Position numbers and translations under genes: made by a program. This document shows, one piece after another, positions 1 through 64,000 of a stretch of DNA of 64,000 nucleotides. This DNA comes from Vulcanimicrobium alpinum (GTDB lineage Bacteria > Vulcanimicrobiota > Vulcanimicrobiia > Vulcanimicrobiales > Vulcanimicrobiaceae). How positions within the stretch are numbered: position 1 is the stretch's first letter; every line of letters begins with the position of its first letter. The DNA is taken from contig NZ_AP025523.1 of NCBI RefSeq assembly GCF_027923555.1, positions 3,228,484 to 3,292,483 of the forward strand. Direction: 5' to 3'. The notes beneath the pieces were generated by a model. The model ran no database searches and was not told the DNA's origin. It worked only from the letters and a program-made list of their open reading frames with translations.

Positions 1-923
1 CGATACGCGCCGATCGCTTCGAGGACGGGCCGGTCGTCGAACCGGAAGAGGTAGGTCTCGCGCTGCGCGTCGTGGCGGTATGGCGCCCACGACGGGATGC
101 AAAACGTGTCGCCGCGCTCCCAGTGCAGGGTCTCGCCGCCGACCTTCGTCGTTCCGCGACCCTCGTAGACGTGGTACACGATCCCCGCCGTCTCGCGGCG
201 CGACGGCGACGACGTCTTCGCGCTCAGCCGTTCCGCGGCGCAGCCGATGACGCGCGAGACCGATGCACCGGTGCGCTTGTGCGCATAGTCGGCGTACGCG
301 TACGGTCCCGGCTCCGCGTCGAGCCGCGCCTGCATGTCCTCCCACGGGTACTTGAGGTGCGAGTCTTCGGGCGCGGGCTCGCTGGGGAACTGCTCGGCCG
401 AGTACGGCTGCGCGAAGTTCGCCGGGAAGAATTGATAGACCGGCAGATCGAGCCCGTCGAGCCACACCATCGGCGTCTTCCCCTCGTGGCCGTGGTCGTG
501 GAACTCCCACGACGGCGTGAGGATCACGTCGCCGCGCTGCATCGTGACCTTCTCGCCGCCGACCGCGGTGAACGCGCCGTCACCCTCGATGATGAACCGC
601 AGTGCGAACGCGACGTGACGGTGAGCGCGCGCCACTTCGCCGGGCTTGATCAGCTGCAGGCCGGCGTAGAGCGTGTCGGTCGTCTTCGGCGCTTTGAGCT
701 TCGGATTCACCAGCATGAAGACGCGGCGCTCCGCATCCTGCGTGCCGACGAGGTTGCCGGAACGCTCCAGCAGCGGGCGCATCAGCGCGTAGCGCCACAC
801 GTGCGGCACCGCCTTGGGTTCGGGGTGCGGCGGCACCATCGTATCCATCACCGTCCACAGCGGCTGCGCGTCCTGCGCTTCCGCTTCGGCGAAGAGCTGC
901 TCGAGAGAATCGGTCGCGATCAT
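1..923 (-). CDS. gentisate 1,2-dioxygenase (3' end cut by window edge)
   Basis: Opens the aromatic ring of gentisate with O2 to give maleylpyruvate, a cytosolic Fe(II) cupin reaction. The 307 residues visible form two cupin halves. The first contains AHRHVAFALRF with H101 and H103 and a later H142, which fit the 2-His metal site, in a FHDHGHEG segment. The second half has WERGDTFCIPSWAPYRHDA near 268-285. The last visible residues (RFDDRPVLEAIGAY) are typical of the family C-terminus, so only some 30 residues should be missing. An ATG with GGAG upstream sets the start. It diverges from an IclR regulator 38 bp away, whose likely target it is. Salicylate or 1-hydroxy-2-naphthoate dioxygenases are close relatives and cannot be fully excluded. 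Confidence 0.85.
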   Translation of the reverse strand, partial: MIATDSLEQLFAEAEAQDAQPLWTVMDTMVPPHPEPKAVPHVWRYALMRPLLERSGNLVGTQDAERRVFMLVNPKLKAPKTTDTLYAGLQLIKPGEVARAHRHVAFALRFIIEGDGAFTAVGGEKVTMQRGDVILTPSWEFHDHGHEGKTPMVWLDGLDLPVYQFFPANFAQPYSAEQFPSEPAPEDSHLKYPWEDMQARLDAEPGPYAYADYAHKRTGASVSRVIGCAAERLSAKTSSPSRRETAGIVYHVYEGRGTTKVGGETLHWERGDTFCIPSWAPYRHDAQRETYLFRFDDRPVLEAIGAY

Positions 924-961
924 GGGGAGTGCTCCTCCGTCGTGCTGAGGAAAGTGCGCGC

Positions 962-1744
962 GTGGTGAGTGCCGACGATGGTGTTCCCGAGAACCCTCGC
1001 CGTCGCGCAGGGGTGCAATCGGTCGAGGTGGGTGCGCTGCTGCTGCGAGCGCTCGCCGATGCCGACGGGCCGCGCTCGCTCGGTGCGCTCGCGCGCGCCG
1101 CGGGGATGTCTTCGGCAAAGGCGCACCGGTATCTGGTCAGTTACGTGCAGGCCGGGCTGGTCGTACAGAGCGAGCGGAGCGGCGGCTACGACCTCGGGCC
1201 GCTCGCCGTGCGGATCGGGCTGGCGGCGCTCGAACGCTTCGACGCGGTCCGCGTCGCGGGCGAGCGGCTCGGCGAGCTGCGCGATGCCGTCGACGCAACC
1301 TCCGCGATCGCGGTCTGGACCGATGCCGGCCCGACCGTCGCGCGGATCGAACTGAGCAAGCATCCGGTCACGCTCGCCGTGCGGGTGGGGACGACGTACC
1401 CGCTGCGAACCACCGCTACGGGCCGGATCTTCCTGGCCTTTGCGCCCGACGCGGTTGCCGCGGGGATGCAGCCGGTCGACCTCGACGATCCGCAGGTTGC
1501 GGGAATACAGGCCGACGTCCGCGCGCGGCATTTGGCCCGGGTCGACGAAACGTTCCTGGTCGGCGTCAGCGCGATGGCGGCCCCGCTCTGGCATCAGGAC
1601 GGACGCCTCGCGGCAGCCGTGACCGTCATCGGGCGCGCGGGCGCGCTCGACCTGGACTGGGACGGCCCGACCGCCCGCGCCCTGCTCGCGTTCACCGCAG
1701 GATGTTCGCCCTTCGCATCGCAAAACGCATTTCGCAATCCGTAG
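962..1744 (+). CDS. IclR family transcriptional regulator
   Basis: DNA-binding regulator, probably of the gentisate genes on both sides. Residues about 12-65 form the winged helix (QSVEVGALLLRAL, then SSAKAHRYLVSYVQAGLV), followed by the GAF-like IclR effector domain (VRVGTTYPLRTTATGRIFLAF). I chose GTG at 962, or the GTG immediately after it, because GAGGAAAG lies about 8-10 bases upstream. An in-frame GTG at 929 would add 11 residues but has no ribosome site and would almost touch the divergent gene. The downstream fumarylpyruvate-hydrolase-like gene begins 13 bp after its stop, so the two are probably co-transcribed. The effector is not visible from sequence; gentisate or a ring-cleavage product is an inference from context. 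Confidence 0.88.
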   Translation: MVSADDGVPENPRRRAGVQSVEVGALLLRALADADGPRSLGALARAAGMSSAKAHRYLVSYVQAGLVVQSERSGGYDLGPLAVRIGLAALERFDAVRVAGERLGELRDAVDATSAIAVWTDAGPTVARIELSKHPVTLAVRVGTTYPLRTTATGRIFLAFAPDAVAAGMQPVDLDDPQVAGIQADVRARHLARVDETFLVGVSAMAAPLWHQDGRLAAAVTVIGRAGALDLDWDGPTARALLAFTAGCSPFASQNAFRNP

Positions 1745-1757
1745 CCGGAGGTCCCTC

Positions 1758-2633
1758 GTGAGACTCGCCCTATTCAGCACCCCGTCCACCCCCGCGCAGC
1801 CCGCCGTCGTCGAGGGCGACACGCTGCGCCCCATCGAGGGCCTCGCATCGCTCGACGCCCTGCTCGCGCTCGCACCGGCCGAGCGCGACGCCGCCGTGAA
1901 GCGGCTCGGCGCGCCGGTCCCGCTTGCGTCGGCGACGCTGCTCGCGCCGCTACACCCGCGCAAGAACGTCTTCTGCGTCGGCCGCAACTATCTCGCGCAC
2001 GCCGAGGAAGGCGCACGCGCCCGCGGCGAGGAGCTGAAGCTGCCCAAGGTGCCGACGCTCTTTTCGAAGGCGCCGACCGCGATCACCGGCCCGAAGCAGA
2101 CCCTGCACCTCGACGGCGCCGTCTCGCAGGCGTACGACTGGGAAGCCGAGCTCGCGGTCGTCATCGGGACGCGCTGCAAGAACGTGCGCGAGGAAGACGC
2201 GCTCGGCGTGATCTTCGGCTACACGTGCCTCAACGACGTGAGCGCGCGCGACCTGCAGAACGCGACCAACCAATGGTTCAAAGGAAAGACGCTCGACGAC
2301 ACGTGTCCGCTCGGACCGTCGATCGTCACCGCCGACGCGATCGGTGATCCGCAGAACCTCGAGGTCACCCTGCGCCTCAACGGCGAGGTGAAACAGCATG
2401 CGAGTACGTCGGCGATGATCTTTCCGATCGCGCGCGTGATCGCATATCTCTCCGCGGGCCTCACGCTCGAACCGGGCGACATCATCGCCACCGGGACGCC
2501 CGAGGGCGTCGGCTTCGCGCGCACGCCGCCCGAGTTTCTCAAAGACGGCGATGTGATGGAAGTCGAGATCTCGAAGATCGGGATCCTGCGCAGTCCCGTC
2601 GCGATCGCCGCCCCGGTCGGCGCGGCGCGCTGA
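1758..2633 (+). CDS. fumarylacetoacetate hydrolase family protein, likely fumarylpyruvate hydrolase
   Basis: Expected to split fumarylpyruvate into fumarate and pyruvate, the last step of the gentisate pathway. The 291-residue protein has an N-terminal cap of about 65 residues and the FAH fold, with the metal ligands in YDWEAELAVVIG (E129, E131) and D160 in GYTCLNDVSARDLQ. The substrate-site residues NQWFKGKTLDDTCPLGP and the C-terminal GDIIATGTPEGVG are intact. GTG start is supported by GGAGGT six bases upstream. No maleylpyruvate isomerase is visible beside it, so the pathway is incomplete in this window. Other FAH-fold enzymes (acylpyruvases, 2-keto-3-deoxy sugar acid dehydratases) share these motifs, so the exact substrate rests on context. 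Confidence 0.85.
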   Translation: MRLALFSTPSTPAQPAVVEGDTLRPIEGLASLDALLALAPAERDAAVKRLGAPVPLASATLLAPLHPRKNVFCVGRNYLAHAEEGARARGEELKLPKVPTLFSKAPTAITGPKQTLHLDGAVSQAYDWEAELAVVIGTRCKNVREEDALGVIFGYTCLNDVSARDLQNATNQWFKGKTLDDTCPLGPSIVTADAIGDPQNLEVTLRLNGEVKQHASTSAMIFPIARVIAYLSAGLTLEPGDIIATGTPEGVGFARTPPEFLKDGDVMEVEISKIGILRSPVAIAAPVGAAR

Positions 2634-2639
2634 CGGGCG

Positions 2640-3893
2640 ATGCGGCGGAGCGCATTTCTCGCCGGAACCGCGGCGGGCTACTCGACGGTCTTTTCACCCT
2701 ACGCGATCGCGGCGCCGGGGACCACCGTCACGCTCGGCTATCTCGATTCGGCGTCGGGCGTGCTTTCCGATATCGGCGGCTACCACGCGATCGGCGTGAA
2801 GCTCGCGCTCGCCGAAGCGAACGCGTCCGGGCGCGTGAAGTGGGCGCTGGTCAGCGGTGACGACAACTCGAAGCCGCAGACCGGGATCAACGAAGCGCAT
2901 CGCCTGATCGATCAGGAGAGGGTCGACGCGCTACTCTTCGGCACGTCGTCGGCGGTCGCGCTCGCGATCACGCCGATCGCGCTCGAAGCCGGCGTCTTCA
3001 CGCTGCTGATCGGCCCGCAGGACACCTCGCTCGCCGCCGACCACGCGACGGCGACCGCGTTCCGGTTCGCGCAGGATTGCGCGATGTTCACTAAAGCCGT
3101 CGGCCAGCGCATCCTCGCCGGCGGGAAGAAATGGTACTTCGTCGTCGAGGACTTCGCATTCGGCAAGGACGCGTACGCGCGTCTCTCCGCCCTGCTCAAA
3201 CGCGCGGGCGGGACCGAAGTCGGCGCCGACGTGCTGCGCGTGGGGACGTCCGACTTCAGCTCCACGATGACGAAGATCCGCAACACCGACACCGAGCAGG
3301 TCGTGCTCTGCCAAGGCGGCCTCGACGTGGCGGTCGCGGCGCGCGCGTTCGTCGATTTCGGCCTGCACAAGAAGATGCGCCTGGCCGGGATGACCCTCGA
3401 AGATTTCTACGCCAAGACGCTCCCGCTCGACCAGCTCGCCGGTTCGGTGTTCGCATCGCTCTGGATGCCGTCGGTCTCGCCCAGCGCGCGCGCACTGCAC
3501 GACAAGCTCGGCCGCGCGATCGGCGGCCCCGTCTCGAACCGGCATTATCTCGGCTATCTCTCGACGAAACAGCTGATCGACCGCATCAGCGCGGCCGGGA
3601 CGACGAACGCCGACAAGCTCATCGCCGCGTTCGCGGGCCACCGCTACGATTCGGCCCGCGAGAACCTCTCGACCTGGCGCGCCTGCGATCATCAGAGCGC
3701 GCACGACACCTACGCGGGCGAGGTCGTGAGCGCGGCGCGTTTCCGCAAGACCGGTTATCTGCTCGACGTCGTCGGGACCGCCGAAGCGAACGACGCTGCC
3801 GGCTCGTGCGCGAGTCCCGAAGCCTCCGCGGCGAGTCGCGCCATCGCGAGCCGGCGCCCGGGCGAACGTGAGGGCAAAGCGGTACCGCGCTGA
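2640..3893 (+). CDS. ABC-type branched-chain amino acid/aromatic acid solute-binding protein (LivJ-like)
   Basis: Periplasmic type-1 solute-binding protein. A twin-arginine-like signal (MRRSAFLAGTAAG) precedes the first lobe, beginning VTLGYLDSASGVLSDIGG, which is the usual start of this fold. Typical family features follow: DDNSKP, a GTSSAVALAITP segment, and the second lobe with VGTSDFSSTMTKIR. The C-terminal 30 residues are unusually rich in Ala, Ser and Arg and look disordered. It starts 6 bp after the fumarylpyruvate hydrolase gene, so it belongs to the same transcript and may capture an aromatic acid. Members of this family next to ring-cleavage genes often bind aromatic carboxylates; that is family knowledge, not seen here. 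No permease or ATPase gene accompanies it. Confidence 0.85.
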   Translation: MRRSAFLAGTAAGYSTVFSPYAIAAPGTTVTLGYLDSASGVLSDIGGYHAIGVKLALAEANASGRVKWALVSGDDNSKPQTGINEAHRLIDQERVDALLFGTSSAVALAITPIALEAGVFTLLIGPQDTSLAADHATATAFRFAQDCAMFTKAVGQRILAGGKKWYFVVEDFAFGKDAYARLSALLKRAGGTEVGADVLRVGTSDFSSTMTKIRNTDTEQVVLCQGGLDVAVAARAFVDFGLHKKMRLAGMTLEDFYAKTLPLDQLAGSVFASLWMPSVSPSARALHDKLGRAIGGPVSNRHYLGYLSTKQLIDRISAAGTTNADKLIAAFAGHRYDSARENLSTWRACDHQSAHDTYAGEVVSAARFRKTGYLLDVVGTAEANDAAGSCASPEASAASRAIASRRPGEREGKAVPR

Positions 3894-3968
3894 CGCGCAG
3901 GACAACTTCACCGTACCCTTACGAAATCGCGCGGGGCGTTCGAGCGTCGGCGCCGCATCGAGGCGGTG

Positions 3969-5249
3969 ATGGCGCAGGCAAGTCGTTCGGCACGATACGA
4001 CGTGGTCGTGTGCGGCGGCGGTGCGGCGGGGGTCGCGGCGGCCGTCGGCGCCGCGCGTGCCGGGGCCAAGGTCGCGCTGGTCGAACGGGCGCCGTTTCTC
4101 GGGGGCGCGGCGACGCGCAGCAGCATCCTGACCTACTGCGGTTTTTGGACGCAAGCCGATCCGCCGACGCAGATCGTCGGCGGAGTGGGCGGCGATGTGC
4201 TGCGATCGCTCGCGGAGCTCAACGGGATCATGGGACCGATCCGCACCGCTTCGACCAACGTCGTCATCGCGCTCATCGAACCCGAGCCGGTGAAGCTGGC
4301 ACTCGATCGCATCTGCGCGCAAACCGGCATCGACGTGATCCTGCACGCGCAGGTTTGCGATGCGGAGATCGACGGCGACCGCGTGTGGCGCGCGGTCGTG
4401 CTCGATCACGGCGGCCGGTTCGCGCTCGACGCGCAAGCATTCGTAGACGCCAGCGGCGAGGCCGATCTCGCCGAGCAGGCGGGGGCGGCGACGCGCTACG
4501 CCGACGGCACGCACGCACCGCAGAACGGCACGCTCGCGATGCGCGTCGGCGGGATCGCGGAAGACGCCGACGTCTCGCGCGACGCCTGGGCGCGCGCGGT
4601 GCGCAGTGCGAAAGCGCGCGGCGCGCTCCACCTCACCAAAGAGAACGGGCTGGTGGTGCGGCTGCCGCACAGCGGCGAGATCCTGGCGTTTCTCGCCGAC
4701 GAAGCCTACGACGCGCGCGACGCCCGCTCGGTCAGCGCCGCCGAACGGCGCGCGCGCGAACAAGCCTGGGCGATCACCGAGGCGATCCGCCACCTGCCGG
4801 GTCACGAACGCGCGTACTTGATCGCGACGGGGCCGGCGATCGGGACGCGCGAGTCGCGCCACGTGGTCGCGCGCGAGCGGCTGCGCGGCGTCGAAGTCCT
4901 GAGCGGACGCGTGGGCTGGAGCACGGTGGCGCTCGGCGGCTGGCCGGTCGAACTGCACCTCGGGCCGGGACGGCCGAGCGTGTGGAAGCGGATCCGCGAC
5001 GACGGTCCGTACGGCATCCCGCTGGACACGCTGCGCAGCGCGTCGTTCGTCAACTTGTTCGCCGCCGGCCGCGTTATCGACGCCGACGGTGACGCTTTCG
5101 GCTCGGCGCGCGTTATGGGGACGGCGTTCGCGACGGGGCATGCATCAGGGGTTGCCGCAGCCCTCGTCGCGAGCGGCCATTCGGCGGAAGTAGCAGCGGT
5201 CCGTGCCGAACTGCTCCGTCAGCACGCGATCCTCGCGCTCGACGCATAA
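3969..5249 (+). CDS. FAD-dependent oxidoreductase (FAD_oxidored family)
   Basis: A flavoprotein of about 426 residues with an N-terminal Rossmann motif (YDVVVCGGGAAGVAAAVGAA) for the ADP part of FAD, followed by LGGAATRSSILTYCGFW, the hallmark of the FAD_oxidored group. The C-terminal part carries LFAAGRVIDADGDAFGSARVMGT, which closes the FAD site in related enzymes. There is no signal peptide, so it should be cytosolic. The ATG at 3969 directly follows a GTG at 3966; GAGG just upstream suits either. It lies between two solute-binding protein genes on the same strand, 72 bp after one and 16 bp before the other, suggesting oxidation of an imported substrate. The substrate cannot be read from the sequence. 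Confidence 0.8.
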   Translation: MAQASRSARYDVVVCGGGAAGVAAAVGAARAGAKVALVERAPFLGGAATRSSILTYCGFWTQADPPTQIVGGVGGDVLRSLAELNGIMGPIRTASTNVVIALIEPEPVKLALDRICAQTGIDVILHAQVCDAEIDGDRVWRAVVLDHGGRFALDAQAFVDASGEADLAEQAGAATRYADGTHAPQNGTLAMRVGGIAEDADVSRDAWARAVRSAKARGALHLTKENGLVVRLPHSGEILAFLADEAYDARDARSVSAAERRAREQAWAITEAIRHLPGHERAYLIATGPAIGTRESRHVVARERLRGVEVLSGRVGWSTVALGGWPVELHLGPGRPSVWKRIRDDGPYGIPLDTLRSASFVNLFAAGRVIDADGDAFGSARVMGTAFATGHASGVAAALVASGHSAEVAAVRAELLRQHAILALDA

Positions 5250-5265
5250 GGAGCATCGTTCGATC

Positions 5266-6231
5266 ATGGTGTCTCGCGCCCGTTTCCTTGCCGCCGCCTT
5301 GGGTGGTGCGGCCTCCGTCGCGTTTCCGGCCGTCATCCGCGCGCAGAGCCGCAAGACGCTCACGATCGGCTACGTTCCCTCGACGCTCTTCGCGCCGGTC
5401 TTCGTCGCCGTCGAACGCGGATATCTGCGCGATGCGGGCTTCGACGCGATGCTCACGCCGATCGTCGCCGGCGCGGATTCGATGTCACTCGTCGCGCAAG
5501 GACAGATCGACATCGCCGCCGCGGCGCTCTCGGCGGCGTTCTACAACGCGGTCAATCGCGGCCTCGACGTGAAGTTCGTCGCGTCGACCGGCTATCAGCC
5601 GCGCAAGGGACAGCCCTCGGCCCTGCTCATCCGCCAGGACCTCTACGACGGCGGCCTGCGCGTCGCCGGGATGCGCGGCAAGAAGATCGGCTGGATCGGG
5701 AACACCGGCGCAGCGTCCGCATACTACGTCGCGCGCATCCTGCGGCCGGCGGGGTTGAAGCTCACCGACATCGAGGCCGTCAACGTCGCGAACCCCGATC
5801 AGGAAGTCGCGCTCGAACGCAAGGCGATCGACGCCGTGTTCACCTCGGCGCCGTTCACCGAACTCCTCGAACAGAGGCACCTCGGCAAAGTCGTCGCGTC
5901 GCCGCCGGCCGGGATCGCCGCCGCGGGCGTCTTCTTCGGCCCCGCACTGCTGCATAACACCGCCGCCGCGTCGTCGGTGATGACGGCGCTGCGCAAAGCC
6001 GCGAGCGAGATCGTGGGCAACGGCTACTACGACGGGCCGAACATCGACGCGTACGCGAAGTACACGAAGCAGACCATCGAGCTGATCAAGTCGGCGCCGC
6101 GCTACGAGTTCAAGCCCGATCTGCGCATCGATCAGGGGACGCTCGAAGACATGCAGCGCGAGTTCGTCGCCGACGGCATCCTCACGTACAAGACGCCGCT
6201 CAACGAAGTCCGGCTCGTCGCGCGCTTCTGA
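5266..6231 (+). CDS. NMT1/THI5/SsuA-like solute-binding protein
   Basis: Periplasmic type-2 binding protein of 321 residues from the nitrate/sulfonate/taurine/thiamine-precursor group. A signal peptide (MVSRARFLAAALGGAASVAF, cut near VIRAQS) is followed by LTIGYVPSTLFAPVFVAVER, GYLRDAGFDAMLTPIVAGAD and a GQIDIAAAALSAAF segment, all normal for the family. I set the start at ATG 5266 because the in-frame ATG 63 bases earlier lies inside the preceding gene; AAGGAG overlaps that gene's stop codon 13 bases upstream. It is the second binding protein in this locus and again has no permease or ATPase neighbour. Binding of an organic acid rather than a sulfonate is possible, since this family is used broadly in catabolic clusters. 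Confidence 0.82.
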   Translation: MVSRARFLAAALGGAASVAFPAVIRAQSRKTLTIGYVPSTLFAPVFVAVERGYLRDAGFDAMLTPIVAGADSMSLVAQGQIDIAAAALSAAFYNAVNRGLDVKFVASTGYQPRKGQPSALLIRQDLYDGGLRVAGMRGKKIGWIGNTGAASAYYVARILRPAGLKLTDIEAVNVANPDQEVALERKAIDAVFTSAPFTELLEQRHLGKVVASPPAGIAAAGVFFGPALLHNTAAASSVMTALRKAASEIVGNGYYDGPNIDAYAKYTKQTIELIKSAPRYEFKPDLRIDQGTLEDMQREFVADGILTYKTPLNEVRLVARF

Positions 6232-6277
6232 CCGCACCCGCACCGGTGACGCCGCGGCGGCGTCGAAGCCTTCCGGT

Positions 6278-6634
6278 ATGGAACGCACGCTCGCCGGAAC
6301 GCTCGCCCTCGCCCTGACCGCCGTCGGCGCGCTCGCGGTCGCCGCGCCGAAACTCTCCGCGGGCCAGTATGGGCTGCCGACGGACGATCCCGGCGGCCTC
6401 GGTTTCGTGCGTGCGACCGGCGCGCGTGACATGCTGCTGGGCCTGCTGGTATTCGCGGTCCTCGACGATGCGCCGCGCCTGCGCCGCGCGCTCGGAATCG
6501 TCTCGCTGGCCGGACTCGCCGACGCCGCAGCGCTCGGGTCGGTCCGCGGCTGGCGCCCTCAGCACGCGATCCATTTGAGCGGCTTCGCCGCGCTCGCCCT
6601 CGCCGCGCTGGCGGTGCGCGACCGGACTGACTAG
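6278..6634 (+). CDS. DUF4267 family membrane protein
   Basis: Small integral membrane protein of 118 residues with about four hydrophobic segments (residues 5-24, 48-62, 72-88, 98-112). The pattern YGLPTDDPGGLGFVRATGA followed by RDMLLGLLVFAVL matches the DUF4267 family, whose function is unknown. It stands alone between the solute-binding gene and an acyltransferase. Nothing in the neighbourhood suggests a role. Confidence 0.7.
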   Translation: MERTLAGTLALALTAVGALAVAAPKLSAGQYGLPTDDPGGLGFVRATGARDMLLGLLVFAVLDDAPRLRRALGIVSLAGLADAAALGSVRGWRPQHAIHLSGFAALALAALAVRDRTD

Positions 6635-6666
6635 GGAGCGGCGCCCCCGCGCGCTAAACGCCGCAC

Positions 6667-7878
6667 GTGCGCACGCGCAGCGGCCGGTTCGCCACGATCG
6701 ACGGACTCCGCGGGATCGCGATCCTGCTGGTCGTCTGGTTTCACGTCTGGCAGATCACCTGGCAAAGCGCGGTCATTCCCGTCGTCAACCTCTCGCTGCA
6801 GCCGCTCGCAGAGACCGGCTTCATCGGCGTCGCGCTGTTCTTCTTCATCTCCGGCTTCGTGCTGATGCTGCCGTACGCGCAGGCGCATGCGGAGCGCATG
6901 CCGCCGCCGTCGCTGCGGCAGTTCGTCCTGCGGCGGTTCTTCAAGATCGTGCCGTCGTACGTGCTCTGCATCGCGGCGCTGATCGCAATCGGGTACCAAA
7001 CGTATCCGAACGCGCTCGCGGCGCTGCGCGACGTCGCGTTCCACCTGCTCTTCGTGCACGACTGGTTCGCCGCGACCAGCGGTTCGATCGACGGCGTCAT
7101 GTGGTCGCTGGGCACGGAGGTGCAGTTCTACGTGCTGTTCCCACCGATTGCATATGCGTTCGTGCGACGACCGGCGATGGTCGCGCTCGCGATGCTCGCG
7201 GTCGCGATCGGCTGGCGCGCTTGGTGCGTGGCGAGCGATCACTATTTCCTCTCGCAACGGATGCAGCAGCTGCCGGCGTATCTCGATTTCTTCGCCGCCG
7301 GGATGGCCGGCGCGTGGGCGTACACCGCGATCGCGCTGCACCGCCCGACGATCGCGCGTCGCACGTGGGCGTTCACGGCACTCTCGATCGCGGGGCTGGC
7401 GGGGATCGTCGCGGTCGCCGGCGCGTACTACGATCACCGGTTCGATCCCGAGTGGCCGAACCGCTCGGAACCGTATCTGCGGCCGGCGCTCGCGCTCGCG
7501 GCGCTGGCGGCGGCTTTGGGCTCGCTCTTCGCGATACGCGCGTTTCAGCGCGTGCTGGCGAACCCCGCGCTGCTCTTCCTCGCGGCGATCTCGTACAATC
7601 TGTACCTTTGGCATCAGCCGATCGCTCGCGAGCTCGAGCGGCTGCACGTGCCGCCGATCGCGACCGCCGATCCGCACGACGATCGCGTGTGGCAGATCGC
7701 CTTCTGGTTCGTCGCGATCCCGGCCGCGATAGCGATCTCCGCCGCACTGACGTACGCGTTCGAGCATCCGCTGATGCGCTGGGGCAAGAGATTCGAAACG
7801 CGGCGATCGCGCGCCGCCCAACGACGTCACGCCGAGCAACGTCACGCTGAGCTTGTCGAAGCGCCGCCGCAGTCGTGA
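6667..7878 (+). CDS. acyltransferase 3 family membrane protein (OafA/YrhL type)
   Basis: Inner-membrane O-acyltransferase that usually acetylates cell-surface sugars. The sequence opens with FATIDGLRGIAILLVVWFHV, the family signature containing the catalytic His, and continues through about ten hydrophobic segments, including FFFISGFVLMLPYA and GVMWSLGTEVQFYVLFPPI, both family landmarks. GTG start. Only the membrane domain is present; no periplasmic SGNH domain follows. The last 15 or so codons run into a dispersed repeat and encode RHAEQRHAELVEAPPQS, so the C-terminal tail was apparently written by the repeat rather than conserved protein sequence. The acceptor molecule is unknown. Confidence 0.85.
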   Translation: MRTRSGRFATIDGLRGIAILLVVWFHVWQITWQSAVIPVVNLSLQPLAETGFIGVALFFFISGFVLMLPYAQAHAERMPPPSLRQFVLRRFFKIVPSYVLCIAALIAIGYQTYPNALAALRDVAFHLLFVHDWFAATSGSIDGVMWSLGTEVQFYVLFPPIAYAFVRRPAMVALAMLAVAIGWRAWCVASDHYFLSQRMQQLPAYLDFFAAGMAGAWAYTAIALHRPTIARRTWAFTALSIAGLAGIVAVAGAYYDHRFDPEWPNRSEPYLRPALALAALAAALGSLFAIRAFQRVLANPALLFLAAISYNLYLWHQPIARELERLHVPPIATADPHDDRVWQIAFWFVAIPAAIAISAALTYAFEHPLMRWGKRFETRRSRAAQRRHAEQRHAELVEAPPQS

Positions 7879-7940
7879 AATGCGACGAAGCGTCCCCTGA
7901 GTGCACGGCATCGGCGGCGCTTCGACAAGCTCAGCGTGAC
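7841..7940. repeat. dispersed inverted repeat, copy A (28-bp perfect arms)
   Basis: The left arm 7841-7868 begins GTCACGCTGAGC and continues TTGTCGAAGCGCCGCC. The right arm 7913-7940 is its exact reverse complement, separated by 44 bases, so a transcript could fold into a 28-bp hairpin. A half copy (GTCACGCCGAGC) precedes the left arm at 7826. The left arm overlaps the 3' end of the acyltransferase gene. The same family recurs at four other places in the window. Confidence 0.9.
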
Positions 7941-8183
7941 GTCGCCTCAGCGGCCGCGTGACGGGGCGCATGCTCGCGTGAGTGGGAACGTGCGCGGGTA
8001 GAACTGCGAGAGTCGTCCGGCGTCGCGAGCGTTTTCGACCTTTCCGTAGCGCGATCGCCTGAAGGTCCTCCGGAGTCGCGGGAGGGACGGCACAGCAGCG
8101 ACACGGGCACGACCGCCGCGCGGCGACGCGCGGCGGGCTTGCTTGCCGAAGGAGCGGCGGCGTCCAAGTGCGATATGGGTCGC
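7941..8183. other. non-coding stretch upstream of the transhydrogenase operon
   Basis: Together with the repeat this leaves about 300 bases without a convincing gene between the acyltransferase and pntAA. Reading frames here are arginine-rich shadows. It should hold the promoter of the pnt operon, but I cannot identify clear -35 and -10 boxes. An AAGGAG at 8148-8153 is too far from the conserved ATG to be its ribosome site. Confidence 0.4.
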
Positions 8184-9326
8184 ATGAAGATCGCCGTCCC
8201 GAAGGAACGGGCGCCCGGAGAACACCGCGTCGCGCTCGTCCCCGACGTCATCGCGAAATTGATCGGCGGCGGTCACGCCATCACGGTCGAGCGCGGCGCC
8301 GGGGCCGCCGCGTTCTATCCCGACGACGCGTACGCGAAAGCCGGCGCCGCGATCGCGGACGGCGCCGCGGTCTACGCCGGCGCCGACGTCGTCGCGCGCG
8401 TTGCGAAGCCCGACGACGCCGAAGTCGCCGCGATCCCCGCGGGCGCGACGCTCGTCGGTCTGCTGGCGCCGCTGGGCGACCCGCGGTCGGTCGAACGCTA
8501 CGCGCAGCGCGGCATCTCGGCGCTCGCGATGGAGCTCATCCCGCGCACGACGCTCGCGCAAGCGATGGACGCGCTCTCCTCGCAGGCCTCGATCGGCGGC
8601 TACAAAGCCGTCGTCCTCGCCGCCGAAGCGCTGCCGAAGTACTTCCCGATGCTCACCACGGCGGCGGGGACGGTTCAGCCCGCAAAGGTCCTCGTGATCG
8701 GCGCCGGCGTCGCCGGGCTGCAGGCGATCGGCACCGCGCGGCGTCTCGGCGCGATCGTCACGGGGTACGACGCGCGGTCCGCCGTGAAAGAACAAGTGCA
8801 GTCGCTGGGCGCGAAGTTCCTCGAGATCGCCGGGGTGGAGGCGACCGGGCAAGGCGGCTACGCGCGCGAGCTGACGCCCGAGGAGATCGCGATCCAGCGC
8901 GCGGCGATGGTGAAAGCGATCGGCGGGAGCGACGTCGTGATCACGACCGCCGCCGTCCCCGGGCGCAAGGCGCCGGTGCTGGTGACGGCTGATGCGGTCG
9001 CGGCGATGGCTCCCGGCAGCGTGATCGTCGATCTCGCGGCCGAGACGGGCGGGAACTGCGAGCTCACTCGCGCCGGTCAGACGATCGTCAGCGAGGGCGG
9101 GGTGAGCATCATCGGCGCGGTCAACCTTCCGGCGACCGTTCCGACGCATGCGAGCCAGCTCTACGCGCGCAACGTCCAGGCGTTGCTGACGTACCTTTAT
9201 CGTGACGAGCGGCTCGCGCTCGATGCCAACGACGAGATCGCGCGCGGCGCGGTGATCGTGCGCGCCGGCGAGATCGTGCACGAGCCAACGAAGTCCGCCC
9301 TTGCCGCACCCGGAGGAGTCGTGTGA
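8184..9326 (+). CDS. pntAA: NAD(P) transhydrogenase subunit alpha part 1
   Basis: Soluble NAD(H)-binding domain I of the proton-translocating transhydrogenase, which transfers hydride between NADH and NADP+ using the proton gradient. The protein opens MKIAVPKERAPGEHRVALVP and has the alanine dehydrogenase/PNT fold. The Rossmann segment VLVIGAGVAGLQAIGTARRL is near residues 170-190, followed by the mobile-loop region and EITRAGQ-like NCELTRAGQTIV. Its 380 residues match the separate-subunit (Rhodospirillum rubrum-type) arrangement, in which the membrane part is a different gene. I use the ATG before KIAVPKE; in-frame ATGs at 8139 and 8175 give non-conserved extensions. Its stop overlaps the next start by four bases. 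Confidence 0.93.
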   Translation: MKIAVPKERAPGEHRVALVPDVIAKLIGGGHAITVERGAGAAAFYPDDAYAKAGAAIADGAAVYAGADVVARVAKPDDAEVAAIPAGATLVGLLAPLGDPRSVERYAQRGISALAMELIPRTTLAQAMDALSSQASIGGYKAVVLAAEALPKYFPMLTTAAGTVQPAKVLVIGAGVAGLQAIGTARRLGAIVTGYDARSAVKEQVQSLGAKFLEIAGVEATGQGGYARELTPEEIAIQRAAMVKAIGGSDVVITTAAVPGRKAPVLVTADAVAAMAPGSVIVDLAAETGGNCELTRAGQTIVSEGGVSIIGAVNLPATVPTHASQLYARNVQALLTYLYRDERLALDANDEIARGAVIVRAGEIVHEPTKSALAAPGGVV

Positions 9327-9643
9327 CCGCGCACCTGCTGACCGAACTGACGGTCTTCATCCTGGCCGTCTTCGTCGGGCTCGAGGTCATCTCGAAAGTG
9401 CCGACCACGCTGCACACGCCGCTGATGTCGGCCACCAACGCGATCCACGGGATCGTGCTGGTCGGCGCGATCCTCGTCGCCGGCGTCGCCGACGCGCCGT
9501 TCAACGCGATCGTCGGCTTCATCTTGGTCCTGCTGGCGTCGCTCAACGTCTTCGGCGGCTACACCGTCACCGAACGGATGCTGCAGATGTTCCGGCCCAG
9601 AGCGCCTGCCGCGCCGAAGTCCGACGCGGACGGTGCGCGATGA
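9323..9643 (+). CDS. pntAB: NAD(P) transhydrogenase subunit alpha part 2
   Basis: Small membrane subunit (106 residues) forming part of domain II, the proton channel. Three hydrophobic helices are visible: TELTVFILAVFVGLEVI, LMSATNAIHGIVLVGAILVA and FNAIVGFILVLLASLNVFGG, followed by the conserved YTVTERMLQMF end. GTG start overlaps the pntAA stop in a GTGA, and its own stop overlaps the pntB ATG, so the three subunits are translationally coupled. Length and order are normal for three-gene pnt operons. Confidence 0.93.
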   Translation: MTAHLLTELTVFILAVFVGLEVISKVPTTLHTPLMSATNAIHGIVLVGAILVAGVADAPFNAIVGFILVLLASLNVFGGYTVTERMLQMFRPRAPAAPKSDADGAR

Positions 9644-11046
9644 CCGCGACCGAAACCGCGACGCCGATCTGGGTCGACGTCGCCTACCTCGTGACGTCGA
9701 TCTGCTTCATCTTCGGCCTGCGGTACCTGAGCTCGCCGAAGACGGCGCGCCAGGGAAATCGCGTCAGTGCGATCGGGATGCTGATTGCGGTCGTCGCGAC
9801 GCTCAGCCAGGGGATCGTGAACTGGTGGGTGATCGGCGCGGCGCTCGTCGTCGGCGCCGCGATCGGGATCATCTCGGCGCAGCGCGTGAAGATGACCGCG
9901 ATGCCGCAGATGGTCGCGATCTTCAACGGCGCGGGCGGCGGCGCGGCCGCACTCGTCGCGGCCGGCGAACTGCTGAAGGTCTACAACGCCGGACAGACGC
10001 CGGCGTACGACGTCTCGTTTACCTCGGTGCTTTCCGCGGTCATCGGCGCGGTGTCGTTCGCCGGCTCGATCGTCGCGTTTTTGAAACTGCAGGAGCTGAT
10101 GACGGGGCGCCCGATCACCTATCCCGGCCAGCAGATCGTCAACGCGCTCATCGCGCTCGCAATCTTGGTGTGCTGGGGCCTCGTCGTCGGCAATGCCCCC
10201 AACTCGCTGGAATATTTCTGGATCGCCTTGGCCGCGTCGTTCGCGCTGGGGATCCTGTTCGTGCTCCCGATCGGCGGCGCGGATATGCCCGTCGTGATCT
10301 CATTGCTGAACTCGTTCACCGGCCTGGCCGCGGCGTCGACCGGGTTCGTGCTCGGGAACAACGTCTTGATCATCAGCGGCGCGCTCGTCGGCGCGTCCGG
10401 TACGCTGCTGACATTCCTGATGGGCAAGGCGATGAACCGCTCCGTCACCAACGTGCTCTTCGGCGCGTTCGGCGCGGTGAAGGCGAGCGCGGCGGGCGCT
10501 GCGGCGAAACAGCAGAACGTGCGCAGCGTCAGTGCCGACGACGTCGCGGCGATGCTCGCGTACGCGAACCAGGTGATCGTCGTCCCCGGCTACGGGATGG
10601 CGGTCGCGCAGGCGCAGCACTCGATCCGCGAGCTCGCCGATCAGCTCGAGAAAAAGGGCGTCGAGGTGAAGTACGCGATCCATCCGGTCGCGGGACGGAT
10701 GCCGGGCCACATGAACGTCCTGCTCGCAGAAGCGAACGTGCCATACACGTCGCTCTACGACATGGACGACATCAACCCCGAGTTCGACCGCACCGACGTC
10801 GCGCTCGTCGTCGGCGCCAACGACGTGACGAACCCCGCGGCGCGCGAAGACAAAACGAGCCCGATCTACGGGATGCCGATCCTCAACGTCGACAAGGCGG
10901 CGAACGTCGTGGTCCTCAAGCGCTCGATGAACTCCGGTTTCGCCGGCATCGACAACCCGCTCTTCGACGACCCGAAGACCGTGATGCTCTTCGGCGACGC
11001 GAAAAAATCGATCGACGGCGTCGTCTCGGGAGTCAAAGCCCTCTAG
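9640..11046 (+). CDS. pntB: NAD(P) transhydrogenase subunit beta
   Basis: Membrane plus NADP(H)-binding subunit of 468 residues. The N-terminal half has about eight to nine transmembrane helices, including the conserved QMVAIFNGAGGGAAALVAAG loop. The C-terminal domain III carries VIVVPGYGMAVAQAQHSI, the NADP-binding GYGMAVAQAQ motif, with AIHPVAGRMPGHMNVLLAEA and VGANDVTNPAARED. All are standard and intact. ATG start sits in an ATGA overlap with pntAB. The enzyme should supply NADPH in this aerobic metabolism. Downstream lies a decayed gene rather than a further operon member. Confidence 0.94.
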   Translation: MTATETATPIWVDVAYLVTSICFIFGLRYLSSPKTARQGNRVSAIGMLIAVVATLSQGIVNWWVIGAALVVGAAIGIISAQRVKMTAMPQMVAIFNGAGGGAAALVAAGELLKVYNAGQTPAYDVSFTSVLSAVIGAVSFAGSIVAFLKLQELMTGRPITYPGQQIVNALIALAILVCWGLVVGNAPNSLEYFWIALAASFALGILFVLPIGGADMPVVISLLNSFTGLAAASTGFVLGNNVLIISGALVGASGTLLTFLMGKAMNRSVTNVLFGAFGAVKASAAGAAAKQQNVRSVSADDVAAMLAYANQVIVVPGYGMAVAQAQHSIRELADQLEKKGVEVKYAIHPVAGRMPGHMNVLLAEANVPYTSLYDMDDINPEFDRTDVALVVGANDVTNPAAREDKTSPIYGMPILNVDKAANVVVLKRSMNSGFAGIDNPLFDDPKTVMLFGDAKKSIDGVVSGVKAL

Positions 11047-11072
11047 CGGGGTTGATGTTTTCTTACGAAATT

Positions 11073-12077
11073 CCGGCATCGCGAGCGGTACGACGCATCT
11101 CGGCACGCCGGTCGCGCTGCGGCCGACGCCGTTCGAAGCGCCCTGCGACCCGATCATTTCGCACGGCGCGTGGGTGAACGATTGAGACGGCGGTAAGATG
11201 GACGGCTTCGACACCACGCCGACCAACTGTTTCGGCCTGCCGCCCGATCCGCTCTATCCGTACGGGTACGTCCCGCGCGCCCAGACGCGGACTTACTGGG
11301 ACGTCGCTTCGCGGTTCATCATCGCCGACCCCATGTTCGCGTCGCAAACAGGTCCCAGTTATCCCAGCCGTGTCTTCCTCGTCGCCGGCACATCGCACAA
11401 GGAGGCGGACGATCCAACGGATCCACTGATCTGGGGCTGCCATGCGCCGGCCGGAACGATCGTTCCCGTGCACGACGACGCGAGGCCGTCGAACATCATC
11501 GGCAGCGAGTTTCCGTGCTTCGATACGACCACGCTCGGCGACGCGTCGAGACCGCCGGTAAGCGGTGGCTGTACTACACGTTTCTCCTCGACTACCGTCT
11601 GACGCAGAAGAAGACTGCCGCCGCGACCTTGCCGTACGACGCGATCCGCCACATCCGCTTCGGCCCCGACTGGACGAACCGGATCGTCGGCCCCGGCTGG
11701 CGCGTCTTCACCGACCTGCAGCAAGGAACGCTCCCCGACGTCGCGTGGGTCAATCCGCCGATCATCGCTACCGATCACGCGCAGGCGACCTCGGCGGCTG
11801 GTTCGATCACGTGAATCTGCCGCAGCTCGACGGCGACGGTCTCAGGATGCGCGTCCCGCTGCTGGTGATCTCGAAGTGGGCGAAGCACGGCTACGTCTCG
11901 CACGTCGAGCACGAGTTCGGCTCGCTACTGAAGTTCACCGAAAAGCGTCTGGGGATCGCGTCGCTCGGCACGACCGACCTGCGCGCCGACGACCTCTCCG
12001 ACTGCTTCGACTTCAAGCAGACGCCGCCGGCGTATCGGCCGGTCGCGACCCTGCACGTCGACCTGTCGTACTTCTAA
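11073..12077 (+). pseudogene. decayed phosphoesterase (PF04185-type, phospholipase C/acid phosphatase family)
   Basis: Pieces of one protein lie in three reading frames. The first frame reads ASGTTHLGTPVALRPTPF, then CDPIISHGAWVND, a TGA at 11183-11185 where the family has Trp, and DGGKMDGFDTTPTNCFG onward. A shift near 11538 moves to the frame with GKRWLYYTFLLDYRL and VNPPIIATDHAQATSA. Near 11800 a deletion of some 25 codons joins to the third frame with GGWFDHVNLPQLDGDG, HGYVSHVEHEFGSLLKF and the end SYF. The N-terminal catalytic region is missing altogether. Intact relatives are secreted phosphoesterases that hydrolyse phosphate mono- or diesters. With one nonsense codon, one frameshift, one internal deletion and a lost 5' end, it cannot make a full enzyme. 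Confidence 0.85.
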
Positions 12078-12163
12078 CAGCTCGGCGTCGACAGCGGTCC
12101 GTCCGACTTCTGATCGGTCTCGCGACAGGCGCCGAACCGCCGGCGCGTGCAAGAGAGACGGGG

Positions 12164-13309
12164 ATGCTGATCGCGACGATCCTCTCAGCATGGCTGCAGT
12201 ACGGCGCCGACGGCGAACCGCATGCCCGAGCGGTCGTGAGCGGCGCCGCCTGCCCGGCGGCGCGCGCCGACGAGAAGCTGCTCGCGATGGAACGGCGCGC
12301 TGCGGGCGGCCCGGGCTTCGACGACGTCGTGTGCGACGTCGCGATCCCCAAGGACGCGAAGCGCGTCGCCGTCGACGCGCGCGCGCTTCCGGCGCCCGCG
12401 CACGATCCGCGCACGATCGTCGTGCTCGGCGATACCGGCTGCCGCATCTCGCTCGTGCTCGCGCAGGGCTGCAACGATCCGTCGGCGTGGCCGCTCCCCG
12501 CCAACGCGCGCGCGATCGCGGCGCTGCATCCGGATCTCGTCATCCACGTCGGCGACTATCTGTACCGCGAGCGCGCGTGCCCCGCGCTCTCCGCCTGCTC
12601 GGGAAGTCCGCACGGCGACAACGCCTTCGCGTGGCAGGCGGACTGGCTACGCCCCGCCGCGCCGATCTTCGCGAACGCGCCGATGCTGATGCTGCGCGGC
12701 AACCACGAGGAGTGCTCACGCAACGGACCGGGATGGTTCCGCTACCTGGACCCGCACGCGAGCACGGCGTGCAAGGACACGACCGACCCGTACGCCGTCG
12801 ATCTCGGCACGCTGCGCATCGTCGCGTTCGACTCTGCCGTCGCCGAAGATCAAGGCGTCAACGACGATCATGGTCCGATCTACCGGCGGCAGTTCGCGCA
12901 GGCGCGCGCGCTCGCCATCGGAGCAAGCGAAGCGTGGTTCGTCACGCATCGTCCGCCGTACACGAACGGCGACGAGCGCGACGCGATGGGCGACGCGCTG
13001 CAACCGTTCGATGCGGTGCTCTCCGGCCACATCCACCTCTTCGGCGCCGTCGACGTTGACGGTCAGCCGCCGCTGGTGATCAACGGCGAAGGCGGCACGC
13101 GCCTCGATCTGAACTATGCGAGCTTCCTCGGTCTGGCGATGGGCAAACTCCATGCGGCCGGAACGCCGTTCGGCGAGGCGCGCTTCGGCTTCGGCGTCTA
13201 CCGGCGTACGAACGCCGGCTGGACCGTCTCGCTGCGCGATCCGGGCGGCGTCGAACGCGCGGTCTGCGTCCTCGCGAAACGCAGCGTGCACTGCGAGCGC
13301 GTCGAGTGA
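12164..13309 (+). CDS. metallophosphoesterase (calcineurin-like), copy 1
   Basis: Binuclear-metal phosphoesterase of 381 residues with all the usual blocks: VVLGDTGCR, HPDLVIHVGDYLYRE, LMLRGNHEECS, WFVTHRPPYTNG and VLSGHIHLFGAVD, followed by INGEGGTRLD. The N-terminus (MLIATILSAWLQYGADGEPH) is a short hydrophobic stretch that may be an abbreviated secretion signal. A beta-rich C-terminal tail (FGVYRRTNAGWTVSLRD) follows the catalytic domain. A paralogue with the same architecture lies near 32 kb. The stop is 6 bp from that of the convergent TonB receptor gene. The substrate is unknown; secreted nucleotide or phosphomonoester hydrolysis is plausible. Two phosphoesterase genes side by side, one dead, suggest a phosphate-scavenging locus. 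Confidence 0.82.
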   Translation: MLIATILSAWLQYGADGEPHARAVVSGAACPAARADEKLLAMERRAAGGPGFDDVVCDVAIPKDAKRVAVDARALPAPAHDPRTIVVLGDTGCRISLVLAQGCNDPSAWPLPANARAIAALHPDLVIHVGDYLYRERACPALSACSGSPHGDNAFAWQADWLRPAAPIFANAPMLMLRGNHEECSRNGPGWFRYLDPHASTACKDTTDPYAVDLGTLRIVAFDSAVAEDQGVNDDHGPIYRRQFAQARALAIGASEAWFVTHRPPYTNGDERDAMGDALQPFDAVLSGHIHLFGAVDVDGQPPLVINGEGGTRLDLNYASFLGLAMGKLHAAGTPFGEARFGFGVYRRTNAGWTVSLRDPGGVERAVCVLAKRSVHCERVE

Positions 13310-13315
13310 GCGCGT

Positions 13316-16054
13316 TCAGCGCTGAACTTGCAGGCGCATAGTCACGGCGCGCGCGTTCGGATACGACGACGGCACATACCCCGCCGTGCCGTAGCGCCAC
13401 GGCACCGCGGGCGTCCGGCCGTCGTTGGTCGGGACGCCGTTGCCCAGCGCGTACGCGCCGTTGTACGCTTTCCCGTACGCCGCGGCGTACGCGGGGTCTC
13501 CGCCGCCGTAGCCGGGCGGTCCGATGAGGTAGGGATTGCCCTGATACGCCGTCGGCGCGGCGTCGGCGAACAGGTTTACGATATCGACGACGAGCGCCGC
13601 CTTGCGCCCGAGGCCGGCGCGAACGTGCAGCGAGGCGAGAAGCCTCGGCGTCGAACGCAACGTGTTCGGATCGTCGCCCTCCGGCGTCCCGAGCGTGCCG
13701 ATGTAGGGATTCGTCGCCGCGTCGTACGGCTTCGCCGGATCCCGCAGAAAGCAGTAGTTGTATCCGCGGTTCACATAGTTGTCGTTGGGGACGTGCGCCG
13801 GACGCCCGGTGTGCGGATCGAAGATCCACACCTTCGTACCGTTGCCGTACGGATACCCGCTCTGATACGAGAGCGACGGCGTGACGGTGATGCGTGCGCC
13901 GATCCGGGCGGCGTAGGATGCGACGGCGGAGAGATCCGGGGCGTAGCCGAGCGGAAAGCGATGTCCGGCGGCGACCGCCGGTGCGTTGAGATTGCTGTAG
14001 CCGAACTGGGCGGCACTCGACGACATGCCGCGCAGATACGTCGCCGACACCGTGAGGGCGCCGCCGGAGAGCGCGAACTCAAGGCCGCGCACCCGCAGGC
14101 TTCCGGCATTGGTCGGGATGCCGACGCCGCTCGGACGCGTCCCGGCTGCGAGCGCGCTGCGGAAATCGGCGGGTAGCACGTCGACGAGGTTCGTCTCCGA
14201 CTTGGCGAAATACGTGATGCGCGCGCGCAGCAGTCCTTGCTGCTCGAGGGCCGCTTCGTACGTGGTGCCGGATTCCGGCGCGAGCGGGGCGAACCGCGCC
14301 GGCGCGGCGGCATCGTTGCGTTCGGTTTCGAGCGGGTTGGGCGCTTGCGTCGTGCGATCGAACGATGCGAAGACTCCGAGCGTTCCGCTCAGTCGCAGGT
14401 TGAACCCGAGGTGCGGGTCGAGGGCGGAGACGGAGTATCGGTTCCCGTCGCTGCGGACTACGCGCGTGCCAGTGGCACGGAGCGTCGCGGTGAGCGATCG
14501 CCCGGTCGACGGCGTCCAGCGATCCGACGCATACGCGAGGTACGAGCCGAGGACCGGTTGAGCGGTGACGTGCTCGTCGAAGGTCGGGACGAGCTGATCG
14601 ATCAACGACGTCTGCCGCCGCAGGTCGCCGCCGTAACGGAGTTCGTGCCGTTCGCTTGCAACGTTCTGCACGTCGAGCCCGGCGCCGAACAGCGCGCTGT
14701 TCTGGCCGCCGAAGTACGAGACGACGCCGCTGGGAAACGACAGATCGTCGAAGTACGGCGCGGCCGTATGCGCGCCGTATTGCGAGCCGTAGAGTTGCAG
14801 CGACATCGTCGCGTGATCGTAGCTGCGCAGATCGGCGATCTTCTCGACGGCGTACGTCCCGCGAACCCGCGAAGGGGTCGTCACCGCGGCCGCGGGCGAC
14901 GGTTCGCCGGGATACGAACCGTTCGCGCCGTCGAACGCGCCGTACGTCTGCCCCGCAAACGGCGTGGCGTATTGGTCGTACGCCGCCGCCCCCGCAAGCA
15001 ACGAAACGGAAAGGTCGTCGCGGCGCACGCGCACGTGCGCGTTGCCGGCCGCCGACCACGTCGCGCGGTGCGCGAGCGCCAAGCCGTATGTCCCGGCTTC
15101 GGCCGGATAGAACGTGTGCCCGTCGCCGTACGCGATCTGCTCGTTCGCGGCCCGCACGTCGAGCGCGTAGCGCTGCCGCAGCGTCGGCGTCGCCCAGCGC
15201 GATTCCACCTCGACGCTGCGCGCGTTCGTCGAGACGCCCGTGCCGATTTCGACGGTGGTGACTGCGGGGAAGCCGCCGGTCGCCGGAATCTGATCGATCA
15301 CGCCCGAGAGTCCTTGGTTGCTCGAGCCGGAGAAGCCGCCCGTCGTCACGGTAGTCCAGCGCGTCCCCGTCGTCGCAAGCTGCGCGCCGACCACGTTGCC
15401 GCCCGGCTCTGCGATCAGCGCCTGCGGCACGGGGACGCCGTCGAAGCTGAAGACGGTGTCCTGCACTTTGCCGCCCTGCAGGATCACGTTGGCGAACTGA
15501 TCCTGCTGGACGCCCGGGACCGCAGCGACGGCCGCCTGCACGGTCCCCTGGGTGTACGTCCCCAGGCCCGACGAGGATGCCGCGGCGAGCCCGCGCGCGC
15601 GCTCGCCGCCGACGTGAAACACGTCCTCGGTGCGTTCGAACTCGACGCCGTCCGGAGCAGGACGCGCGCCGACGCGGCCGATCTCGCGAAGCGACGGGAC
15701 GAGGGCCGCATCGACGCGGACGCTCGCGCCGGGCGGCACCGTGAGCGCGGCGACGATCAACGGTGCGAACCCGTTCGCGCTGATGGTGACGGTATACGTG
15801 TCCGGCGTGACGCCGACCAGCGTGAAACGGCCGTCGCTCCCGCCGCGCGCGCGATATCGGCCCGCCGCCGACGCGGCGACGATCTCGGTACCCGGGACGG
15901 GCGCGCGTCCCTGGGCACCGACGACGCGGCCGACGATCATCCCCGTCGTCGCATCAGCCGCGACGGCGCGGCCGCTCGCCGACAGCGCGAGCACGATCGC
16001 GACGATCGGCACCCGCACGGACTGCAGCACGTCCAAGGTCGTTCGCATCGTCAT
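13316..16054 (-). CDS. TonB-dependent receptor with carboxypeptidase regulatory-like N-terminal domain
   Basis: Outer-membrane active transporter of 912 residues. A signal peptide (IVAIVLALSASGRAVA) is followed by a carboxypeptidase-regulatory-like domain at about 35-115 (GMIVGRVVGAQGRAPVPGTE, then GRFTLVGVTPDTYTVTISANG). The plug domain starts near 165 with TVQAAVAAVPGVQQDQFANV and ILQGGKVQDTVFSFDGVPV, and the rest is a beta-barrel ending in the outer-membrane-type LQVQR. This architecture is common in Acidobacteria and Eremiobacterota. ATG at 16054 or 16048. No TonB, ExbB or ExbD gene is nearby. It may be co-transcribed with the secreted-protein gene upstream (85-bp gap). The ligand is unknown. 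Confidence 0.85.
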   Translation of the reverse strand: MTMRTTLDVLQSVRVPIVAIVLALSASGRAVAADATTGMIVGRVVGAQGRAPVPGTEIVAASAAGRYRARGGSDGRFTLVGVTPDTYTVTISANGFAPLIVAALTVPPGASVRVDAALVPSLREIGRVGARPAPDGVEFERTEDVFHVGGERARGLAAASSSGLGTYTQGTVQAAVAAVPGVQQDQFANVILQGGKVQDTVFSFDGVPVPQALIAEPGGNVVGAQLATTGTRWTTVTTGGFSGSSNQGLSGVIDQIPATGGFPAVTTVEIGTGVSTNARSVEVESRWATPTLRQRYALDVRAANEQIAYGDGHTFYPAEAGTYGLALAHRATWSAAGNAHVRVRRDDLSVSLLAGAAAYDQYATPFAGQTYGAFDGANGSYPGEPSPAAAVTTPSRVRGTYAVEKIADLRSYDHATMSLQLYGSQYGAHTAAPYFDDLSFPSGVVSYFGGQNSALFGAGLDVQNVASERHELRYGGDLRRQTSLIDQLVPTFDEHVTAQPVLGSYLAYASDRWTPSTGRSLTATLRATGTRVVRSDGNRYSVSALDPHLGFNLRLSGTLGVFASFDRTTQAPNPLETERNDAAAPARFAPLAPESGTTYEAALEQQGLLRARITYFAKSETNLVDVLPADFRSALAAGTRPSGVGIPTNAGSLRVRGLEFALSGGALTVSATYLRGMSSSAAQFGYSNLNAPAVAAGHRFPLGYAPDLSAVASYAARIGARITVTPSLSYQSGYPYGNGTKVWIFDPHTGRPAHVPNDNYVNRGYNYCFLRDPAKPYDAATNPYIGTLGTPEGDDPNTLRSTPRLLASLHVRAGLGRKAALVVDIVNLFADAAPTAYQGNPYLIGPPGYGGGDPAYAAAYGKAYNGAYALGNGVPTNDGRTPAVPWRYGTAGYVPSSYPNARAVTMRLQVQR

Positions 16055-16139
16055 CGCTTGGCGTGGAATCGTTTCGGGCGCGGAGCGACGGCGCCTCCTC
16101 GCCCCGCCGCTCTCAACCGCGCCGCGCGTTCGCTGCGGA

Positions 16140-17366
16140 TCAGCGATTGAACACGTTGTCGGCTTTGTCTTTGGTCGGCCGCTCGTTGATGAACGCCACC
16201 GGCGGGCAGTTCACCACGAACACCGAGCCGTACGCCGCACCGCCCGGCCCGGTGAGGGCATTGCGGCCGACGAGGTTGAGAATCTCGTTCTCGTCGGTCT
16301 GGCGGACGTTCTTGTGCTCGGCGATCGCCGCTTTCGTCCATTCGCCCAACTGCACGTCCCACAGAGGGCTGTACGCGTTGGCGTGGCGCGGATCGTCGAG
16401 CGACGGGAAATCACCTTGCACGTTCAGCGAGGTTGCCAGCGTTGCGGAATTTTCCAGCGTCGCGTCGCGATCGAGGTTGCCGTCTTTCGCGACGTACTGC
16501 AGCCCTTGCGCCTCCGGATTGTCCTTGCCCGTCTGGCCGTTGAGGAACACGAAGATGCGTTCGCGCGCCGAGCCGAGATTGTCGTCGCCGTTGGCGAATG
16601 CCGCATGGCCGAGCAGCGGTACGTACGTCGCACGTTCGACCGCGGCCGCGCCGGGATCCGACGCCTCGGTGCTGAGGTATAGGATCGGCTGGCCTGAATC
16701 AAAGCCCCGCGCGAGCAGCAGCGTCGCTTCCGGCCCGTCGTCATCGAGTTTGGTATCGATCGCCAGCACGCGTTCCGCGGTGTTCGTATGATGGACGACG
16801 TCGAACGGACCGTCGCCCACGGCGATGATCGGTGCGTTGTAGATCACCGGTGAACCTGCGATGCGGATATACGGAGAATATTTTGCATCGCCGACCGCGC
16901 CGGGCTGCGCTTTCGAGGGCGGAAAGCCGCCGGGGCCCGGCGTGAAGATGCGCGTCGGAGCAAAATCCGGGATGCCGGCGAAATTCACGACGGCGTCGTT
17001 GTTGAATTTACCGCTCGGCTTGCCGAGCGTCACCTGCTGGACGCACTCCGGGCACCCGATCGGCAAGTTCGCGAGCTTCGGTGCGTAGTGCACGTCCAAG
17101 TCGCGCGCGATGCCGAAGTCCGACGCGTCGGTGAGGATGTACCATACCGTCTTGCCGTTGAAGCTGCCCTTGTGAATCGGCAGCACCGCCGTCTGATTGC
17201 GGACGTCGACATTGCGCGCGTTCTTCAGCACGACGTGGTCGGCGGCGAGATATTGCGACTGCGCCGTACCGCTGCGCGAGGAAATGCCCCAGGCGGCCGC
17301 GCCGAAACCGGCCGCGGCGACGAGCGCCGCGGCGCCGATGCGCCTCGGGGAGAGTGAAAGATGCAC
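16140..17366 (-). CDS. secreted protein of unrecognised family
   Basis: I do not recognise this 408-residue protein. From the GTG at 17366 (GAGG eleven bases upstream) it starts with a basic N-terminus and a hydrophobic helix (RRIGAAALVAAAGFGAAAWG), either a signal peptide or an anchor, so it should act outside the cytoplasm. Landmarks include YLAADHVVLKNARNVDVRN, a CPEC pair (IGCPECVQQVTLGKPSGK), GRNALTGPGGAAYGSV and FVVNCPPVAFINERP at the C-terminus. A longer in-frame extension to 17681 is Arg/Pro-rich and probably not translated. It diverges from a cupredoxin gene 121 bp away and precedes the TonB receptor gene on the same strand, hinting at a metal-linked envelope function. Confidence 0.6.
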   Translation of the reverse strand: MHLSLSPRRIGAAALVAAAGFGAAAWGISSRSGTAQSQYLAADHVVLKNARNVDVRNQTAVLPIHKGSFNGKTVWYILTDASDFGIARDLDVHYAPKLANLPIGCPECVQQVTLGKPSGKFNNDAVVNFAGIPDFAPTRIFTPGPGGFPPSKAQPGAVGDAKYSPYIRIAGSPVIYNAPIIAVGDGPFDVVHHTNTAERVLAIDTKLDDDGPEATLLLARGFDSGQPILYLSTEASDPGAAAVERATYVPLLGHAAFANGDDNLGSARERIFVFLNGQTGKDNPEAQGLQYVAKDGNLDRDATLENSATLATSLNVQGDFPSLDDPRHANAYSPLWDVQLGEWTKAAIAEHKNVRQTDENEILNLVGRNALTGPGGAAYGSVFVVNCPPVAFINERPTKDKADNVFNR

Positions 17367-17487
17367 GGGAAAAGGTGCCTCGTTATGCGGAGGGGGTAAA
17401 CGTTCCGCATGATACCTTCCGGGCGCCCCGGCGCGATGTAAGGATGCATACATCGGCTCGCCGGCACCTCGCGTTATCGTCGACCGC

Positions 17488-17877
17488 GTGGAAGCCGAGC
17501 ACACCCGAACGTCGTTTCTCGCCGGCCTTGCCGGCCTCGCCGCACTCGGTGCAGCGCCGGCCTCGGCGTCGGCGACGGGCGGGAAACCGACGTCACCACA
17601 CGGCCGGGTCGCCCGCGTGCGGATCAAAGACCTTGCGTTCACGCCGAAGGAATTGCACGTCGCCGCCGGCACCACGGTCATCTGGACGAACGAAGACGAT
17701 GTCGTTCACACCGTGACCAGCGGCGCCTCCGGCGACGACGGCCGTTGGACGAGTTCTCCCGGCCTCGCGCCCGGCCGGTCTTTCTCGCACACGTTCGCAG
17801 CGGCCGGAACGTACCCGTACTTCTGCAAGCCGCATTTCTACAACGACGCGATGCACGCCGCGATCGTCGTTACCTGA
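17488..17877 (+). CDS. cupredoxin (plastocyanin/pseudoazurin-like), exported
   Basis: Small blue-copper-type protein of 129 residues. After a signal (RTSFLAGLAGLAALGAAPAS) comes a single cupredoxin domain with RIKDLAFTPKELHVAAGTTV and IWTNEDDVVHTVTS, carrying the first His ligand. The C-terminal loop YFCKPHFYNDAMHAAIVV offers Cys, His and Met/His ligands in the usual C-x2-H order, with a somewhat longer loop than normal. It should carry one electron or hold copper in the periplasm. GTG start. The last bases overlap the end of the convergent Gfo/Idh/MocA gene by eight. A second cupredoxin is encoded at about 54 kb. Confidence 0.82.
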   Translation: MEAEHTRTSFLAGLAGLAALGAAPASASATGGKPTSPHGRVARVRIKDLAFTPKELHVAAGTTVIWTNEDDVVHTVTSGASGDDGRWTSSPGLAPGRSFSHTFAAAGTYPYFCKPHFYNDAMHAAIVVT

Positions 17878-18871
17878 TCTCCGTCCGCACCCCACCGGCG
17901 CGCGCCGATGCGCGCAGCGCTTCGATCGCGCGCAGCGTGCCGAGCGCGTCGTCGGGCGGGATGCGCAAGGGACGATCGTTCAGAATCGCGTCGGCGAATT
18001 CTTCGGCTTCGAGCTGGTACTGGTCGACGGCCGGCACCGTTTCCGTCCGCCGTCCGCTGCCGTCGCTCACGACGATCGTCGTCTCTCCGTTGGGGACGAA
18101 CGCGTTGGGGACGTCGATCTGTCCGCGCGTTCCGACGGCGGCGTACGACCCTTGTCCCCAGGCGCGGAATCCGCAGTCGAACGCCGCCATCCGCGCATCG
18201 GAGAAACCCAGGACGCCGGCGAGCGTCACCTCGACGCCGAACTCGGCGCGGTGATCCCACTGCGCGGACGCCCACTGCGGCTCCTCGCCGAAGAGCATGC
18301 GCGCCGCGTTGACGGCGTAGCACCCGACGTCCATCAAGGCACCGCCGGCGAGTTCGCTGCGCAAACGCACGTTCTGCGGCGGAAACGGTTCGAGTTGAAA
18401 GGTGAACGCCGAACGAACCGCACGCAGCTCGCCGATCGCGCCGGCATCGCGCAGCGCACGCACGCGCGCGTGCTGCGGGTGGAAACGGTACATGAACGCC
18501 TCCATCAGCAGGACGCCTCGCTCGCGGCAGCCGTCGATCATCTGCTGCGCCTGCGCGGCGTCGATCGCGAGCGGCTTCTCGCAGAGCACGTGCTTTCCGG
18601 CGGAGGCCGTCGCGAGCGTCCACTCCGCGTGCAGGCTGTTCGGGAGCGGGTTGTAGATCGCGTCGATCTCGGGATCGGCGAGCAGCTCTTCGTAGCTTCC
18701 GTAGGCGTGCGCGATCCCCAAACGCGTCGCGGCATCGCGTGCGCGCGCCGCGTCACGGCTCGCGATCGCGGTGACGACGCCGTTGCGCGACGCCGCCGCA
18801 CCGGGGATGAAGCGTTTGAGGCCGATGTTCGCCGTGCTGAGCACGCCCCAACGGATGCGGCGTTCGCTCAC
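17870..18871 (-). CDS. Gfo/Idh/MocA family oxidoreductase, copy 1
   Basis: NAD(P)-dependent dehydrogenase of 333 residues. The N-terminal Rossmann domain starts RIRWGVLSTANIGLKRFIPG, and the family signature AGKHVLCEKPLAIDAAQAQQ carries the catalytic EKP motif, followed by the C-terminal alpha/beta substrate domain (ALMDVGCYAVNAARMLFG). Members usually oxidise sugars, polyols or related hydroxy compounds. The GTG start overlaps the stop of the DUF885-like gene upstream (GTGA), so it is the last gene of the minus-strand GntR-TonB-DUF885 group. A second, distant family member lies in the facing operon. Confidence 0.88.
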   Translation of the reverse strand: MSERRIRWGVLSTANIGLKRFIPGAAASRNGVVTAIASRDAARARDAATRLGIAHAYGSYEELLADPEIDAIYNPLPNSLHAEWTLATASAGKHVLCEKPLAIDAAQAQQMIDGCRERGVLLMEAFMYRFHPQHARVRALRDAGAIGELRAVRSAFTFQLEPFPPQNVRLRSELAGGALMDVGCYAVNAARMLFGEEPQWASAQWDHRAEFGVEVTLAGVLGFSDARMAAFDCGFRAWGQGSYAAVGTRGQIDVPNAFVPNGETTIVVSDGSGRRTETVPAVDQYQLEAEEFADAILNDRPLRIPPDDALGTLRAIEALRASARAGGVRTEIR

Positions 18872-20067
18872 GCCTGGGGCTCGAACATCAGCAGCGATTC
18901 GGGCGTGTTGAGCTCGTCATAGAGCGTCGCCAGCAGCGCGCTCCGCGCCGCCGCCGGTGTCCGCTCACGCACGATGCGCACCGCTTCGCTGCCGAACCAG
19001 TACGACGCAAGAAACGGCGCGTCGAATGGATCTTCGGCGCGGCCGGTGCGCAGTTCAGACCACGCCTCGCTGCCGAAACCGACCTCGCGGAAATATGCGA
19101 CGGTGCGTTCGTGCGACCAGCCGGTGACGTTGCGGTGCCACGCGGCGTTCGTCCCGGTCGCCGTCTGCAGGCGGCGCAGCTGCACGTGCGCGGCGTCGTC
19201 GACGCTCTCGACCCAGTCGATCAGCTCGATCCCCTGATCGCCGATCCCCTCCTGCACGCTTCCGGGCGCACCGTTCACCGTGCACAGCAGCGCGTCGGCC
19301 GCACTCTTTCCCGTCTCGACCGCACGACGCGTCGAGAGCAATTGCGTCGAGTGCCCGGGGAACACTTCGTGGCAGACGAGGTGCTTGATCCCCGAGCGGC
19401 TCCACGGCACGTCGAGGTTGATATCCATATGCCCCTCGTCGAACGAGCAGCGGGCGGCGTAGGGAACGGCGCGCTGCGCGTTGAGCGGCATCGTGTAATC
19501 GCCGGTATCGAACACCAGCGCGTCGGTGCGCGCTTTCGCCGTTGCAAGCAGTTCGTCGTAGACGCGCGGGATATCGGCGACGTCGACGTGCGTCTCCGCC
19601 TCCCAGCGCTCGACGCGCTCGGCGAGCGCTCCGCGCACGTAGCCGCGCTTGGTCATCAGGCGATCGAGCTCGGCATGAATCGACGCGATCGTCTCGTCGG
19701 GAACGGGACCGGCGGGAACAGCGACGTGCTCGGTCAGCCGTTCCGCGAGCGAGAGCGATTCGCCGGAGAAGATGCGCGCCGCGGCGCGCACGGAGCGCAC
19801 CATCGCGGTCAGAAAGGTCTTCCGCCGCCCCTCGGGGAGCGCGGCGACCTCGGCGGCGAGGGCGTCGAGCGCGGCGATCGCCTCGGCGAACGATGCGAAG
19901 CGCGCCGGCTCGATGAGGCCGGCGCCGTTGAAGATCGGGACGAAGCGCTCCGAGCGCACGCCGGCGGCGCCGGCCGCACTCGTTTCGAGTGCGTCGACGC
20001 CCAGCGTGATCTCGGCGAGCCGTCGCCCCAGGGCGCGGTCGGCCCGCGCCTGGAGTGCGGTGGTCAT
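18868..20067 (-). CDS. DUF885-like putative metallopeptidase, copy 1 (HExxPGH motif intact)
   Basis: Mostly helical 399-residue protein with the DUF885 metal motif HEVFPGHS (H233, E234, H239) and an acidic partner motif VQEGIGDQGIEL about 40 residues later. No signal peptide, so cytosolic. DUF885 proteins look like zinc peptidases, but few have a proven substrate. Here the protein is shorter than the usual 550-600 residues and its N-terminal region is not recognisable as the full family domain. It sits between a TonB receptor gene (7-bp gap) and a Gfo/Idh/MocA gene that it overlaps by four bases, which points to processing of an imported compound. Confidence 0.7.
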   Translation of the reverse strand: MTTALQARADRALGRRLAEITLGVDALETSAAGAAGVRSERFVPIFNGAGLIEPARFASFAEAIAALDALAAEVAALPEGRRKTFLTAMVRSVRAAARIFSGESLSLAERLTEHVAVPAGPVPDETIASIHAELDRLMTKRGYVRGALAERVERWEAETHVDVADIPRVYDELLATAKARTDALVFDTGDYTMPLNAQRAVPYAARCSFDEGHMDINLDVPWSRSGIKHLVCHEVFPGHSTQLLSTRRAVETGKSAADALLCTVNGAPGSVQEGIGDQGIELIDWVESVDDAAHVQLRRLQTATGTNAAWHRNVTGWSHERTVAYFREVGFGSEAWSELRTGRAEDPFDAPFLASYWFGSEAVRIVRERTPAAARSALLATLYDELNTPESLLMFEPQA

Positions 20068-20074
20068 GGTCGCC

Positions 20075-23000
20075 TCAGATTTTGATGTGGAAGTCCGCGT
20101 ACACTGCGAAGGGAGCGCTCGGATTCACGACACCCATCGTGTACGCGCCCAGATACGGTGTGTACGGATACTGCGCGACGTTCTGGAACGTCGAGCCGGG
20201 ATTGTACGCGTTGCCGACCGGCGCGTTGATGCGCGAGATCTCACCGCTGATGTAGCTGCAGACGTGCGGCGTCGCGGCGCCCGTCCACGCAGTCTGCGAG
20301 CCGCCGAAGCACTGGTTGATGATGTTCGCCATCGTCACCGTAACGCCGGCGCGCTTGTTGAAGTCGTACGACATCGTCAGGCTCCCGAGGAGCTGGGTCG
20401 GCGAGCGGAACGCGCCGATGTCGTCGAACTTCCGCGTGAACGTGTTGGGGATCGCGTTGAGCGCCGCGGTGCAGGTCGTCGCGTCGAACGGCGAGCCGCC
20501 GACGGCGCCGTACGGATAGCGCGGATCGCCGGTGACCGATGACGCGAGCGCACCGCAGCCGCCGGCCGGATCGATGCCGGCGTTGGCCTCGGGCGCGCCG
20601 TACCGCTGTCCGGCCTGCAGCTGCAGCGACGGCGTGATCGCGAACCCGTGCTTGCGGTAGTTGAGCACGAGCGTCAGCACGTGCGGGACGGTGTAGCCGT
20701 TGATCCCCAGCCCCGTCGTCGCGACGACCGGGTCGGTCGGCCAGTACGACGCGGCAGGATCGAACAACCCCTGCACCGGCGCGTTCCAGTACGGGTTGGC
20801 GACGTTGATCGCGTTGCCTTTGGCGTCGACCGTGCCGCACGTCCCGCCGTTCCCGGCCGCACTGTAGCACGGCGCGGCAACCGCACCCGACGAGGTGACG
20901 CCGCAGCGCGGATCGCTCGCGTTGCTCGCGCAGAACGACGTGTACGCGTTGTACGCCTGGATGTCGTTGTTGATCGGCGAGAGGATCGAACCCCCGCCCG
21001 GAAGTTTGTAGTACTTGATCCGCGCGTCGGTGTAGGTGTAGGAAAGCAGCGCGGAGAGGCCGTCGCGTTCGAACGCGCCCTTACGCAATTGGAACTCCAG
21101 GCCTTTCGAGGTCAGCGAGCCGACCGGCAGGCCCGACGTCAACTGGTTCACCGGATCGATGAAGAATTCGGTGAGCTCGTTTTTCGTGGTCCGATAGAAC
21201 GGGGTGAGCTTGAACGAGATGTCGGTCCCCTGCAGCGCGTGCTCGAGCGAGAGGTCGGTGTTGTACGACTCCTGCGGCGGGATGTTGTGACCCGACCCGG
21301 TGTAGCCGTACTTGTAGAAGCGCTGCGCGAGGTACGCCGGCAGGTTCTGCTGGTGCGTGTTGTACTGCTGGAACGCGGTCGGCGGCGGCTGGCTGTACTT
21401 GCCGTAACTTGCGCGCAGCACGGTGTTGGGATCGACGGTGAAGGTCGCACCGATCCGCGGCTCCCATTCGGTGAACGTGTAGTTCGCCGGCGCGTTCGTC
21501 ATGTTCGGCCCGACGAAGGTCTGCCCGGCGGCGTTGTACGACGAGCACGGCAGGTTGATGTTCGACTTGCGGAATGGCGTGTTGCCCGGCGCGGCGTTGA
21601 CGCAATACGCGGTGTTGTACGCGTTGAACCAGAACGTTCTGGCACCGCCGGTCGTATCGGCGCCGACGACGCGATACTGATGGTAGCGCGCGCCGAAATC
21701 GAGCGTGAGGCGGTCGGTCGGCTTCCACTGGTCGCTCAGACTCCCGGCCGTCGTGTTCAGGACGACGGTGTTGAACGCGCCCGAGTTGCCGTTGTCGGCG
21801 ACGTAGTACGCGCACGGCCCGCTGCCGCAGGTGTAGCCCGTCAGCGTCCGGGGCGCCGCCGCGTTCCCGTAGGTGACGTTCGTCGAGACGCCGCGCGCGC
21901 AGGGCACCGGTGCCGCGACCAGCCCGGCTCCGCTCGCGACGTTGTAGCACACGCCGCTCGTCGGGTTGGTCGAGTCGACCGCGTAGGCGAACGGCGCGCC
22001 CTTCCCGGTCGCCCAGGCCGTGTTGTTGTCGCGCACCGACGGCGCGTGCCCGTACGAGGCCTGCGCCTGAATGAGGTGCTTCGAGGTGATCTGATCGGCG
22101 AACTCGGCGCTGTAGCCGCTGGTGTGCGTCCAGAGCTTGTAGTCCGGCGGTTCACCGAGGAACCCCGACGCGGGCGACGACGTGCCGTTCGGTGCGTCGA
22201 AGAGGAAGTACGAATACAGCGAGTAGCCGTAGACGCGCAGGTACGCGCTGCTCCCGAAGTTGTGCTGGTACTGCACCTTCGCGATCGTCTGACCGTTCTG
22301 CTGAAGATCGCGCAGCGACGCGGGGATCGTCCCGAACCGCACGCCGGGGAAGTAATAGGGCTGCACCAGCGACTGGTAGTTCGAGGGCAGCAGCGTTCCG
22401 ACGGCGCCGGTGTAGATGTTGCCGGTCGCGAACGGGTACGGCGCGACGCCGAGGTCGTTCGCCGAGTCGTAGATCGACGAAGCGATGTTGCCGGTCTGAT
22501 AGAGCAGTTGCACGTCGTCGCGCGCGCCGTCTTTCTTGTGCGGGATCCCGAAGTGCAGGTTGACGATCGTCTCGCGATCCTGGTTGTAGGCCGGCGCGAG
22601 GTAGTTCACCGGCGCGAGCCGGAAGCCGTCGGCGCCCACCTGCAGTCCGCCCGGGGTGAAGAGGCCGTTGCCCGCGTTGTAGCACGCCGCATAGGCGGCA
22701 TTGGCGCCGCACGGCAGGACGTCGTAGCCGTACCCGTACCGGCTCGTGTACGATGCGCCGTTGAAGTTGTCGACCAAGCGGAACGCCTGATTCGCGCCGA
22801 GCGTCCCCGCGTAGTACGAGATCGAACGGTCTTTCGACGCGCCGCTCACTTCGAACGAACCTTTGTGATAGAAGACCGGCGTCCCGAGGCCGCCGTCGAA
22901 GGTGATGCTGCCCGGCGACGTGCCCGTCTTGATGACCTGGTTGATGAATCCGGAGAGACCTTGCGACTCGGAGTTCGCCGGCGCCGAGCCGGCGTAGACT

Positions 23001-23710
23001 TGCGCTTCCTGCTGACCCAGCGTCGAAAGGTTGTTGCCGGGGAAGCCGTTCACGCCGACGTTGACGGGGATGCCGTCGAACTCGTAGCCGATCTGGCTGT
23101 GCGTGCCGCCGCGGATCACGACGCCGGCCATTTGCGACCAGCCGTTCTGACCCGACGGGACGAAGACGCCCGGCGTCGCGGCGAGCGCGGAATACGCTTG
23201 GTTCAGCGACCCGCCGCCGCCCAACCCCGCGATGCGCTCCTGCGTCGCGGCGTTCACGGAGTACGTGTCGGTCACCGTTCCGGCACGCACCAGGCTCGAC
23301 GACGCACGGCTGCGCACGTTGCCGATCGTCTGCAGCGTCTTGACCGCAGTGTAGTCGAGGCGCAGCGATTGGTCGGCGTTGATGGTGATCCCGCTGCCGA
23401 CGACATTCTGATACCCGGCTTTCACGGCGGTCAACGCGTACGTGTCCGGAGCGAGCGAGAGGAACGTGAAGCTGCCTCCGGCGTCGGTCGTCGTCGCCGC
23501 CGTTTGCGACGGGCTCGCAACGGTGACGCTCGCACCGGCAAGCGGCTGATGCGTGGTCGCATCGACGATCGAGCCGCTGAGCGAGCCGGTCGTCCCGGCG
23601 AAGGCGCTCGTCCCGGGGACGAGCAGCGCGAACAGCAGCGCGACGGCGATCAGCGACGCGAGAGGACGCGGATGGCGCACGAAAGTCTCCTGAGTTCCGA
23701 CCGTCATCAT
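20075..23710 (-). CDS. TonB-dependent receptor, 1211 residues, carboxypeptidase regulatory-like domain
   Basis: Large outer-membrane transporter. A signal peptide (LIAVALLFALLVPGTSAFA) is followed by a carboxypeptidase-regulatory-like domain (GSLSGSIVDATTHQPLAGAS, then GSFTFLSLAPDTYALTAVKA). The plug begins near 160 with TQERIAGLGGGGSLNQAYSA and VIRGGTHSQIGYEFDGIPV, and a long beta-barrel ends in YADFHIKI. At 1211 residues it is at the large end, like oligosaccharide or peptide receptors of Acidobacteria. ATG 23710 overlaps the GntR stop by one base (TGATG), so regulator and receptor share a transcript. Together with the DUF885 and dehydrogenase genes downstream this suggests uptake followed by breakdown; the ligand is not known. 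Confidence 0.88.
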   Translation of the reverse strand: MMTVGTQETFVRHPRPLASLIAVALLFALLVPGTSAFAGTTGSLSGSIVDATTHQPLAGASVTVASPSQTAATTTDAGGSFTFLSLAPDTYALTAVKAGYQNVVGSGITINADQSLRLDYTAVKTLQTIGNVRSRASSSLVRAGTVTDTYSVNAATQERIAGLGGGGSLNQAYSALAATPGVFVPSGQNGWSQMAGVVIRGGTHSQIGYEFDGIPVNVGVNGFPGNNLSTLGQQEAQVYAGSAPANSESQGLSGFINQVIKTGTSPGSITFDGGLGTPVFYHKGSFEVSGASKDRSISYYAGTLGANQAFRLVDNFNGASYTSRYGYGYDVLPCGANAAYAACYNAGNGLFTPGGLQVGADGFRLAPVNYLAPAYNQDRETIVNLHFGIPHKKDGARDDVQLLYQTGNIASSIYDSANDLGVAPYPFATGNIYTGAVGTLLPSNYQSLVQPYYFPGVRFGTIPASLRDLQQNGQTIAKVQYQHNFGSSAYLRVYGYSLYSYFLFDAPNGTSSPASGFLGEPPDYKLWTHTSGYSAEFADQITSKHLIQAQASYGHAPSVRDNNTAWATGKGAPFAYAVDSTNPTSGVCYNVASGAGLVAAPVPCARGVSTNVTYGNAAAPRTLTGYTCGSGPCAYYVADNGNSGAFNTVVLNTTAGSLSDQWKPTDRLTLDFGARYHQYRVVGADTTGGARTFWFNAYNTAYCVNAAPGNTPFRKSNINLPCSSYNAAGQTFVGPNMTNAPANYTFTEWEPRIGATFTVDPNTVLRASYGKYSQPPPTAFQQYNTHQQNLPAYLAQRFYKYGYTGSGHNIPPQESYNTDLSLEHALQGTDISFKLTPFYRTTKNELTEFFIDPVNQLTSGLPVGSLTSKGLEFQLRKGAFERDGLSALLSYTYTDARIKYYKLPGGGSILSPINNDIQAYNAYTSFCASNASDPRCGVTSSGAVAAPCYSAAGNGGTCGTVDAKGNAINVANPYWNAPVQGLFDPAASYWPTDPVVATTGLGINGYTVPHVLTLVLNYRKHGFAITPSLQLQAGQRYGAPEANAGIDPAGGCGALASSVTGDPRYPYGAVGGSPFDATTCTAALNAIPNTFTRKFDDIGAFRSPTQLLGSLTMSYDFNKRAGVTVTMANIINQCFGGSQTAWTGAATPHVCSYISGEISRINAPVGNAYNPGSTFQNVAQYPYTPYLGAYTMGVVNPSAPFAVYADFHIKI

Positions 23711-24393
23711 CAGGGCTGCATCTCCGAGAGCCGCACGTACGCGGTGCGCAGGTGCTCTTCGATCATCTCGATCGCGCGTTCGGGTTCACGCGCGCGGATG
23801 ATCTTGAGCAGCGCGACGTGTTCGTGCAGCGCCTTGGTGAAATAGTCTTGCGTGTCGGTCGAGCGCGAGTGAAGAAAGGTCTCAATTTGGGGACGCAGTG
23901 CCGACCACGCCAGATAGAGCCGCGAATGGCGCGCGGCCCGATAGACGAGGTCGTGAAAAGCGGCGTCGAGTTCGACGGTGCGGCGCGCGTCGCTGGCCGC
24001 CACGGCGGCCTTGAGCTCTTCGACGACGCCTTCCATCGCGGCGAAATCATCCTCGTCGGCGAACCGCGCCGCGCGCTCGATCGCGAGCCGCTCCATTACG
24101 GTACGCAGGGAGTAGATCTCGTCGATGTCTTCCTTAGAGAGGCGCGTCACCCGCGCGCCCCGGTGCCGCTCCACCTTGAGCAGGCCCTCGCGTTCGAGCT
24201 GCGTGAGGGCTTCGCGGATCGGCCCGCGGCTCACGCCGAACGCATCGGCCAGGGCCGCTTCGCTCAGACGCTGGTCGGGGCCGAACTCGCCTCGGATGAT
24301 CGCCGAGCGCAACCGATCGACGACGTCGTCCGAAAGACTCCGCCGCAGAGGGATGGCCAGTTCGCCGAGAGCGTCCTTGTCCAGAGAAGCCAA
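23710..24393 (-). CDS. GntR family regulator, FadR subgroup (FCD domain)
   Basis: Transcription factor of about 227 residues. The winged helix is near the N-terminus (SDDVVDRLRSAIIRGEFGPD, then SRGPIREALTQLEREGLL), followed by the all-helical FCD ligand domain with the metal-binding His set (ELDAAFHDLVYRAARHSRL and KALHEHVALLKII). I place the start at TTG 24393 because CGGAG lies nine bases upstream. An in-frame TTG at 24435 would add 14 residues reading through a likely operator. The gene sits between its presumed targets: the receptor gene downstream on the same strand and the divergent lyase operon. FCD regulators usually sense carboxylic acids, so the inducer is probably an intermediate of this locus. 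Confidence 0.85.
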   Translation of the reverse strand: MASLDKDALGELAIPLRRSLSDDVVDRLRSAIIRGEFGPDQRLSEAALADAFGVSRGPIREALTQLEREGLLKVERHRGARVTRLSKEDIDEIYSLRTVMERLAIERAARFADEDDFAAMEGVVEELKAAVAASDARRTVELDAAFHDLVYRAARHSRLYLAWSALRPQIETFLHSRSTDTQDYFTKALHEHVALLKIIRAREPERAIEMIEEHLRTAYVRLSEMQP

Positions 24394-24420
24394 AACGCGA
24401 GACTCCGAGGATTGCAAACT

Positions 24421-24497
24421 GTCAACGGTTAACAATCTGCCGTAGCCGGACAGTAACCGAGCCCCCTCGTCCTGTCAATAGCCTGGGAGTACACGCT
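24421..24497. promoter_or_regulatory. shared control region of the GntR locus with imperfect palindrome
   Basis: The only gap between the minus-strand regulator group and the plus-strand operon. It contains GTCAACGGTTAAC (24421-24433), an imperfect palindrome with GTYAAC half-sites, which could be the GntR operator. GGGAG at 24485-24489 is the ribosome site of the lyase gene. No confident -10 or -35 pair is seen. Operator assignment is inference. Confidence 0.4.
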
Positions 24498-25403
24498 TTG
24501 AAGAGCATGCCGCGTCTCGCCGGCGTGTGCGCCGCCGCGCTCACCCCGCTGGACGCCGACCTCGCGCCCGACACCGAGGCCCTGGTCGGGCACTTGCGGC
24601 GACTCCTCGCCGGCGGCTGCGACGCGATCAACCTGCTCGGGACGACCGGCGAGGCGACGTCCTTCTCCGTCGAGCAGCGCCTGCGCGTCCTCGAGGCCGT
24701 CGCGGCCTCCGGCCTGCCGCTCGAAGCGATCATGGTCGGCACCGGGGCGGCGGCGCTCTCAGATGCCGTGCGGCTGACCCGCCGCGCGACCGAGTTGGGC
24801 TACGCCGGAGCGCTCGTGATCCCGCCGTTCTACTATAAGAACGTCGGCGACGACGGAGTGACGGCGTACTATGCGGCGCTGATCGAACGCGTTTCCGACC
24901 CGCGCCTCCGCCTCTACCTCTATCACTTCCCGGCGATGAGCGGGGTTCCGATCACCGCCGACGCGATCGCGCGGCTGCGTTCCGCGTACGGTGCGACGAT
25001 CGTCGGCGTGAAAGACAGCGCGAACGCGCCGGGCTACGCAGCGGGACTCGTTGCGCAGTTTGCGGATCTCGACGTTTTCCCGAGTACCGAAGCGATCCTC
25101 GCGACGGCGCGCCGCGACGGGTTCGCCGGCTGCATCTCGGCGACGGTCAACGTTACGGCGGAGTTGGCCGGCAGCGTCTGGCACGCAGGCGAGGACGACC
25201 CGCAGCGCGCATCGCGGCAGGAGCTGCTGAGCGCGCAGCGCGCGACGATCGGGCGCTTTCCGCTGATCCCTGCTCTGCGTCATCTCATGGCGCGCCGGAC
25301 GGATGACGACGCCTGGCTGCGCATCGTGCCGCCGCTGCGTCCGCTCGAGGCGCGCGATGCCGCGGAACTCGACGCCGAGCTTGCGCTCGAGGCGGTTCGA
25401 TGA
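24498..25403 (+). CDS. DapA-family lyase (dihydrodipicolinate synthase/N-acetylneuraminate lyase superfamily)
   Basis: Schiff-base aldolase or dehydratase, 301 residues, TIM barrel. The substrate loop INLLGTTGEATSFS matches the GTTGE motif, the catalytic Tyr lies in LYLYHFPAMSGV and the Schiff-base Lys in TIVGVKDSANAPGYA. The start is TTG, with GGGAG eight bases upstream; an ATG three codons later is the alternative. It heads a six-gene operon that contains no lysine biosynthesis genes, so a catabolic role is more likely than DapA proper, for example handling a 2-keto-3-deoxy acid or deaminating a hydroxyproline-type intermediate. The family cannot be subdivided safely by eye. Confidence 0.82.
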   Translation: MKSMPRLAGVCAAALTPLDADLAPDTEALVGHLRRLLAGGCDAINLLGTTGEATSFSVEQRLRVLEAVAASGLPLEAIMVGTGAAALSDAVRLTRRATELGYAGALVIPPFYYKNVGDDGVTAYYAALIERVSDPRLRLYLYHFPAMSGVPITADAIARLRSAYGATIVGVKDSANAPGYAAGLVAQFADLDVFPSTEAILATARRDGFAGCISATVNVTAELAGSVWHAGEDDPQRASRQELLSAQRATIGRFPLIPALRHLMARRTDDDAWLRIVPPLRPLEARDAAELDAELALEAVR

Positions 25404-26479
25404 AGGTCACGATCGTCGGTGCCGGCGCGATCGGCGGCCTCGCGGGCGCGTTCATGACCAAGGCGGGCTACGACGTTCTGCTGGTCGACCGCTGGCAGGA
25501 ACACGTCGACGCACTCAACCGCGACGGGCTCTTCATCGACGGGATCCGCGGCGAGATGCGCATCCCCGTGCGCGCGGCCACGCCCGAAACGCTGACCGGT
25601 CCGCTCGAAGCGGTCCTGATCGCGACGAAATCGCAGCACACCGGCGACGCGGTGCGCGAAATTCTTCCGCTGTTCGGCCCGCAGACGTTCATCGTCTCGT
25701 ATCAGAACGGATTCAACGAACCGCTGATCGCCGAGATTCTGCACGGCGCGGGGCTCGGAGGGATGGAACGCGTGATCGGCTCGATCCCCAACTACGGCGG
25801 CGCGCTCGTCGATCCCGGTCACATCGAGTTTGTCCACGAGGGACCGATCCAGCTAGGCGAGATGAACGGCGCGTCGACGCCGCGGCTCGAAGAACTCGCG
25901 CGCATGCTCGAAGCGCTCACGGTCGTGCAGCGCTCGAACAACATCTGGGGCCAGATCTGGGCGAAGGAAGTGTATTCGGCGCAAGTCGTCTTCTCGGCGC
26001 TCGCCGACGCGCCGATCCGCGAGACGCTCGGCGTGGAGCGGTACGCGCGCGTCGCCGGCGCCGTCGTCCGTGAAGCGCTCGAGATCGCCGACGCCAACGG
26101 GATCACCGTCGAAGCGTTCGACTTCTTCGACCCCGCGAACTACCGGCCGCAGACGCCGGCCGACACGCGCAGACTGCTCGACAATATCAACCACGCGATC
26201 TGGCTCCTCAAGAAAGACCAGAAGCCCGAGACGCACCAGTTCCGCAAGAAGGGCTCGGGGATCTGGTGGGACATCGTCTACCGCAACCGCCCCTCCGAAG
26301 TGCGCGCGTCGAACGGCAAGCTGATCCACTTCGGCCGCGCTGCGGGCGCCGACGTGCGGCTCAGCGAGAAACTCTGCTCGATGATCTACGAGATCGAAGA
26401 CGGGACGCGGCCGCTGGGCTTCCAGAACTTCGACGAACTCGAAGCGTACGTGCAGTCGATCGGGAAGGCGCTGCCGTGA
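25400..26479 (+). CDS. ketopantoate reductase family protein
   Basis: NAD(P)H-dependent reductase-like protein of 359 residues, about 50 longer than PanE. The Rossmann start MKVTIVGAGAIGGLAGAFM and VLIATKSQHTGDAV fit the ApbA/PanE N-terminal domain. The C-terminal helical domain contains SNNIWGQIWAKEVYSAQVVF, with the Lys-x3-S/N region of the active site, and a later DNINHAIWLLKKDQKPET segment. The unusual C-terminal extension (GSGIWWDIVYRNRPSEVRAS) is not typical of PanE. ATGA overlap with the lyase gene and GTGA with the next gene. The cluster context suggests reduction of a 2-oxo acid or oxidation of a 2-hydroxy acid other than pantoate. Confidence 0.8.
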   Translation: MKVTIVGAGAIGGLAGAFMTKAGYDVLLVDRWQEHVDALNRDGLFIDGIRGEMRIPVRAATPETLTGPLEAVLIATKSQHTGDAVREILPLFGPQTFIVSYQNGFNEPLIAEILHGAGLGGMERVIGSIPNYGGALVDPGHIEFVHEGPIQLGEMNGASTPRLEELARMLEALTVVQRSNNIWGQIWAKEVYSAQVVFSALADAPIRETLGVERYARVAGAVVREALEIADANGITVEAFDFFDPANYRPQTPADTRRLLDNINHAIWLLKKDQKPETHQFRKKGSGIWWDIVYRNRPSEVRASNGKLIHFGRAAGADVRLSEKLCSMIYEIEDGTRPLGFQNFDELEAYVQSIGKALP

Positions 26480-27594
26480 GCGGCGTGCTGAACGTCGGCG
26501 TGATCGGCGCCCACCGCTGGGCCGAGAGCGCGCATCTCCCTGGCTACGCCGCCAACGACCGCGCGTGCGTCGTCGCGATCTGCGACGTCAAGATCGAGCG
26601 TGCGCGCGCGATGGCCGAGAAGTTCGCGATCCCCAAGGTGTACGCGAACCATCACGACCTGCTCGCCGATCCCGCGGTGCAAATGGTCGATGTGTGCACG
26701 CCGACCCACACCCACCTCGCGCTCAGCACCGATGCCGTCAACGCCGGCAAGCACGTCCTCAGCGAAAAACCGCTGGCCAACCGCGCCGACGACGCGTTCG
26801 CGCTGGCGCGGCTCGCCGATGCGCGCGGCGTGCGCACGAAGCTGGGCTTCACGTTCCGCTACTCGCCGGCGATGCGGCAATTGCGCGCCTGGATCGCCGA
26901 CGGCACGCTCGGCGAGATCTTCCACATCCACGGATTCGAGCAAAATTCGCAGTTTCTCGATCCGGATTTTCCGCTGCGGCAAGTGACGCCCGGCGCGCCG
27001 CGCGACCGCCTCATCCCCTCGTCGGTGGTCGGTTACGGCTCGCACTTGGTCGACCTGATGCGGTGGTGCGGCGGGGAGTTTGCGCACGTGACGGCGTCGC
27101 TGCGCAACTTCGTCCCCGAGCGCGTGGTGCGCGGCGAACCCGGCCGCCAGCGGATCCTGGTCGAAGACGGCGCGATCGGCCTAGTCGAGTATGCCGCGGG
27201 GACGCAAGGGCTGCTGCAGACGTCGTACATCGCGGTCGGCAACTATCCCGGCGTCGAGGTGCGCGTCTACGGCTCGAAGGGCGCGGCGATCGCGCGGCTG
27301 ATCGACGAGCACGGCGTCGCCGAAACGCTGACGCACGCGCGCGCCGACGCGGTCGAGTTCGAGCGGATCGCGATCGGCACCGATGCGCTCCCGCCCGGGA
27401 CGACGCTCGCGACGCCGTGGCCGGAACTGTACTACCGCAACCTCGTCCGTCACTTCGTCGACGAGATCCTCGACGACGGCCCGGCCGACTGCACGTTCTT
27501 CGACGGCGCGAAAAGCCAGGAGATCGTCAACGCGCTCATCCGTTCGCACGACGAGCGGCGCTGGATCGCGCTCGGCGCGGATCACGCGGCGTGA
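26476..27594 (+). CDS. Gfo/Idh/MocA family oxidoreductase, copy 2
   Basis: Dehydrogenase of 372 residues. The N-terminal Rossmann domain opens LNVGVIGAHRWAESAHLPGY; DVCTPTHTHLALSTDAVNAG and KHVLSEKPLANRADDAF give the family signature with the EKP catalytic Lys. The C-terminal substrate domain includes SSVVGYGSHLVDLMRWCGG, where the conserved His of the active site lies. GTG start, overlapping genes on both sides. The first motif is GAHRWAES rather than GxGxxG, as in some family members. It is only distantly similar to the copy near 18 kb. The substrate is likely a sugar- or opine-like hydroxy compound, by family and context only. Confidence 0.87.
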   Translation: MSGVLNVGVIGAHRWAESAHLPGYAANDRACVVAICDVKIERARAMAEKFAIPKVYANHHDLLADPAVQMVDVCTPTHTHLALSTDAVNAGKHVLSEKPLANRADDAFALARLADARGVRTKLGFTFRYSPAMRQLRAWIADGTLGEIFHIHGFEQNSQFLDPDFPLRQVTPGAPRDRLIPSSVVGYGSHLVDLMRWCGGEFAHVTASLRNFVPERVVRGEPGRQRILVEDGAIGLVEYAAGTQGLLQTSYIAVGNYPGVEVRVYGSKGAAIARLIDEHGVAETLTHARADAVEFERIAIGTDALPPGTTLATPWPELYYRNLVRHFVDEILDDGPADCTFFDGAKSQEIVNALIRSHDERRWIALGADHAA

Positions 27595-29159
27595 CGCCAT
27601 TCGACGAACTCGTCGATGATTTTCTCGACGTTCACTGGGCGTTCGCGCCGATCGACGCCTCGTTCGCCGGCGAGATCGCGTACGACGGAAGCCTGCCGCC
27701 GTGCGATCTCGGCGCGCCCGCCCGCCACGCCGGCGAACTGCGCGAACTCATGCGGCGCCTCGACGCGGTCGTCGTCCCCGCCGATCCCGGTGCGCGGCTC
27801 GACGCACGGCTGATGCGCGCGCACGCGGCGCACGTCCTCGACCAGCTCGCCGGGCGCAGCCGCTTTCACAATCCCGCCTGGTACACCGGCGAGATCGCGT
27901 TCGGTCTGATCGCGCTGCTGCTGCCGCGCGCGGCGCCGCGCGATCCCGACGCATTCGCACGCCGCGTCGCGCTCATCCCCGATCTGCTTGCGGACGCGGC
28001 GATGCACCTGCGCGGGACCCGCGTTCCGGCCGACTGGACGGTGCGCGCGCGGAAAGAGTGCGCTGCGATCGCGCGGCTGCTCGGCCGCATCGAAGGCGTC
28101 GCGGGAACGAGCGCCGCCGTCGCCGCTCTGCGGCGGTTCGAGGCCGCGATCGCCGAACGGCCCGATGCCGATCCGGCCGCCGGCGAAGCGCGGATGACGA
28201 GGCTGATCCGCGACGTGCACGGTCTCGACGCCACCGCCGCGACGCTCGAACGCGACGCCGCGGCGGCGTTCGCGGAGGCGGAAGCGGCACTTGCGGAGGC
28301 TGCGGAGCGTCACGATCCGGCGCATACTTGGCGCGAGCAGATCGCACGTCTGGGCGAACTCGGCCCCGCGCCCGACGGCGCCCTTCCGTCGTATCGCACG
28401 TGGCACGATCGTGCCTTGCGCGACGCGGAGCCGCTGCTCACGCCGGCATCCGACTACGCGCTGGAGTTCGCGCTGCTCCCCGAGTGGGCGCGCGACGTCG
28501 CGGGCGACCTGTACTTCCTGTTCTACCGTTCGCCCGCGGCGCGCCGCCCCGGCAACGGCAGCATCTATTGGGTGTCGCCGCCCGAAGGCGACGACGACGC
28601 CGTGCGGCGCGCGCACAACACCGCGGCCGTGAAGCTCGTGCACGCCGTGCACCACGGCAGCATCGGCCACCACACGCAGAACGCGCGCGCGCGGCGAGCG
28701 GCGTCGCGGCTCTCGCGCATCGCCGGCACCGACTGCGCGAGCGGGATCATGATGCTCGCCGCCGGGACGATGGTCGAAGGCTGGGCCTGCTACGCCGAAG
28801 ATCTGCTCGAAGAGGTGCCGGAGTTCTACACGCCGGCCGAGCGCGTAATGCTGCGCTACTTCGAGTTCCGCAACATCGCGTGCTGCCTCGCCGACCTGCG
28901 GCTGCATCTCGGCGTGTGGACGCTGGAGCAGATGCGCGCGTTCTATCGCGACGAGGTCGCGTTTGCGCCGGCGCGGATCTGGAACGAGACGACCCGCAAC
29001 GCGATGTTCCCCACCAGCCGGCTGATGTACTGGACCGGGACGCAGCAGATTAAAACGCTGCGCGCGCGCTCGCGGCTCCCCGCCCGCGTCTTCCACGACC
29101 GGCTGCTCTCGTTCGGGTCGGTGCCGGTTGCCTGGATCGATCAGGAGGTTCCGGCATGA
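27591..29159 (+). CDS. DUF885 family protein, copy 2, with altered zinc motif
   Basis: Helical protein of 522 residues, near full family length, no signal peptide. The C-terminal family landmark MVEGWACYAEDLLEEV (E396-G-W-A) and the end NAMFPTSRLMYWTGTQQIKT are present. The position of the family HExxPGH motif reads HHGSIGH (354-360), so the usual Glu is His and the Pro is Ile. If the family is a metallopeptidase, catalysis by this copy would need a different general base. It overlaps its neighbours by four bases on both sides and so is translated with the rest of the operon. The copy at 19 kb keeps the canonical motif, so the two may have different jobs on one pathway. Confidence 0.78.
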   Translation: MTPFDELVDDFLDVHWAFAPIDASFAGEIAYDGSLPPCDLGAPARHAGELRELMRRLDAVVVPADPGARLDARLMRAHAAHVLDQLAGRSRFHNPAWYTGEIAFGLIALLLPRAAPRDPDAFARRVALIPDLLADAAMHLRGTRVPADWTVRARKECAAIARLLGRIEGVAGTSAAVAALRRFEAAIAERPDADPAAGEARMTRLIRDVHGLDATAATLERDAAAAFAEAEAALAEAAERHDPAHTWREQIARLGELGPAPDGALPSYRTWHDRALRDAEPLLTPASDYALEFALLPEWARDVAGDLYFLFYRSPAARRPGNGSIYWVSPPEGDDDAVRRAHNTAAVKLVHAVHHGSIGHHTQNARARRAASRLSRIAGTDCASGIMMLAAGTMVEGWACYAEDLLEEVPEFYTPAERVMLRYFEFRNIACCLADLRLHLGVWTLEQMRAFYRDEVAFAPARIWNETTRNAMFPTSRLMYWTGTQQIKTLRARSRLPARVFHDRLLSFGSVPVAWIDQEVPA

Positions 29160-30781
29160 ACGGGTTGCGCGCGTGTGCGCTCGCCGCGGCGAGCCTCTTC
29201 GTTGCCGGATGCGCGAGCAGCAGCGGCCCGAGCGGCGGGACTACACACGCCCACTGGCTGCGGCTCGCGACCGGCGGCGGTGACCCCAACAGCCTCAACA
29301 TCCATCAGGATCCGTCGCTTACCGCCGGGATCATCGCAGAACTCTCGCAGGCGTACCTGGTGCGCTACGACCGCAACGGAAATCCGGTCCCGGAACTGGC
29401 GACCGAGATCCCGACGCAGCGCAATCACGGGATCAGCGCCGACGGGAAGACGATCGTGTGGCACCTGCGCCGCGGCGTGCGCTGGTCGGACGGCGCTCCG
29501 TTCAGCGCCGACGACGTCGTGTTCACCGTACGCGCGATCCTCAACCCGAAGAATAACGAAGAACAGGGCACCGTCGGCTGGGATCTGATCGCGCAGATCG
29601 ACGAGCCTGACAAGAACACCGTCGTGTTTCACCTCAAGCGGCCGTACTCCGATTATCTCCCGCTCTACTTCGGGACGGCGGGGAACGAGCCGTGCATCCT
29701 GCCGCAGCACATCCTGGGGAAACTCGCGTCGTTCAACGACGCGCCGTACAATGCGGCGCCGGTCGGAATCGGGCCGTTCCGGGTGACGGCGTGGCGGCGC
29801 GGCGACGCGATCGAACTGGAAGCGAACCCGTACTACTGGCGCGGCAAGCCGAAACTGGAGCGCATCACCTACAAACTGATCCCCTCGCAGGAGACGCTGA
29901 CGGCGCAGATGCAGACCGGCGAAGTCGACCTGTGGCCCGAGACCCCGCCGAGCTACATCGATCGGCTCAAAGCCGCACCGTCGCTGCGCGTTCGCGTCGC
30001 TCCCAACTATCGCACCACCAACCTCGACTTCGTCGTGACGCGGCCCAACGTCGCCGACCCGCGCGTTCGCCGCGCGATCCGCAAGGCGCTCGACCGGCGC
30101 GAACTCGTCGCGAAGATTCTCCACGGCTACGGCTTCCTGCACGACGGCGTCGCGATTCCGCTCGCGCCGCCGGCGCCTGAGAGCGTCGTCGACCGGTACG
30201 ATCCCGCAGGTGCGCGCGCGCTGCTCGACGCCGCGGGCTGGCGCGCCGGCGCGAACGGGATCCGCGCCAAGAACGGCGTCCCGCTCGCGCTCGATCTGGT
30301 GTATCCGGCGGGATCGGCCGAGCTCGACGGTCAGACCGAACTGCTGCGCGCGTATCTCAAAGCGGTCGGCATCGAGGTGCAGAGCAAGAAGTACGCGCCG
30401 AACATCTTCCGCGCGCTGCAGCAGAACGGCGGCATTCTCTACGGCGGCAAGTACGACATGGCGAGCTACCCGCGCACGCTGCAGTCGGTCGCCGACGTGC
30501 GCGGACTGTACAGCTGCGCGTCGCGCCCGCCCAACGGCGAGAACGCGAGCCGCTACTGCAGCCCCGAGGCCGACGCGCTGCTCGACCGCATCCAAGGGAC
30601 GTACGGCGAGCAGGAGCGCAAGGCGCTGCTCGCCCGTTACCAGCAGCGCCTCAACGACGACGCGCCGACGATCATGCTCTTCGCGTGGAAGGGCGGAACC
30701 GCCGCGAACGTGCGCGTGACCGGATTCGATCCGCCGATCCTCACGCCGTTCGACGATATGATGGGCGTCGACGCGCGATGA
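29156..30781 (+). CDS. family-5 (DppA/OppA-type) solute-binding lipoprotein
   Basis: Extracytoplasmic binding protein of 541 residues from the oligopeptide/dipeptide/nickel group. The lipobox is LFVAGC with Cys19. Typical blocks are GKTIVWHLRRGVRWSDGAPF, DVVFTVRAILNPKN, RGDAIELEANPYYWRGKP and VRRAIRKALDRRELVAKIL. The ligand could be a peptide, opine or glycoside. ATGA overlaps join it to the DUF885 gene upstream and the hydroxyacid dehydrogenase gene downstream. No permease or ATPase is encoded in the operon or anywhere in the window, so transport must borrow components from elsewhere or the protein has a non-ABC role. Confidence 0.88.
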   Translation: MNGLRACALAAASLFVAGCASSSGPSGGTTHAHWLRLATGGGDPNSLNIHQDPSLTAGIIAELSQAYLVRYDRNGNPVPELATEIPTQRNHGISADGKTIVWHLRRGVRWSDGAPFSADDVVFTVRAILNPKNNEEQGTVGWDLIAQIDEPDKNTVVFHLKRPYSDYLPLYFGTAGNEPCILPQHILGKLASFNDAPYNAAPVGIGPFRVTAWRRGDAIELEANPYYWRGKPKLERITYKLIPSQETLTAQMQTGEVDLWPETPPSYIDRLKAAPSLRVRVAPNYRTTNLDFVVTRPNVADPRVRRAIRKALDRRELVAKILHGYGFLHDGVAIPLAPPAPESVVDRYDPAGARALLDAAGWRAGANGIRAKNGVPLALDLVYPAGSAELDGQTELLRAYLKAVGIEVQSKKYAPNIFRALQQNGGILYGGKYDMASYPRTLQSVADVRGLYSCASRPPNGENASRYCSPEADALLDRIQGTYGEQERKALLARYQQRLNDDAPTIMLFAWKGGTAANVRVTGFDPPILTPFDDMMGVDAR

Positions 30782-31812
30782 TCGTGATGGTCGCGAGCCC
30801 GCTCGAAGCAGCGCTCGTCGAACGGATTCGCGCCTGCGACGCGGTCTCGGAGGTGCTCTATGACCCGGCGCTGCTGCCGCCGCCGCGCTACCCGTGCGAC
30901 CACGGCGGCGACCCGTCGTTCGCGCGCGACGCCGCCGGCGAGGCGCGCTGGCAGGCGATGCTCGCGCGCGCCGACGCGATCCTGGGCTATCCGAACGAAA
31001 GCCCCGACGGCCTGCGCGCGTCGCTCGCCGCCGGACCGCGGATTCGCTGGGTGCAGGGAACGTCGGCGGGGATGGGCGCGCACATCCGGCGGGCGCAGCT
31101 CAACGCGGCGACGCTCGAGCGCGTGACCTTTACCTCGGCGGCGGGCGTGCACGCGGGGATGCTCGCCGAGTTCGCGTTCTACGGCCTGCTCGCGCTGCGC
31201 AAGGACGCGGCGCGGCTCGCCGCGATCCGCGCCGAGCGGGCGTGGCAGCACTATCCGATGGGCGAACTCGACGGCTCGACGATCGCGATCGTCGGGATGG
31301 GCCAGATCGGCCGCGCGATCGCGCAGCGTGCGCGCGCGTTCGGGATGCGCGTGACGGCGGTGAACCGCAGCGGCGAGCCGGATCCGCTCGCCGAGCGTAC
31401 CTTCCCGACGGCGCAGGTGCGCGAGGCGCTCGCCGGCGCCGACGCGGTCGTCGTCACCCTGCCGATCACCGAACGCACGCACCATCTCGTCGACGCCGCA
31501 GCACTCGCCGCGCTCGCGCCGGCAGCGATCGTCGTCAACGTCGGCCGCGGCGCGGTGATCGATCAAGCCGCGCTGATCGACGCGCTGCAGCGCGGCACGC
31601 TCGCGGGCGCCGTGCTCGACGTCTTCGATCCCGAACCGTTGCCGCCCGACAACCCGCTGTGGACGATGCCCAACGTCATCTTCAGCCCGCACACCGCCGC
31701 GCTCTCGCTGCACGAGAATGCGCGCATCGCCGATCTGCTCTGCGAGAACGCGCGCCGCGTCGCACGCGGCGACCGGCCGCGCAATCTCGTCAATCTGCGC
31801 GAGTTCTACTAG
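30778..31812 (+). CDS. D-isomer-specific 2-hydroxyacid dehydrogenase
   Basis: NAD(P)-dependent oxidoreductase of 344 residues interconverting a 2-oxo acid and its D-2-hydroxy acid. The nucleotide-binding segment is STIAIVGMGQIGRAIAQRAR; VVNVGRGAVIDQAALIDALQ carries the catalytic Arg region's usual context, LDVFDPEPLPPDNPLW the Glu, and SPHTAALSLHEN the His. The long N-terminal domain includes WVQGTSAGMGAHI, as in the hydroxypyruvate/phenylpyruvate reductase subgroup. It is the last of six overlapping genes; the next gene starts 46 bp later. The substrate is not determinable, but the lyase and KPR-like enzymes of this operon also handle 2-oxo acids. Confidence 0.87.
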   Translation: MIVMVASPLEAALVERIRACDAVSEVLYDPALLPPPRYPCDHGGDPSFARDAAGEARWQAMLARADAILGYPNESPDGLRASLAAGPRIRWVQGTSAGMGAHIRRAQLNAATLERVTFTSAAGVHAGMLAEFAFYGLLALRKDAARLAAIRAERAWQHYPMGELDGSTIAIVGMGQIGRAIAQRARAFGMRVTAVNRSGEPDPLAERTFPTAQVREALAGADAVVVTLPITERTHHLVDAAALAALAPAAIVVNVGRGAVIDQAALIDALQRGTLAGAVLDVFDPEPLPPDNPLWTMPNVIFSPHTAALSLHENARIADLLCENARRVARGDRPRNLVNLREFY

Positions 31813-31858
31813 CGCCGCAGCGCGAGGTCGCGCGGTCCGGCGATGCGAAGGGCCGCGC

Positions 31859-33031
31859 ATGCTGATCGCCGCCGTGCTCTCGGCTTGGGTGCAGTTCGCC
31901 GTTGACGGAGCGCCGCACGCTCGAGCGCTGGTCACGACCGCGTGCCCGGCGCTGCGCGCCGACGGCGCGCGGATCCCGATGCGCGTGCGCGCGCCGATCG
32001 ATCTCGATCGTCACTGGGACGAGGCGGTCTGCGACGCGCCGGTGCCGCCGCACGCAAAGGCGTTGGCGGTGGAAAACACGCCGCTCCCCGCCATTCCGCG
32101 CACCGTCCGCACGGTCGTCGTCTTCGGCGACACCGGTTGCCGGATGAAGGGCGGCGAACAGCAGAACTGCGGCGACCTCGCCGGCTGGCCGTTCGCGCGC
32201 ATCGCGCGTTCGATCGCGCGCGTGCATCCCGACGTCGCGATTCACGTCGGCGACTACTACTACCGCGAGAACAACTGCGCGCCCGGGATTCAAGGCTGCA
32301 TCAACTACTGGGGCGACACGAGCATGTCGTGGGTCGCCGATTGGTTCGCCCCCGCGGCGCCGATCTTCGCGCGCGTCCCGCTGCTGCTGAGCCGGGGAAA
32401 CCACGAAGACTGCAAGCGCGGCGGCGCGGGCTGGTACCGCTACCTCGAACCGAGTGCGGCGACGGCGTGCGCCGACCCGATCCCCGTCGACGAAGGGACG
32501 ATGCCGTATGCAGTCGCGCTCGATCGCTTGCGTGTCGTGATGCTCGACTCCGCGTCGGACGCGAGCGACACGCCGGCCGATCCGGCGCGTACCGCGTACT
32601 ATCAGCGCTCGCTGGACGCGGCGGCCGCGCTGGGCGGCGGCGGCGGCGGCGATGCATGGATCGTCACCCATCGTCCGCCATATGCGAACGCGAACATGTC
32701 CGCGGTGCTGAAGGCGAAGCCTGCGGAGTTCGCGCCGTTCACGCTCGTCCTCGCCGGACACGTGCACGACTTCGCGACCGCGAATCTGACGGGCTTCCCG
32801 CCGCTGATCGTCAACGGCGAAGGCGGCGACGAACTCGACGAAGCCGACGCGGTCGGCGGGTTCATCAACGGCAACGGCCATGCGTTCGCCTCGCCCGCGC
32901 CGTTCGCAACGAAGCAGTTCGGGTTCGCCGTGTACACGCGGAGCGCGCAGGGGTGGTCGATCTCGCTGCGCGATGCGGACGGGATCGAGCGTCGCGCGTG
33001 CGCGTTCGCGCACGGCGCGGTGGGCTGCTGA
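31859..33031 (+). CDS. metallophosphoesterase (calcineurin-like), copy 2
   Basis: Paralogue (390 residues) of the protein at 12.2 kb, sharing its layout from MLIAAVLSAWVQFAVDGAPH to the tail GFAVYTRSAQGWSISLRDA. Metal-site blocks are VVFGDTGCRMKG, HPDVAIHVGDYYYREN, LLLSRGNHEDCK, WIVTHRPPYAN and LVLAGHVHDFATANL. A Gly-run (residues near 260) marks a loop absent from copy 1. The hydrophobic N-terminus may be a short export signal. The stop overlaps the next start by one base (TGATG). The two copies have diverged strongly but keep every catalytic residue, so both are probably active. Confidence 0.82.
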   Translation: MLIAAVLSAWVQFAVDGAPHARALVTTACPALRADGARIPMRVRAPIDLDRHWDEAVCDAPVPPHAKALAVENTPLPAIPRTVRTVVVFGDTGCRMKGGEQQNCGDLAGWPFARIARSIARVHPDVAIHVGDYYYRENNCAPGIQGCINYWGDTSMSWVADWFAPAAPIFARVPLLLSRGNHEDCKRGGAGWYRYLEPSAATACADPIPVDEGTMPYAVALDRLRVVMLDSASDASDTPADPARTAYYQRSLDAAAALGGGGGGDAWIVTHRPPYANANMSAVLKAKPAEFAPFTLVLAGHVHDFATANLTGFPPLIVNGEGGDELDEADAVGGFINGNGHAFASPAPFATKQFGFAVYTRSAQGWSISLRDADGIERRACAFAHGAVGC

Positions 33032-33420
33032 TGCGGCCGCTGCTGTCGCACGTCGACCTGCGCGTGCGCGACCGCGCGGCGGCGGCGGAATTCTACGACG
33101 CGTTTCTCAACCTGCTGGGCGCGGTCAAGTCGGTCGGCGAAGAGTTCACCTCGTACAGCATCCCCGACACCGAGACCGGTGCGGACGATCCGGATGCCGA
33201 TTGGTTCGGCTTCTGCGAAGATCCGGCGATGACGCCGGGTTCCGGGCGCGTCTGCTTTCGCGCGCCGACGCGCGGCACGATCGACGCGATCGCGACGATT
33301 CTGCCGGCGATCGGCGCGCGCAACATCGAGATGCCGCACGAGGCGTACGGCGCAGGATACTATGCGTGCTTCTTCGAGGATCCCGACGGGAACAAGCTCG
33401 AGCTCGTCGTGATCGGCTGA
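33031..33420 (+). CDS. VOC (glyoxalase/bleomycin resistance) superfamily protein
   Basis: Small protein of 129 residues forming one pair of beta-alpha-beta-beta-beta units: LLSHVDLRVRDRAAAAEFYD at the N-terminus and YACFFEDPDGNKLELVVIG at the C-terminus, the typical strand with the metal-binding Glu. His8 and the C-terminal Glu can supply two metal ligands per module in a dimer. Such single-domain proteins act as lyases, dioxygenases or binding proteins; nothing points to one. It is translationally coupled to the metallophosphoesterase gene by a TGATG junction. Confidence 0.8.
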   Translation: MRPLLSHVDLRVRDRAAAAEFYDAFLNLLGAVKSVGEEFTSYSIPDTETGADDPDADWFGFCEDPAMTPGSGRVCFRAPTRGTIDAIATILPAIGARNIEMPHEAYGAGYYACFFEDPDGNKLELVVIG

Positions 33421-33421
33421 C

Positions 33422-33685
33422 TCAGCGGCGCGAGCGCAGGCGGTCGATCCAGGTCGCCCACATCGCGAGCGCGACGAAACCGAACATCGCGGCGATCCCG
33501 TAGGCGTTTGCGCCGTAGTGGAGCGGGACCGCGCCGACCAGCACGATCGCGGCGAGCAGCGTGAGCAGGCGCGAGCGCCGGGTGAAGCGTCCCGCGCTGC
33601 GCGGGCTCGACATCAGCAGAAAAAACCCGAAGTAGACGAGGCCGGCGATCTCGTACGGAATCCCGCTCTCGAGCAAACGATCCAC
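33422..33685 (-). CDS. small membrane protein, unknown function
   Basis: 87 residues, GTG start with CAGGT upstream. Three hydrophobic segments (about 9-25, 39-55 and 60-78) separated by short basic loops (RSAGRFTRRSR) give a likely three-helix inner-membrane protein ending in WIDRLRSRR. No family recognised. It is convergent with the VOC gene and lies just beyond a dispersed repeat. Confidence 0.55.
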   Translation of the reverse strand: MDRLLESGIPYEIAGLVYFGFFLLMSSPRSAGRFTRRSRLLTLLAAIVLVGAVPLHYGANAYGIAAMFGFVALAMWATWIDRLRSRR

Positions 33686-33707
33686 GAGACCTGAGTACCG
33701 CCCACCA

Positions 33708-33771
33708 TCACGCTGAGCCTTTCGTCACGCTGAGCCTGTCGAAGCGCAGCCGCTGACGACCTCAGCGTGAC
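33708..33771. repeat. dispersed inverted repeat, copy B
   Basis: A half copy (TCACGCTGAGCCT, 33708-33720) is followed by a full left arm at 33724-33753 starting GTCACGCTGAGC and continuing CTGTCGAAGCGCAGC. A short reverse-oriented remnant (CTCAGCGTGAC, 33761-33771) supplies the TGA stop codon of the solute-binding protein gene that ends here, encoding its terminal Ser-Arg. Confidence 0.85.
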
Positions 33772-35375
33772 CAGGCGTAGGCGTTCCAGGTTGGGTTGAA
33801 GGCGTTGGGGGAAAAGTTGCGGAGCGTCGTGCGGTACGCGTATGAGTACGACGGGTTGAAAAGGTAGACGATCGGGACGGCGTCGGCGACGCGCCGTTCG
33901 ATCTGTGCGTAGAGCAGCTTGCGCTCGGCACGATCCGGCGCGACGAGCGCCCGCGCTTCGAGCGCATCGACCGCGGGATCGCACCAGCGCATCACGTTGC
34001 CGCTCCCCGCGCACGTGAGCAGGAAGGAGTCGTCCGGGTCGGCCCCCATCGGCCACGGGACGTAGGCCAAATCGAACGCGCCGGTCGCGAGCGTCCCGCC
34101 CTGGGACTTGGGCAGAAACAACTGCGCGTTCGAGAGCGATTTGATCGTCACGTTCATCCCGCGCGCTTTGAGTTCGCTCTGCACGAGCGTTGCGACCCGC
34201 ACGCCGGTCTGCGATTCGGGAAACTGCACGTAGGTGAGCGCGAGCGCCACGCCGCGCTTCGCGCGCATCCCGTCGGCGCCGCGCCTCCAGCCTGCGGCGT
34301 CGAGGAGCCGGTCCGCGGCCGCGGGGTCGAACGCCGGCTCGTGCACCGACGGATCGCGCGCCCACGAGCCCAGCGGCTGCGCGGTGTCGACGACGGGATA
34401 GCGCCCGAACGTGATCTTCCGCGAGATCGCGCCGCGGTCGATGGCAGCGGCGATCGCGCGGCGCACGCGCGCGTCGTCGAGCGGCGCATGCGCGGTGTTG
34501 ATCGCGATCCCGGCGATCAAGGTCAGCGGGACAGTCCGGAACGCGATCCCGCCCGGCGCGCCGAGCGTCTCGCGCTGGGCCGGCGAGAACAGGTTCCAGT
34601 CGAGTTCGCCGCTGCGCATGAGGGTGAAGTTGGTGTTGGGATCCGGGACGACACGAAGGTCCAGACGGGACGCCCGCGGCGCGCCGCGCCAGTAGGTCGG
34701 GTTCGGCTCGTAGATCAGCCGCTCGCCGCGCGACCACGAGACGAGCCGGTAGGGGCCGTTGCCGACGGGGTGCGCGCCGAACGCGCTCGTCGCAAGCGAC
34801 GGTTCTTTTTCCAGGAGGTGGGCCGGAAGCACGTACTGCGGCGCGACGCCGTAGCTGAACAGCGTCGCGACCGCCGGAGCCCACGCGTTCTTGAGCGTGA
34901 CGCGCACGGTGTGCGGGTCGACTGCCTCGACGCGCGCGACGCGGTCGTAGCCCGCGCGCGAGCGCACCGGGTTGCGGTCGTCGAGGATCGCGTGGAGCGT
35001 CCATACGACATCGTGCGCGTCGACGGGCGCGCCGTCGCTCCAGCGCACGCCGCGCCGCAGGTGGTAGACGATCGTCCGGCCGTCGCGCGAGATCCCGCCG
35101 TTCGCCGCCGTCGGGATACGGTCGAGCAGGATCGGGATCGCGCGGCCGCGTTCATCGACGTCGATGAACGGTTCGAACGCAAGCCGCGCGACTTGTTGTT
35201 CGACGCTGTTGGCGTCGACGTGCGCGAAGAGCGGATCGAGCGTCTGCGGATCGGCGGCGAGTGCGAACCGCACCCCGCTGCCCGAAGCGGCTCCGCCGGC
35301 GTCAGGAGCGCGGGCGCACCCCGCAGCGCCGGCGACCACGACCGCGGCGAGAAGAACGGCGGCGGCTCTGAGCAT
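33762..35375 (-). CDS. family-5 (DppA/OppA-type) solute-binding lipoprotein, second copy
   Basis: Extracytoplasmic binding protein of 537 residues. From ATG 35375 (GAGG five bases upstream) it opens MLRAAAVLLAAVVVAGAAGC with lipobox Cys20; a GTG at 35390 is the alternative. Family blocks are RTIVYHLRRGVRWSDGAPV, DVVWTLHAILDDRN, RGERLIYEPNPTYWRGAP and VRRAIAAAIDRGAISRKI. It resembles the binding protein at 29 kb but is clearly diverged. Its stop codon lies inside a dispersed repeat remnant. No permease or ATPase gene is adjacent. Ligand unknown; peptides are typical for the family. Confidence 0.87.
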   Translation of the reverse strand: MLRAAAVLLAAVVVAGAAGCARAPDAGGAASGSGVRFALAADPQTLDPLFAHVDANSVEQQVARLAFEPFIDVDERGRAIPILLDRIPTAANGGISRDGRTIVYHLRRGVRWSDGAPVDAHDVVWTLHAILDDRNPVRSRAGYDRVARVEAVDPHTVRVTLKNAWAPAVATLFSYGVAPQYVLPAHLLEKEPSLATSAFGAHPVGNGPYRLVSWSRGERLIYEPNPTYWRGAPRASRLDLRVVPDPNTNFTLMRSGELDWNLFSPAQRETLGAPGGIAFRTVPLTLIAGIAINTAHAPLDDARVRRAIAAAIDRGAISRKITFGRYPVVDTAQPLGSWARDPSVHEPAFDPAAADRLLDAAGWRRGADGMRAKRGVALALTYVQFPESQTGVRVATLVQSELKARGMNVTIKSLSNAQLFLPKSQGGTLATGAFDLAYVPWPMGADPDDSFLLTCAGSGNVMRWCDPAVDALEARALVAPDRAERKLLYAQIERRVADAVPIVYLFNPSYSYAYRTTLRNFSPNAFNPTWNAYAWSR

Positions 35376-35411
35376 CGCCGCCTCGTTCACGGATCGGGGC
35401 GGTTCGCCCCG

Positions 35412-35615
35412 TCAGGCCGCGCCCGACTCGGCTTCCGTCTCTTCGGGGCGGCGCCAAATGATCGATGCCTCCGTTCGGACGCGATCGATCGCTTGGTCCA
35501 GCGCTTGGGTCCGGTCGGCGCGGCAAGCGCAACCGATGCCGCGCGCTCCCGCGCAGCCGGCTTCACCGTGATCTTCGAGGCTATGGCCGCAGGGACAGTG
35601 TACGAGGTAATTCAT
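35412..35615 (-). CDS. Cys-rich miniprotein with CxCGH motif
   Basis: 67 residues, unknown function. MNYLVHCPCGHSLEDHGEAG is followed by CAGARGIGCACRADR, giving a CxC-GH-x4-H ... C ... CxC array that could bind zinc, and then an acidic helical tail (TQALDQAIDRVRTEASI). I chose ATG 35615 because GGAGG is spaced nine bases upstream; a GTG nine bases earlier would sit on that site. Similar short Cys/His proteins occur in actinobacteria and other soil bacteria, as far as I recall. It diverges from the AsnC gene across a short region with a perfect palindrome. Confidence 0.6.
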   Translation of the reverse strand: MNYLVHCPCGHSLEDHGEAGCAGARGIGCACRADRTQALDQAIDRVRTEASIIWRRPEETEAESGAA

Positions 35616-35630
35616 TCCGCTCACCCTCCT

Positions 35631-35642
35631 CCCACTAGTGGG
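35631..35642. promoter_or_regulatory. perfect 12-bp palindrome between divergent genes
   Basis: CCCACTAGTGGG lies 16 bases from the miniprotein start and about 110 bases from the AsnC start. A symmetric site in a divergent region next to a regulator gene is a candidate operator. The binding protein is not known; the neighbouring AsnC regulator is the obvious candidate. Confidence 0.35.
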
Positions 35643-35754
35643 TCGCTATCGTACAATTCGCGCTGTACCTCGTCGGTACGGAACCGAACACTCTCGCTTG
35701 AGGGGCGGGGAGCGAGCCAGGAAGCGATCCCGGCGTCGAAGAAATCTACGCTCT

Positions 35755-36273
35755 ATGGCGTTAAAGGCCGAAACAATCGATGCACGCAACGGTCGAGCAC
35801 CCGCCGGACATCCGGAACTGGACCGCATCGACCTGCGCCTGCTGGAAGCGCTGCAGCGCAACGCTCGCTCGACCTATGCCGAGCTGGGCGCGCTCGTCGG
35901 CCTCAAGCCGCCGGCGGTTCACGACCGCGTGAAGCGGCTTGAGAATCGCGGCTTCGTGCGCAGCTACGCGGCGCAGCTCGACCCGCGCCGCGTCGGCTAC
36001 GAACTGACCGCGTTCGTCGGCGCGTACTGCGCGCCCGACCTCGACTACGACGCCTTCACCGCTGCCATCCAAACGTTTCCTGAAGTGCTCGAGATCCACA
36101 GCGTCGCCGGCGACGAGACCTACGTCCTCAAGGTCGTCACCCGGTCGACCGGCCATCTCGACGACTTCCTCACCCGGCTCAAGCGCGTCCCCGGCGTCGC
36201 CCGGACGCGCACGACGATCGTGCTCTCGACGCCGTTCGAGCGCGGCGGGCTCCCCGTCGAGGCGCTCGGATGA
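35755..36273 (+). CDS. Lrp/AsnC family transcriptional regulator
   Basis: 172 residues. The helix-turn-helix follows the usual opening (ELDRIDLRLLEALQRNARST, then LGALVGLKPPAVHDRVKRLE), and the C-terminal RAM ligand domain includes PEVLEIHSVAGDETYVLKVV with the GD-x2-Y motif. ATG 35755 gives a short Ala-rich lead before the HTH; upstream in-frame codons are Arg-rich and unconvincing. It overlaps the diaminohexanoate dehydrogenase gene in an ATGA, so it heads the lysine-degradation operon and probably senses lysine or a related amino acid, as Lrp-type regulators do. Confidence 0.88.
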   Translation: MALKAETIDARNGRAPAGHPELDRIDLRLLEALQRNARSTYAELGALVGLKPPAVHDRVKRLENRGFVRSYAAQLDPRRVGYELTAFVGAYCAPDLDYDAFTAAIQTFPEVLEIHSVAGDETYVLKVVTRSTGHLDDFLTRLKRVPGVARTRTTIVLSTPFERGGLPVEALG

Positions 36274-37352
36274 TCGCGGCAGTCACGCCGCTCTGCCGGC
36301 TCGGCTCGCATCGCGTCATCGAGCCGAAGGGCGCGCTCCCTCAGAACGCGTGGAAAGTCGACAACACGCCGCGCGCGCTCGCGAACGAGATTTTGTGCGA
36401 CGTCGAGACGCTCAACATCGACTCGGCGTCGTTCAAACAGATCGCCGATACCGCCGGCGGCGACGAGCGTGCGATCGCGGCGCGCATTCTGGAAACGGTG
36501 CGCGAGCGCGGGAAGCAGCACAATGCGGTCACCGGGAGCGGCGGGATGTTCATCGGACGCGTCGTCGCGATCGGCGACGAGCTCGCCGCACGCGACGATA
36601 TCGCGATCGGCAACCGCATCGCCTCGCTCGTCTCGCTGACCCTCACGCCGCTGCAGCTCGACGCGATCGAACGTGTCGATCTCGCGACCGGCCAAGTGCG
36701 CGTGCGCGGGAAAGCGATTCTCTTCGCGAGCGGGATCTACGCCCGGTTGCCGGACGACCTGCCGGTCGACGTCGCGCTCGCCGTCCTCGACGTCGCGGGC
36801 GCACCGGCGCAAGTGCGGCGGCTCGCGCAGCCCGGCGCCACGGTCTGCGTGATCGGCGCCGACGGGAAATCCGGGATGCTGGCGTGCGCGCAGGCGCGCG
36901 AGCGGGTCGGCCCCGGCGGCCGCGTCGTCGGAATCGTCCCCGACGGCACCACGCCGAGCGCGAGACTGCTCGTCGATCACGGCTACGTCGACGCGATGAT
37001 CGTCGCCGACGCGCGCAACGCCCTCTCGGTGATCGAACACGTTCCCCAGGCGATGCCGCACCTGGCCGATCTGGTGGTGAACTGCGTGAACGTCGGCGGG
37101 ACCGAGGTCACCTCGATCGTCTGCTGCCGCGATCACGGCACGGTCTACTTCTTCTCGATGGCGACGTCGTTCACGGCCGCGGCGCTGGGCGCCGAGGGGA
37201 TCGGGAAAGACGTCAACATGATGGTCGGCAACGGGTACGCTCACGGCCACGCGGTCGTCGCGCTGCAGACGCTGCGCGATCATCCGGCGATTCACGACTA
37301 TTTCGTCGCGCGCTACGCGACGGCGACGGCTTCGGAGATTCCCACGCGATGA
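36270..37352 (+). CDS. kdd: L-erythro-3,5-diaminohexanoate dehydrogenase
   Basis: Oxidatively deaminates L-erythro-3,5-diaminohexanoate to 3-keto-5-aminohexanoate with NAD+, a step of lysine degradation through beta-lysine. The 360-residue protein shows features of that family: CRLGSHRVIEPKGALPQNAW near the start, GSGGMFIGRVVAIGD in the middle, a Rossmann segment ATVCVIGADGKSGMLACAQA, and GNGYAHGHAVVALQTLRDHP near the end. It overlaps the regulator gene upstream and the lysine 2,3-aminomutase gene downstream by four bases each, which strongly supports the pathway. The beta-lysine 5,6-aminomutase and thiolase-like steps are not in this window. Confidence 0.82.
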   Translation: MIAAVTPLCRLGSHRVIEPKGALPQNAWKVDNTPRALANEILCDVETLNIDSASFKQIADTAGGDERAIAARILETVRERGKQHNAVTGSGGMFIGRVVAIGDELAARDDIAIGNRIASLVSLTLTPLQLDAIERVDLATGQVRVRGKAILFASGIYARLPDDLPVDVALAVLDVAGAPAQVRRLAQPGATVCVIGADGKSGMLACAQARERVGPGGRVVGIVPDGTTPSARLLVDHGYVDAMIVADARNALSVIEHVPQAMPHLADLVVNCVNVGGTEVTSIVCCRDHGTVYFFSMATSFTAAALGAEGIGKDVNMMVGNGYAHGHAVVALQTLRDHPAIHDYFVARYATATASEIPTR

Positions 37353-38710
37353 TGCATCACCACAAGCCGCCGGTCGATCCCGCCGAGCTCGAGCACCGCA
37401 ACGTGCGCCAAGGTGAGTTCTGGCGCGACGTTCCGGCGTACGAGCACGTCGACGAAGCGACGTTCCTCGACCACATCTGGCAGGGCCGCAACTCGGTGAA
37501 GACGCCGGAGGAACTCTTCGAGACGATCGGGACGAGCGTCGACCCGACGTTTCTCGAAGACGCCAAGGAAGGGTTCCGCCGCGCGCCGATGGCGGTGCGC
37601 GTCTCACCGTACGCGATCGCCTCGATCGATTGGACGCGTCCGTACGAAGATCCGATCCGCCTGCAGTTCATCCCGGTCGCCTCGCGCCTGCTCCCCGATC
37701 ATCCGCGGCTGACGCTGGACTCGCTGCACGAACAGGACGACTCGCCGGTGCAGGGTCTCACCCACCGCTACGTCGACAAGGCGCTCTTCCTGCCGCTGCA
37801 GACCTGCCCGGTGTATTGCCGTTTCTGCACCCGCTCGTACGCGATCGGTCCCGATACGGAGAACGTCGACAAAGCGCCGCTCGCGAAGACGACCGACCTC
37901 TGGAAGGCGGCGTTCGACTATATCGCCTCGCGCCCGGAGATCGAGGACATCGTGATCTCGGGCGGCGATACGTATCAGCTCGCGCCGAAGAATATCACGT
38001 TGATCGGCGACGCGCTGCTCGCGATCCCGCACGTGCGGCGGATGCGCTTCGCGACCAAAGGCCCGGCGGTGATGCCGATGAAGATCCTCACCGACACGGC
38101 GTGGACCGATGCGCTCACCGGCGTCGTCGAGCGCGGGCGCGCGCTCGGCAAGGACGTCGTCCTGCACACGCACTTCAACTCCCCCAATGAGATCACGTGG
38201 ATCACGCAGCGGGCGATGGCGCTGCTGTTCGAGCGCGGGATCACCGTGCGCAACCAAAGCGTGCTGATCCGCGGAGTCAACGACGACGCGCGCACGATGA
38301 CGACCCTGGTGAAGCGGCTGTCGTGGATCAACGTGCATCCGTACTACGTGTACATGCACGATCTGGTGAAGGGCGTGGAAGACATGCGCACCAGCGTGCA
38401 GACGTCGATCGAACTCGAAAAAGCGGTGCGCGGGACGACGGCGGGCTTCAACACGCCCCTCTTCATCTGCGACGCCCCGGGCGGCGGCGGGAAGCGCGAC
38501 ATCCACTCGTTCGACTACTACGATCGCGAAAACGGGATCGCGGTCTACTCGGCGCCCAGCGTGAAGCCCGGGCAATCGTTCCTGTACTTCGATCCGATCG
38601 ATACGCTTGCACCCGAGGCGCAGGCGCGCTGGGCGGTGCCGGAACTCCAGGAGCGGATGATCGCCGAGGCCGTCGCGCGCGGAGGCGCGAAAGTCGCCGC
38701 CCTGGCTTAG
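37349..38710 (+). CDS. kamA: lysine 2,3-aminomutase (radical SAM, PLP)
   Basis: Moves the alpha-amino group of L-lysine to C3, giving L-beta-lysine. The radical SAM cluster motif is CPVYCRFC (C153, C157, C160). The PLP site is DAPGGGGKRDIHS, matching the PGGGGK lysine motif of characterised aminomutases, and VISGGDTYQL and HTHFNSPNEIT are other family blocks. At 453 residues it has normal length. It starts in an ATGA overlap with kdd; a second ATG follows at once. Glutamate 2,3-aminomutase is a close relative, but co-transcription with kdd favours lysine. Confidence 0.9.
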   Translation: MMHHHKPPVDPAELEHRNVRQGEFWRDVPAYEHVDEATFLDHIWQGRNSVKTPEELFETIGTSVDPTFLEDAKEGFRRAPMAVRVSPYAIASIDWTRPYEDPIRLQFIPVASRLLPDHPRLTLDSLHEQDDSPVQGLTHRYVDKALFLPLQTCPVYCRFCTRSYAIGPDTENVDKAPLAKTTDLWKAAFDYIASRPEIEDIVISGGDTYQLAPKNITLIGDALLAIPHVRRMRFATKGPAVMPMKILTDTAWTDALTGVVERGRALGKDVVLHTHFNSPNEITWITQRAMALLFERGITVRNQSVLIRGVNDDARTMTTLVKRLSWINVHPYYVYMHDLVKGVEDMRTSVQTSIELEKAVRGTTAGFNTPLFICDAPGGGGKRDIHSFDYYDRENGIAVYSAPSVKPGQSFLYFDPIDTLAPEAQARWAVPELQERMIAEAVARGGAKVAALA

Positions 38711-38749
38711 GGACCGGGGGGAGCGGCGCCGCGGCCCGAAGGGCGGCGC

Positions 38750-39163
38750 ATGTTGAGCGGATTTCGAGCCTTCCTCCTGCGCGGGAACGTCGTCGATCTC
38801 GCGGTCGCCGTGGTGATCGGCGCAGCCTTCGGCGCGGTCGTCACCGCGTTCGTCAAAGACCTCATCACGCCGCTGATAGCGGCGCTGTTCGGGAAGCCGG
38901 ATTTCAGCGCGATCGGCTTCACGATCAACAACGCGCGGTTTCTGGTCGGGGATTTCATCAACGCGCTGATCGCGTTCGTCCTCGTCGCGGCGGCCGTGTA
39001 CTACGCGGTCGTGCTGCCGATGCAGCACGTCGACGCGTGGCGCAAGCGCGGCGAGCCGTTGCCGCCGGCGACCAAAGAGTGCCCGTACTGCCTCGAGACC
39101 GTCCCCGTCGCCGCGAGTAAGTGCCGCGCGTGCACGTCGGCGCTCGGAGTCGCTTCGGCCTGA
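38750..39163 (+). CDS. mscL: large-conductance mechanosensitive channel with C-terminal zinc ribbon
   Basis: Inner-membrane channel that opens under osmotic downshock. The N-terminus [20 protein letters not shown] is the conserved first helix and pore segment; a second helix is [20 protein letters not shown]. After the second helix comes a C-terminal tail with two CxxC pairs ([20 protein letters not shown]), a zinc-ribbon-like end in place of the plain charged helix bundle of E. coli MscL. 137 residues, ATG start 39 bp after kamA. Confidence 0.92.
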
Positions 39164-39185
39164 GGCGTCGAAGCGCCGCGGTACC

Positions 39186-39476
39186 ATGCTGATCAACGCC
39201 GTCGTGTACACCGTCCCCGAAGACCGCGCCGACGAGGTCGAGCGCATGTTCGCCGAGCTCGCGGCCGCATCGCGCAAGGAGCCGGGATGCCTCGGCTACG
39301 AGGTGATGCGCGGCGGCGAGGGAGCGCGCGGAACGTTCGCGCTCTTCGAGAAGTGGCGCGATCAAGCGGCCCTCGACGAGCACATGGCGGCCGAGCATTT
39401 CATCCGGCTCGGATTGAACGGCGTCCGGCCGATCGCCACCGGCCGCACGGCGGTCAAGGGCGCGCTCGTCGCATAG
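39186..39476 (+). CDS. ABM-domain (antibiotic biosynthesis monooxygenase-like) protein
   Basis: 96 residues forming one ferredoxin-like alpha/beta domain: MLINAVVYTVPEDRADEVER, PGCLGYEVMRGGEG, FALFEKWRDQAALDEHMAA. Such proteins are monooxygenases, heme-degrading enzymes or quinol-related stress proteins of the YgiN type. The function here is not resolved. One base separates its stop from the next gene, so they are co-transcribed. Confidence 0.78.
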   Translation: MLINAVVYTVPEDRADEVERMFAELAAASRKEPGCLGYEVMRGGEGARGTFALFEKWRDQAALDEHMAAEHFIRLGLNGVRPIATGRTAVKGALVA

Positions 39477-39477
39477 C

Positions 39478-40026
39478 GTGCGCGTCTGCGTCTATTGCGG
39501 CTCGTCGCCGGGCGACGATCCGCGTTTCGCAGCGCACGCGCGCGCGTTCGGGACGGCCCTCGCACGGGCAGGCATCGGCGTCGTCTACGGCGGCGGCCGC
39601 ATCGGGCTGATGGGCGCCGTCGCCGATGCGGCGCTCGACGCGGGCGGCGAGGTGATCGGCGTCATCCCGCGCTTCCTCGAGGAGCGCGAGGTCGCGCATT
39701 CGGGCGTCGACCTGCGGGTCGTCGGCTCGATGCACGAACGCAAGGCGCTGATGGCCGAACTCGCCGACGCGTTCGTCGCGCTTCCGGGCGGCTTCGGAAC
39801 GTTCGAGGAGTTTTTCGAGATCGTCACGTGGGTGCAGCTCGGGCTCGCCGACGCGCCGTGCATCCTGGCGAATCTCGACGGCTACTTCGACCACTTGCTC
39901 GCGCTGATCGACTCCACGCATGCGAAGGGGTTCATCAGCGCTCGCAACCGCGCGATCGTCGAGTCGTTCGAGACGACCGCCGAAGTGATCGCGCGGCTCG
40001 CGCGCGACGATGCGCCGGCCCATTGA
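39478..40026 (+). CDS. LOG family protein (cytokinin riboside 5'-monophosphate phosphoribohydrolase-like)
   Basis: 182 residues, Rossmann-like LOG fold. RVCVYCGSSPGDDPRFAAHA at the start, VVYGGGRIGLMGAVADAAL and the signature ALPGGFGTFEEFFEIVTWVQ, with the PGGxGTxxE active-site motif, are all present. Family members remove the ribose phosphate from N6-modified AMP, releasing a free base. GTG start. A role in cytokinin-like signalling or in nucleotide salvage is possible; the sequence does not decide. Confidence 0.87.
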   Translation: MRVCVYCGSSPGDDPRFAAHARAFGTALARAGIGVVYGGGRIGLMGAVADAALDAGGEVIGVIPRFLEEREVAHSGVDLRVVGSMHERKALMAELADAFVALPGGFGTFEEFFEIVTWVQLGLADAPCILANLDGYFDHLLALIDSTHAKGFISARNRAIVESFETTAEVIARLARDDAPAH

Positions 40027-40146
40027 CGCGGCGACGCTGCGGCGTTAGATTCGTGGCCCGGCGCGCAAGCGATCGTTATCGCATGATTAACACGCTCGAA
40101 CGCCGTTCTTTGCAGCATGCCCTTGCCAGGAAAGCGTGGGTTCACG

Positions 40147-40305
40147 ATGTCGACCGCCCTGTTCCCGACTGATGATTCGCTCGCCGATGAGACGATCGAC
40201 CGCGCGGCGACGCTCGCCGTAAGCGGCGAGGCGCCCGACGACGTTGATGATGATGATGACGACGAGGACGACGATCTCGACGACGACGACGACGAGGCGG
40301 ACTGA
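40147..40305 (+). CDS. acidic miniprotein with poly-Asp tail
   Basis: 52 residues, unknown function. MSTALFPTDDSLADETIDRA is followed by a tail in which nearly every one of the last 22 residues is Asp or Glu. CAGGAAAG twelve bases upstream favours ATG 40147 over an ATG 30 bases earlier. The tail comes from a GAC/GAT tract, so it may have grown by slippage. A perfect hairpin follows 21 bases after the stop. Translation is plausible but not proved by similarity. Confidence 0.5.
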   Translation: MSTALFPTDDSLADETIDRAATLAVSGEAPDDVDDDDDDEDDDLDDDDDEAD

Positions 40306-40326
40306 TCGCCGCCCGGCGCCTGACCG

Positions 40327-40354
40327 TCGCGGTCCCGCTTCGGCGGGACCGCGA
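40327..40354. terminator. perfect 12-bp hairpin with TTCG loop, likely bidirectional terminator
   Basis: TCGCGGTCCCGC pairs exactly with its complement across a TTCG tetraloop. Flanking bases CTGAC and GTCAG can extend the stem with small bulges. It lies between the convergent acidic miniprotein and PhzF-family genes, where both transcripts should end. No long T-run follows. Confidence 0.75.
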
Positions 40355-40359
40355 TGCCG

Positions 40360-41202
40360 TCAGGCCCGCATCGTGCGCACGAGCGCGGCGGTTCCGCCGA
40401 CGCGGATGCGATCCGGCTCGACGCGGACGATGAGTTCGCTCGGCGACGGCTGCGGCATCAGCGCTCCCTGCTCGAACCGGTACGACGCATGCTCCGCGTT
40501 GTGCGCGAGGAGGCCGCCGAGCAGCCCCGCCGCCATTCCGGTCGCCGGCTCTTCGGGAATCCCGATCCGCGGCGCGAACATCCGGATCGTCGCGTCACAG
40601 CCGGGCGCATCGCGCGCATACACGTAGTACCCGTACGCATCCGCCTCGGCACTGATCGACGCGATCGCCTCGGGATCGGGGACGGCCGTCGCGAGCGCGT
40701 CGCGCGTCGTCTCGATGAGGATGAAGCGAACGCCATGATCGGCGATTACCGGCGTGCCGGCGAGCGCGTTCGGCGCGAGCGCGAGCGACGCCGCGATCGC
40801 GCCGGCGCGCGCGAACGGCGTGAGCGCGGGACGCGGCTGGTCCATGAAGATCCGGTCGCCCTCCCGCTCGATCGCGCGATCGCCGATCGTCGTCCGCTTC
40901 ACCGCCGTCGTTGCCGCGAGCATCCCGCGTTGGACGAGCAGGCCGAACGCGCCGACGGTCGCGTGGCCGCAGTCCGGCACCTGCGCGACCGGCGTGAAAA
41001 ACGTGACGTCGTACACGCCGTCGCCGAGATCGTGGACGAACGCCGTCTCGGGGACCGCGACGACGGCGGCGATCCGTTGACGCTCCGCAACGGGAATCAT
41101 GCCCGCGTCGAGGACGACCCCGGCGAGATTGCCGCCCGCGCCGTCCTTGGTGAATGCTGCGACGAGCGCAACCTCCGTCGTCCCGGTCGATGTCGTCTGC
41201 AT
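40360..41202 (-). CDS. PhzF family epimerase/isomerase
   Basis: 280 residues in two similar halves. EVALVAAFTKDGAGGNLAGV at the start, VVAVPETAFVHDLGDG with the catalytic Glu, VPDCGHATVGAFGLL and, in the second half, PEEPATGMAAGLLGG are family marks. PhzF itself isomerises trans-2,3-dihydro-3-hydroxyanthranilate; most relatives act on unknown substrates, and no other phenazine gene is near. It begins one base after the preceding gene's stop, so the two form an operon. Confidence 0.85.
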   Translation of the reverse strand: MQTTSTGTTEVALVAAFTKDGAGGNLAGVVLDAGMIPVAERQRIAAVVAVPETAFVHDLGDGVYDVTFFTPVAQVPDCGHATVGAFGLLVQRGMLAATTAVKRTTIGDRAIEREGDRIFMDQPRPALTPFARAGAIAASLALAPNALAGTPVIADHGVRFILIETTRDALATAVPDPEAIASISAEADAYGYYVYARDAPGCDATIRMFAPRIGIPEEPATGMAAGLLGGLLAHNAEHASYRFEQGALMPQPSPSELIVRVEPDRIRVGGTAALVRTMRA

Positions 41203-41203
41203 G

Positions 41204-42046
41204 CTACAGCGGCGCTTCCTGGAGATGCGCGGCGTAGGAGCGAGGGTCGAAATACCAGCCGGGGAGCGACGGCGGAAACTTGATGTCGCTGAAGATGTAG
41301 TCGACGTCCTTGCCGTCGTCGTGATATCCGCCGCCGACGATGCCGTGGAGCGACGTGACGACCGGATGACCGTCGACGTTCCCCATCGTGATCGTGAACG
41401 TCACCGGGAAGACTTGCGCTCTCGACGGGTTGGAATCGGTGAACAGTTTGTCGGTCGCGACGAGTTTGTGGAGTTCGAGCGTGGTTTTGTCGCAGTAGAT
41501 CTCACGCAGGCGGTTGCGCTCGACGTCGCGCGTCGGCTCGATGGTGAGATGGAGTTCGTCGCCGATCGTCTCGATCGCCGTGACCTTGTAGTCGAACTCG
41601 AAGATCCCGCGCACGGCGCCGATGATCGGGGGCGCGATCCCGCTGGGCTCGGGCGTCGGCACGTCGCTCACGAGCGTTTTGCGCAGCGGCGCCGGTTCGA
41701 AGACGTCGGCGGTCGGCGGCCCCGGATCGCGGTCTTCGTTGAACGCCGGGCGGTCGAACGTCATGTCGCCGCGCGCGAAGTCGCGGAAGACCAGCCGCGT
41801 GAGCGCCGCGCGATCCGCGTTGCGCACCCAGATGTGCTTCGTGTAGCTGTTGACGGGATCGACGTAGCCGTTCGTGGCGAGCTGCTTGCGCGTGAGCGTG
41901 TAGGTCTCGAACGGCGGCGGCGGCCGATGCGTGCGGAACTGCGCCCGGATCATGCCGAGCAGACGCTGAGGCGTCGGCGAGGGGGTCGGCGACGGGGCCG
42001 GCGTGCGAACCGCCACCGCGGCCGCGAGGAGCACGGGAGCCAGCAT
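41204..42046 (-). CDS. secreted protein, unknown function, possibly LolA-like fold
   Basis: 280 residues from ATG 42046. A signal peptide (MLAPVLLAAAVAVRTPAPSP) leads into a short Pro/Thr linker, then FETYTLTRKQLATNGYVDPV and a beta-rich domain with REIYCDKTTLELHKLVATDK and TMGNVDGHPVVTSLHGIVGG. The pattern of strands resembles outer-membrane lipoprotein-sorting (LolA/RseB-type) domains, but I see no decisive motif. A longer in-frame start at 42166 would overlap the divergent dehydrogenase start and is unlikely. Co-transcribed with the PhzF-family gene. Confidence 0.55.
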   Translation of the reverse strand: MLAPVLLAAAVAVRTPAPSPTPSPTPQRLLGMIRAQFRTHRPPPPFETYTLTRKQLATNGYVDPVNSYTKHIWVRNADRAALTRLVFRDFARGDMTFDRPAFNEDRDPGPPTADVFEPAPLRKTLVSDVPTPEPSGIAPPIIGAVRGIFEFDYKVTAIETIGDELHLTIEPTRDVERNRLREIYCDKTTLELHKLVATDKLFTDSNPSRAQVFPVTFTITMGNVDGHPVVTSLHGIVGGGYHDDGKDVDYIFSDIKFPPSLPGWYFDPRSYAAHLQEAPL

Positions 42047-42164
42047 GCGCGGACCTACGGCACGCCGCCGCGCTTCGCCCGCCAAGTTTGCTTGCGGCGG
42101 AGCAGGCACCCCCCGGAAGAAAGTGCGAACTGTTGCGGTTCCCGCCTCGGAAAGGACCGCCGCC

Positions 42165-43634
42165 ATGACCTCCGTGCTGGAACGCTCGACGCTCTTGAAG
42201 TCGCAGGCCTTCGTCGGCGGCGCGTGGGTCGACGCGGACGACGGTGCGACATTCCCGGTCTACGATCCGGCGACCGGCGAGCGGATCGCCGACGTTCCGC
42301 GCTTCGGCGCGAACGAGACGCGGCGGGCGATCGAGGCCGCGAACGCCGCGCTCCCGGCGTGGCGCGCGAAAACCGGGAAGGAGCGCGCCGCGCTCGTGCG
42401 GCGCTGGTACGAACTGATCGTCGAGCACACCGAAGAGCTCGCGCACATCATGACCCTCGAACAGGGGAAGCCGCTCGCGGAAGCGCGCGGCGAGATCGCG
42501 ATGGGCGCCGGCTACGTCGAGTGGAACGCCGAAGAAGCGAAGCGGATCTACGGCGACACGATCCCGACGCTCGCGAACGACCGCCGCATGGTCGTCGTGA
42601 AACAGCCGATCGGCGTGTGCGTGGGGATCACGCCGTGGAATTTTCCGCACGCGATGGTGACGCGCAAGGCGTCGCCGGCGATCGCCGCAGGCTGCACGTT
42701 CGTGCTCAAACCGGCGGAGCAGACGCCGCTCTCCGCGCTCGCGGTCGCCGCGCTCGCCGAGATGGCCGGCTTACCGGCGGGCGTCTTCAACGTCGTCACC
42801 GGCGACGCGACCGACGCGCCGGTGATCGGCGAGGAGATGACGTCGAACCCGATCGTGCGCAAACTCGGCTTCACCGGCTCGACCGCGGTCGGCAAGCTGC
42901 TCATGGCGCAGTGCGCGCGCACGGTCAAGAAGGTCTCACTCGAACTCGGCGGCAACGCGCCGTTCATCGTGTTCGACGACGCCGACGTCGATGCCGCGGT
43001 CAACGGCGCGATGGCGGCGAAGTTCCGCAACGCCGGACAAGTTTGCGTGAGTCCCAACCGCCTTTTCGTGCAGAGCGGGATCCACGATGCGTTCGTCCAG
43101 CGTCTCGCGGAACGCGTGCGCACGCTGCGGACCGGCAACGGGTTCGAAGACGGCGTGCAGATCGGGCCGTTGATCGAGGATCAGGGCTTCGCCAAGGTCG
43201 TCGAGCACGTCGACGATGCGTGCGCGCACGGTGCCCGGCTGGTGACCGGCGGCGCGAGCAAACTCGGCGGGACGTTCTTCGAGCCGACGGTATTGACCAA
43301 TGTGAACGCGACGATGCGGCTCAGTCACGAAGAGACGTTCGGGCCGGTCGCGGCGATCGCGTCGTTCAAGACCGAAGCCGAGGTGATCGCGACGGCGAAC
43401 GACACGCCGTACGGCCTCGCGTCGTATTTTTACAGCCGCGACATCGGCCGCGTGTGGCGGGTCGCCGAAGCGCTCGAAACCGGAATGGTCGGGATCAACA
43501 CGCCGATGCTTGCCAACGAAGCGATCCCGTTCGGCGGCGTTAAGGAATCCGGGATCGGCCGCGAAGGCTCCAAATACGGGATCGAGGAGTGGACCGAGAT
43601 CAAGTACCTCTGCTTCGGAGGCCTCGACACATAA
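42165..43634 (+). CDS. aldehyde dehydrogenase, succinate-semialdehyde/2-oxoglutarate-semialdehyde type
   Basis: 489 residues, NAD(P)-dependent oxidation of a semialdehyde to the diacid. Conserved blocks: GVCVGITPWNFPHAMVTRKA, the FTGSTAVGK nucleotide loop, LELGGNAPFIVFDD with the catalytic Glu, and FRNAGQVCVSPNRLF with the catalytic Cys. It is closest to GabD-type enzymes. AAGGA nine bases before ATG 42165 supports the start. It converges on an IlvD/Edd dehydratase gene, which would fit 2-oxoglutarate semialdehyde as substrate in a sugar-acid pathway; GABA breakdown is the other common role. Confidence 0.87.
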   Translation: MTSVLERSTLLKSQAFVGGAWVDADDGATFPVYDPATGERIADVPRFGANETRRAIEAANAALPAWRAKTGKERAALVRRWYELIVEHTEELAHIMTLEQGKPLAEARGEIAMGAGYVEWNAEEAKRIYGDTIPTLANDRRMVVVKQPIGVCVGITPWNFPHAMVTRKASPAIAAGCTFVLKPAEQTPLSALAVAALAEMAGLPAGVFNVVTGDATDAPVIGEEMTSNPIVRKLGFTGSTAVGKLLMAQCARTVKKVSLELGGNAPFIVFDDADVDAAVNGAMAAKFRNAGQVCVSPNRLFVQSGIHDAFVQRLAERVRTLRTGNGFEDGVQIGPLIEDQGFAKVVEHVDDACAHGARLVTGGASKLGGTFFEPTVLTNVNATMRLSHEETFGPVAAIASFKTEAEVIATANDTPYGLASYFYSRDIGRVWRVAEALETGMVGINTPMLANEAIPFGGVKESGIGREGSKYGIEEWTEIKYLCFGGLDT

Positions 43635-43652
43635 GGTCGCGCCGAGCGCGTT

Positions 43653-43769
43653 GTCACGCTGAGCGCATCTAACTGTCCACTTTTCGGGGGCACGTTCACG
43701 CTGAGCTTGTCGAAGCGCAGCCGCAATCAGGCACGAAGAGGCGCTGCGCTTCGACAGGCTCAGCGTGAC
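43653..43769. repeat. dispersed inverted repeat, copy C
   Basis: A half copy (GTCACGCTGAGC, 43653-43664) precedes a left arm at 43695-43724 (TTCACGCTGAGC, then TTGTCGAAGCGCAGC). The right arm at 43743-43769 is its near-exact inverse. It fills the gap between two convergent genes and could act as a terminator-like hairpin for both. The right arm provides the TGA stop codon of the IlvD/Edd gene at 43760. Confidence 0.88.
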
Positions 43770-45484
43770 TGCGCGGACGACGTGGGCGACGCGGGCGACG
43801 CGGACGGTACCAGGAAGTCGAAGTCGCAGCCGCGTTCGGGGCCGAGGACGTGTTCCGCGTAGAGTTTGCGGTAGCCGCGCGATGCGAGCGGCGCGCGCGG
43901 AACCGCAGCGAGACGGTGCGCGATCTCCTCGTCGCTCAGCGCGACGTCGATCCGCCGCTCGCGCAAACTGACGCGAATGCGATCGCCGTCGCGGACGGCG
44001 GCGAGCGGCCCGCCGACCCCGCTCTCCGGTGAGATGTGCAGCACCACGGCGCCGTACGCCGTCCCGCTCATCCGCGCATCGCTGATCCGCAGCATGTCGC
44101 GCACGCCGCGCGACAGCAATTTCTTCGGAATCGGCAAGTAGCCGGCTTCCGGCATCCCTGCCGCGATCGCGCCCGCGTTCTGCAGCACCAGCACGTCGTC
44201 GGGCTCGACGTCGAGCGCCGGATCGTCGATGCGCGCAGCGAGATCGGCGAGATCGCGGAACACGACTGCGCGCCCTTCGTGCTCCAGCAGCCGCGCGTCG
44301 GCGGCCGCCGCCTTGAGGATCGCGCCGTTCGGTGCCAGGTTGCCGAAGAGCGCGACGAGCGCATCGCGCGCGACGATCGGATCGTCCGCCGGCCGGATCA
44401 CGTCGCGATCGACGTACGCCGGCACCCGCGCGAGCCGCGTCGCCAGCGTCTCCCCCGCCGCCGACACGGTCTGGCGATGCAGCAGCGGCGCAAGCTCGCG
44501 GAGCAGCGCGCCGACGCCGCCGGCGGCATGGAACTGCTCCATGTAGTGCGCGCCGACCGGTTTCAGGTTCACCAGCACCGGCGTCGCGGCGGCGATCGCG
44601 TTGAAGTGCTCGAGCGTCAGCGGGACGCCGGCGCGACCGGCGATCGCGGTGAGGTGGATCGCGCCGTTCGTCGAGCCGCCGAGCGCGAAGAGGACGCGCA
44701 GCGCGTTGTCGACGCTCTCGCGCGTGACGATCCGCTCGGGCGTCAAGCCGTCGCGCGCCATCTCAACGGCGCGCGCGCCGCTCGCCTCCGCGAATCGCAG
44801 CCGCTCCGCGTGCACTGCGGGCGGCGTCGCCGAACCGGGGAGACTCATCCCGAGCGCTTCGGTGACGCACGCCATCGTGCTCGCGGTTCCCATCACCGCG
44901 CACGTCCCCGCCGTCGTCGCGAGGTTCGATTCGAGAGCGCGGATCCGCGCGTCGTCGAGCTCGCCGGCGCGATAGCGCGCCCACCACGACCGGCAGTCGG
45001 TGCACGCGCCCAAGCGATTCCCCTCGAAGCTCCCGGTCATCATCGGACCGACGACGAGCGCGAGCGCGGGCTTCCCGGCCGAGATCGCTCCCATCAGCTG
45101 CGCGGGCAGCGTCTTGTCGCAGCCGCCGATCAGCACGACGGCGTCCATCGGCTGCGCGCGAATCATCTCCTCGACGTCCATCGCCATGAGATTGCGAAAG
45201 ACGAGGCTGGTCGGCGTGAGATACGGTTCGCCCAGCGAGATCGTTGGGAACTCCATCGGTAGGCCGCCGGCCGCGAGCACGCCGCGCGAAACGGCCTTCA
45301 CCAATTCCGGCGTGGTGCGATGGCAGTTGTTGAAGTCGCCGCCCGACGTCGCGATCCCGACGATCGGCTTTGCCAGCATCTCGTCGGAGTAGCCCATCGA
45401 CTTGGCGAACACACGCCGTAGGTAGAGCGAGAACTCGCGATCGCCGTAGTTGGTGAGCCCCTGCGACAATCCGGTTTCCGGCAT
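43760..45484 (-). CDS. IlvD/Edd family dehydratase (dihydroxy-acid or sugar-acid dehydratase)
   Basis: Iron-sulfur dehydratase of 574 residues that removes water from 2,3-dihydroxy acids or aldonic acids. Cluster Cys residues are visible in GGDFNNCHRTTPE (C54), IGGCDKTLPAQL (C122) and TAGTCAVMGTAST (C195). GACTDCRSWW is typical of the sugar-acid and atypical branches more than of classical IlvD. I start at ATG 45484 before PETGLSQGLTNYGDREF; longer in-frame starts at 45538 and 45730 precede non-conserved residues, and the latter lies within the divergent gene. The last codons (Gln-Ser-Arg-stop) come from a dispersed repeat. The neighbours (PQQ dehydrogenase, semialdehyde dehydrogenase) suit aldonate breakdown. 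Confidence 0.85.
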   Translation of the reverse strand: MPETGLSQGLTNYGDREFSLYLRRVFAKSMGYSDEMLAKPIVGIATSGGDFNNCHRTTPELVKAVSRGVLAAGGLPMEFPTISLGEPYLTPTSLVFRNLMAMDVEEMIRAQPMDAVVLIGGCDKTLPAQLMGAISAGKPALALVVGPMMTGSFEGNRLGACTDCRSWWARYRAGELDDARIRALESNLATTAGTCAVMGTASTMACVTEALGMSLPGSATPPAVHAERLRFAEASGARAVEMARDGLTPERIVTRESVDNALRVLFALGGSTNGAIHLTAIAGRAGVPLTLEHFNAIAAATPVLVNLKPVGAHYMEQFHAAGGVGALLRELAPLLHRQTVSAAGETLATRLARVPAYVDRDVIRPADDPIVARDALVALFGNLAPNGAILKAAAADARLLEHEGRAVVFRDLADLAARIDDPALDVEPDDVLVLQNAGAIAAGMPEAGYLPIPKKLLSRGVRDMLRISDARMSGTAYGAVVLHISPESGVGGPLAAVRDGDRIRVSLRERRIDVALSDEEIAHRLAAVPRAPLASRGYRKLYAEHVLGPERGCDFDFLVPSASPASPTSSAQSR

Positions 45485-45669
45485 GACGCGGCCTTCGGCG
45501 AGGCCTGCCGCGACCCCGGCACATTTGCTGGAGACCATCGTGGTGCGGCCGGCGAGTCGCGAAACTGCGGCTCGGTCCGCTCCGCCGAAGGCCAAGGGGA
45601 ACGCCGCAAGCGGCGAAAAGACGAAAACCGACCGCGAGCGTTGCTCGCGTCGACTGAGGGAGGTTTCGG

Positions 45670-47742
45670 GTGACATATTTCGTCGTTTTGCAACGCTGGT
45701 CCGTCGCAGCGATCGCAGGTTCCGCGGCACTCGTGATCGCCGCAGCCACGGGAGCGCAGCCGGGAAGTTACTACACCAAAGCGCAAGCCGCCGCGGGCGC
45801 CGTCGTCTACAGCGGGCAGTGTCAGCAATGTCACGGCGTCAACTTGCAGGGCAATTCAGGTCCGGGGCTGATCGGCGACGCGTTTCACGCCTACGTCGGC
45901 CCGAACGGGACGGCGAAATCACTCTATAACTTCATCGCCGAGCAGATGCCGGCGGACAAGCCGGCGTCGCTCACGCAGCAGCAGTACCTCGACGTCACGG
46001 CGTACCTGCTCGCGCGCAACGGATACCCGGCCGGATCGCACGCGCTCTCGCCGTCGACGCTCGGCGGCCTAAAACTCGGCGCCGTGCACGCGACGGCGAA
46101 GACTGAGATCGCCGGAACCGGCGGTGCGCAGCACGACGAGATCGTGCGCACGGCGCCGCCGACGAACGTCGTGTACGCAAAGCTGCCCGGCAACGCCGAC
46201 GTCAACGTTACCGACGCGATGCTCGCCGGCGCGAACGCCGACACCGCGAACTGGCTGCTCACCGGGCGGACGTACGACAACCAGCGCTACTCACCGCTCT
46301 CGCAGATCAGCACCGAGACGATCGGCTCGCTGACCGTCGCTGGCCTCGCGCAGACCGGGATGACGGCGAGTTTCGAATCGACGCCGATCGTGGTGAACGG
46401 CGTCATGTACCTCACCACGCCGACGGTCGAGAACAAGATGAAGATCATGGCGCTCGACGCGACCAACGGCGAGCGTCTGTGGGAGACGACGTACACTCTC
46501 GGTCCGTTCCAGATCTGCTGCGGTCCGGTGAACCGCGGGCCAGCCGTCGGCTACGGCATGGTCTACGCGCTCACGCTCGACGACAAACTGCTCGCGCTCG
46601 ACGCCGCCACCGGCAAGCAGCGCTGGTCGGCGACCGTCGCCGATCCGAAGGTCGGCTACACGGAGACCATGACGCCGCAGGTCTACGACGGGATGGTCGT
46701 GATCGGCAGCGCGGGCGGCGAGTGGCCGATCCGCGGTTTCGTCGCCGCCTATGACGCGCATAGCGGCAAGCAGAAATGGCGCTGGGATTCAACCGATCCG
46801 AAGACCTACGGCGGCGATTCGTGGAAGCGCGGCGGCGCGATGGTGTGGACGACGCCCGCGATCGATCCGCAACTCGGACTCGTCATCTTCTGCACCGGCA
46901 ATCCCAACCCCGATCTCAACGGATCGTATCGCAAAGGCGACAATCGCTGGAGCGACTCGATCGTCGCGCTCGACGTACGCACCGGCAAGCTGAAATGGGG
47001 CTACCAGCAGATCAAGCACGACGTGTGGGATTACGACGCGGTCAGCCCGGTCGTGCTCTTCGACGTGCATCAGAACGGCCAGACGATCCCGGCCGCGGGT
47101 GAAGCGGGGAAGGTCGGCTGGTTCTACATCCTCGACCGCCGCAACGGGAAACTGATCCGCAAATCCGATCCGTACGTGCTGATGTCGAAGAACATGTTCA
47201 GCCAGCCCACAAAGACGGGCGTCGACATGCTGCCGGGCGCGAACGGCGGCGCGGAATGGTCGCCGCCGGCGTACTCGCCGCAGACCCATTACGCCTACGT
47301 CCTCGGCATGGATCAATTGATGACGTTCAAGACCGAGCCCGACGAGTATCAGCCCGGACGCATCCGTCTCGGCAGCGCGTTCATCAACGTCAAGAAGGGC
47401 GCGATCCAGGACGGGCGTTTCGTCGCGATCGACACCGAGACGGGGAAGATCGCGTGGACGTACATGACGCCCCAGCCGCTGATGGGCGGCGCGCTCGCGA
47501 CCGGCGGCAACCTGGTCTTCTTCGGTGAGGGGAACGGCTGGTTCGACGCGCTCGACGCGACCAGCGGGAAGCGCGTGTGGCGCTACAACCTCGGCGCGGG
47601 CGTGAACGCGCCGCCGATCACCTACACGGTAAACGGCCAGCAGTACATCGCGGTCGCCGCCGGCGGGAACTTCCAACTCTCGTTCCCCTACGGCGACACC
47701 GTCGCGATTTTCAAACTGAACACCGCACCCCCGTCACGCTGA
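45670..47742 (+). CDS. PQQ-dependent dehydrogenase with N-terminal cytochrome c domain
   Basis: Periplasmic quinohemoprotein of 690 residues. The signal region (VAAIAGSAALVIAAATGAQ) is followed by a cytochrome c domain with CQQCH (C51, C54, H55) and a likely axial Met93. The eight-bladed PQQ propeller follows, with adjacent C283-C284 in FQICCGPV, E351 and N411 as metal ligands, and HDVWDYDAVSP with catalytic D454. D456, two residues on, is the extra acid found in lanthanide-dependent enzymes. GTG start. The final Pro-Ser-Arg-stop is read from a dispersed repeat. It diverges from the IlvD/Edd gene. It should oxidise an alcohol or sugar and pass electrons through its own heme. Confidence 0.87.
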   Translation: MTYFVVLQRWSVAAIAGSAALVIAAATGAQPGSYYTKAQAAAGAVVYSGQCQQCHGVNLQGNSGPGLIGDAFHAYVGPNGTAKSLYNFIAEQMPADKPASLTQQQYLDVTAYLLARNGYPAGSHALSPSTLGGLKLGAVHATAKTEIAGTGGAQHDEIVRTAPPTNVVYAKLPGNADVNVTDAMLAGANADTANWLLTGRTYDNQRYSPLSQISTETIGSLTVAGLAQTGMTASFESTPIVVNGVMYLTTPTVENKMKIMALDATNGERLWETTYTLGPFQICCGPVNRGPAVGYGMVYALTLDDKLLALDAATGKQRWSATVADPKVGYTETMTPQVYDGMVVIGSAGGEWPIRGFVAAYDAHSGKQKWRWDSTDPKTYGGDSWKRGGAMVWTTPAIDPQLGLVIFCTGNPNPDLNGSYRKGDNRWSDSIVALDVRTGKLKWGYQQIKHDVWDYDAVSPVVLFDVHQNGQTIPAAGEAGKVGWFYILDRRNGKLIRKSDPYVLMSKNMFSQPTKTGVDMLPGANGGAEWSPPAYSPQTHYAYVLGMDQLMTFKTEPDEYQPGRIRLGSAFINVKKGAIQDGRFVAIDTETGKIAWTYMTPQPLMGGALATGGNLVFFGEGNGWFDALDATSGKRVWRYNLGAGVNAPPITYTVNGQQYIAVAAGGNFQLSFPYGDTVAIFKLNTAPPSR

Positions 47743-47829
47743 GCCTGTCGAAGCGCCACCCGGATCGCCACGAAGGGACCGAACCCTGCGTGCGAGCTCC
47801 GGGCGGCGCTTCGACGGGCTCAGCGCGAC
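47733..47829. repeat. dispersed inverted repeat, copy D
   Basis: The left arm 47733-47757 (GTCACGCTGAGC, then CTGTCGAAGCGCC) overlaps the end of the PQQ dehydrogenase gene and supplies its TGA stop. The right arm 47805-47829 is the inverse with two substitutions (CTTCGACGGGCTCAGCGCGAC). The spacer is 47 bases. The remaining bases up to the next gene show no other feature. Confidence 0.87.
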
Positions 47830-47949
47830 GTAGGGACGCGACGTAGCGAGCGCCCGCATTCTTCCTAGCAGGCCGGGTTCGCATCACATCGAGGAGAGGC
47901 GGGACAAAACGAGCACGGCGTGCGTTCGCACAGCGTGAAGCCGAGCGTT

Positions 47950-48963
47950 ATGCCAATCACCCGTACGATGACGGTCCTGCTGTTCTGCGCCGCGACGATC
48001 GCCGCATCGGCTGCGCCGAACGCGCCGCCGGCGAAGACCGCCGCCGACGCGAAGACGGCCGCCGCCTCGAAGACTGCGCCCGCCACCCCCGCGAAGCCGG
48101 GGACGCTCTCCAAGTGGCAGCAGTTGCAGCAAGAGAAGTACCACAACTCGGCGCCGGCCGACGAGTACTTCGGCAAGATGAAGATGAGCTATCTCGGCAT
48201 CAACAACACCTATCGGGATGCCGCGATCGCCTCGGGCGACCACACGACGAATGCCGGGGTCGTCAGCAAGGTCGCCTTCGCCGACGACGCGCTCGCCGCG
48301 TGGTCGAAGAAGTATCCGAAAGACCCGCAGCTCGCGCGCACGTACTTCCTCGCGATCGAAAGCGACAAGCGCATCTGGCTGCAGCCGAACCAGCAGCGCG
48401 CCTGGACGTACATGAACCGCATCGTCTCGACATTCGGCGACACGTACTTCGGCAAGATCGTCAAGAAGAATCTCGGGATCGGCTTTACCGAACACTACTA
48501 TGCGGAAGCGGTCGCGTGCGCGACCGCCGCGCCGACCGAGACGCCGGCCCCCGCACCCGCAACGACGGCGACCGAAGCACCCCGCCGCGGACGCGGCCCA
48601 GCGCCGACGCCCACGCCGTCGCCGACACCGACCGCCACCCCGACGCCGTCGCCGACGCCATCACCGGTCCCCACGCCGCGCGCGATCGGCAAGGGTCTCA
48701 AAGTGATGATCGAAACGCCGCCGTGCGTCCCGCCCGCGACGCCGTCGCCGACCGCACTGCCGACGACGCCGGTGACGAGCGCGCCGCTCGCTACGCCCGC
48801 GCCCGGAACGGCGACGCGCGCCCCGCTCGCATCTCCGGCGCCGTCCGCTGCTTCGCCCATTGCGTCGCCGTCGACGACGATCGCGAGCCCGCGTCCGTCC
48901 GCCTCGCCCTCGCTTCCGGTAATGCCGACCCCGGCGGCGTCACACCGGCCGTCGACGCGTTAG
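47950..48963 (+). CDS. exported protein with Pro/Thr/Ala-rich low-complexity tail
   Basis: About 337 residues, unknown function. A signal peptide (MTVLLFCAATIAASAAPNAP) is followed by an Ala/Lys linker and a compact helical domain of about 130 residues (SKWQQLQQEKYHNSAPADEY, YPKDPQLARTYFLAIESDKR, WTYMNRIVSTFGDTYFGKIV). From about residue 195 to the end it is Pro/Thr/Ser/Ala-rich with TPTPSPTPTATPTPSPTP-type repeats, interrupted by GKGLKVMIETPPCVPP. The tail looks like an extended extracellular spacer. ATG 47950 is preferred; GTG 47920 and ATG 47968 are alternatives. It converges on the 2-oxoglutarate dehydrogenase gene, two bases from its stop. Confidence 0.62.
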   Translation: MPITRTMTVLLFCAATIAASAAPNAPPAKTAADAKTAAASKTAPATPAKPGTLSKWQQLQQEKYHNSAPADEYFGKMKMSYLGINNTYRDAAIASGDHTTNAGVVSKVAFADDALAAWSKKYPKDPQLARTYFLAIESDKRIWLQPNQQRAWTYMNRIVSTFGDTYFGKIVKKNLGIGFTEHYYAEAVACATAAPTETPAPAPATTATEAPRRGRGPAPTPTPSPTPTATPTPSPTPSPVPTPRAIGKGLKVMIETPPCVPPATPSPTALPTTPVTSAPLATPAPGTATRAPLASPAPSAASPIASPSTTIASPRPSASPSLPVMPTPAASHRPSTR

Positions 48964-48964
48964 A

Positions 48965-51900
48965 TCACTCCGTCAGCGCCTGACGGACGATCCGCTCCTG
49001 CTCCACCGCGTGCGCTCCCGGATAGCCTTCCGAGGGGCTCGCGCGGTATGGGCGGCCGATGTACTCGAGGTCGGCGATGTTGGGCGGCAGATTCTCGACG
49101 ACACGGCGCCGCACGTGCGCGCGGGCGCCCATGTTTTTCGGCTCTTCCTGCACCCAAATCGCGTGCTCGAGGTTCGGGTAGCTGCCGATCAGCGCGAGGA
49201 TCTCGTGCCGCGGGAGCGGTGAGAGCATCTCGACCCGCGCGATCGCGGTGCGCTTCGCATCGGCATAGAGCGGGCTCGACGTCAGATCGTAGTAGACGTG
49301 GCCGCTGCAGAGCAGCAGGCGCGTCACCTCCGACTTGTCCGCCTTCTCGTAGCGCGGATCGTCGATCACTTCGCGGAACGAGCCGCCGGCGAGCTCGTCG
49401 ATCGTCCCGTAGGCGGCGCGGTTGCGCAGCAGCGACTTCGGCGTCATGACGACCAGCGGGTAGGCCTGCTGCGCGCGCGCCTGCGCGCGCAGGAGATGGA
49501 AATACTGCGCCGCGGTCGAGCAGTTGGCGACGCGAATGTTGCCTTCCGCCGAAAGCTGGAGAAAGCGTTCGATGCGCGCGCTCGAGTGTTCGGGACCGGC
49601 GCCTTCGTAGCCGTGCGGGAGCAGCAGCGTCAGACGTGTCGACTGGCCCCACTTCGCGGCGCCGGCGGCGATAAACTGATCGATGATGATCTGTGCGCCG
49701 TTGTTGAAATCGCCGAACTGCGCTTCCCACAAGACCAGCGCGTGCGGAATCTCCGCGCCGTACCCGTATTCGAAGCCCAGGCAGGCGTACTCGGAGAGCG
49801 GCGAGTTGTAGATCTCGAACGACGCCTTGGCGTCGGCGAGGTGCTGGAGTGGAACGTATTTCGCGTTGGTCTGCGCGTCGTGCAGGACGGCGTGGCGGTG
49901 CGAGAAGGTGCCGCGCTCCGTGTCCTGACCGCTGATGCGGATCGGCGTCCCTTCGCTCAGCAGCGACGCGAACGCGAGCGCCTCCGCCAAGCCCCAATCG
50001 ACTTCGCCGGTTTCGCGCAGCGCCTGCGTCCGCTTCGCGAACTGCGACTGCAGCTTCTTGTTGAGCGCGAAGCCTTCCGGAACGCTCACCACGGCATCGG
50101 CGAAGCGCATCAGCGTCGGCTTGTTGACCGACGTCTTCGGCATCGCTTCGCCGTGGTGCGATTTTCCGTTTGTGTGTCCAGCGCGCTCGAATTCGCCGCT
50201 CTTCACGCGGCGGTGCGCGTCGGTGATGCGCGCGGTCGCGACATCCTGCAATTCCTTGACCTGGTCCTGCGAAAGGATCCCTTGCGCGACGAGCTGCGCG
50301 GCGTAGAGTTCGCGCACCGTCGGATGAGCCTTGATCGATTCGACCATCTGCGGCTGCGTGTACGCGGGTTCGTCCTGTTCGTTGTGGCCGAAGCGGCGAT
50401 ACCCGATCAGATCGACGATGACGTCGCGCGAGAACTTGCGGCGATAGTCGATCCCGAGATGCACGGCGGCGATGCACGCATCGACGTCGTCGGCGTTGAC
50501 GTGCACGATCGGCAGGTCGTAGCCCTTCGCGAGGTCGGAGGCGTAGCGCGTCGAGCGTGCTTCCGACGGATCGGTGGTGAAGCCGACCTGATTGTTGGAG
50601 ATGATGTGGATCGTGCCGCCGGTGGCGTAGCCGGCGAGGCCCTGCAGGTTGAGGACCTCCGCGACGATGCCCTGCGCGGCGAACGCCGCGTCGCCGTGGA
50701 TCAGGATCGGTGCGGCGACCTCGCTGTTGAGCGTCGGCGGGTTGACGGTGTGGTCGGTCTGCAGCGCGCGCGTCATCCCTTCGACGACGCCGTCGACCGC
50801 TTCGAGGTGCGACGGGTTGTGCGCGAGCTCGACTCGAATCTTCGTCCCGTTCGGCGTCTCGTATGTCCCCTCGGCGCCGTGATGGTACTTCACGTCGCCG
50901 GTCGAATCGCTGTCGGCCGATTCGGGCGAAGCGAGCTCTTCGCGCTGCGAGGCCTGCTCGAACTCGGCGAGGAGTTCTTCGTAGGGCCGGTTGACGACGT
51001 GCGCGATCGTCGAGAGGCGGCCGCGGTGCGCCATCCCGATCACGGCCGTCTGCGTCCCGTCCTCGGCCAGCATCGAGATCGTCTCTTCGAGCATCGGGAC
51101 CATCACGTCGAGCCCTTCGATCGAGAAGGTCTTCTGCGACATGAATTGCTTGCGGAAGTAGCGCTCCATCGTCTCGACCTTGGTGAGACGCTGGAGCACC
51201 TGCACGCGGCGTTGCGGCGTAAGCGGACGCCGATGCATCCCCGTCTCGATGTACTCGCGCAGCCATTCGCGCTGCTGCGTGTTCGAGATGTGCTCGATCT
51301 CGTACGCGATCGTCGAAGAATACGTCTCGCGCAGCTTCGGCAGCACGTCGGCGAGCGTGTTGCCCGGCACCTTCACGCGCAGCACCGACGCGGGGATCGC
51401 GTGCATCATCGCCGGCGTGAGGTTGTAGGTCGCCGGATCGAGCGACGGATCTCCGGGAGGCTTCGAGCCGAGCGGATCGAGCGTCGCGGCGAGATGCCCG
51501 TGACGGCGGTACGCCGAGACGACCGCCATCCCCGCCGCGATCGCGCGCAGCATCTCCTCCGACGGCATCCCGGCGAACTCGCCGGCCTGCACCGGCGCGA
51601 CGGCTTCGCGCGCTGCGGCCGGCGCGGCGGCGTTGGCGTCGGTCGCACTGCCGCGCACCGCCGCGGTCAGGCCGAGCTGCGAGAAGATCGTTTCGTAGAA
51701 CTCATCGGCGCCTGCGAGGAGTTCGTCGACGCGCTTGAGATACTCGCCCGACTGTGCGCCTTGGACGACGCGATGATCGTACGTCGACGTCAGCGTCATC
51801 ACTTTCTCGACCCCGAGCTGAGCGAGGGTCGCCTTCGGCGCGTGCGCGAGGCCCGGCGGATACGCAATCGCGCCGGCCGCGATGATCGCGCCCTGCCCGA

Positions 51901-53014
51901 CCATCAGCCGCGGCACGGATGCGACGGTTCCGATCCCGCCCGGATTCGTCAGCGTGAACGTCGCGCCGGTCTGCTCTTCCACCGAGAGTTTGTTGTCGCG
52001 TGCTTTGGCGACGAGGTCTTCGTAGGCGTTGCGGAACGCGCCGAAGTCGAGCGAGGCGGCGTTCTTGATCACCGGCACGACGAGGAAGCGCGAGCCGTCC
52101 TTCTTCTGCGCGTCGACCGCGAGCCCGAGGTTGACGCCCGCGTCGATTTTCTGCGGCTTGCCGTCGGTGCGCCGGAACGACACCGTGATCGCAGGTTGTT
52201 CGCGCGCGGCGCGCGCCAGGGCGAACGCGATGATATGCGTGAACGACACTTTCTCGGTGCGTCCGGCGAGCTTCAGCGCGGCGTTGAGCTCGATGCGGCG
52301 CTGTTCGAGCGTGCCGACGTGCAGGGTGCGGAACGAGGTCGCGACCGGGATCGTTAGCGACTGTTCCATGTACTGAGCGAGCGTCGCGACCGATCCCTTG
52401 AGATCGCTGACCTTGGTTTGCGCCGCGATCGGCGGATACTGCACCGCCGGCGCAGCCGACGCCGCGCCGAGCCCGCCGGTGAACGCAATCTTCCCCGACG
52501 CGACCGCCGCTTCGACATCCTCGCGTAAGATCAACCCGTCGGGCCCGCTGCCTTGCAGTTTCGCCGCGTCGATGTGCAAGCGCTCGACGAGCCGCCGCGC
52601 GTGATGGCTCAGCACCCCGCCCTGCTTGCCGTTCGCCCGCGTCTCCGCCGGCGCCGTCGCCGCCCCCGCACTGCCGTAGCCCGACGGCGTCACCAGCGTC
52701 GCTTCGGCGGGGCGACCCGGCGGTGCTTCGACAGGCTCAGCCGGACGGGTTGCGCCTTCCGGCTTCGCCGCCGTCGTATCGATCTCGACCAGGACGCTCC
52801 CGACGTTGACCGTGTCGCCTTCGGCGCCGTGCACGGCGGTCACGATCCCGCTCGCGGTCGAGGGGACCTCGACGTCGACCTTGTCGGTCGTCACGTCGAC
52901 TAAGGTCTCACCTTCCTCGACCCAGTCACCCGGCTTCTTGCGCCATTCGACGATCGAGCCTTCGCTGACCGACTCACCCATCTCGGGCAGGGTGACATTC
53001 ACGAGCGTTTGCAC
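48965..53014 (-). CDS. single-chain 2-oxoglutarate dehydrogenase: lipoyl domain-E2-E1 fusion
   Basis: 1349 residues combining two usually separate subunits of the citric acid cycle complex. Residues 1-80 are a lipoyl domain with Lys45 in VDVTTDKVDVEVPS. Residues about 133-170 are the peripheral-subunit-binding domain (SHHARRLVERLHIDAAKLQG). Residues about 200-440 are the E2 acyltransferase fold, with TSTYDHRVVQGAQSGEYL; the usual DG after the His-Arg motif is QG, as in actinobacterial OdhA/Kgd. From about 480 the thiamine-diphosphate E1 follows (GMAHRGRLSTIAHVVNRPYE, IHGDAAFAAQGIVAEVLNLQ, HIISNNQVGFTTDP). GTG start with GGAG seven bases upstream. A dispersed-repeat copy encodes linker residues 88-98. 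The E3 subunit is not nearby. A LysR gene diverges from it. Confidence 0.92.
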   Translation of the reverse strand: MQTLVNVTLPEMGESVSEGSIVEWRKKPGDWVEEGETLVDVTTDKVDVEVPSTASGIVTAVHGAEGDTVNVGSVLVEIDTTAAKPEGATRPAEPVEAPPGRPAEATLVTPSGYGSAGAATAPAETRANGKQGGVLSHHARRLVERLHIDAAKLQGSGPDGLILREDVEAAVASGKIAFTGGLGAASAAPAVQYPPIAAQTKVSDLKGSVATLAQYMEQSLTIPVATSFRTLHVGTLEQRRIELNAALKLAGRTEKVSFTHIIAFALARAAREQPAITVSFRRTDGKPQKIDAGVNLGLAVDAQKKDGSRFLVVPVIKNAASLDFGAFRNAYEDLVAKARDNKLSVEEQTGATFTLTNPGGIGTVASVPRLMVGQGAIIAAGAIAYPPGLAHAPKATLAQLGVEKVMTLTSTYDHRVVQGAQSGEYLKRVDELLAGADEFYETIFSQLGLTAAVRGSATDANAAAPAAAREAVAPVQAGEFAGMPSEEMLRAIAAGMAVVSAYRRHGHLAATLDPLGSKPPGDPSLDPATYNLTPAMMHAIPASVLRVKVPGNTLADVLPKLRETYSSTIAYEIEHISNTQQREWLREYIETGMHRRPLTPQRRVQVLQRLTKVETMERYFRKQFMSQKTFSIEGLDVMVPMLEETISMLAEDGTQTAVIGMAHRGRLSTIAHVVNRPYEELLAEFEQASQREELASPESADSDSTGDVKYHHGAEGTYETPNGTKIRVELAHNPSHLEAVDGVVEGMTRALQTDHTVNPPTLNSEVAAPILIHGDAAFAAQGIVAEVLNLQGLAGYATGGTIHIISNNQVGFTTDPSEARSTRYASDLAKGYDLPIVHVNADDVDACIAAVHLGIDYRRKFSRDVIVDLIGYRRFGHNEQDEPAYTQPQMVESIKAHPTVRELYAAQLVAQGILSQDQVKELQDVATARITDAHRRVKSGEFERAGHTNGKSHHGEAMPKTSVNKPTLMRFADAVVSVPEGFALNKKLQSQFAKRTQALRETGEVDWGLAEALAFASLLSEGTPIRISGQDTERGTFSHRHAVLHDAQTNAKYVPLQHLADAKASFEIYNSPLSEYACLGFEYGYGAEIPHALVLWEAQFGDFNNGAQIIIDQFIAAGAAKWGQSTRLTLLLPHGYEGAGPEHSSARIERFLQLSAEGNIRVANCSTAAQYFHLLRAQARAQQAYPLVVMTPKSLLRNRAAYGTIDELAGGSFREVIDDPRYEKADKSEVTRLLLCSGHVYYDLTSSPLYADAKRTAIARVEMLSPLPRHEILALIGSYPNLEHAIWVQEEPKNMGARAHVRRRVVENLPPNIADLEYIGRPYRASPSEGYPGAHAVEQERIVRQALTE
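52722..52749. repeat. dispersed repeat, copy E, inside the 2-oxoglutarate dehydrogenase gene
   Basis: Reads GTGCTTCGACAGGCTCAGC on the plus strand, the right-arm form of the family seen at four intergenic sites, followed by CGGACGGG. In the coding strand it is in frame and gives RPAEPVEAP, within the flexible linker between the lipoyl and subunit-binding domains. There is no opposing arm. Confidence 0.75.
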
Positions 53015-53131
53015 ACAGTTCTCCGGAACGATTGTTGCGAGGTTTTTCGGCAGAAGCGTCGCCCTCCATCTTACGCGCGCCGGATGACGAGGGGAAATAC
53101 CGCCTCCCTATCGCAGGCAAAGGCAGCACCT

Positions 53132-54034
53132 ATGGAACTCCGCGATCTGCGCTATTTCGTCGCCGTGGCCCAGCACCGCAGCTTCAGCCGCGCCGCCGAC
53201 GTGCTGCAGATCGCGCAGCCGTCGCTGAGCGAACAGATCCGCAAACTCGAGGAGGAACTCGGCGCCCCGCTGTTCGAGCGGACCAGCCGCGGCGTCGTGC
53301 TCACCGACGCCGGCGAAGCGCTGCTCCCGAAGGCGCGCGCGGTGCTCGCGCAGGCCGACATCGCGGTCGAGACGGTGCGCATGGTCAACGACGGCGTCGC
53401 CGGCTCGCTGACGCTGGGCTTCATCGACTCGGCGGCGCTCGGGATCGTTCCGCCGCTGGTGCGCCGCTTCAACGCCGCGTATCCCAACGTGCGCCTGCAC
53501 CTGCGCGAGCTGGGGACGCGCCAGCAGCTCGAGGCGCTCGAGGCCGGCGACATCGACGTCGGGATCGTGCGCGGTCCGGTATGGAACGCCGCCGTCGAGG
53601 GGGAGCGGATCGCGACCGAACCGCTCGTCGTCGCGCTCCCCGCCGGCCATCGGCTCGCCGCGGGCGAGGCGGTGCACCTGGCCGACCTGCGCGACGAGGG
53701 GTTCATCACCTACCCGGCCGATCGCGGCGCCGCGCTCTACGAAGAGACGCTGCGCTTGTGTCACGAGGCCGGTTTCGATCCGCGGATCGTCCAGGAAGCC
53801 AACGAGATCGCGACGATCTGCGCGCTCGTCGACGCGGCGCTCGGGGTCGCGATCGTGCCGTCTTCGGTCACCGTCATCGCACCGAGCGGCCTCGTCTACC
53901 GGGCCCTCGAGCCGGCCGCAGCGCTGGAACGGTGGGCGGTGTGGCGGGCGGGGGCGCAGACCGCGGTCGTCCGCGCGTTCATCGGGGCGCTGCGGCCGGA
54001 GAGCCGCACGTCTTCCCGCGCGGGATCGGCCTGA
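53132..54034 (+). CDS. LysR family transcriptional regulator
   Basis: 300 residues. The N-terminal HTH is canonical (MELRDLRYFVAVAQHRSFSR, then AADVLQIAQPSLSEQIRKLE), and the periplasmic-binding-protein-like effector domain follows from about residue 90 (GSLTLGFIDSAALGIVPPLV). ATG 53132 fits the family start; upstream in-frame codons are not conserved. The divergent arrangement with the 2-oxoglutarate dehydrogenase gene (117 bp between starts) is the usual layout of a LysR gene and its target, but a central-metabolism target would be unusual. The effector is unknown. Confidence 0.88.
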   Translation: MELRDLRYFVAVAQHRSFSRAADVLQIAQPSLSEQIRKLEEELGAPLFERTSRGVVLTDAGEALLPKARAVLAQADIAVETVRMVNDGVAGSLTLGFIDSAALGIVPPLVRRFNAAYPNVRLHLRELGTRQQLEALEAGDIDVGIVRGPVWNAAVEGERIATEPLVVALPAGHRLAAGEAVHLADLRDEGFITYPADRGAALYEETLRLCHEAGFDPRIVQEANEIATICALVDAALGVAIVPSSVTVIAPSGLVYRALEPAAALERWAVWRAGAQTAVVRAFIGALRPESRTSSRAGSA

Positions 54035-54078
54035 TCCGCTGGGCTTTGTGCGGGGCCGCGCCGAACGACGCACGCGCT

Positions 54079-54435
54079 ATGCGCACTTTGCTGATGACCC
54101 TCGCCGCGGCGCTCGCACTCGGGGGCGCCGCGCTCGCCCAGAGCCCGGCTCCCGACCCGTCGGCTGCGGCGAAGCCCTCGCCGTCGCCGACGACGGTCGT
54201 CCACATCAAGAACTTCGCGTTCGCTCCCGAGACGGTGACGATCGCCGCCGGAGGGAGCGTGAAGTTCGTCGAGGACGACGACACGCCGCACACGGTCACC
54301 GCAACCGACAATTCGTACGACTCCGGCAATCTCGACAAAGGCCAGAGCTTCACGCACGCGTACGAGAAGCCCGGGACGTACGCGTATCTCTGCGCGTATC
54401 ACCCTTACATGAAGGGGACGATCGTCGTCAAATAG
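54079..54435 (+). CDS. cupredoxin (plastocyanin-like), exported, second copy
   Basis: 118 residues. The signal peptide (LLMTLAAALALGGAALAQ) is followed by a Pro/Ser linker and one cupredoxin domain: VHIKNFAFAPETVTIAAGGS, VEDDDTPHTVTATD with the first His, and YAYLCAYHPYMKGTIVVK with Cys, His and Met ligands in the normal C-x2-H-x2-M spacing. The loop is one unit shorter than in the copy at 17.5 kb. The MBOAT gene starts 13 bp after the stop. Probably a periplasmic electron carrier or copper-binding protein. Confidence 0.85.
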   Translation: MRTLLMTLAAALALGGAALAQSPAPDPSAAAKPSPSPTTVVHIKNFAFAPETVTIAAGGSVKFVEDDDTPHTVTATDNSYDSGNLDKGQSFTHAYEKPGTYAYLCAYHPYMKGTIVVK

Positions 54436-54447
54436 CACCCCGGCGGC

Positions 54448-55863
54448 GTGGTCTTCAGCAGCGAAGTCTTTCTCTTCGGCTTTCTGCCGCTGACGCTCGC
54501 GCTGTACTTCGCCGCGCCGGGTGCGCGGCTGAAGAACGTGGTGCTCGTCGCCGCGAGCCTCGCGTTCTATGGGTGGGGCGGCGGCGTCTACACGGCGCTG
54601 GTCGTCGGCTCGGCGCTGGTCAACTTCGCGTTCGGGCTCGCGCTCTCGCGTGCGTCGGGCGACGCGACGCGGCGGCGACGCGCGCTCGTCGCCGCCGCGG
54701 TCGCATTCGATCTCGCCGTCCTCGCGTGGTTCAAGTACGCAGGGTTCGTCGCGGAGAATCTCAGCGCGGCGGGACTGAACGTCCGCATCGCCGGCGTCGT
54801 GCTGCCGCTCGGAATCTCGTTCTTCACGTTTCACGCGATCTCGTACATCGTCGACGTGTACCGGCGCACGTCGGAGGCGCGGCGCAACCCGCTCGAAGTC
54901 GTGCTCTATTTCACGTTCTTCCCGCAGTTGATCGCCGGTCCGATCATTCGCTACAAGGACGTCGCGGGGCAGCTCGCGAGACGCACCGTGACGACGCCGG
55001 ATTTCGCCTACGGCGTGCAGCGCTTCGTCGCAGGCCTCGGCAAGAAAGTGCTGATCGCGAACACGCTGGGGGCCTGCGTCGACCGCGTCTTCGCAACCGC
55101 CCCGGCCGACGTGTCGCGGCCGCTGGCGTGGTTTGCGCTCGCGGCCTACACGCTGCAGATCTACTTCGATTTCTCGGGCTACACCGACATGGCGATCGGC
55201 TTGGCGCGGATGTTCGGGTTCCGCTTTCTCGAAAACTTTGATTTTCCGTACGTCGCGGGTTCTGTCCGCGAGTTCTGGGGGCGCTGGCACATCTCGCTCT
55301 CGCGCTGGTTTCGGGACTATCTCTACGTTCCGCTGGGCGGCAACCGCGTCACGCCGTGGCGCGTCTACGTCAACCTCGCGATCGTCTTCGTGCTGTGCGG
55401 GCTATGGCACGGCGCGAAGTGGACGTTCGTGGTGTGGGGCCTGATCCACGGGCTCTTCCTGGTGCTCGAACGCGCCGGCTGGATGCGGCCGCTCACGTCG
55501 ACGCCGGTCGTGCGTCATGTCTATCTGCTCGCGGTCGTGATGTTCGGCTGGGTGTTCTTCCGCTCCGACTCGTTCGCGTACGCGTTCGCGTTTCTGCGCG
55601 CGCTGGTGCATCAGGCGCCCGCGACGCGGCTCGGCTTCTGGGGCGTCGTCGATCGCGAAACGCTGCTCGCCTTCGCCGCCGGATGCGTGCTCGCGACGCC
55701 GTTCGTCGCGCAGCGCGTCGAAGCGTGGCTGGCGCGTTCGCGGCGCGGCGGATTGACGATCGCCGCGGCAGCGCTGCCCGCGTCGCTGGCGTGCATCTTC
55801 GTCGCCTCGGCGTCGAAGCTCGCGGCGGGGACCTACAATCCGTTCATCTACTTCCGGTTCTGA
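54448..55863 (+). CDS. MBOAT family O-acyltransferase (AlgI-like)
   Basis: 471 residues, about ten to eleven membrane helices. It moves acetyl groups across the inner membrane for O-acetylation of an exopolysaccharide or cell-wall sugar. The N-terminus FSSEVFLFGFLPLTLALYFA and VLPLGISFFTFHAISYIVDV are AlgI landmarks, and VFVLCGLWHGAKWTFVVWGL carries the conserved catalytic His. GTG start. It is followed one base after its stop by an AlgJ/AlgX-like gene, the normal partner. No polymer synthesis genes lie in the window. Confidence 0.9.
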   Translation: MVFSSEVFLFGFLPLTLALYFAAPGARLKNVVLVAASLAFYGWGGGVYTALVVGSALVNFAFGLALSRASGDATRRRRALVAAAVAFDLAVLAWFKYAGFVAENLSAAGLNVRIAGVVLPLGISFFTFHAISYIVDVYRRTSEARRNPLEVVLYFTFFPQLIAGPIIRYKDVAGQLARRTVTTPDFAYGVQRFVAGLGKKVLIANTLGACVDRVFATAPADVSRPLAWFALAAYTLQIYFDFSGYTDMAIGLARMFGFRFLENFDFPYVAGSVREFWGRWHISLSRWFRDYLYVPLGGNRVTPWRVYVNLAIVFVLCGLWHGAKWTFVVWGLIHGLFLVLERAGWMRPLTSTPVVRHVYLLAVVMFGWVFFRSDSFAYAFAFLRALVHQAPATRLGFWGVVDRETLLAFAAGCVLATPFVAQRVEAWLARSRRGGLTIAAAALPASLACIFVASASKLAAGTYNPFIYFRF

Positions 55864-55864
55864 A

Positions 55865-56989
55865 GTGCCGCCGCAGCGATCGCCGCGCGACCTGATCGTC
55901 ATCGGCGCGTTCGCGCTGCTGCTGGTGCTGCCGGCGGCGCTCGCGCTGCTCGGACGCGCCGGCGCCGACACCGAGTTCATCACCACGGTCGAAAACCGCC
56001 GCCCGTTCGTCGCGCCGCCGGTGACCTCGGGAGCGCTCGCGACCGGCGGGTGGGAACGCGACGCCGAACGGCAGATCGCCGATGCGTTTCCGCTCCGGAA
56101 ACACCTCATCGAAGCCTACGACTACGTGAAGTACGCGTGGCTCGGCGACGGTGCGGGAAATCGCGTCCTGCGCGGCCGCGACGGCTGGTTCTACCTCGGT
56201 GACGAGGAGCTCACGTACCTGACGGATGCGTACGCGGTCGATGCGGTCGTGGCGCACCTCGCCGACGTCTATGCGGCGCGCTCGGCATGGTGCGCGCAGC
56301 ACGGGATGCACTATGCGTTCGTGCTCGCGGCGAACAAGAGCACGATTTACCCGCAGTATCTGCCCGCCGGGCTCGCGATCGGGCCGCCTGCGGCCGATCG
56401 CCTCGTCGCGGCGCTGCGTGCGCGGGGCGTTCGCACGATCGACACGCGACCGCCGCTGATCGCGGCCGCGCGCGGCGGAACGCTGCTCTATTCAAAGGGA
56501 GACACGCACTGGAATGCCGAGGGAGCGGCGATCGCCGCACGCGCGATCGCGGCGAACCTCGGCGTGCGCGACCGCGTCGCAGCCGGAGCGATCCGATACG
56601 TCGACCGGCCCGATCGGGGCGACCTTCTGAACTTCGCCGGGATCGGTTCGTTCGTGAGCAATGACGTGCGCTTCGCGGAGTTTTCGCGCACGGCGCGCGA
56701 CGTGCCGATGCCGTCGTACGGCGGCGATCCGGCGGCGGCGCGCTATAGCGCGCACGCGAGCGCGATCGACGATCCGGCGCTGCCGTCGGCGGTGATCTTC
56801 GGTGACTCGTTTCTCGAAGGCCTCGAACCGTTTCTCGCGGAGGATTTCCGGCGCGCGGTCTTCCTGCACCACATCTCGGTCGAGGACGTGCAGTTCGATC
56901 GCGCGATTCTCGGCGCCGAACGCCCGCAGATCGTGTTGCAGGAGCTGGTGGAGCGCAGCATCGTCTTCGGAGCTTCGTTTACACCTTAG
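55865..56989 (+). CDS. AlgJ/AlgX-like SGNH-type acetyltransferase partner
   Basis: 374 residues. One N-terminal membrane anchor (LIVIGAFALLLVLPAALALL) and a periplasmic SGNH-like domain. NRVLRGRDGWFYLGDEELT is the conserved entry, LYSKGDTHWNAEGAAIAARA provides the DxHW motif, and AVIFGDSFLEGLEPFLAEDF the GDS nucleophile block. Together with the MBOAT protein it should transfer acetyl groups to a periplasmic sugar polymer. GTG start. The last eleven bases overlap the end of the convergent gene. Confidence 0.85.
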   Translation: MPPQRSPRDLIVIGAFALLLVLPAALALLGRAGADTEFITTVENRRPFVAPPVTSGALATGGWERDAERQIADAFPLRKHLIEAYDYVKYAWLGDGAGNRVLRGRDGWFYLGDEELTYLTDAYAVDAVVAHLADVYAARSAWCAQHGMHYAFVLAANKSTIYPQYLPAGLAIGPPAADRLVAALRARGVRTIDTRPPLIAAARGGTLLYSKGDTHWNAEGAAIAARAIAANLGVRDRVAAGAIRYVDRPDRGDLLNFAGIGSFVSNDVRFAEFSRTARDVPMPSYGGDPAAARYSAHASAIDDPALPSAVIFGDSFLEGLEPFLAEDFRRAVFLHHISVEDVQFDRAILGAERPQIVLQELVERSIVFGASFTP

Positions 56990-57584
56990 GCGACGCGCTC
57001 GGCTGCGGCGAGGCGGAGGGAGCCGGAACGACGCGGCACGCGCCGGCGGCTTCGTCGTCGCCGAGGATGACGGTCAAGCGCGTTCCGCGCGGCAGCGTCA
57101 CGTCGCGCCCGTGATGCAGAAACGCGTACGGACCCAGGACGTACCCGACGAAGGGGACGGCTCCCACGATCCCCGGGATGTTCTGCGATGCGCCCGTCGC
57201 GGTCGCGCGAGCGGCGCCCGCCCAATCGATCGTCGCCGGCACGTGCGCCCCGGCCGGCGTGACGAGATAGCGCGCCTCGAGGACGAGGTAGCCGCCGCGG
57301 CCGCCGCGCTCGGCGTGCTGCGCGATCGCGATGATGCCGTAGCCCGGGGTTTGCGCGGGGAGGATCGTCCCGTCGGGCGCAACGGCGTCGGCGGCCGTTC
57401 GGACCGCGAAGGGGTCGCCGGCCCGGGCGCGTGCGGTGTCGAGGTCGGCGGTGAGTTCGACTGCGGCGCGCAGGCAGGGCGGCCCGCTAAGCGGCGCGGC
57501 TCCCGGCAACGAGACGAGCGCGACGACCGCCGCGACGCATGCCGATTCAAGTCGGCGGCCGGACCAAAACGGAGTGCTGTTCAC
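56979..57584 (-). CDS. secreted protein of unknown function
   Basis: About 201 residues from GTG 57584. A signal-like helix (SACVAAVVALVSLPGAAPLS) precedes a domain with LRAAVELTADLDTARARAGD, GYGIIAIAQHAERGGRGGYL and LPRGTRLTVILGDDEAAGAC, which recalls small beta-rich domains that limit solvent exposure, but I recognise no family. The tail is Pro/Ser/Ala-rich. The start is uncertain: no good ribosome site, and the frame remains open to 57668. It may be outer-membrane or periplasmic. Confidence 0.5.
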   Translation of the reverse strand: MNSTPFWSGRRLESACVAAVVALVSLPGAAPLSGPPCLRAAVELTADLDTARARAGDPFAVRTAADAVAPDGTILPAQTPGYGIIAIAQHAERGGRGGYLVLEARYLVTPAGAHVPATIDWAGAARATATGASQNIPGIVGAVPFVGYVLGPYAFLHHGRDVTLPRGTRLTVILGDDEAAGACRVVPAPSASPQPSASPKV

Positions 57585-58010
57585 ACGGACGCAGTGCGAG
57601 CGCCGAGAACCGTTCACCCTCCGCGACGCAACCGCACGCCCAGCGAGCGCGCACGAGCGTCGCAGCACCGGGCCCGGGATCGACGCCGTCGATGGCGTGC
57701 CGTGCGCGGCCGAGCTTCGCGGTCAAGTCGCGCAGCGTAACGTCATGGAGTCACGGCGTGTACTACGCACCCTCGCAGCAACGGTGGATGGGGTGTTCAT
57801 CGTAGCAGGTGCCGCCCGTCCGGCAAAGCGGCCCAGCGTGCGATCGACGGCGCAAACGTCGCTGGGTCGGATGGCTTTGGGTTGCCTGCTTATAGGGCAG
57901 AAGAATACAGGCGATGGCCGTGCGTTCCTGCCTAGCGAGACGTGCGGCGCTTAGGATGCGGGCACGCGAGGCTTCTGTGGCCGCGCGCTCTCTCTATGTG
58001 GAGGTCATCA
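57585..58010. other. 426-bp gap without a convincing gene
   Basis: Open frames here are low in conserved-looking composition and overlap each other. The stretch should hold the promoter of the lipoprotein gene at 58011. A hairpin CCCAGCG (57832-57838) with CGCTGGG (57860-57866) encloses GGCGCAAACG. TTGCCT at 57883 and a TATAGG at 57891 or GAATAC at 57903 are weak promoter candidates. GGAGGT at 58000-58005 is the ribosome site of the next gene. Confidence 0.4.
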
Positions 58011-59078
58011 GTGGAAGATCAGAGACACGTTCGTCTCGCCCGCTTCGCCGCAATCGGCGGTGCCCTCGTGCTCGCGGCCGGGCTGAGTGCGTGCGGCGGC
58101 GGCACGCAGTCGTCGCTGCCATCGACGGGACAGCAATCCGGCGTCTTGTCAGGGCAGCGCTCCATCGAGTCGATCGAAGAAGCCGGCGACGTCACTGCAG
58201 CCGACGCGAATGCTGCTTCCGGCGCACGCACGATTTACCGGCATGCGCTCGGACGGGTAGGCGCGCCGGTAGCCGTGCCCGTGGCGACAGCGCCCGTGGG
58301 TTTCTTCGCGGACGAGCCCGGCGGCAATCTCCTCGACCATCATGGGCCGCGATTGGAGACCGTTATCTCGCATAACGTCTACATCAACTGCGGCAAGCCT
58401 CTCGACTGTTGGGGTGACCCGGCCGGCTTCCTGCAGAATCTCGCGCAGAGCAACTTCATCCACGTCGCCGATCAGTACATCGGACTTCCCGGCAGCGATC
58501 GCTACACGGTCGGTACGTCACAAAAACTCAAATACCCGACGCCGAACAACATCCTCTACGACGTCGACATCGAGACGATCGTGCATCACGTCGCGGCGAA
58601 GCTCGGCGCCGGCTACACGCACGAGTATCACGTGTTCCTGCCGCAAGGAACCGACGAGTGCTTCGACGGCGTGAGCGGCATCTGCTACTCGCCCGATAAC
58701 CTGAAAACGTTTGCCTTCTGCGCTTATCACAGCTACGTCGATTTCGCCGATATCGGGCACATCTTGTACTCGGTGGAGCCGTATCAGGAGACGCCCGGCT
58801 GCGGGGACACGTATACGCCGACGAACGCCCCGAAGGGTTCCGGAGCTCCCCCGCACACGCTGACCGATTCAACCGCGACCGTCGTCTCGCACGAGCTGTT
58901 CGAGACGATCACCGATCCCAACGGCTCCGCATGGTTCAACGCCTTCGGATTCGAGATCGGCGACCTGTGCGCTTTCCATCGCAACGTCATCAACCTCAAC
59001 GGCACCAACTACACGATCCAGCCCGAATGGTCGAACCGCGCGAACGCCGGCGCGGGCGACTGCGTCACCCATACGTGA
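58011..59078 (+). CDS. lipoprotein with EXORDIUM-like HE motif domain
   Basis: 355 residues. Lipobox LSAC with Cys28, then a Gly/Ser-rich spacer (GGGTQSSLPSTGQQSG). The main domain contains HNVYINCGKPLDCWGDPAGF, CAYHSYVDFADIGHILYSVE, and near the end TVVSHELFETITDPNGSAWF followed by GFEIGDLC. The SHELFETITDP block resembles the GHELAE-x2-x2-NP region of EXORDIUM/phosphate-induced proteins and could form part of a metal site. The GTG at 58011 has GGAGGT five bases upstream; in-frame GTG 57942 and ATG 57996 lack one. Anchored in an envelope membrane; enzymatic activity unproven. Confidence 0.68.
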   Translation: MEDQRHVRLARFAAIGGALVLAAGLSACGGGTQSSLPSTGQQSGVLSGQRSIESIEEAGDVTAADANAASGARTIYRHALGRVGAPVAVPVATAPVGFFADEPGGNLLDHHGPRLETVISHNVYINCGKPLDCWGDPAGFLQNLAQSNFIHVADQYIGLPGSDRYTVGTSQKLKYPTPNNILYDVDIETIVHHVAAKLGAGYTHEYHVFLPQGTDECFDGVSGICYSPDNLKTFAFCAYHSYVDFADIGHILYSVEPYQETPGCGDTYTPTNAPKGSGAPPHTLTDSTATVVSHELFETITDPNGSAWFNAFGFEIGDLCAFHRNVINLNGTNYTIQPEWSNRANAGAGDCVTHT

Positions 59079-59090
59079 CATGACCGCATC

Positions 59091-59119
59091 GAGGGCGCCG
59101 CACTCGCTGCGGCGCCCTC
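59091..59119 (+). terminator. hairpin terminator after the EXORDIUM-like gene
   Basis: GAGGGCGCCGC pairs perfectly with its complement over a 7-base loop (ACTCGCT), 12 bases after the stop codon. No T-run follows, so strength is uncertain. Confidence 0.65.
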
Positions 59120-59229
59120 ACAGGCAAAACGCGAAGCTTTCTGCAGCAGGAGCGGCAGCCAAACGAGGCCTTGCTCCGGCTCGCGATGTCGGCATAGGAT
59201 ACCGCGAAGCGCCGCGCGTAGGCGCCGGG

Positions 59230-59577
59230 ATGATCAAAGAGATGGCATTCGTTGCGTACTCTGTGCGCGACGTTCCGAAGGCCCGCGAGTTTTACCGGGA
59301 CGTCGTTGGTCTGACGCCCAGCGAGATGTTCGGCGATCACTGGGCCGAGTTCAGCGTCGGCAGCACGACGTTCGGGATCGGGAACGGTGAGCCGCTCGGC
59401 ATCATGCCGGGCACGTCGTTCGCGGCGACCTTCGAGGTGGACGACGTCGCCGCAGAGCGAAAACGGCTTGCCGATCGCGGGGTTGCGGTCACCGACATCA
59501 ACGAGTCGCCGATGTGCTGGAGCGTGTTCGTTACCGATCCCGAAGGCAACCGGTTCGGTCTGCATCAGCGCAAATAA
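59230..59577 (+). CDS. VOC superfamily protein, second copy
   Basis: 115 residues, one VOC module: MIKEMAFVAYSVRDVPKARE, EFYRDVVGLTPSEMFGDHWA, and SVFVTDPEGNRFGLHQRK at the C-terminus. Most like the glyoxalase-related proteins of unspecified function. ATG 59230 is the conserved start; an in-frame ATG at 59080 would extend it with Arg-rich residues across a terminator hairpin. It is unrelated at close range to the VOC protein at 33 kb. A strong hairpin follows the stop. Confidence 0.8.
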   Translation: MIKEMAFVAYSVRDVPKAREFYRDVVGLTPSEMFGDHWAEFSVGSTTFGIGNGEPLGIMPGTSFAATFEVDDVAAERKRLADRGVAVTDINESPMCWSVFVTDPEGNRFGLHQRK

Positions 59578-59593
59578 CGACGCGACAAGAGAC

Positions 59594-59625
59594 ACGGCCG
59601 CCGTTGTGCACGGCGGCCGTTCTTC
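59594..59625. terminator. hairpin terminator between VOC gene and tRNA
   Basis: ACGGCCGCCG pairs with CGGCGGCCGT across a 7-base loop (TTGTGCA), and TCTTC follows on the plus strand. It suits termination of the VOC gene, and its position just beyond the 3' end of the minus-strand tRNA lets it serve that transcript too. Confidence 0.75.
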
Positions 59626-59629
59626 ATCG

Positions 59630-59716
59630 TGGTGCCCAGGAAGGGACTCGAACCCCCACGACCTCGCGGTCACTAATACCTGAAACTAGCGCGTCTACCA
59701 ATTCCGCCACCTGGGC
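59630..59716 (-). tRNA. tRNA-Leu (anticodon CAG)
   Basis: 87 bases that fold as a class II tRNA. The acceptor strand GCCCAGG pairs with CCTGGGC, and the discriminator A and encoded CCA end are present. The D-arm is GTGGCGGAATTGGTAGACGC, the anticodon loop TTCAGGT sits on a CTAGT/ATTAG stem, and the long variable arm and GGGGGTTCGAGTCCC T-arm match bacterial tRNA-Leu. It decodes CTG, a preferred leucine codon at this GC content. Confidence 0.95.
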
Positions 59717-59732
59717 GCGGACCGGAGACGGT

Positions 59733-60941
59733 TCAGCCTTCGCCGGTCGCGGACCTGCGTGCGGGCGCCAGGTGCGTGCGCAGCCAGAGCACGGGGATCA
59801 CGCCGAGCAGCGCGATCGTCGCGAACGCGGTCCACGAAATCCGCAGCGACGTCGCGTCGGCGACGGCGCCGAAGACCGCCGGCGCGACGGCGGAGGCGCC
59901 GAAGATCGCCGTCAGCCCGATACCGAGCGCGCTCGCCGCGCGTTCCGTGCCGCCGACTTCGGCGAGCGCCGCGGCGAACAACCCGTTCCAGCCCGCGCCG
60001 CTCACGCCGAGCACGGCGGCGGCGACGAACAGCGGGATCACCGCACCGCGACCGAGGACCGCAAGCGTCCCCATCGCGAGCGACGCGAGCACGCAGATGA
60101 TCGCCAGCGGGACGAGCCGTTCGCCGCCCAGCACGCGGTCGCTCACGTAGCCCCAGCCGAGCCGGCCGAACGTCGCGAAGACGTGCGCGGTCGCGAACGC
60201 GAGCGCCGCGATCCTCGCCGAGAGAGCGACGTCGGTGACCGCGGTGATGGTGAGAAACGCGTTGAGCGAGATCTGCGTGCTCACCAGCACCATGCACGTG
60301 AGCGTGACGCCGAGCAGCCGCGGATCGCGCGCCAGCGCGCGCATCCCGCGCACGATCGAGGCAAACGACGCAGGTTCGCCGCCGCCGGCATCCGCCTCGC
60401 GATACCACGCGTACGCGACGAGCGTGGGCACGATCAGCACGATCGCCGCGAAGACGAACGCCGCGCGCAAGCCGAACGCCGAGGCAACCAGCGGCAGCGT
60501 GAGCGCGCCGAACAATCCGCCGACCGGCACGCCCGTCTGCCGGATCCCCATCGCGAAGCCGCGGTCGCGATCGAAGTACGCAAGGATCGCGCGCCCTCCG
60601 ACCGGCGTCGACGCCGCGTAGCCGACCCCGAAGACGAAGATCGCCGCGACGAGCCACGCATACGCCGGGATCAGCGGCACGGCGAGCAGCGCGAACGCCA
60701 TCAGCACGCCCGACCACAGCACGAGCCTGCGCTCGCCCCAGCGATCGGTGAGCACGCCCGAGATCGCGGTGAAGCACATCGAACCGAGAAACATCGCGGT
60801 GAACACGACGCCGAGTTGCGCCTTGTTCAACGCGAACGTTGCCACCAGCACCGGCGAGAGCGAGCCCAGCGCCTGCTGCACCACGGACGCGCCGGCCTGC
60901 GCGCCCGTCATCAACGCGAGAACGCGCCAGCGTTCGCTCAT
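59733..60941 (-). CDS. MFS transporter
   Basis: 402 residues with twelve predicted membrane helices. The loop 2-3 motif GVLTDRWGERRLVLWSG fits the MFS signature, and GYAASTPVGGRAILAYFD with GFAMGIRQTGVPVGGLFGAL resembles the NarK/oxalate-type and CynX-like groups that carry small anions or organic acids. Substrate unknown. It starts 4 bp after the PEBP gene stop, in a three-gene minus-strand operon with an EamA transporter. Confidence 0.87.
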   Translation of the reverse strand: MSERWRVLALMTGAQAGASVVQQALGSLSPVLVATFALNKAQLGVVFTAMFLGSMCFTAISGVLTDRWGERRLVLWSGVLMAFALLAVPLIPAYAWLVAAIFVFGVGYAASTPVGGRAILAYFDRDRGFAMGIRQTGVPVGGLFGALTLPLVASAFGLRAAFVFAAIVLIVPTLVAYAWYREADAGGGEPASFASIVRGMRALARDPRLLGVTLTCMVLVSTQISLNAFLTITAVTDVALSARIAALAFATAHVFATFGRLGWGYVSDRVLGGERLVPLAIICVLASLAMGTLAVLGRGAVIPLFVAAAVLGVSGAGWNGLFAAALAEVGGTERAASALGIGLTAIFGASAVAPAVFGAVADATSLRISWTAFATIALLGVIPVLWLRTHLAPARRSATGEG

Positions 60942-60945
60942 GCGG

Positions 60946-61359
60946 TCATCGGCGATAGACCGCGACGAACGATGCGTCGCCGACCGTCCGTCCGGCGGCG
61001 TCGAGCGCTTCGACCCGGAACGTGTAGTGGTGCAGTTCGCCCGGCGGCGGACACGGACCGCCCCAGCCGGCGGTCCCGAAATCGTTCATCCCCGCAACGG
61101 CGCCGCGGGGCAGCAAGGGCCCGATCCCGCGCGCGCCGCGCGGGATGTTCGTCACGTTCCAATGCACCCAGCCGCCGGCCTTCGGCACGTCACGATCGAT
61201 CACGGTGAGCCGCAGATGCTCCGTCGTGCGGGGCGCATTGCGCCACGTCAGCCGCGGCGCGCGGTTGGCGCCCTCGCAGCCGTCGGCGTTCCACACGAAC
61301 GCACGCGGTACCGGTGCGCCGGGATGCACGTCGGGACTGGTCAGAACGAACGGGAGCAT
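60946..61359 (-). CDS. PEBP family protein (YbhB/YbcL type)
   Basis: 137 residues, phosphatidylethanolamine-binding-protein fold. NRAPRLTWRNAPRTTEHLRL and VIDRDVPKAGGWVHWNVTNI contain the DPD/W-H ligand-pocket pattern with small changes, and GTAGWGGPCPPPGELHHYTF is the GYxGPxPP-x3-H-Y motif. AGGAG lies six bases before the ATG. Cytosolic, no signal. Function of bacterial members is unclear; some bind small phosphate compounds. Confidence 0.87.
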   Translation of the reverse strand: MLPFVLTSPDVHPGAPVPRAFVWNADGCEGANRAPRLTWRNAPRTTEHLRLTVIDRDVPKAGGWVHWNVTNIPRGARGIGPLLPRGAVAGMNDFGTAGWGGPCPPPGELHHYTFRVEALDAAGRTVGDASFVAVYRR

Positions 61360-61370
61360 CGTGTTCTCCT

Positions 61371-62246
61371 CTAGGCTCGCTGCACGATGGCGATGCCGAG
61401 CGCGATCGAAACCAAACCGCCGAGATCGCGCACGCCGACCGGTTCGTGCAGGAGCAGCGCCGCGAGCGCGAGCCCGAAGACCGGCGTCAGAAAATAGTAC
61501 GCGCTCACGCGCGATGCCTCGCCGTGCGTCAGCAGCCAGAACCACAGCAGCGAGGCGCCGAACGACATGACGAGCACGACGTAGGCGAACGAGACGAGAA
61601 GCTGCCACGTCCACGTCGCGTGCGGCGGCCCCTCGAACGCGATCGCGAGCGGGAGCAGCGCGAGCCCCGCGACGAGCAGCTGCAGCGCCGTCACGGCCCG
61701 CAGATCGAGACCGGCGCACCAGCGCTTGAACACGATCGTCGACGCGACGCTGCCGAGCACGCCGACGAACGCCGTCGCGATGTCGAGCGGATCCGCGGTC
61801 CCGCTCCCCGTGCGCACGATCATGATCGCGACGACCCCGCCGAAGCCGAGCAGCAGGCCGATCGCTTTTCGCACGGTCAGCGGTTCGTGCAGCAGCCACG
61901 GCGCGACGAGCGCCAGCGTCAGCGGATTCGTCGAGGCTACGATCGCGCCGACCCCCGATCCCATGTGCCGTAGCGCTTCGTACGTGCAGCCCAGGTAGAC
62001 GGCGTTCGAAAGGATCCCGACCGCCGCGATCGCAAGCCACTCGCTGCGCCCGCGCGGCCAGCGGACGCCGAGCGCGAACGACGCCGCCAGTGCGATCGCG
62101 CCGGCGGTTGCGAAGCGCACGACGAGGAACCACAGCGGCGACGAGTCGAGGGCCCCAATCTTGCTGGGAACGAACGCCGACGCCCACAAGAAGATATAGA
62201 AGAGCGCCGCGGCGACCCCGAGAGTCCGCTGGTTCACCGGGCCCAT
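61371..62246 (-). CDS. EamA/DMT family transporter
   Basis: 291 residues made of two EamA repeats with ten membrane helices: FYIFLWASAFVPSKIGALDS at the start, GSGVGAIVASTNPLTLALVA ending the first repeat, and VSAYYFLTPVFGLALAALLL in the second. Family members export amino acids, metabolites or drugs. I start at ATG 62246 (GPVNQRTLG); an upstream ATG at 62273 has no support. The PEBP gene follows after 11 bp. Confidence 0.87.
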   Translation of the reverse strand: MGPVNQRTLGVAAALFYIFLWASAFVPSKIGALDSSPLWFLVVRFATAGAIALAASFALGVRWPRGRSEWLAIAAVGILSNAVYLGCTYEALRHMGSGVGAIVASTNPLTLALVAPWLLHEPLTVRKAIGLLLGFGGVVAIMIVRTGSGTADPLDIATAFVGVLGSVASTIVFKRWCAGLDLRAVTALQLLVAGLALLPLAIAFEGPPHATWTWQLLVSFAYVVLVMSFGASLLWFWLLTHGEASRVSAYYFLTPVFGLALAALLLHEPVGVRDLGGLVSIALGIAIVQRA

Positions 62247-62297
62247 GGTACGCCGGTGCAACCGCACAAGCATCTGCTTCGGTCACACCAACGCATC

Positions 62298-63260
62298 ATG
62301 GCCCAGATTCTTCCGATCGCGGCACCGCCGGACATCCTCGACGGATATTCCGCGACCGTCACGTCCGTCGTCGAGCGGGTTGCGCCCTCGGTGGCCGGCA
62401 TCGACGTGCGCGTCGACGGCCGCCGTGCCGGGAGCGGTTCCGGTTTCGTCGCGACGCCCGACGGCTTCATCATCACCAACTCGCACGTCGTTCACGGCGC
62501 GCGCGAGATCGAGGTCGCGCTCCTCGACGGCCGCCGCTTCCGTGCGATGCCGATCGGCGATGATCCCGACAGCGACCTCGCCGTCGTCCGCATCGCCGCA
62601 CCCGAATTGTTCCCCGCCGAGATCGGCGACTCCGCGAGCGTGCAGGTGGGCCAGCTCGCAATCGCGCTCGGGAATCCGTTCGGCCTGCAGTGCACGGTGA
62701 CGGCCGGCGTCGTCTCGGCGCTCGGCCGCACGCTGCGCTCGCAGTCCGGCCATCTGATGGACAACATCATCCAGACTGACGCTGCGCTCAACCCGGGCAA
62801 CAGCGGCGGCCCGCTCGTCGACGCGCGCGGCCGCGTCATCGGCGTCAACACCGCGATCGTCGCGGCCGGTCAGGGGATCTGCTTCGCGATCGCGGCGAAC
62901 ACGGCGACGCGCCTCGCGGGCCTGCTGATCCGCGACGGGAAGGTGACGCGCGGTTACATCGGCATCGCCGGAACCGATGTCGACGTGCCGCGCTACTTGC
63001 AGCGGATGCACGCGCTGGCGCAAACGCGCGGGATCCTCGTCCAAGGCGTCGAGCCGCACAGCCCGGCCTCGCGCGCGGGGATCGAAGAAGGCGACGTCGT
63101 GATCGGTCTCGGCGACGGGGTCGTCGACGGTGTCGACACGCTCCACAAGGTGCTCACCGACCGGCACGTCGACGCGCCCACGAAGGTCGTGCTCCTGCGG
63201 AGGAACGCGCTCGTCTCGCGCACGATCATCCCGGGAGAAGCACAGCCTCGCTCGAACTAA
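62298..63260 (+). CDS. HtrA/Do-like serine protease with one PDZ domain, no signal peptide
   Basis: 320 residues. Trypsin-like domain with the full triad: His in FIITNSHVVHGAREIEVALL, Asp in PDSDLAVVRIAAPE and Ser in LNPGNSGGPLVDARG. One PDZ domain follows from about 225 (RGYIGIAGTDVDVPRYLQRM, then GVEPHSPASRAGIEEGDVVI). Typical HtrA proteins have a signal peptide or anchor; here the N-terminus (MAQILPIAAPPDILDGYSAT) has neither, so it should be cytosolic. An in-frame start at 62256 adds His/Arg-rich residues, still no signal. It diverges from the EamA gene. Confidence 0.88.
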   Translation: MAQILPIAAPPDILDGYSATVTSVVERVAPSVAGIDVRVDGRRAGSGSGFVATPDGFIITNSHVVHGAREIEVALLDGRRFRAMPIGDDPDSDLAVVRIAAPELFPAEIGDSASVQVGQLAIALGNPFGLQCTVTAGVVSALGRTLRSQSGHLMDNIIQTDAALNPGNSGGPLVDARGRVIGVNTAIVAAGQGICFAIAANTATRLAGLLIRDGKVTRGYIGIAGTDVDVPRYLQRMHALAQTRGILVQGVEPHSPASRAGIEEGDVVIGLGDGVVDGVDTLHKVLTDRHVDAPTKVVLLRRNALVSRTIIPGEAQPRSN

Positions 63261-63278
63261 GACGAAAGGCGGCGACGC

Positions 63279-63668
63279 ATGAGCGCCCGCGAGCACCTGC
63301 CGACCGCGACCGTGTCGCACGCCCGCGACGCCGATTGGGACGCGGGTTTGCGCGCGTTCTTCGCCTACCGCGATCTCGGCGTCGCCACGGCGACCGGAGG
63401 CTGCGTCGGCGCGCACGTAATCCGCGCGCGCGGCGCATCGGAGACACCCGGCGAGCGGCACCACCATACGCTCGACTTCCAGTTCGTCTACGTGCTGCGC
63501 GGCTGGGTCGATTTCGAGTACGACGGGACGGGACGCGTGCGGCTCGAGGCGGGATCGTCGGTCGTCCAGCCGCCGGGGATCGGGCACATCGAGCTCGCCC
63601 ACAGCGACGACCTCGAAATGCTCGAGATCACCCTTCCGGCCGCGTTTGCGACGACGACCGCCACGTAA
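63279..63668 (+). CDS. cupin domain protein
   Basis: 129 residues, one small beta-barrel. GERHHHTLDFQFVYVLRGWV holds the HHH metal motif of the first cupin block, and VVQPPGIGHIELAHSDDLEM the second. The metal and substrate are unknown; such proteins range from dioxygenases to sugar-binding sensors. It starts 18 bp after the protease gene on the same strand, so co-transcription is likely. Confidence 0.78.
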   Translation: MSAREHLPTATVSHARDADWDAGLRAFFAYRDLGVATATGGCVGAHVIRARGASETPGERHHHTLDFQFVYVLRGWVDFEYDGTGRVRLEAGSSVVQPPGIGHIELAHSDDLEMLEITLPAAFATTTAT

Positions 63669-63791
63669 GGGATCGTCCGGTCATCGTAGACTTGCAATCA
63701 ATGTCGCAGGGAGCGAGACGGGGTGGCGCCAACGGCGCGGAACCCCAAGCGGCGACGGACGCCGCGCGGGTTCTTGCACAGGAGGCCACCC

Positions 63792-64000
63792 TTGGTTCAG
63801 GCACGTCTTTTCGCTCTTGCCGCGGCCGCGGCATTGCTGTCCGCATGCGGCGGCGAGGCACCTCGACGTCGCTGCCGGACGCGCAGCGCGCGAGTTCGTC
63901 AGCTCAGCGCGGGTTGACGATCCTCTCGACGTTCACGGCCCGCGATGAAGAAAGCGGCGCCATCGTGCGCATCTTCCCGACGGCCGACGTCGTCGCGTCG
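63792..64000 (+). pseudogene. lipoprotein gene with apparent frameshift, truncated by window edge
   Basis: From TTG 63792, with AGGAGG six bases upstream, a lipoprotein signal is read (VQARLFALAAAAALLSACGG, lipobox LSAC). That frame then turns Arg-rich and stops at 63917. The neighbouring frame from about 63860 gives TSTSLPDAQRASSSAQRGL and RDEESGAIVRIFPTADVVAS, open to the window end and far more protein-like. One missing G in the Gly-coding run near 63853 would reconcile them: the expected lipobox-Gly-Gly-Gly-Thr-Ser start is like the lipoprotein at 58 kb (ACGGGTQSSLP). Either the gene is broken or the base call is wrong. Confidence 0.6.

Follow-up and report, generated by a model that had tools for sequence, protein, structure and literature searches.

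What is the role of a divergent locus that combines a GntR/FCD regulator, a TonB-dependent receptor, two DUF885-type proteins, a solute-binding lipoprotein, an aldolase-family enzyme and several dehydrogenases? As far as searched, the literature on DUF885 (PF05960), on the breakdown of mycosporines and on the family names in combination described no pathway or cluster with this gene set; the original prediction likewise knew of none with a name. The locus lies in a stretch of 64,000 nucleotides (hereafter, the window) of Vulcanimicrobium alpinum, at genome positions 3228484-3292483. Strain WC8-2, a member of the Eremiobacterota with a genome of 3.50 Mbp, grew on yeast extract and on none of the tested sugars or single amino acids (PMC9758169). 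The phylum has very few cultured members, and the host genome is complete (3,508,363 bases); the identity of the substrate may help to explain what V. alpinum-like bacteria eat.

Organization of the locus

All ten of the genes originally predicted in two facing arms were present: four in the minus and six in the plus arm, with a 62-bp gap between the annotated starts (24436-24497) (Table 1). The order in the minus operon was GntR/FCD regulator, TonB receptor, 399-aa protein and Gfo/Idh/MocA dehydrogenase; in the plus operon it was DapA-family enzyme, KPR-like enzyme, Gfo/Idh/MocA dehydrogenase, DUF885 protein, SBP5 lipoprotein and D-2-hydroxyacid dehydrogenase.

Table 1. Features of the locus (positions in the window).
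Feature	Position	Strand	Basis
GntR/FCD transcriptional regulator	23710..24435	-	Pfam FCD 85 bits, GntR 70 bits
TonB-dependent receptor, N-terminal carboxypeptidase-regulatory-like domain	20075..23710	-	Pfam
399-aa DUF885-related protein, core gene	18868..20067	-	Orthologues in other phyla and profile match
Minus-arm Gfo/Idh/MocA dehydrogenase	17870..18871	-	Pfam
DapA-family (DHDPS-like) aldolase/lyase, heads plus operon	24498..25403	+	Pfam DHDPS 115.9 bits
KPR/ApbA-like NAD(P)-dependent oxidoreductase, 359 aa, core gene	25400..26479	+	Pfam ApbA domains
Plus-arm Gfo/Idh/MocA dehydrogenase, core gene	26476..27594	+	Cluster orthologues
DUF885 (PF05960) protein, variant active site, core gene	27591..29159	+	Pfam 133.5 bits
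SBP_bac_5 (SBP5) lipoprotein, peptide/nickel-type solute-binding, VAGC lipobox	29156..30781	+	Pfam 273.9 bits
D-2-hydroxyacid dehydrogenase, ends plus operon	30778..31812	+	Pfam 187.6 bits
Candidate operator, imperfect palindrome TGTCAACGGTTAACA	24420..24434		Dyad scan, inferred

Four-base overlaps (ATGA or GTGA), a mark of translationally coupled operons, were found at all five junctions of the plus arm (GTGA between the KPR-like and Gfo genes) and, as GTGA, between the genes for the 399-aa protein and the minus-arm Gfo. These overlaps suggest starts at 26476 for the plus-arm Gfo, 27591 for DUF885 and 30778 for the D-2-hydroxyacid dehydrogenase. The predicted layout, an FCD regulator and a receptor facing a six-gene operon, was correct except that the regulator does not stand apart: its stop codon overlaps the start of the receptor gene (TGATG), which places it at the head of the minus operon. 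Its annotated start is a TTG, and the true start may lie further in, at the TTG at 24417 or at 24393.

One feature, the short gap shared by the arms, suggests that the GntR/FCD protein governs both of them. The candidate operator was the sole genomic site at up to one mismatch, which a 15-mer would also show by chance, and its uniqueness was set aside as evidence.

Calcineurin-like phosphoesterases flanked the locus on both sides (window 11876-13309 and 31718-33031), the second followed by a VOC/glyoxalase domain within frame 31942-33420. A second outer-membrane-type protein with a carboxypeptidase-regulatory domain, and no scored barrel, was encoded beside the locus (window 13316-16054), and a DUF7482 protein directly adjoined it (window 16140-17681).

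A four-gene core conserved in other phyla

The gene-neighbourhood search that the original prediction had proposed converted a one-genome guess into a defined module. By sequence comparison, the conserved core consists of four genes: the 399-aa DUF885 relative, the KPR-like oxidoreductase, the plus-arm Gfo/Idh/MocA dehydrogenase and the variant DUF885. Outside the host genome, this core was found again in two further phyla, in no fewer than 11 genomes or plasmids (loci L006-L008, L010, L067-L071, L106 and L107; partially in L005, L009 and L011), and the clustering is therefore not due to chance. The four genes lay within about 15 kb, with KPR identities higher than 70%. Carriers were Deinococcus plasmids, Sphingomonadales, Lichenicola and Ensifer, so the core is distributed over Deinococcota, Pseudomonadota and the phylum of the window. 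A catabolic island as such is nothing unusual; what sets this one apart is its lack of an assigned role, its spread over three phyla and a DUF885 subfamily whose active-site motif is changed.

The same 8 of 72,556 plasmid records (five from Deinococcus, two from Ensifer adhaerens and one from Lichenicola) held the KPR-like protein (72-77% identity), the Gfo (68-73%) and the 399-aa protein (42-49%). Considering all the clusters, the KPR-like protein was 72-81% identical in Alphaproteobacteria and Deinococcus, the plus-arm Gfo 64-73% and the 399-aa orthologues 42-49%; scanning genomes with the plus-arm DUF885 as query retrieved alphaproteobacterial proteins at 45-58% identity, with core partners adjoining. 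The order KPR-Gfo-DUF885 was fixed in Deinococcus, Lichenicola, Ensifer and the window, and sphingomonads showed the order 399-aa protein, Gfo, DUF885, with the KPR gene, where found, a few kb away. The gene for the 399-aa protein adjoined the core in every locus with enough flanking DNA, except L011. A Gfo dehydrogenase was present in each arm, as predicted, but this symmetry was not conserved: only the plus-arm copy belongs to the core, and neither the minus-arm Gfo nor the receptor had a counterpart in the other clusters.

The plasmid clusters of Deinococcus (D. ficus pDFI1, D. actinosclerus and Deinococcus sp. QL22, D7000 and KNUC1210) resembled the window in the KPR-Gfo-DUF885 order (KPR 74-77%, Gfo 68-73% identical), the divergently oriented 399-aa relative and the SBP5 gene. 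They differed in having an IclR instead of a GntR regulator, their own permeases and no annotated TonB receptor; around the core, M24, RraA-type aldolase, SDR and M29 genes were found where the window has the DapA-family and D-2-hydroxyacid dehydrogenase genes. Their genes were named by family only, with no function assigned. On the KNUC1210 plasmid (L107, 9001-10041) the KPR gene was matched in three pieces, is annotated as a hypothetical fragment and looks broken.

The alphaproteobacterial version (Sphingomonas jatrophae, Lichenicola cladoniae and Ensifer adhaerens) shared the four core genes, SBP5 and a D-2-hydroxyacid dehydrogenase with the window, and in S. jatrophae and L. cladoniae also a TonB receptor, though its receptor and dehydrogenase were not orthologous to those of the window. 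It differed by its LysR regulator, a full Opp-type ABC transporter, a GhrA-like dehydrogenase and VOC genes. A gamma-glutamyltransferase-type gene was present in S. jatrophae, L. cladoniae and L010, but absent in the window and in Deinococcus.

In the alphaproteobacterial locus L011 (5678-13428), a Gfo-DUF885 (HHGS) pair stood after DUF2817 and PepSY_TM genes and near sugar-type ABC genes and an FGGY kinase; the DNA examined for this locus contained no KPR gene.

Active sites of the DUF885 pair

The plus-arm protein exceeded the Pfam cut-off for DUF885 clearly (133.5 vs. 32.4 bits), but carried HAVHHGSIGHHTQ where HEAxPGHHLQ is expected, with EGWACY kept. The metal-binding/catalytic motif of the MA clan, HExxPGH, was thus replaced by HHGSIGHH, the Glu being changed to His and the Pro to Ile or Val among the cluster proteins. 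HHGS[IV]GHH was found in 13 of 13 cluster members (the window protein and 12 homologues from three phyla), and HExxPGH in 35 of 36 other DUF885 loci (the remaining locus gave no call). Around the altered motif, GTD[CG]A, EGWACY and N[AT]RAR were kept, which argues against simple decay. These proteins define a DUF885 subfamily with an active-site signature unlike that of the rest of the family. Lacking the catalytic-type Glu, the variant may hydrolyse nothing.

The AF2 model of the plus-arm protein (pLDDT 88) matched best the solved DUF885 structures 3IUK, 3U24 and 3O0Y (VIA Z 29.6-29.9, rmsd 2.9-4.0, 487-496 residues aligned), whose overall fold it shares, although the cluster proteins have HHGS[IV]GHH in place of HExxPGH. 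M32, M3 and M2 metallopeptidases were matched less strongly (Z 9-14, values that are weak on their own for a helical protein). The modelled fold is that of peptidase MA type, with which the Pfam clan assignment of DUF885 agrees (PMC12572635). No function assigned to the solved structures or to the DUF885 family was found in the literature searched.

A DUF885-like protein had been predicted in both arms. The pairing proved to be conserved, but the minus-arm 399-aa protein had no Pfam match and its homology emerged from orthologues and profiles: the orthologues touched DUF885 below the threshold (22.5-22.7 vs. 32.4 bits, E~1e-4), and a comparison of the 399-aa family profile with that of the plus-arm DUF885 family gave E 1.6e-6 (probability 90%, 225 columns), pairing HEVFPGH with HHGSIGH and EGI with EGW. 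The motif of the 399-aa protein was intact (HEVFPGH...EGIGD), its H, E, PGH and EG being invariant in 11 of 11 sequences of the family, and a cytosolic metallopeptidase or amidohydrolase is predicted. The DUF885 pairing across the arms is thus judged real at the sequence level, its two members differing at the active site. No solved structure was found for the 399-aa protein by sequence search, and its AF2 model was set aside as too poor (pLDDT 56).

Acquired core and native parts

The original prediction had named a lack of conservation in related genomes as grounds for refutation; the outcome was an unexpected one, the core being absent from the host's own phylum and conserved in distant ones. 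Among about 148 genomes of the phylum, there was no close homologue of the KPR-like protein (best about 35-36% over any long stretch), no 399-aa protein (one marginal fragment at 26%) and no close homologue of the variant DUF885 (relatives at 22-38%, of the canonical type where read). The minus-arm Gfo was also foreign to the family: of the 99 family genomes, the host's was the sole one with a match at E<=1e-40.

Other genes had relatives close to home. The host genome encodes a paralogue of the SBP5 protein (at 1243649) with 59% identity, and relatives were present in 99 of 99 family genomes; those of the receptor (36-51% identical, among them relatives at 47-49%) were found in 66 of 99, and those of the D-2-hydroxyacid dehydrogenase (57-62%) in 7 family genomes, in surroundings with none of the other locus genes. 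By these similarities, the receptor, SBP5 and D-2-hydroxyacid dehydrogenase are considered native. The top six plasmid matches of SBP5 were the SBP5 genes of other clusters (33-35% identity); a strict orthology with these was rejected, since the protein is closer to its native paralogues. When plasmids were searched for co-occurrence of the DapA-family gene, the D-2-hydroxyacid dehydrogenase and the minus-arm Gfo with the core, the best matches lay elsewhere. The DapA-family and D-2-hydroxyacid dehydrogenase genes are local additions.

The simplest reading of these comparisons is a chimera, in which a mobile catabolic core would have entered the lineage and been combined with uptake parts already native there and with a new regulator. 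The GC content was level across the locus; this absence of a shift points to an old transfer or to a donor that was itself GC-rich. The scan of the window for tRNAs and islands revealed one tRNA-Leu, at 59.6 kb. Trees grouped the window with Deinococcus in the concatenation, but single genes were unresolved or placed elsewhere, and because of this inconsistency no donor is named.

SBP5 lipoproteins were strongly expanded in the family (up to 14 scored matches per genome, 14 candidates being scored, and at least some in 99 of 99 genomes). Three were encoded in tandem in this genome (e.g. 1050675-1055542), and another SBP_bac_5 lipoprotein, about 35% identical to that of the operon, was encoded just downstream of the locus on the minus strand (window 33762-35390).

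Proposed function and alternatives

No member of the core reached a function-level NCBIfam model. The DapA-family gene scored below the cut-off of TIGR00674 (108.3 vs. 206.15 bits) and the KPR-like gene, despite its Pfam ApbA domains, below that of TIGR00745 (PanE; 136.9 vs. 141.35 bits); by these scores, both names are to be read as family-level labels. No ABC permease or ATPase was encoded at the locus, which thus lacks a complete importer; 23 BPD_transp_1 domains were encoded elsewhere in the genome, including three pairs of neighbouring Opp-type permease genes (at about 399-401, 882-883 and 888-890 kb).

We give about an even chance to a catabolic module that was gained by horizontal transfer and connected to uptake parts of native origin, by which an amide- or peptide-like conjugate would be split and a hydroxy acid oxidised. 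The receptor and SBP5 would import a small conjugate, peptide-like or amide-linked, which would cross the inner membrane through an Opp-type permease whose genes lie outside the locus. Both cytosolic DUF885-fold proteins would act at the amide: the 399-aa protein as a zinc hydrolase (HExxPGH plus Glu), and the variant DUF885 through an altered metal chemistry or as a partner of the 399-aa protein. Gfo, KPR and D-2-hydroxyacid dehydrogenase may then oxidise the released hydroxy acid stepwise to a 2-oxo acid (the redox direction is presumed), which the DapA-family enzyme, or the RraA-type one in Deinococcus, might cleave to pyruvate or a like product. Each version contains an aldolase-family enzyme of the pyruvate type, from a different family in each; this is circumstantial but would agree with a 2-oxo acid as the intermediate. 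The GntR/FCD regulator would sense the substrate or a product and control both arms from the 62-bp gap. Such a locus resembles Opp/Dpp-type peptide uptake coupled to cytosolic peptidases in its SBP5 lipoprotein, outer-membrane receptor and peptidase-fold proteins, but differs in the NAD(P)-type dehydrogenases and aldolase that follow and in having neither permease nor ATPase on site. A bolder and distinctly less probable extension is that the pathway is an undescribed one, portable across Deinococcota, Pseudomonadota and Eremiobacterota, in which the DUF885 protein with the rebuilt site (HHGSxGHH) carries out, together with its intact relative, a metal-dependent reaction other than peptide hydrolysis. 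If the substrate were known, four protein subfamilies that are so far uncharacterised would gain a function together.

A sugar or cyclitol pathway, in which Gfo would take the first step, on an amine conjugate of a sugar or cyclitol (mycosporine-like or glycosylamine), and DUF885 would do no more than trim an attached amino acid, is rather unlikely. The nearest NCBIfam equivalogs of both Gfo proteins were sugar and inositol dehydrogenases (levoglucosan, inositol and xylose, all below cut-off), two plasmid relatives of the DapA-family gene had sugar-acid-type neighbourhoods, and the sugar-type ABC transporter and FGGY kinase beside the L011 pair point the same way; two carriers are lichen-derived (Lichenicola and a lichen MAG), a link with few genomes behind it. 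However, oligopeptide-type ABC genes were present in nearly all the other carriers and the conserved core has no kinase or isomerase. Substrates could also differ between clusters, L011 with its sugar-type transporter and carbohydrate kinase being an example.

The original prediction had offered a peptide- or opine-like compound. A peptide- or amide-like one fits the content of the other clusters, but nothing specific to opines was found, and it is improbable that SBP5 (NikA/CntA-like) and the receptor import a metal-opine which KPR, Gfo and D-2-hydroxyacid dehydrogenase degrade. SBP5 did score 154 bits against NikA and 106 bits against the staphylopine binder CntA, far below the cut-offs (393 and 800) and similar to its scores against peptide binders; furthermore, the Pfam matches of the ten locus proteins included no opine dehydrogenase (PF02317-type), and the conserved clusters shared no metal-related genes. 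By these tests the locus works like one for peptide or conjugate uptake and catabolism, not like an opine metallophore system. Little more can be said for recycling of peptidoglycan or gamma-glutamyl peptides through D-lactyl or gamma-linked parts, which is quite improbable: the peptide transporter, the D-2-hydroxyacid dehydrogenase and the gamma-glutamyltransferase-type gene would suit it, but that gene has the patchy distribution described above and the clusters read contained no gene annotated as a muropeptide enzyme. That the arms are unrelated operons merely sharing a promoter region is very improbable; the lack of counterparts for the minus-arm Gfo and receptor would agree with it, but the 399-aa protein of the same arm adjoined the core constantly (bar L011) and was carried by an identical set of plasmids.

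Two further loci deserve mention beside the preferred uptake-and-catabolism reading. One, in the host genome (L095, 397000-404200), encodes an SBP5 protein, two permeases and, next to them, a TonB receptor that shares about 40% identity with that of the locus, and is a candidate native peptide-type uptake system. The other lies on the Neorhizobium galegae plasmid pNgVX (L072, 1385-13203) and may represent a sister pathway: it encodes a protein distantly related to the 399-aa one (32%), together with a peptide-type ABC transporter, M24 peptidases, an AstE/AspA-type deacylase and an amidohydrolase.
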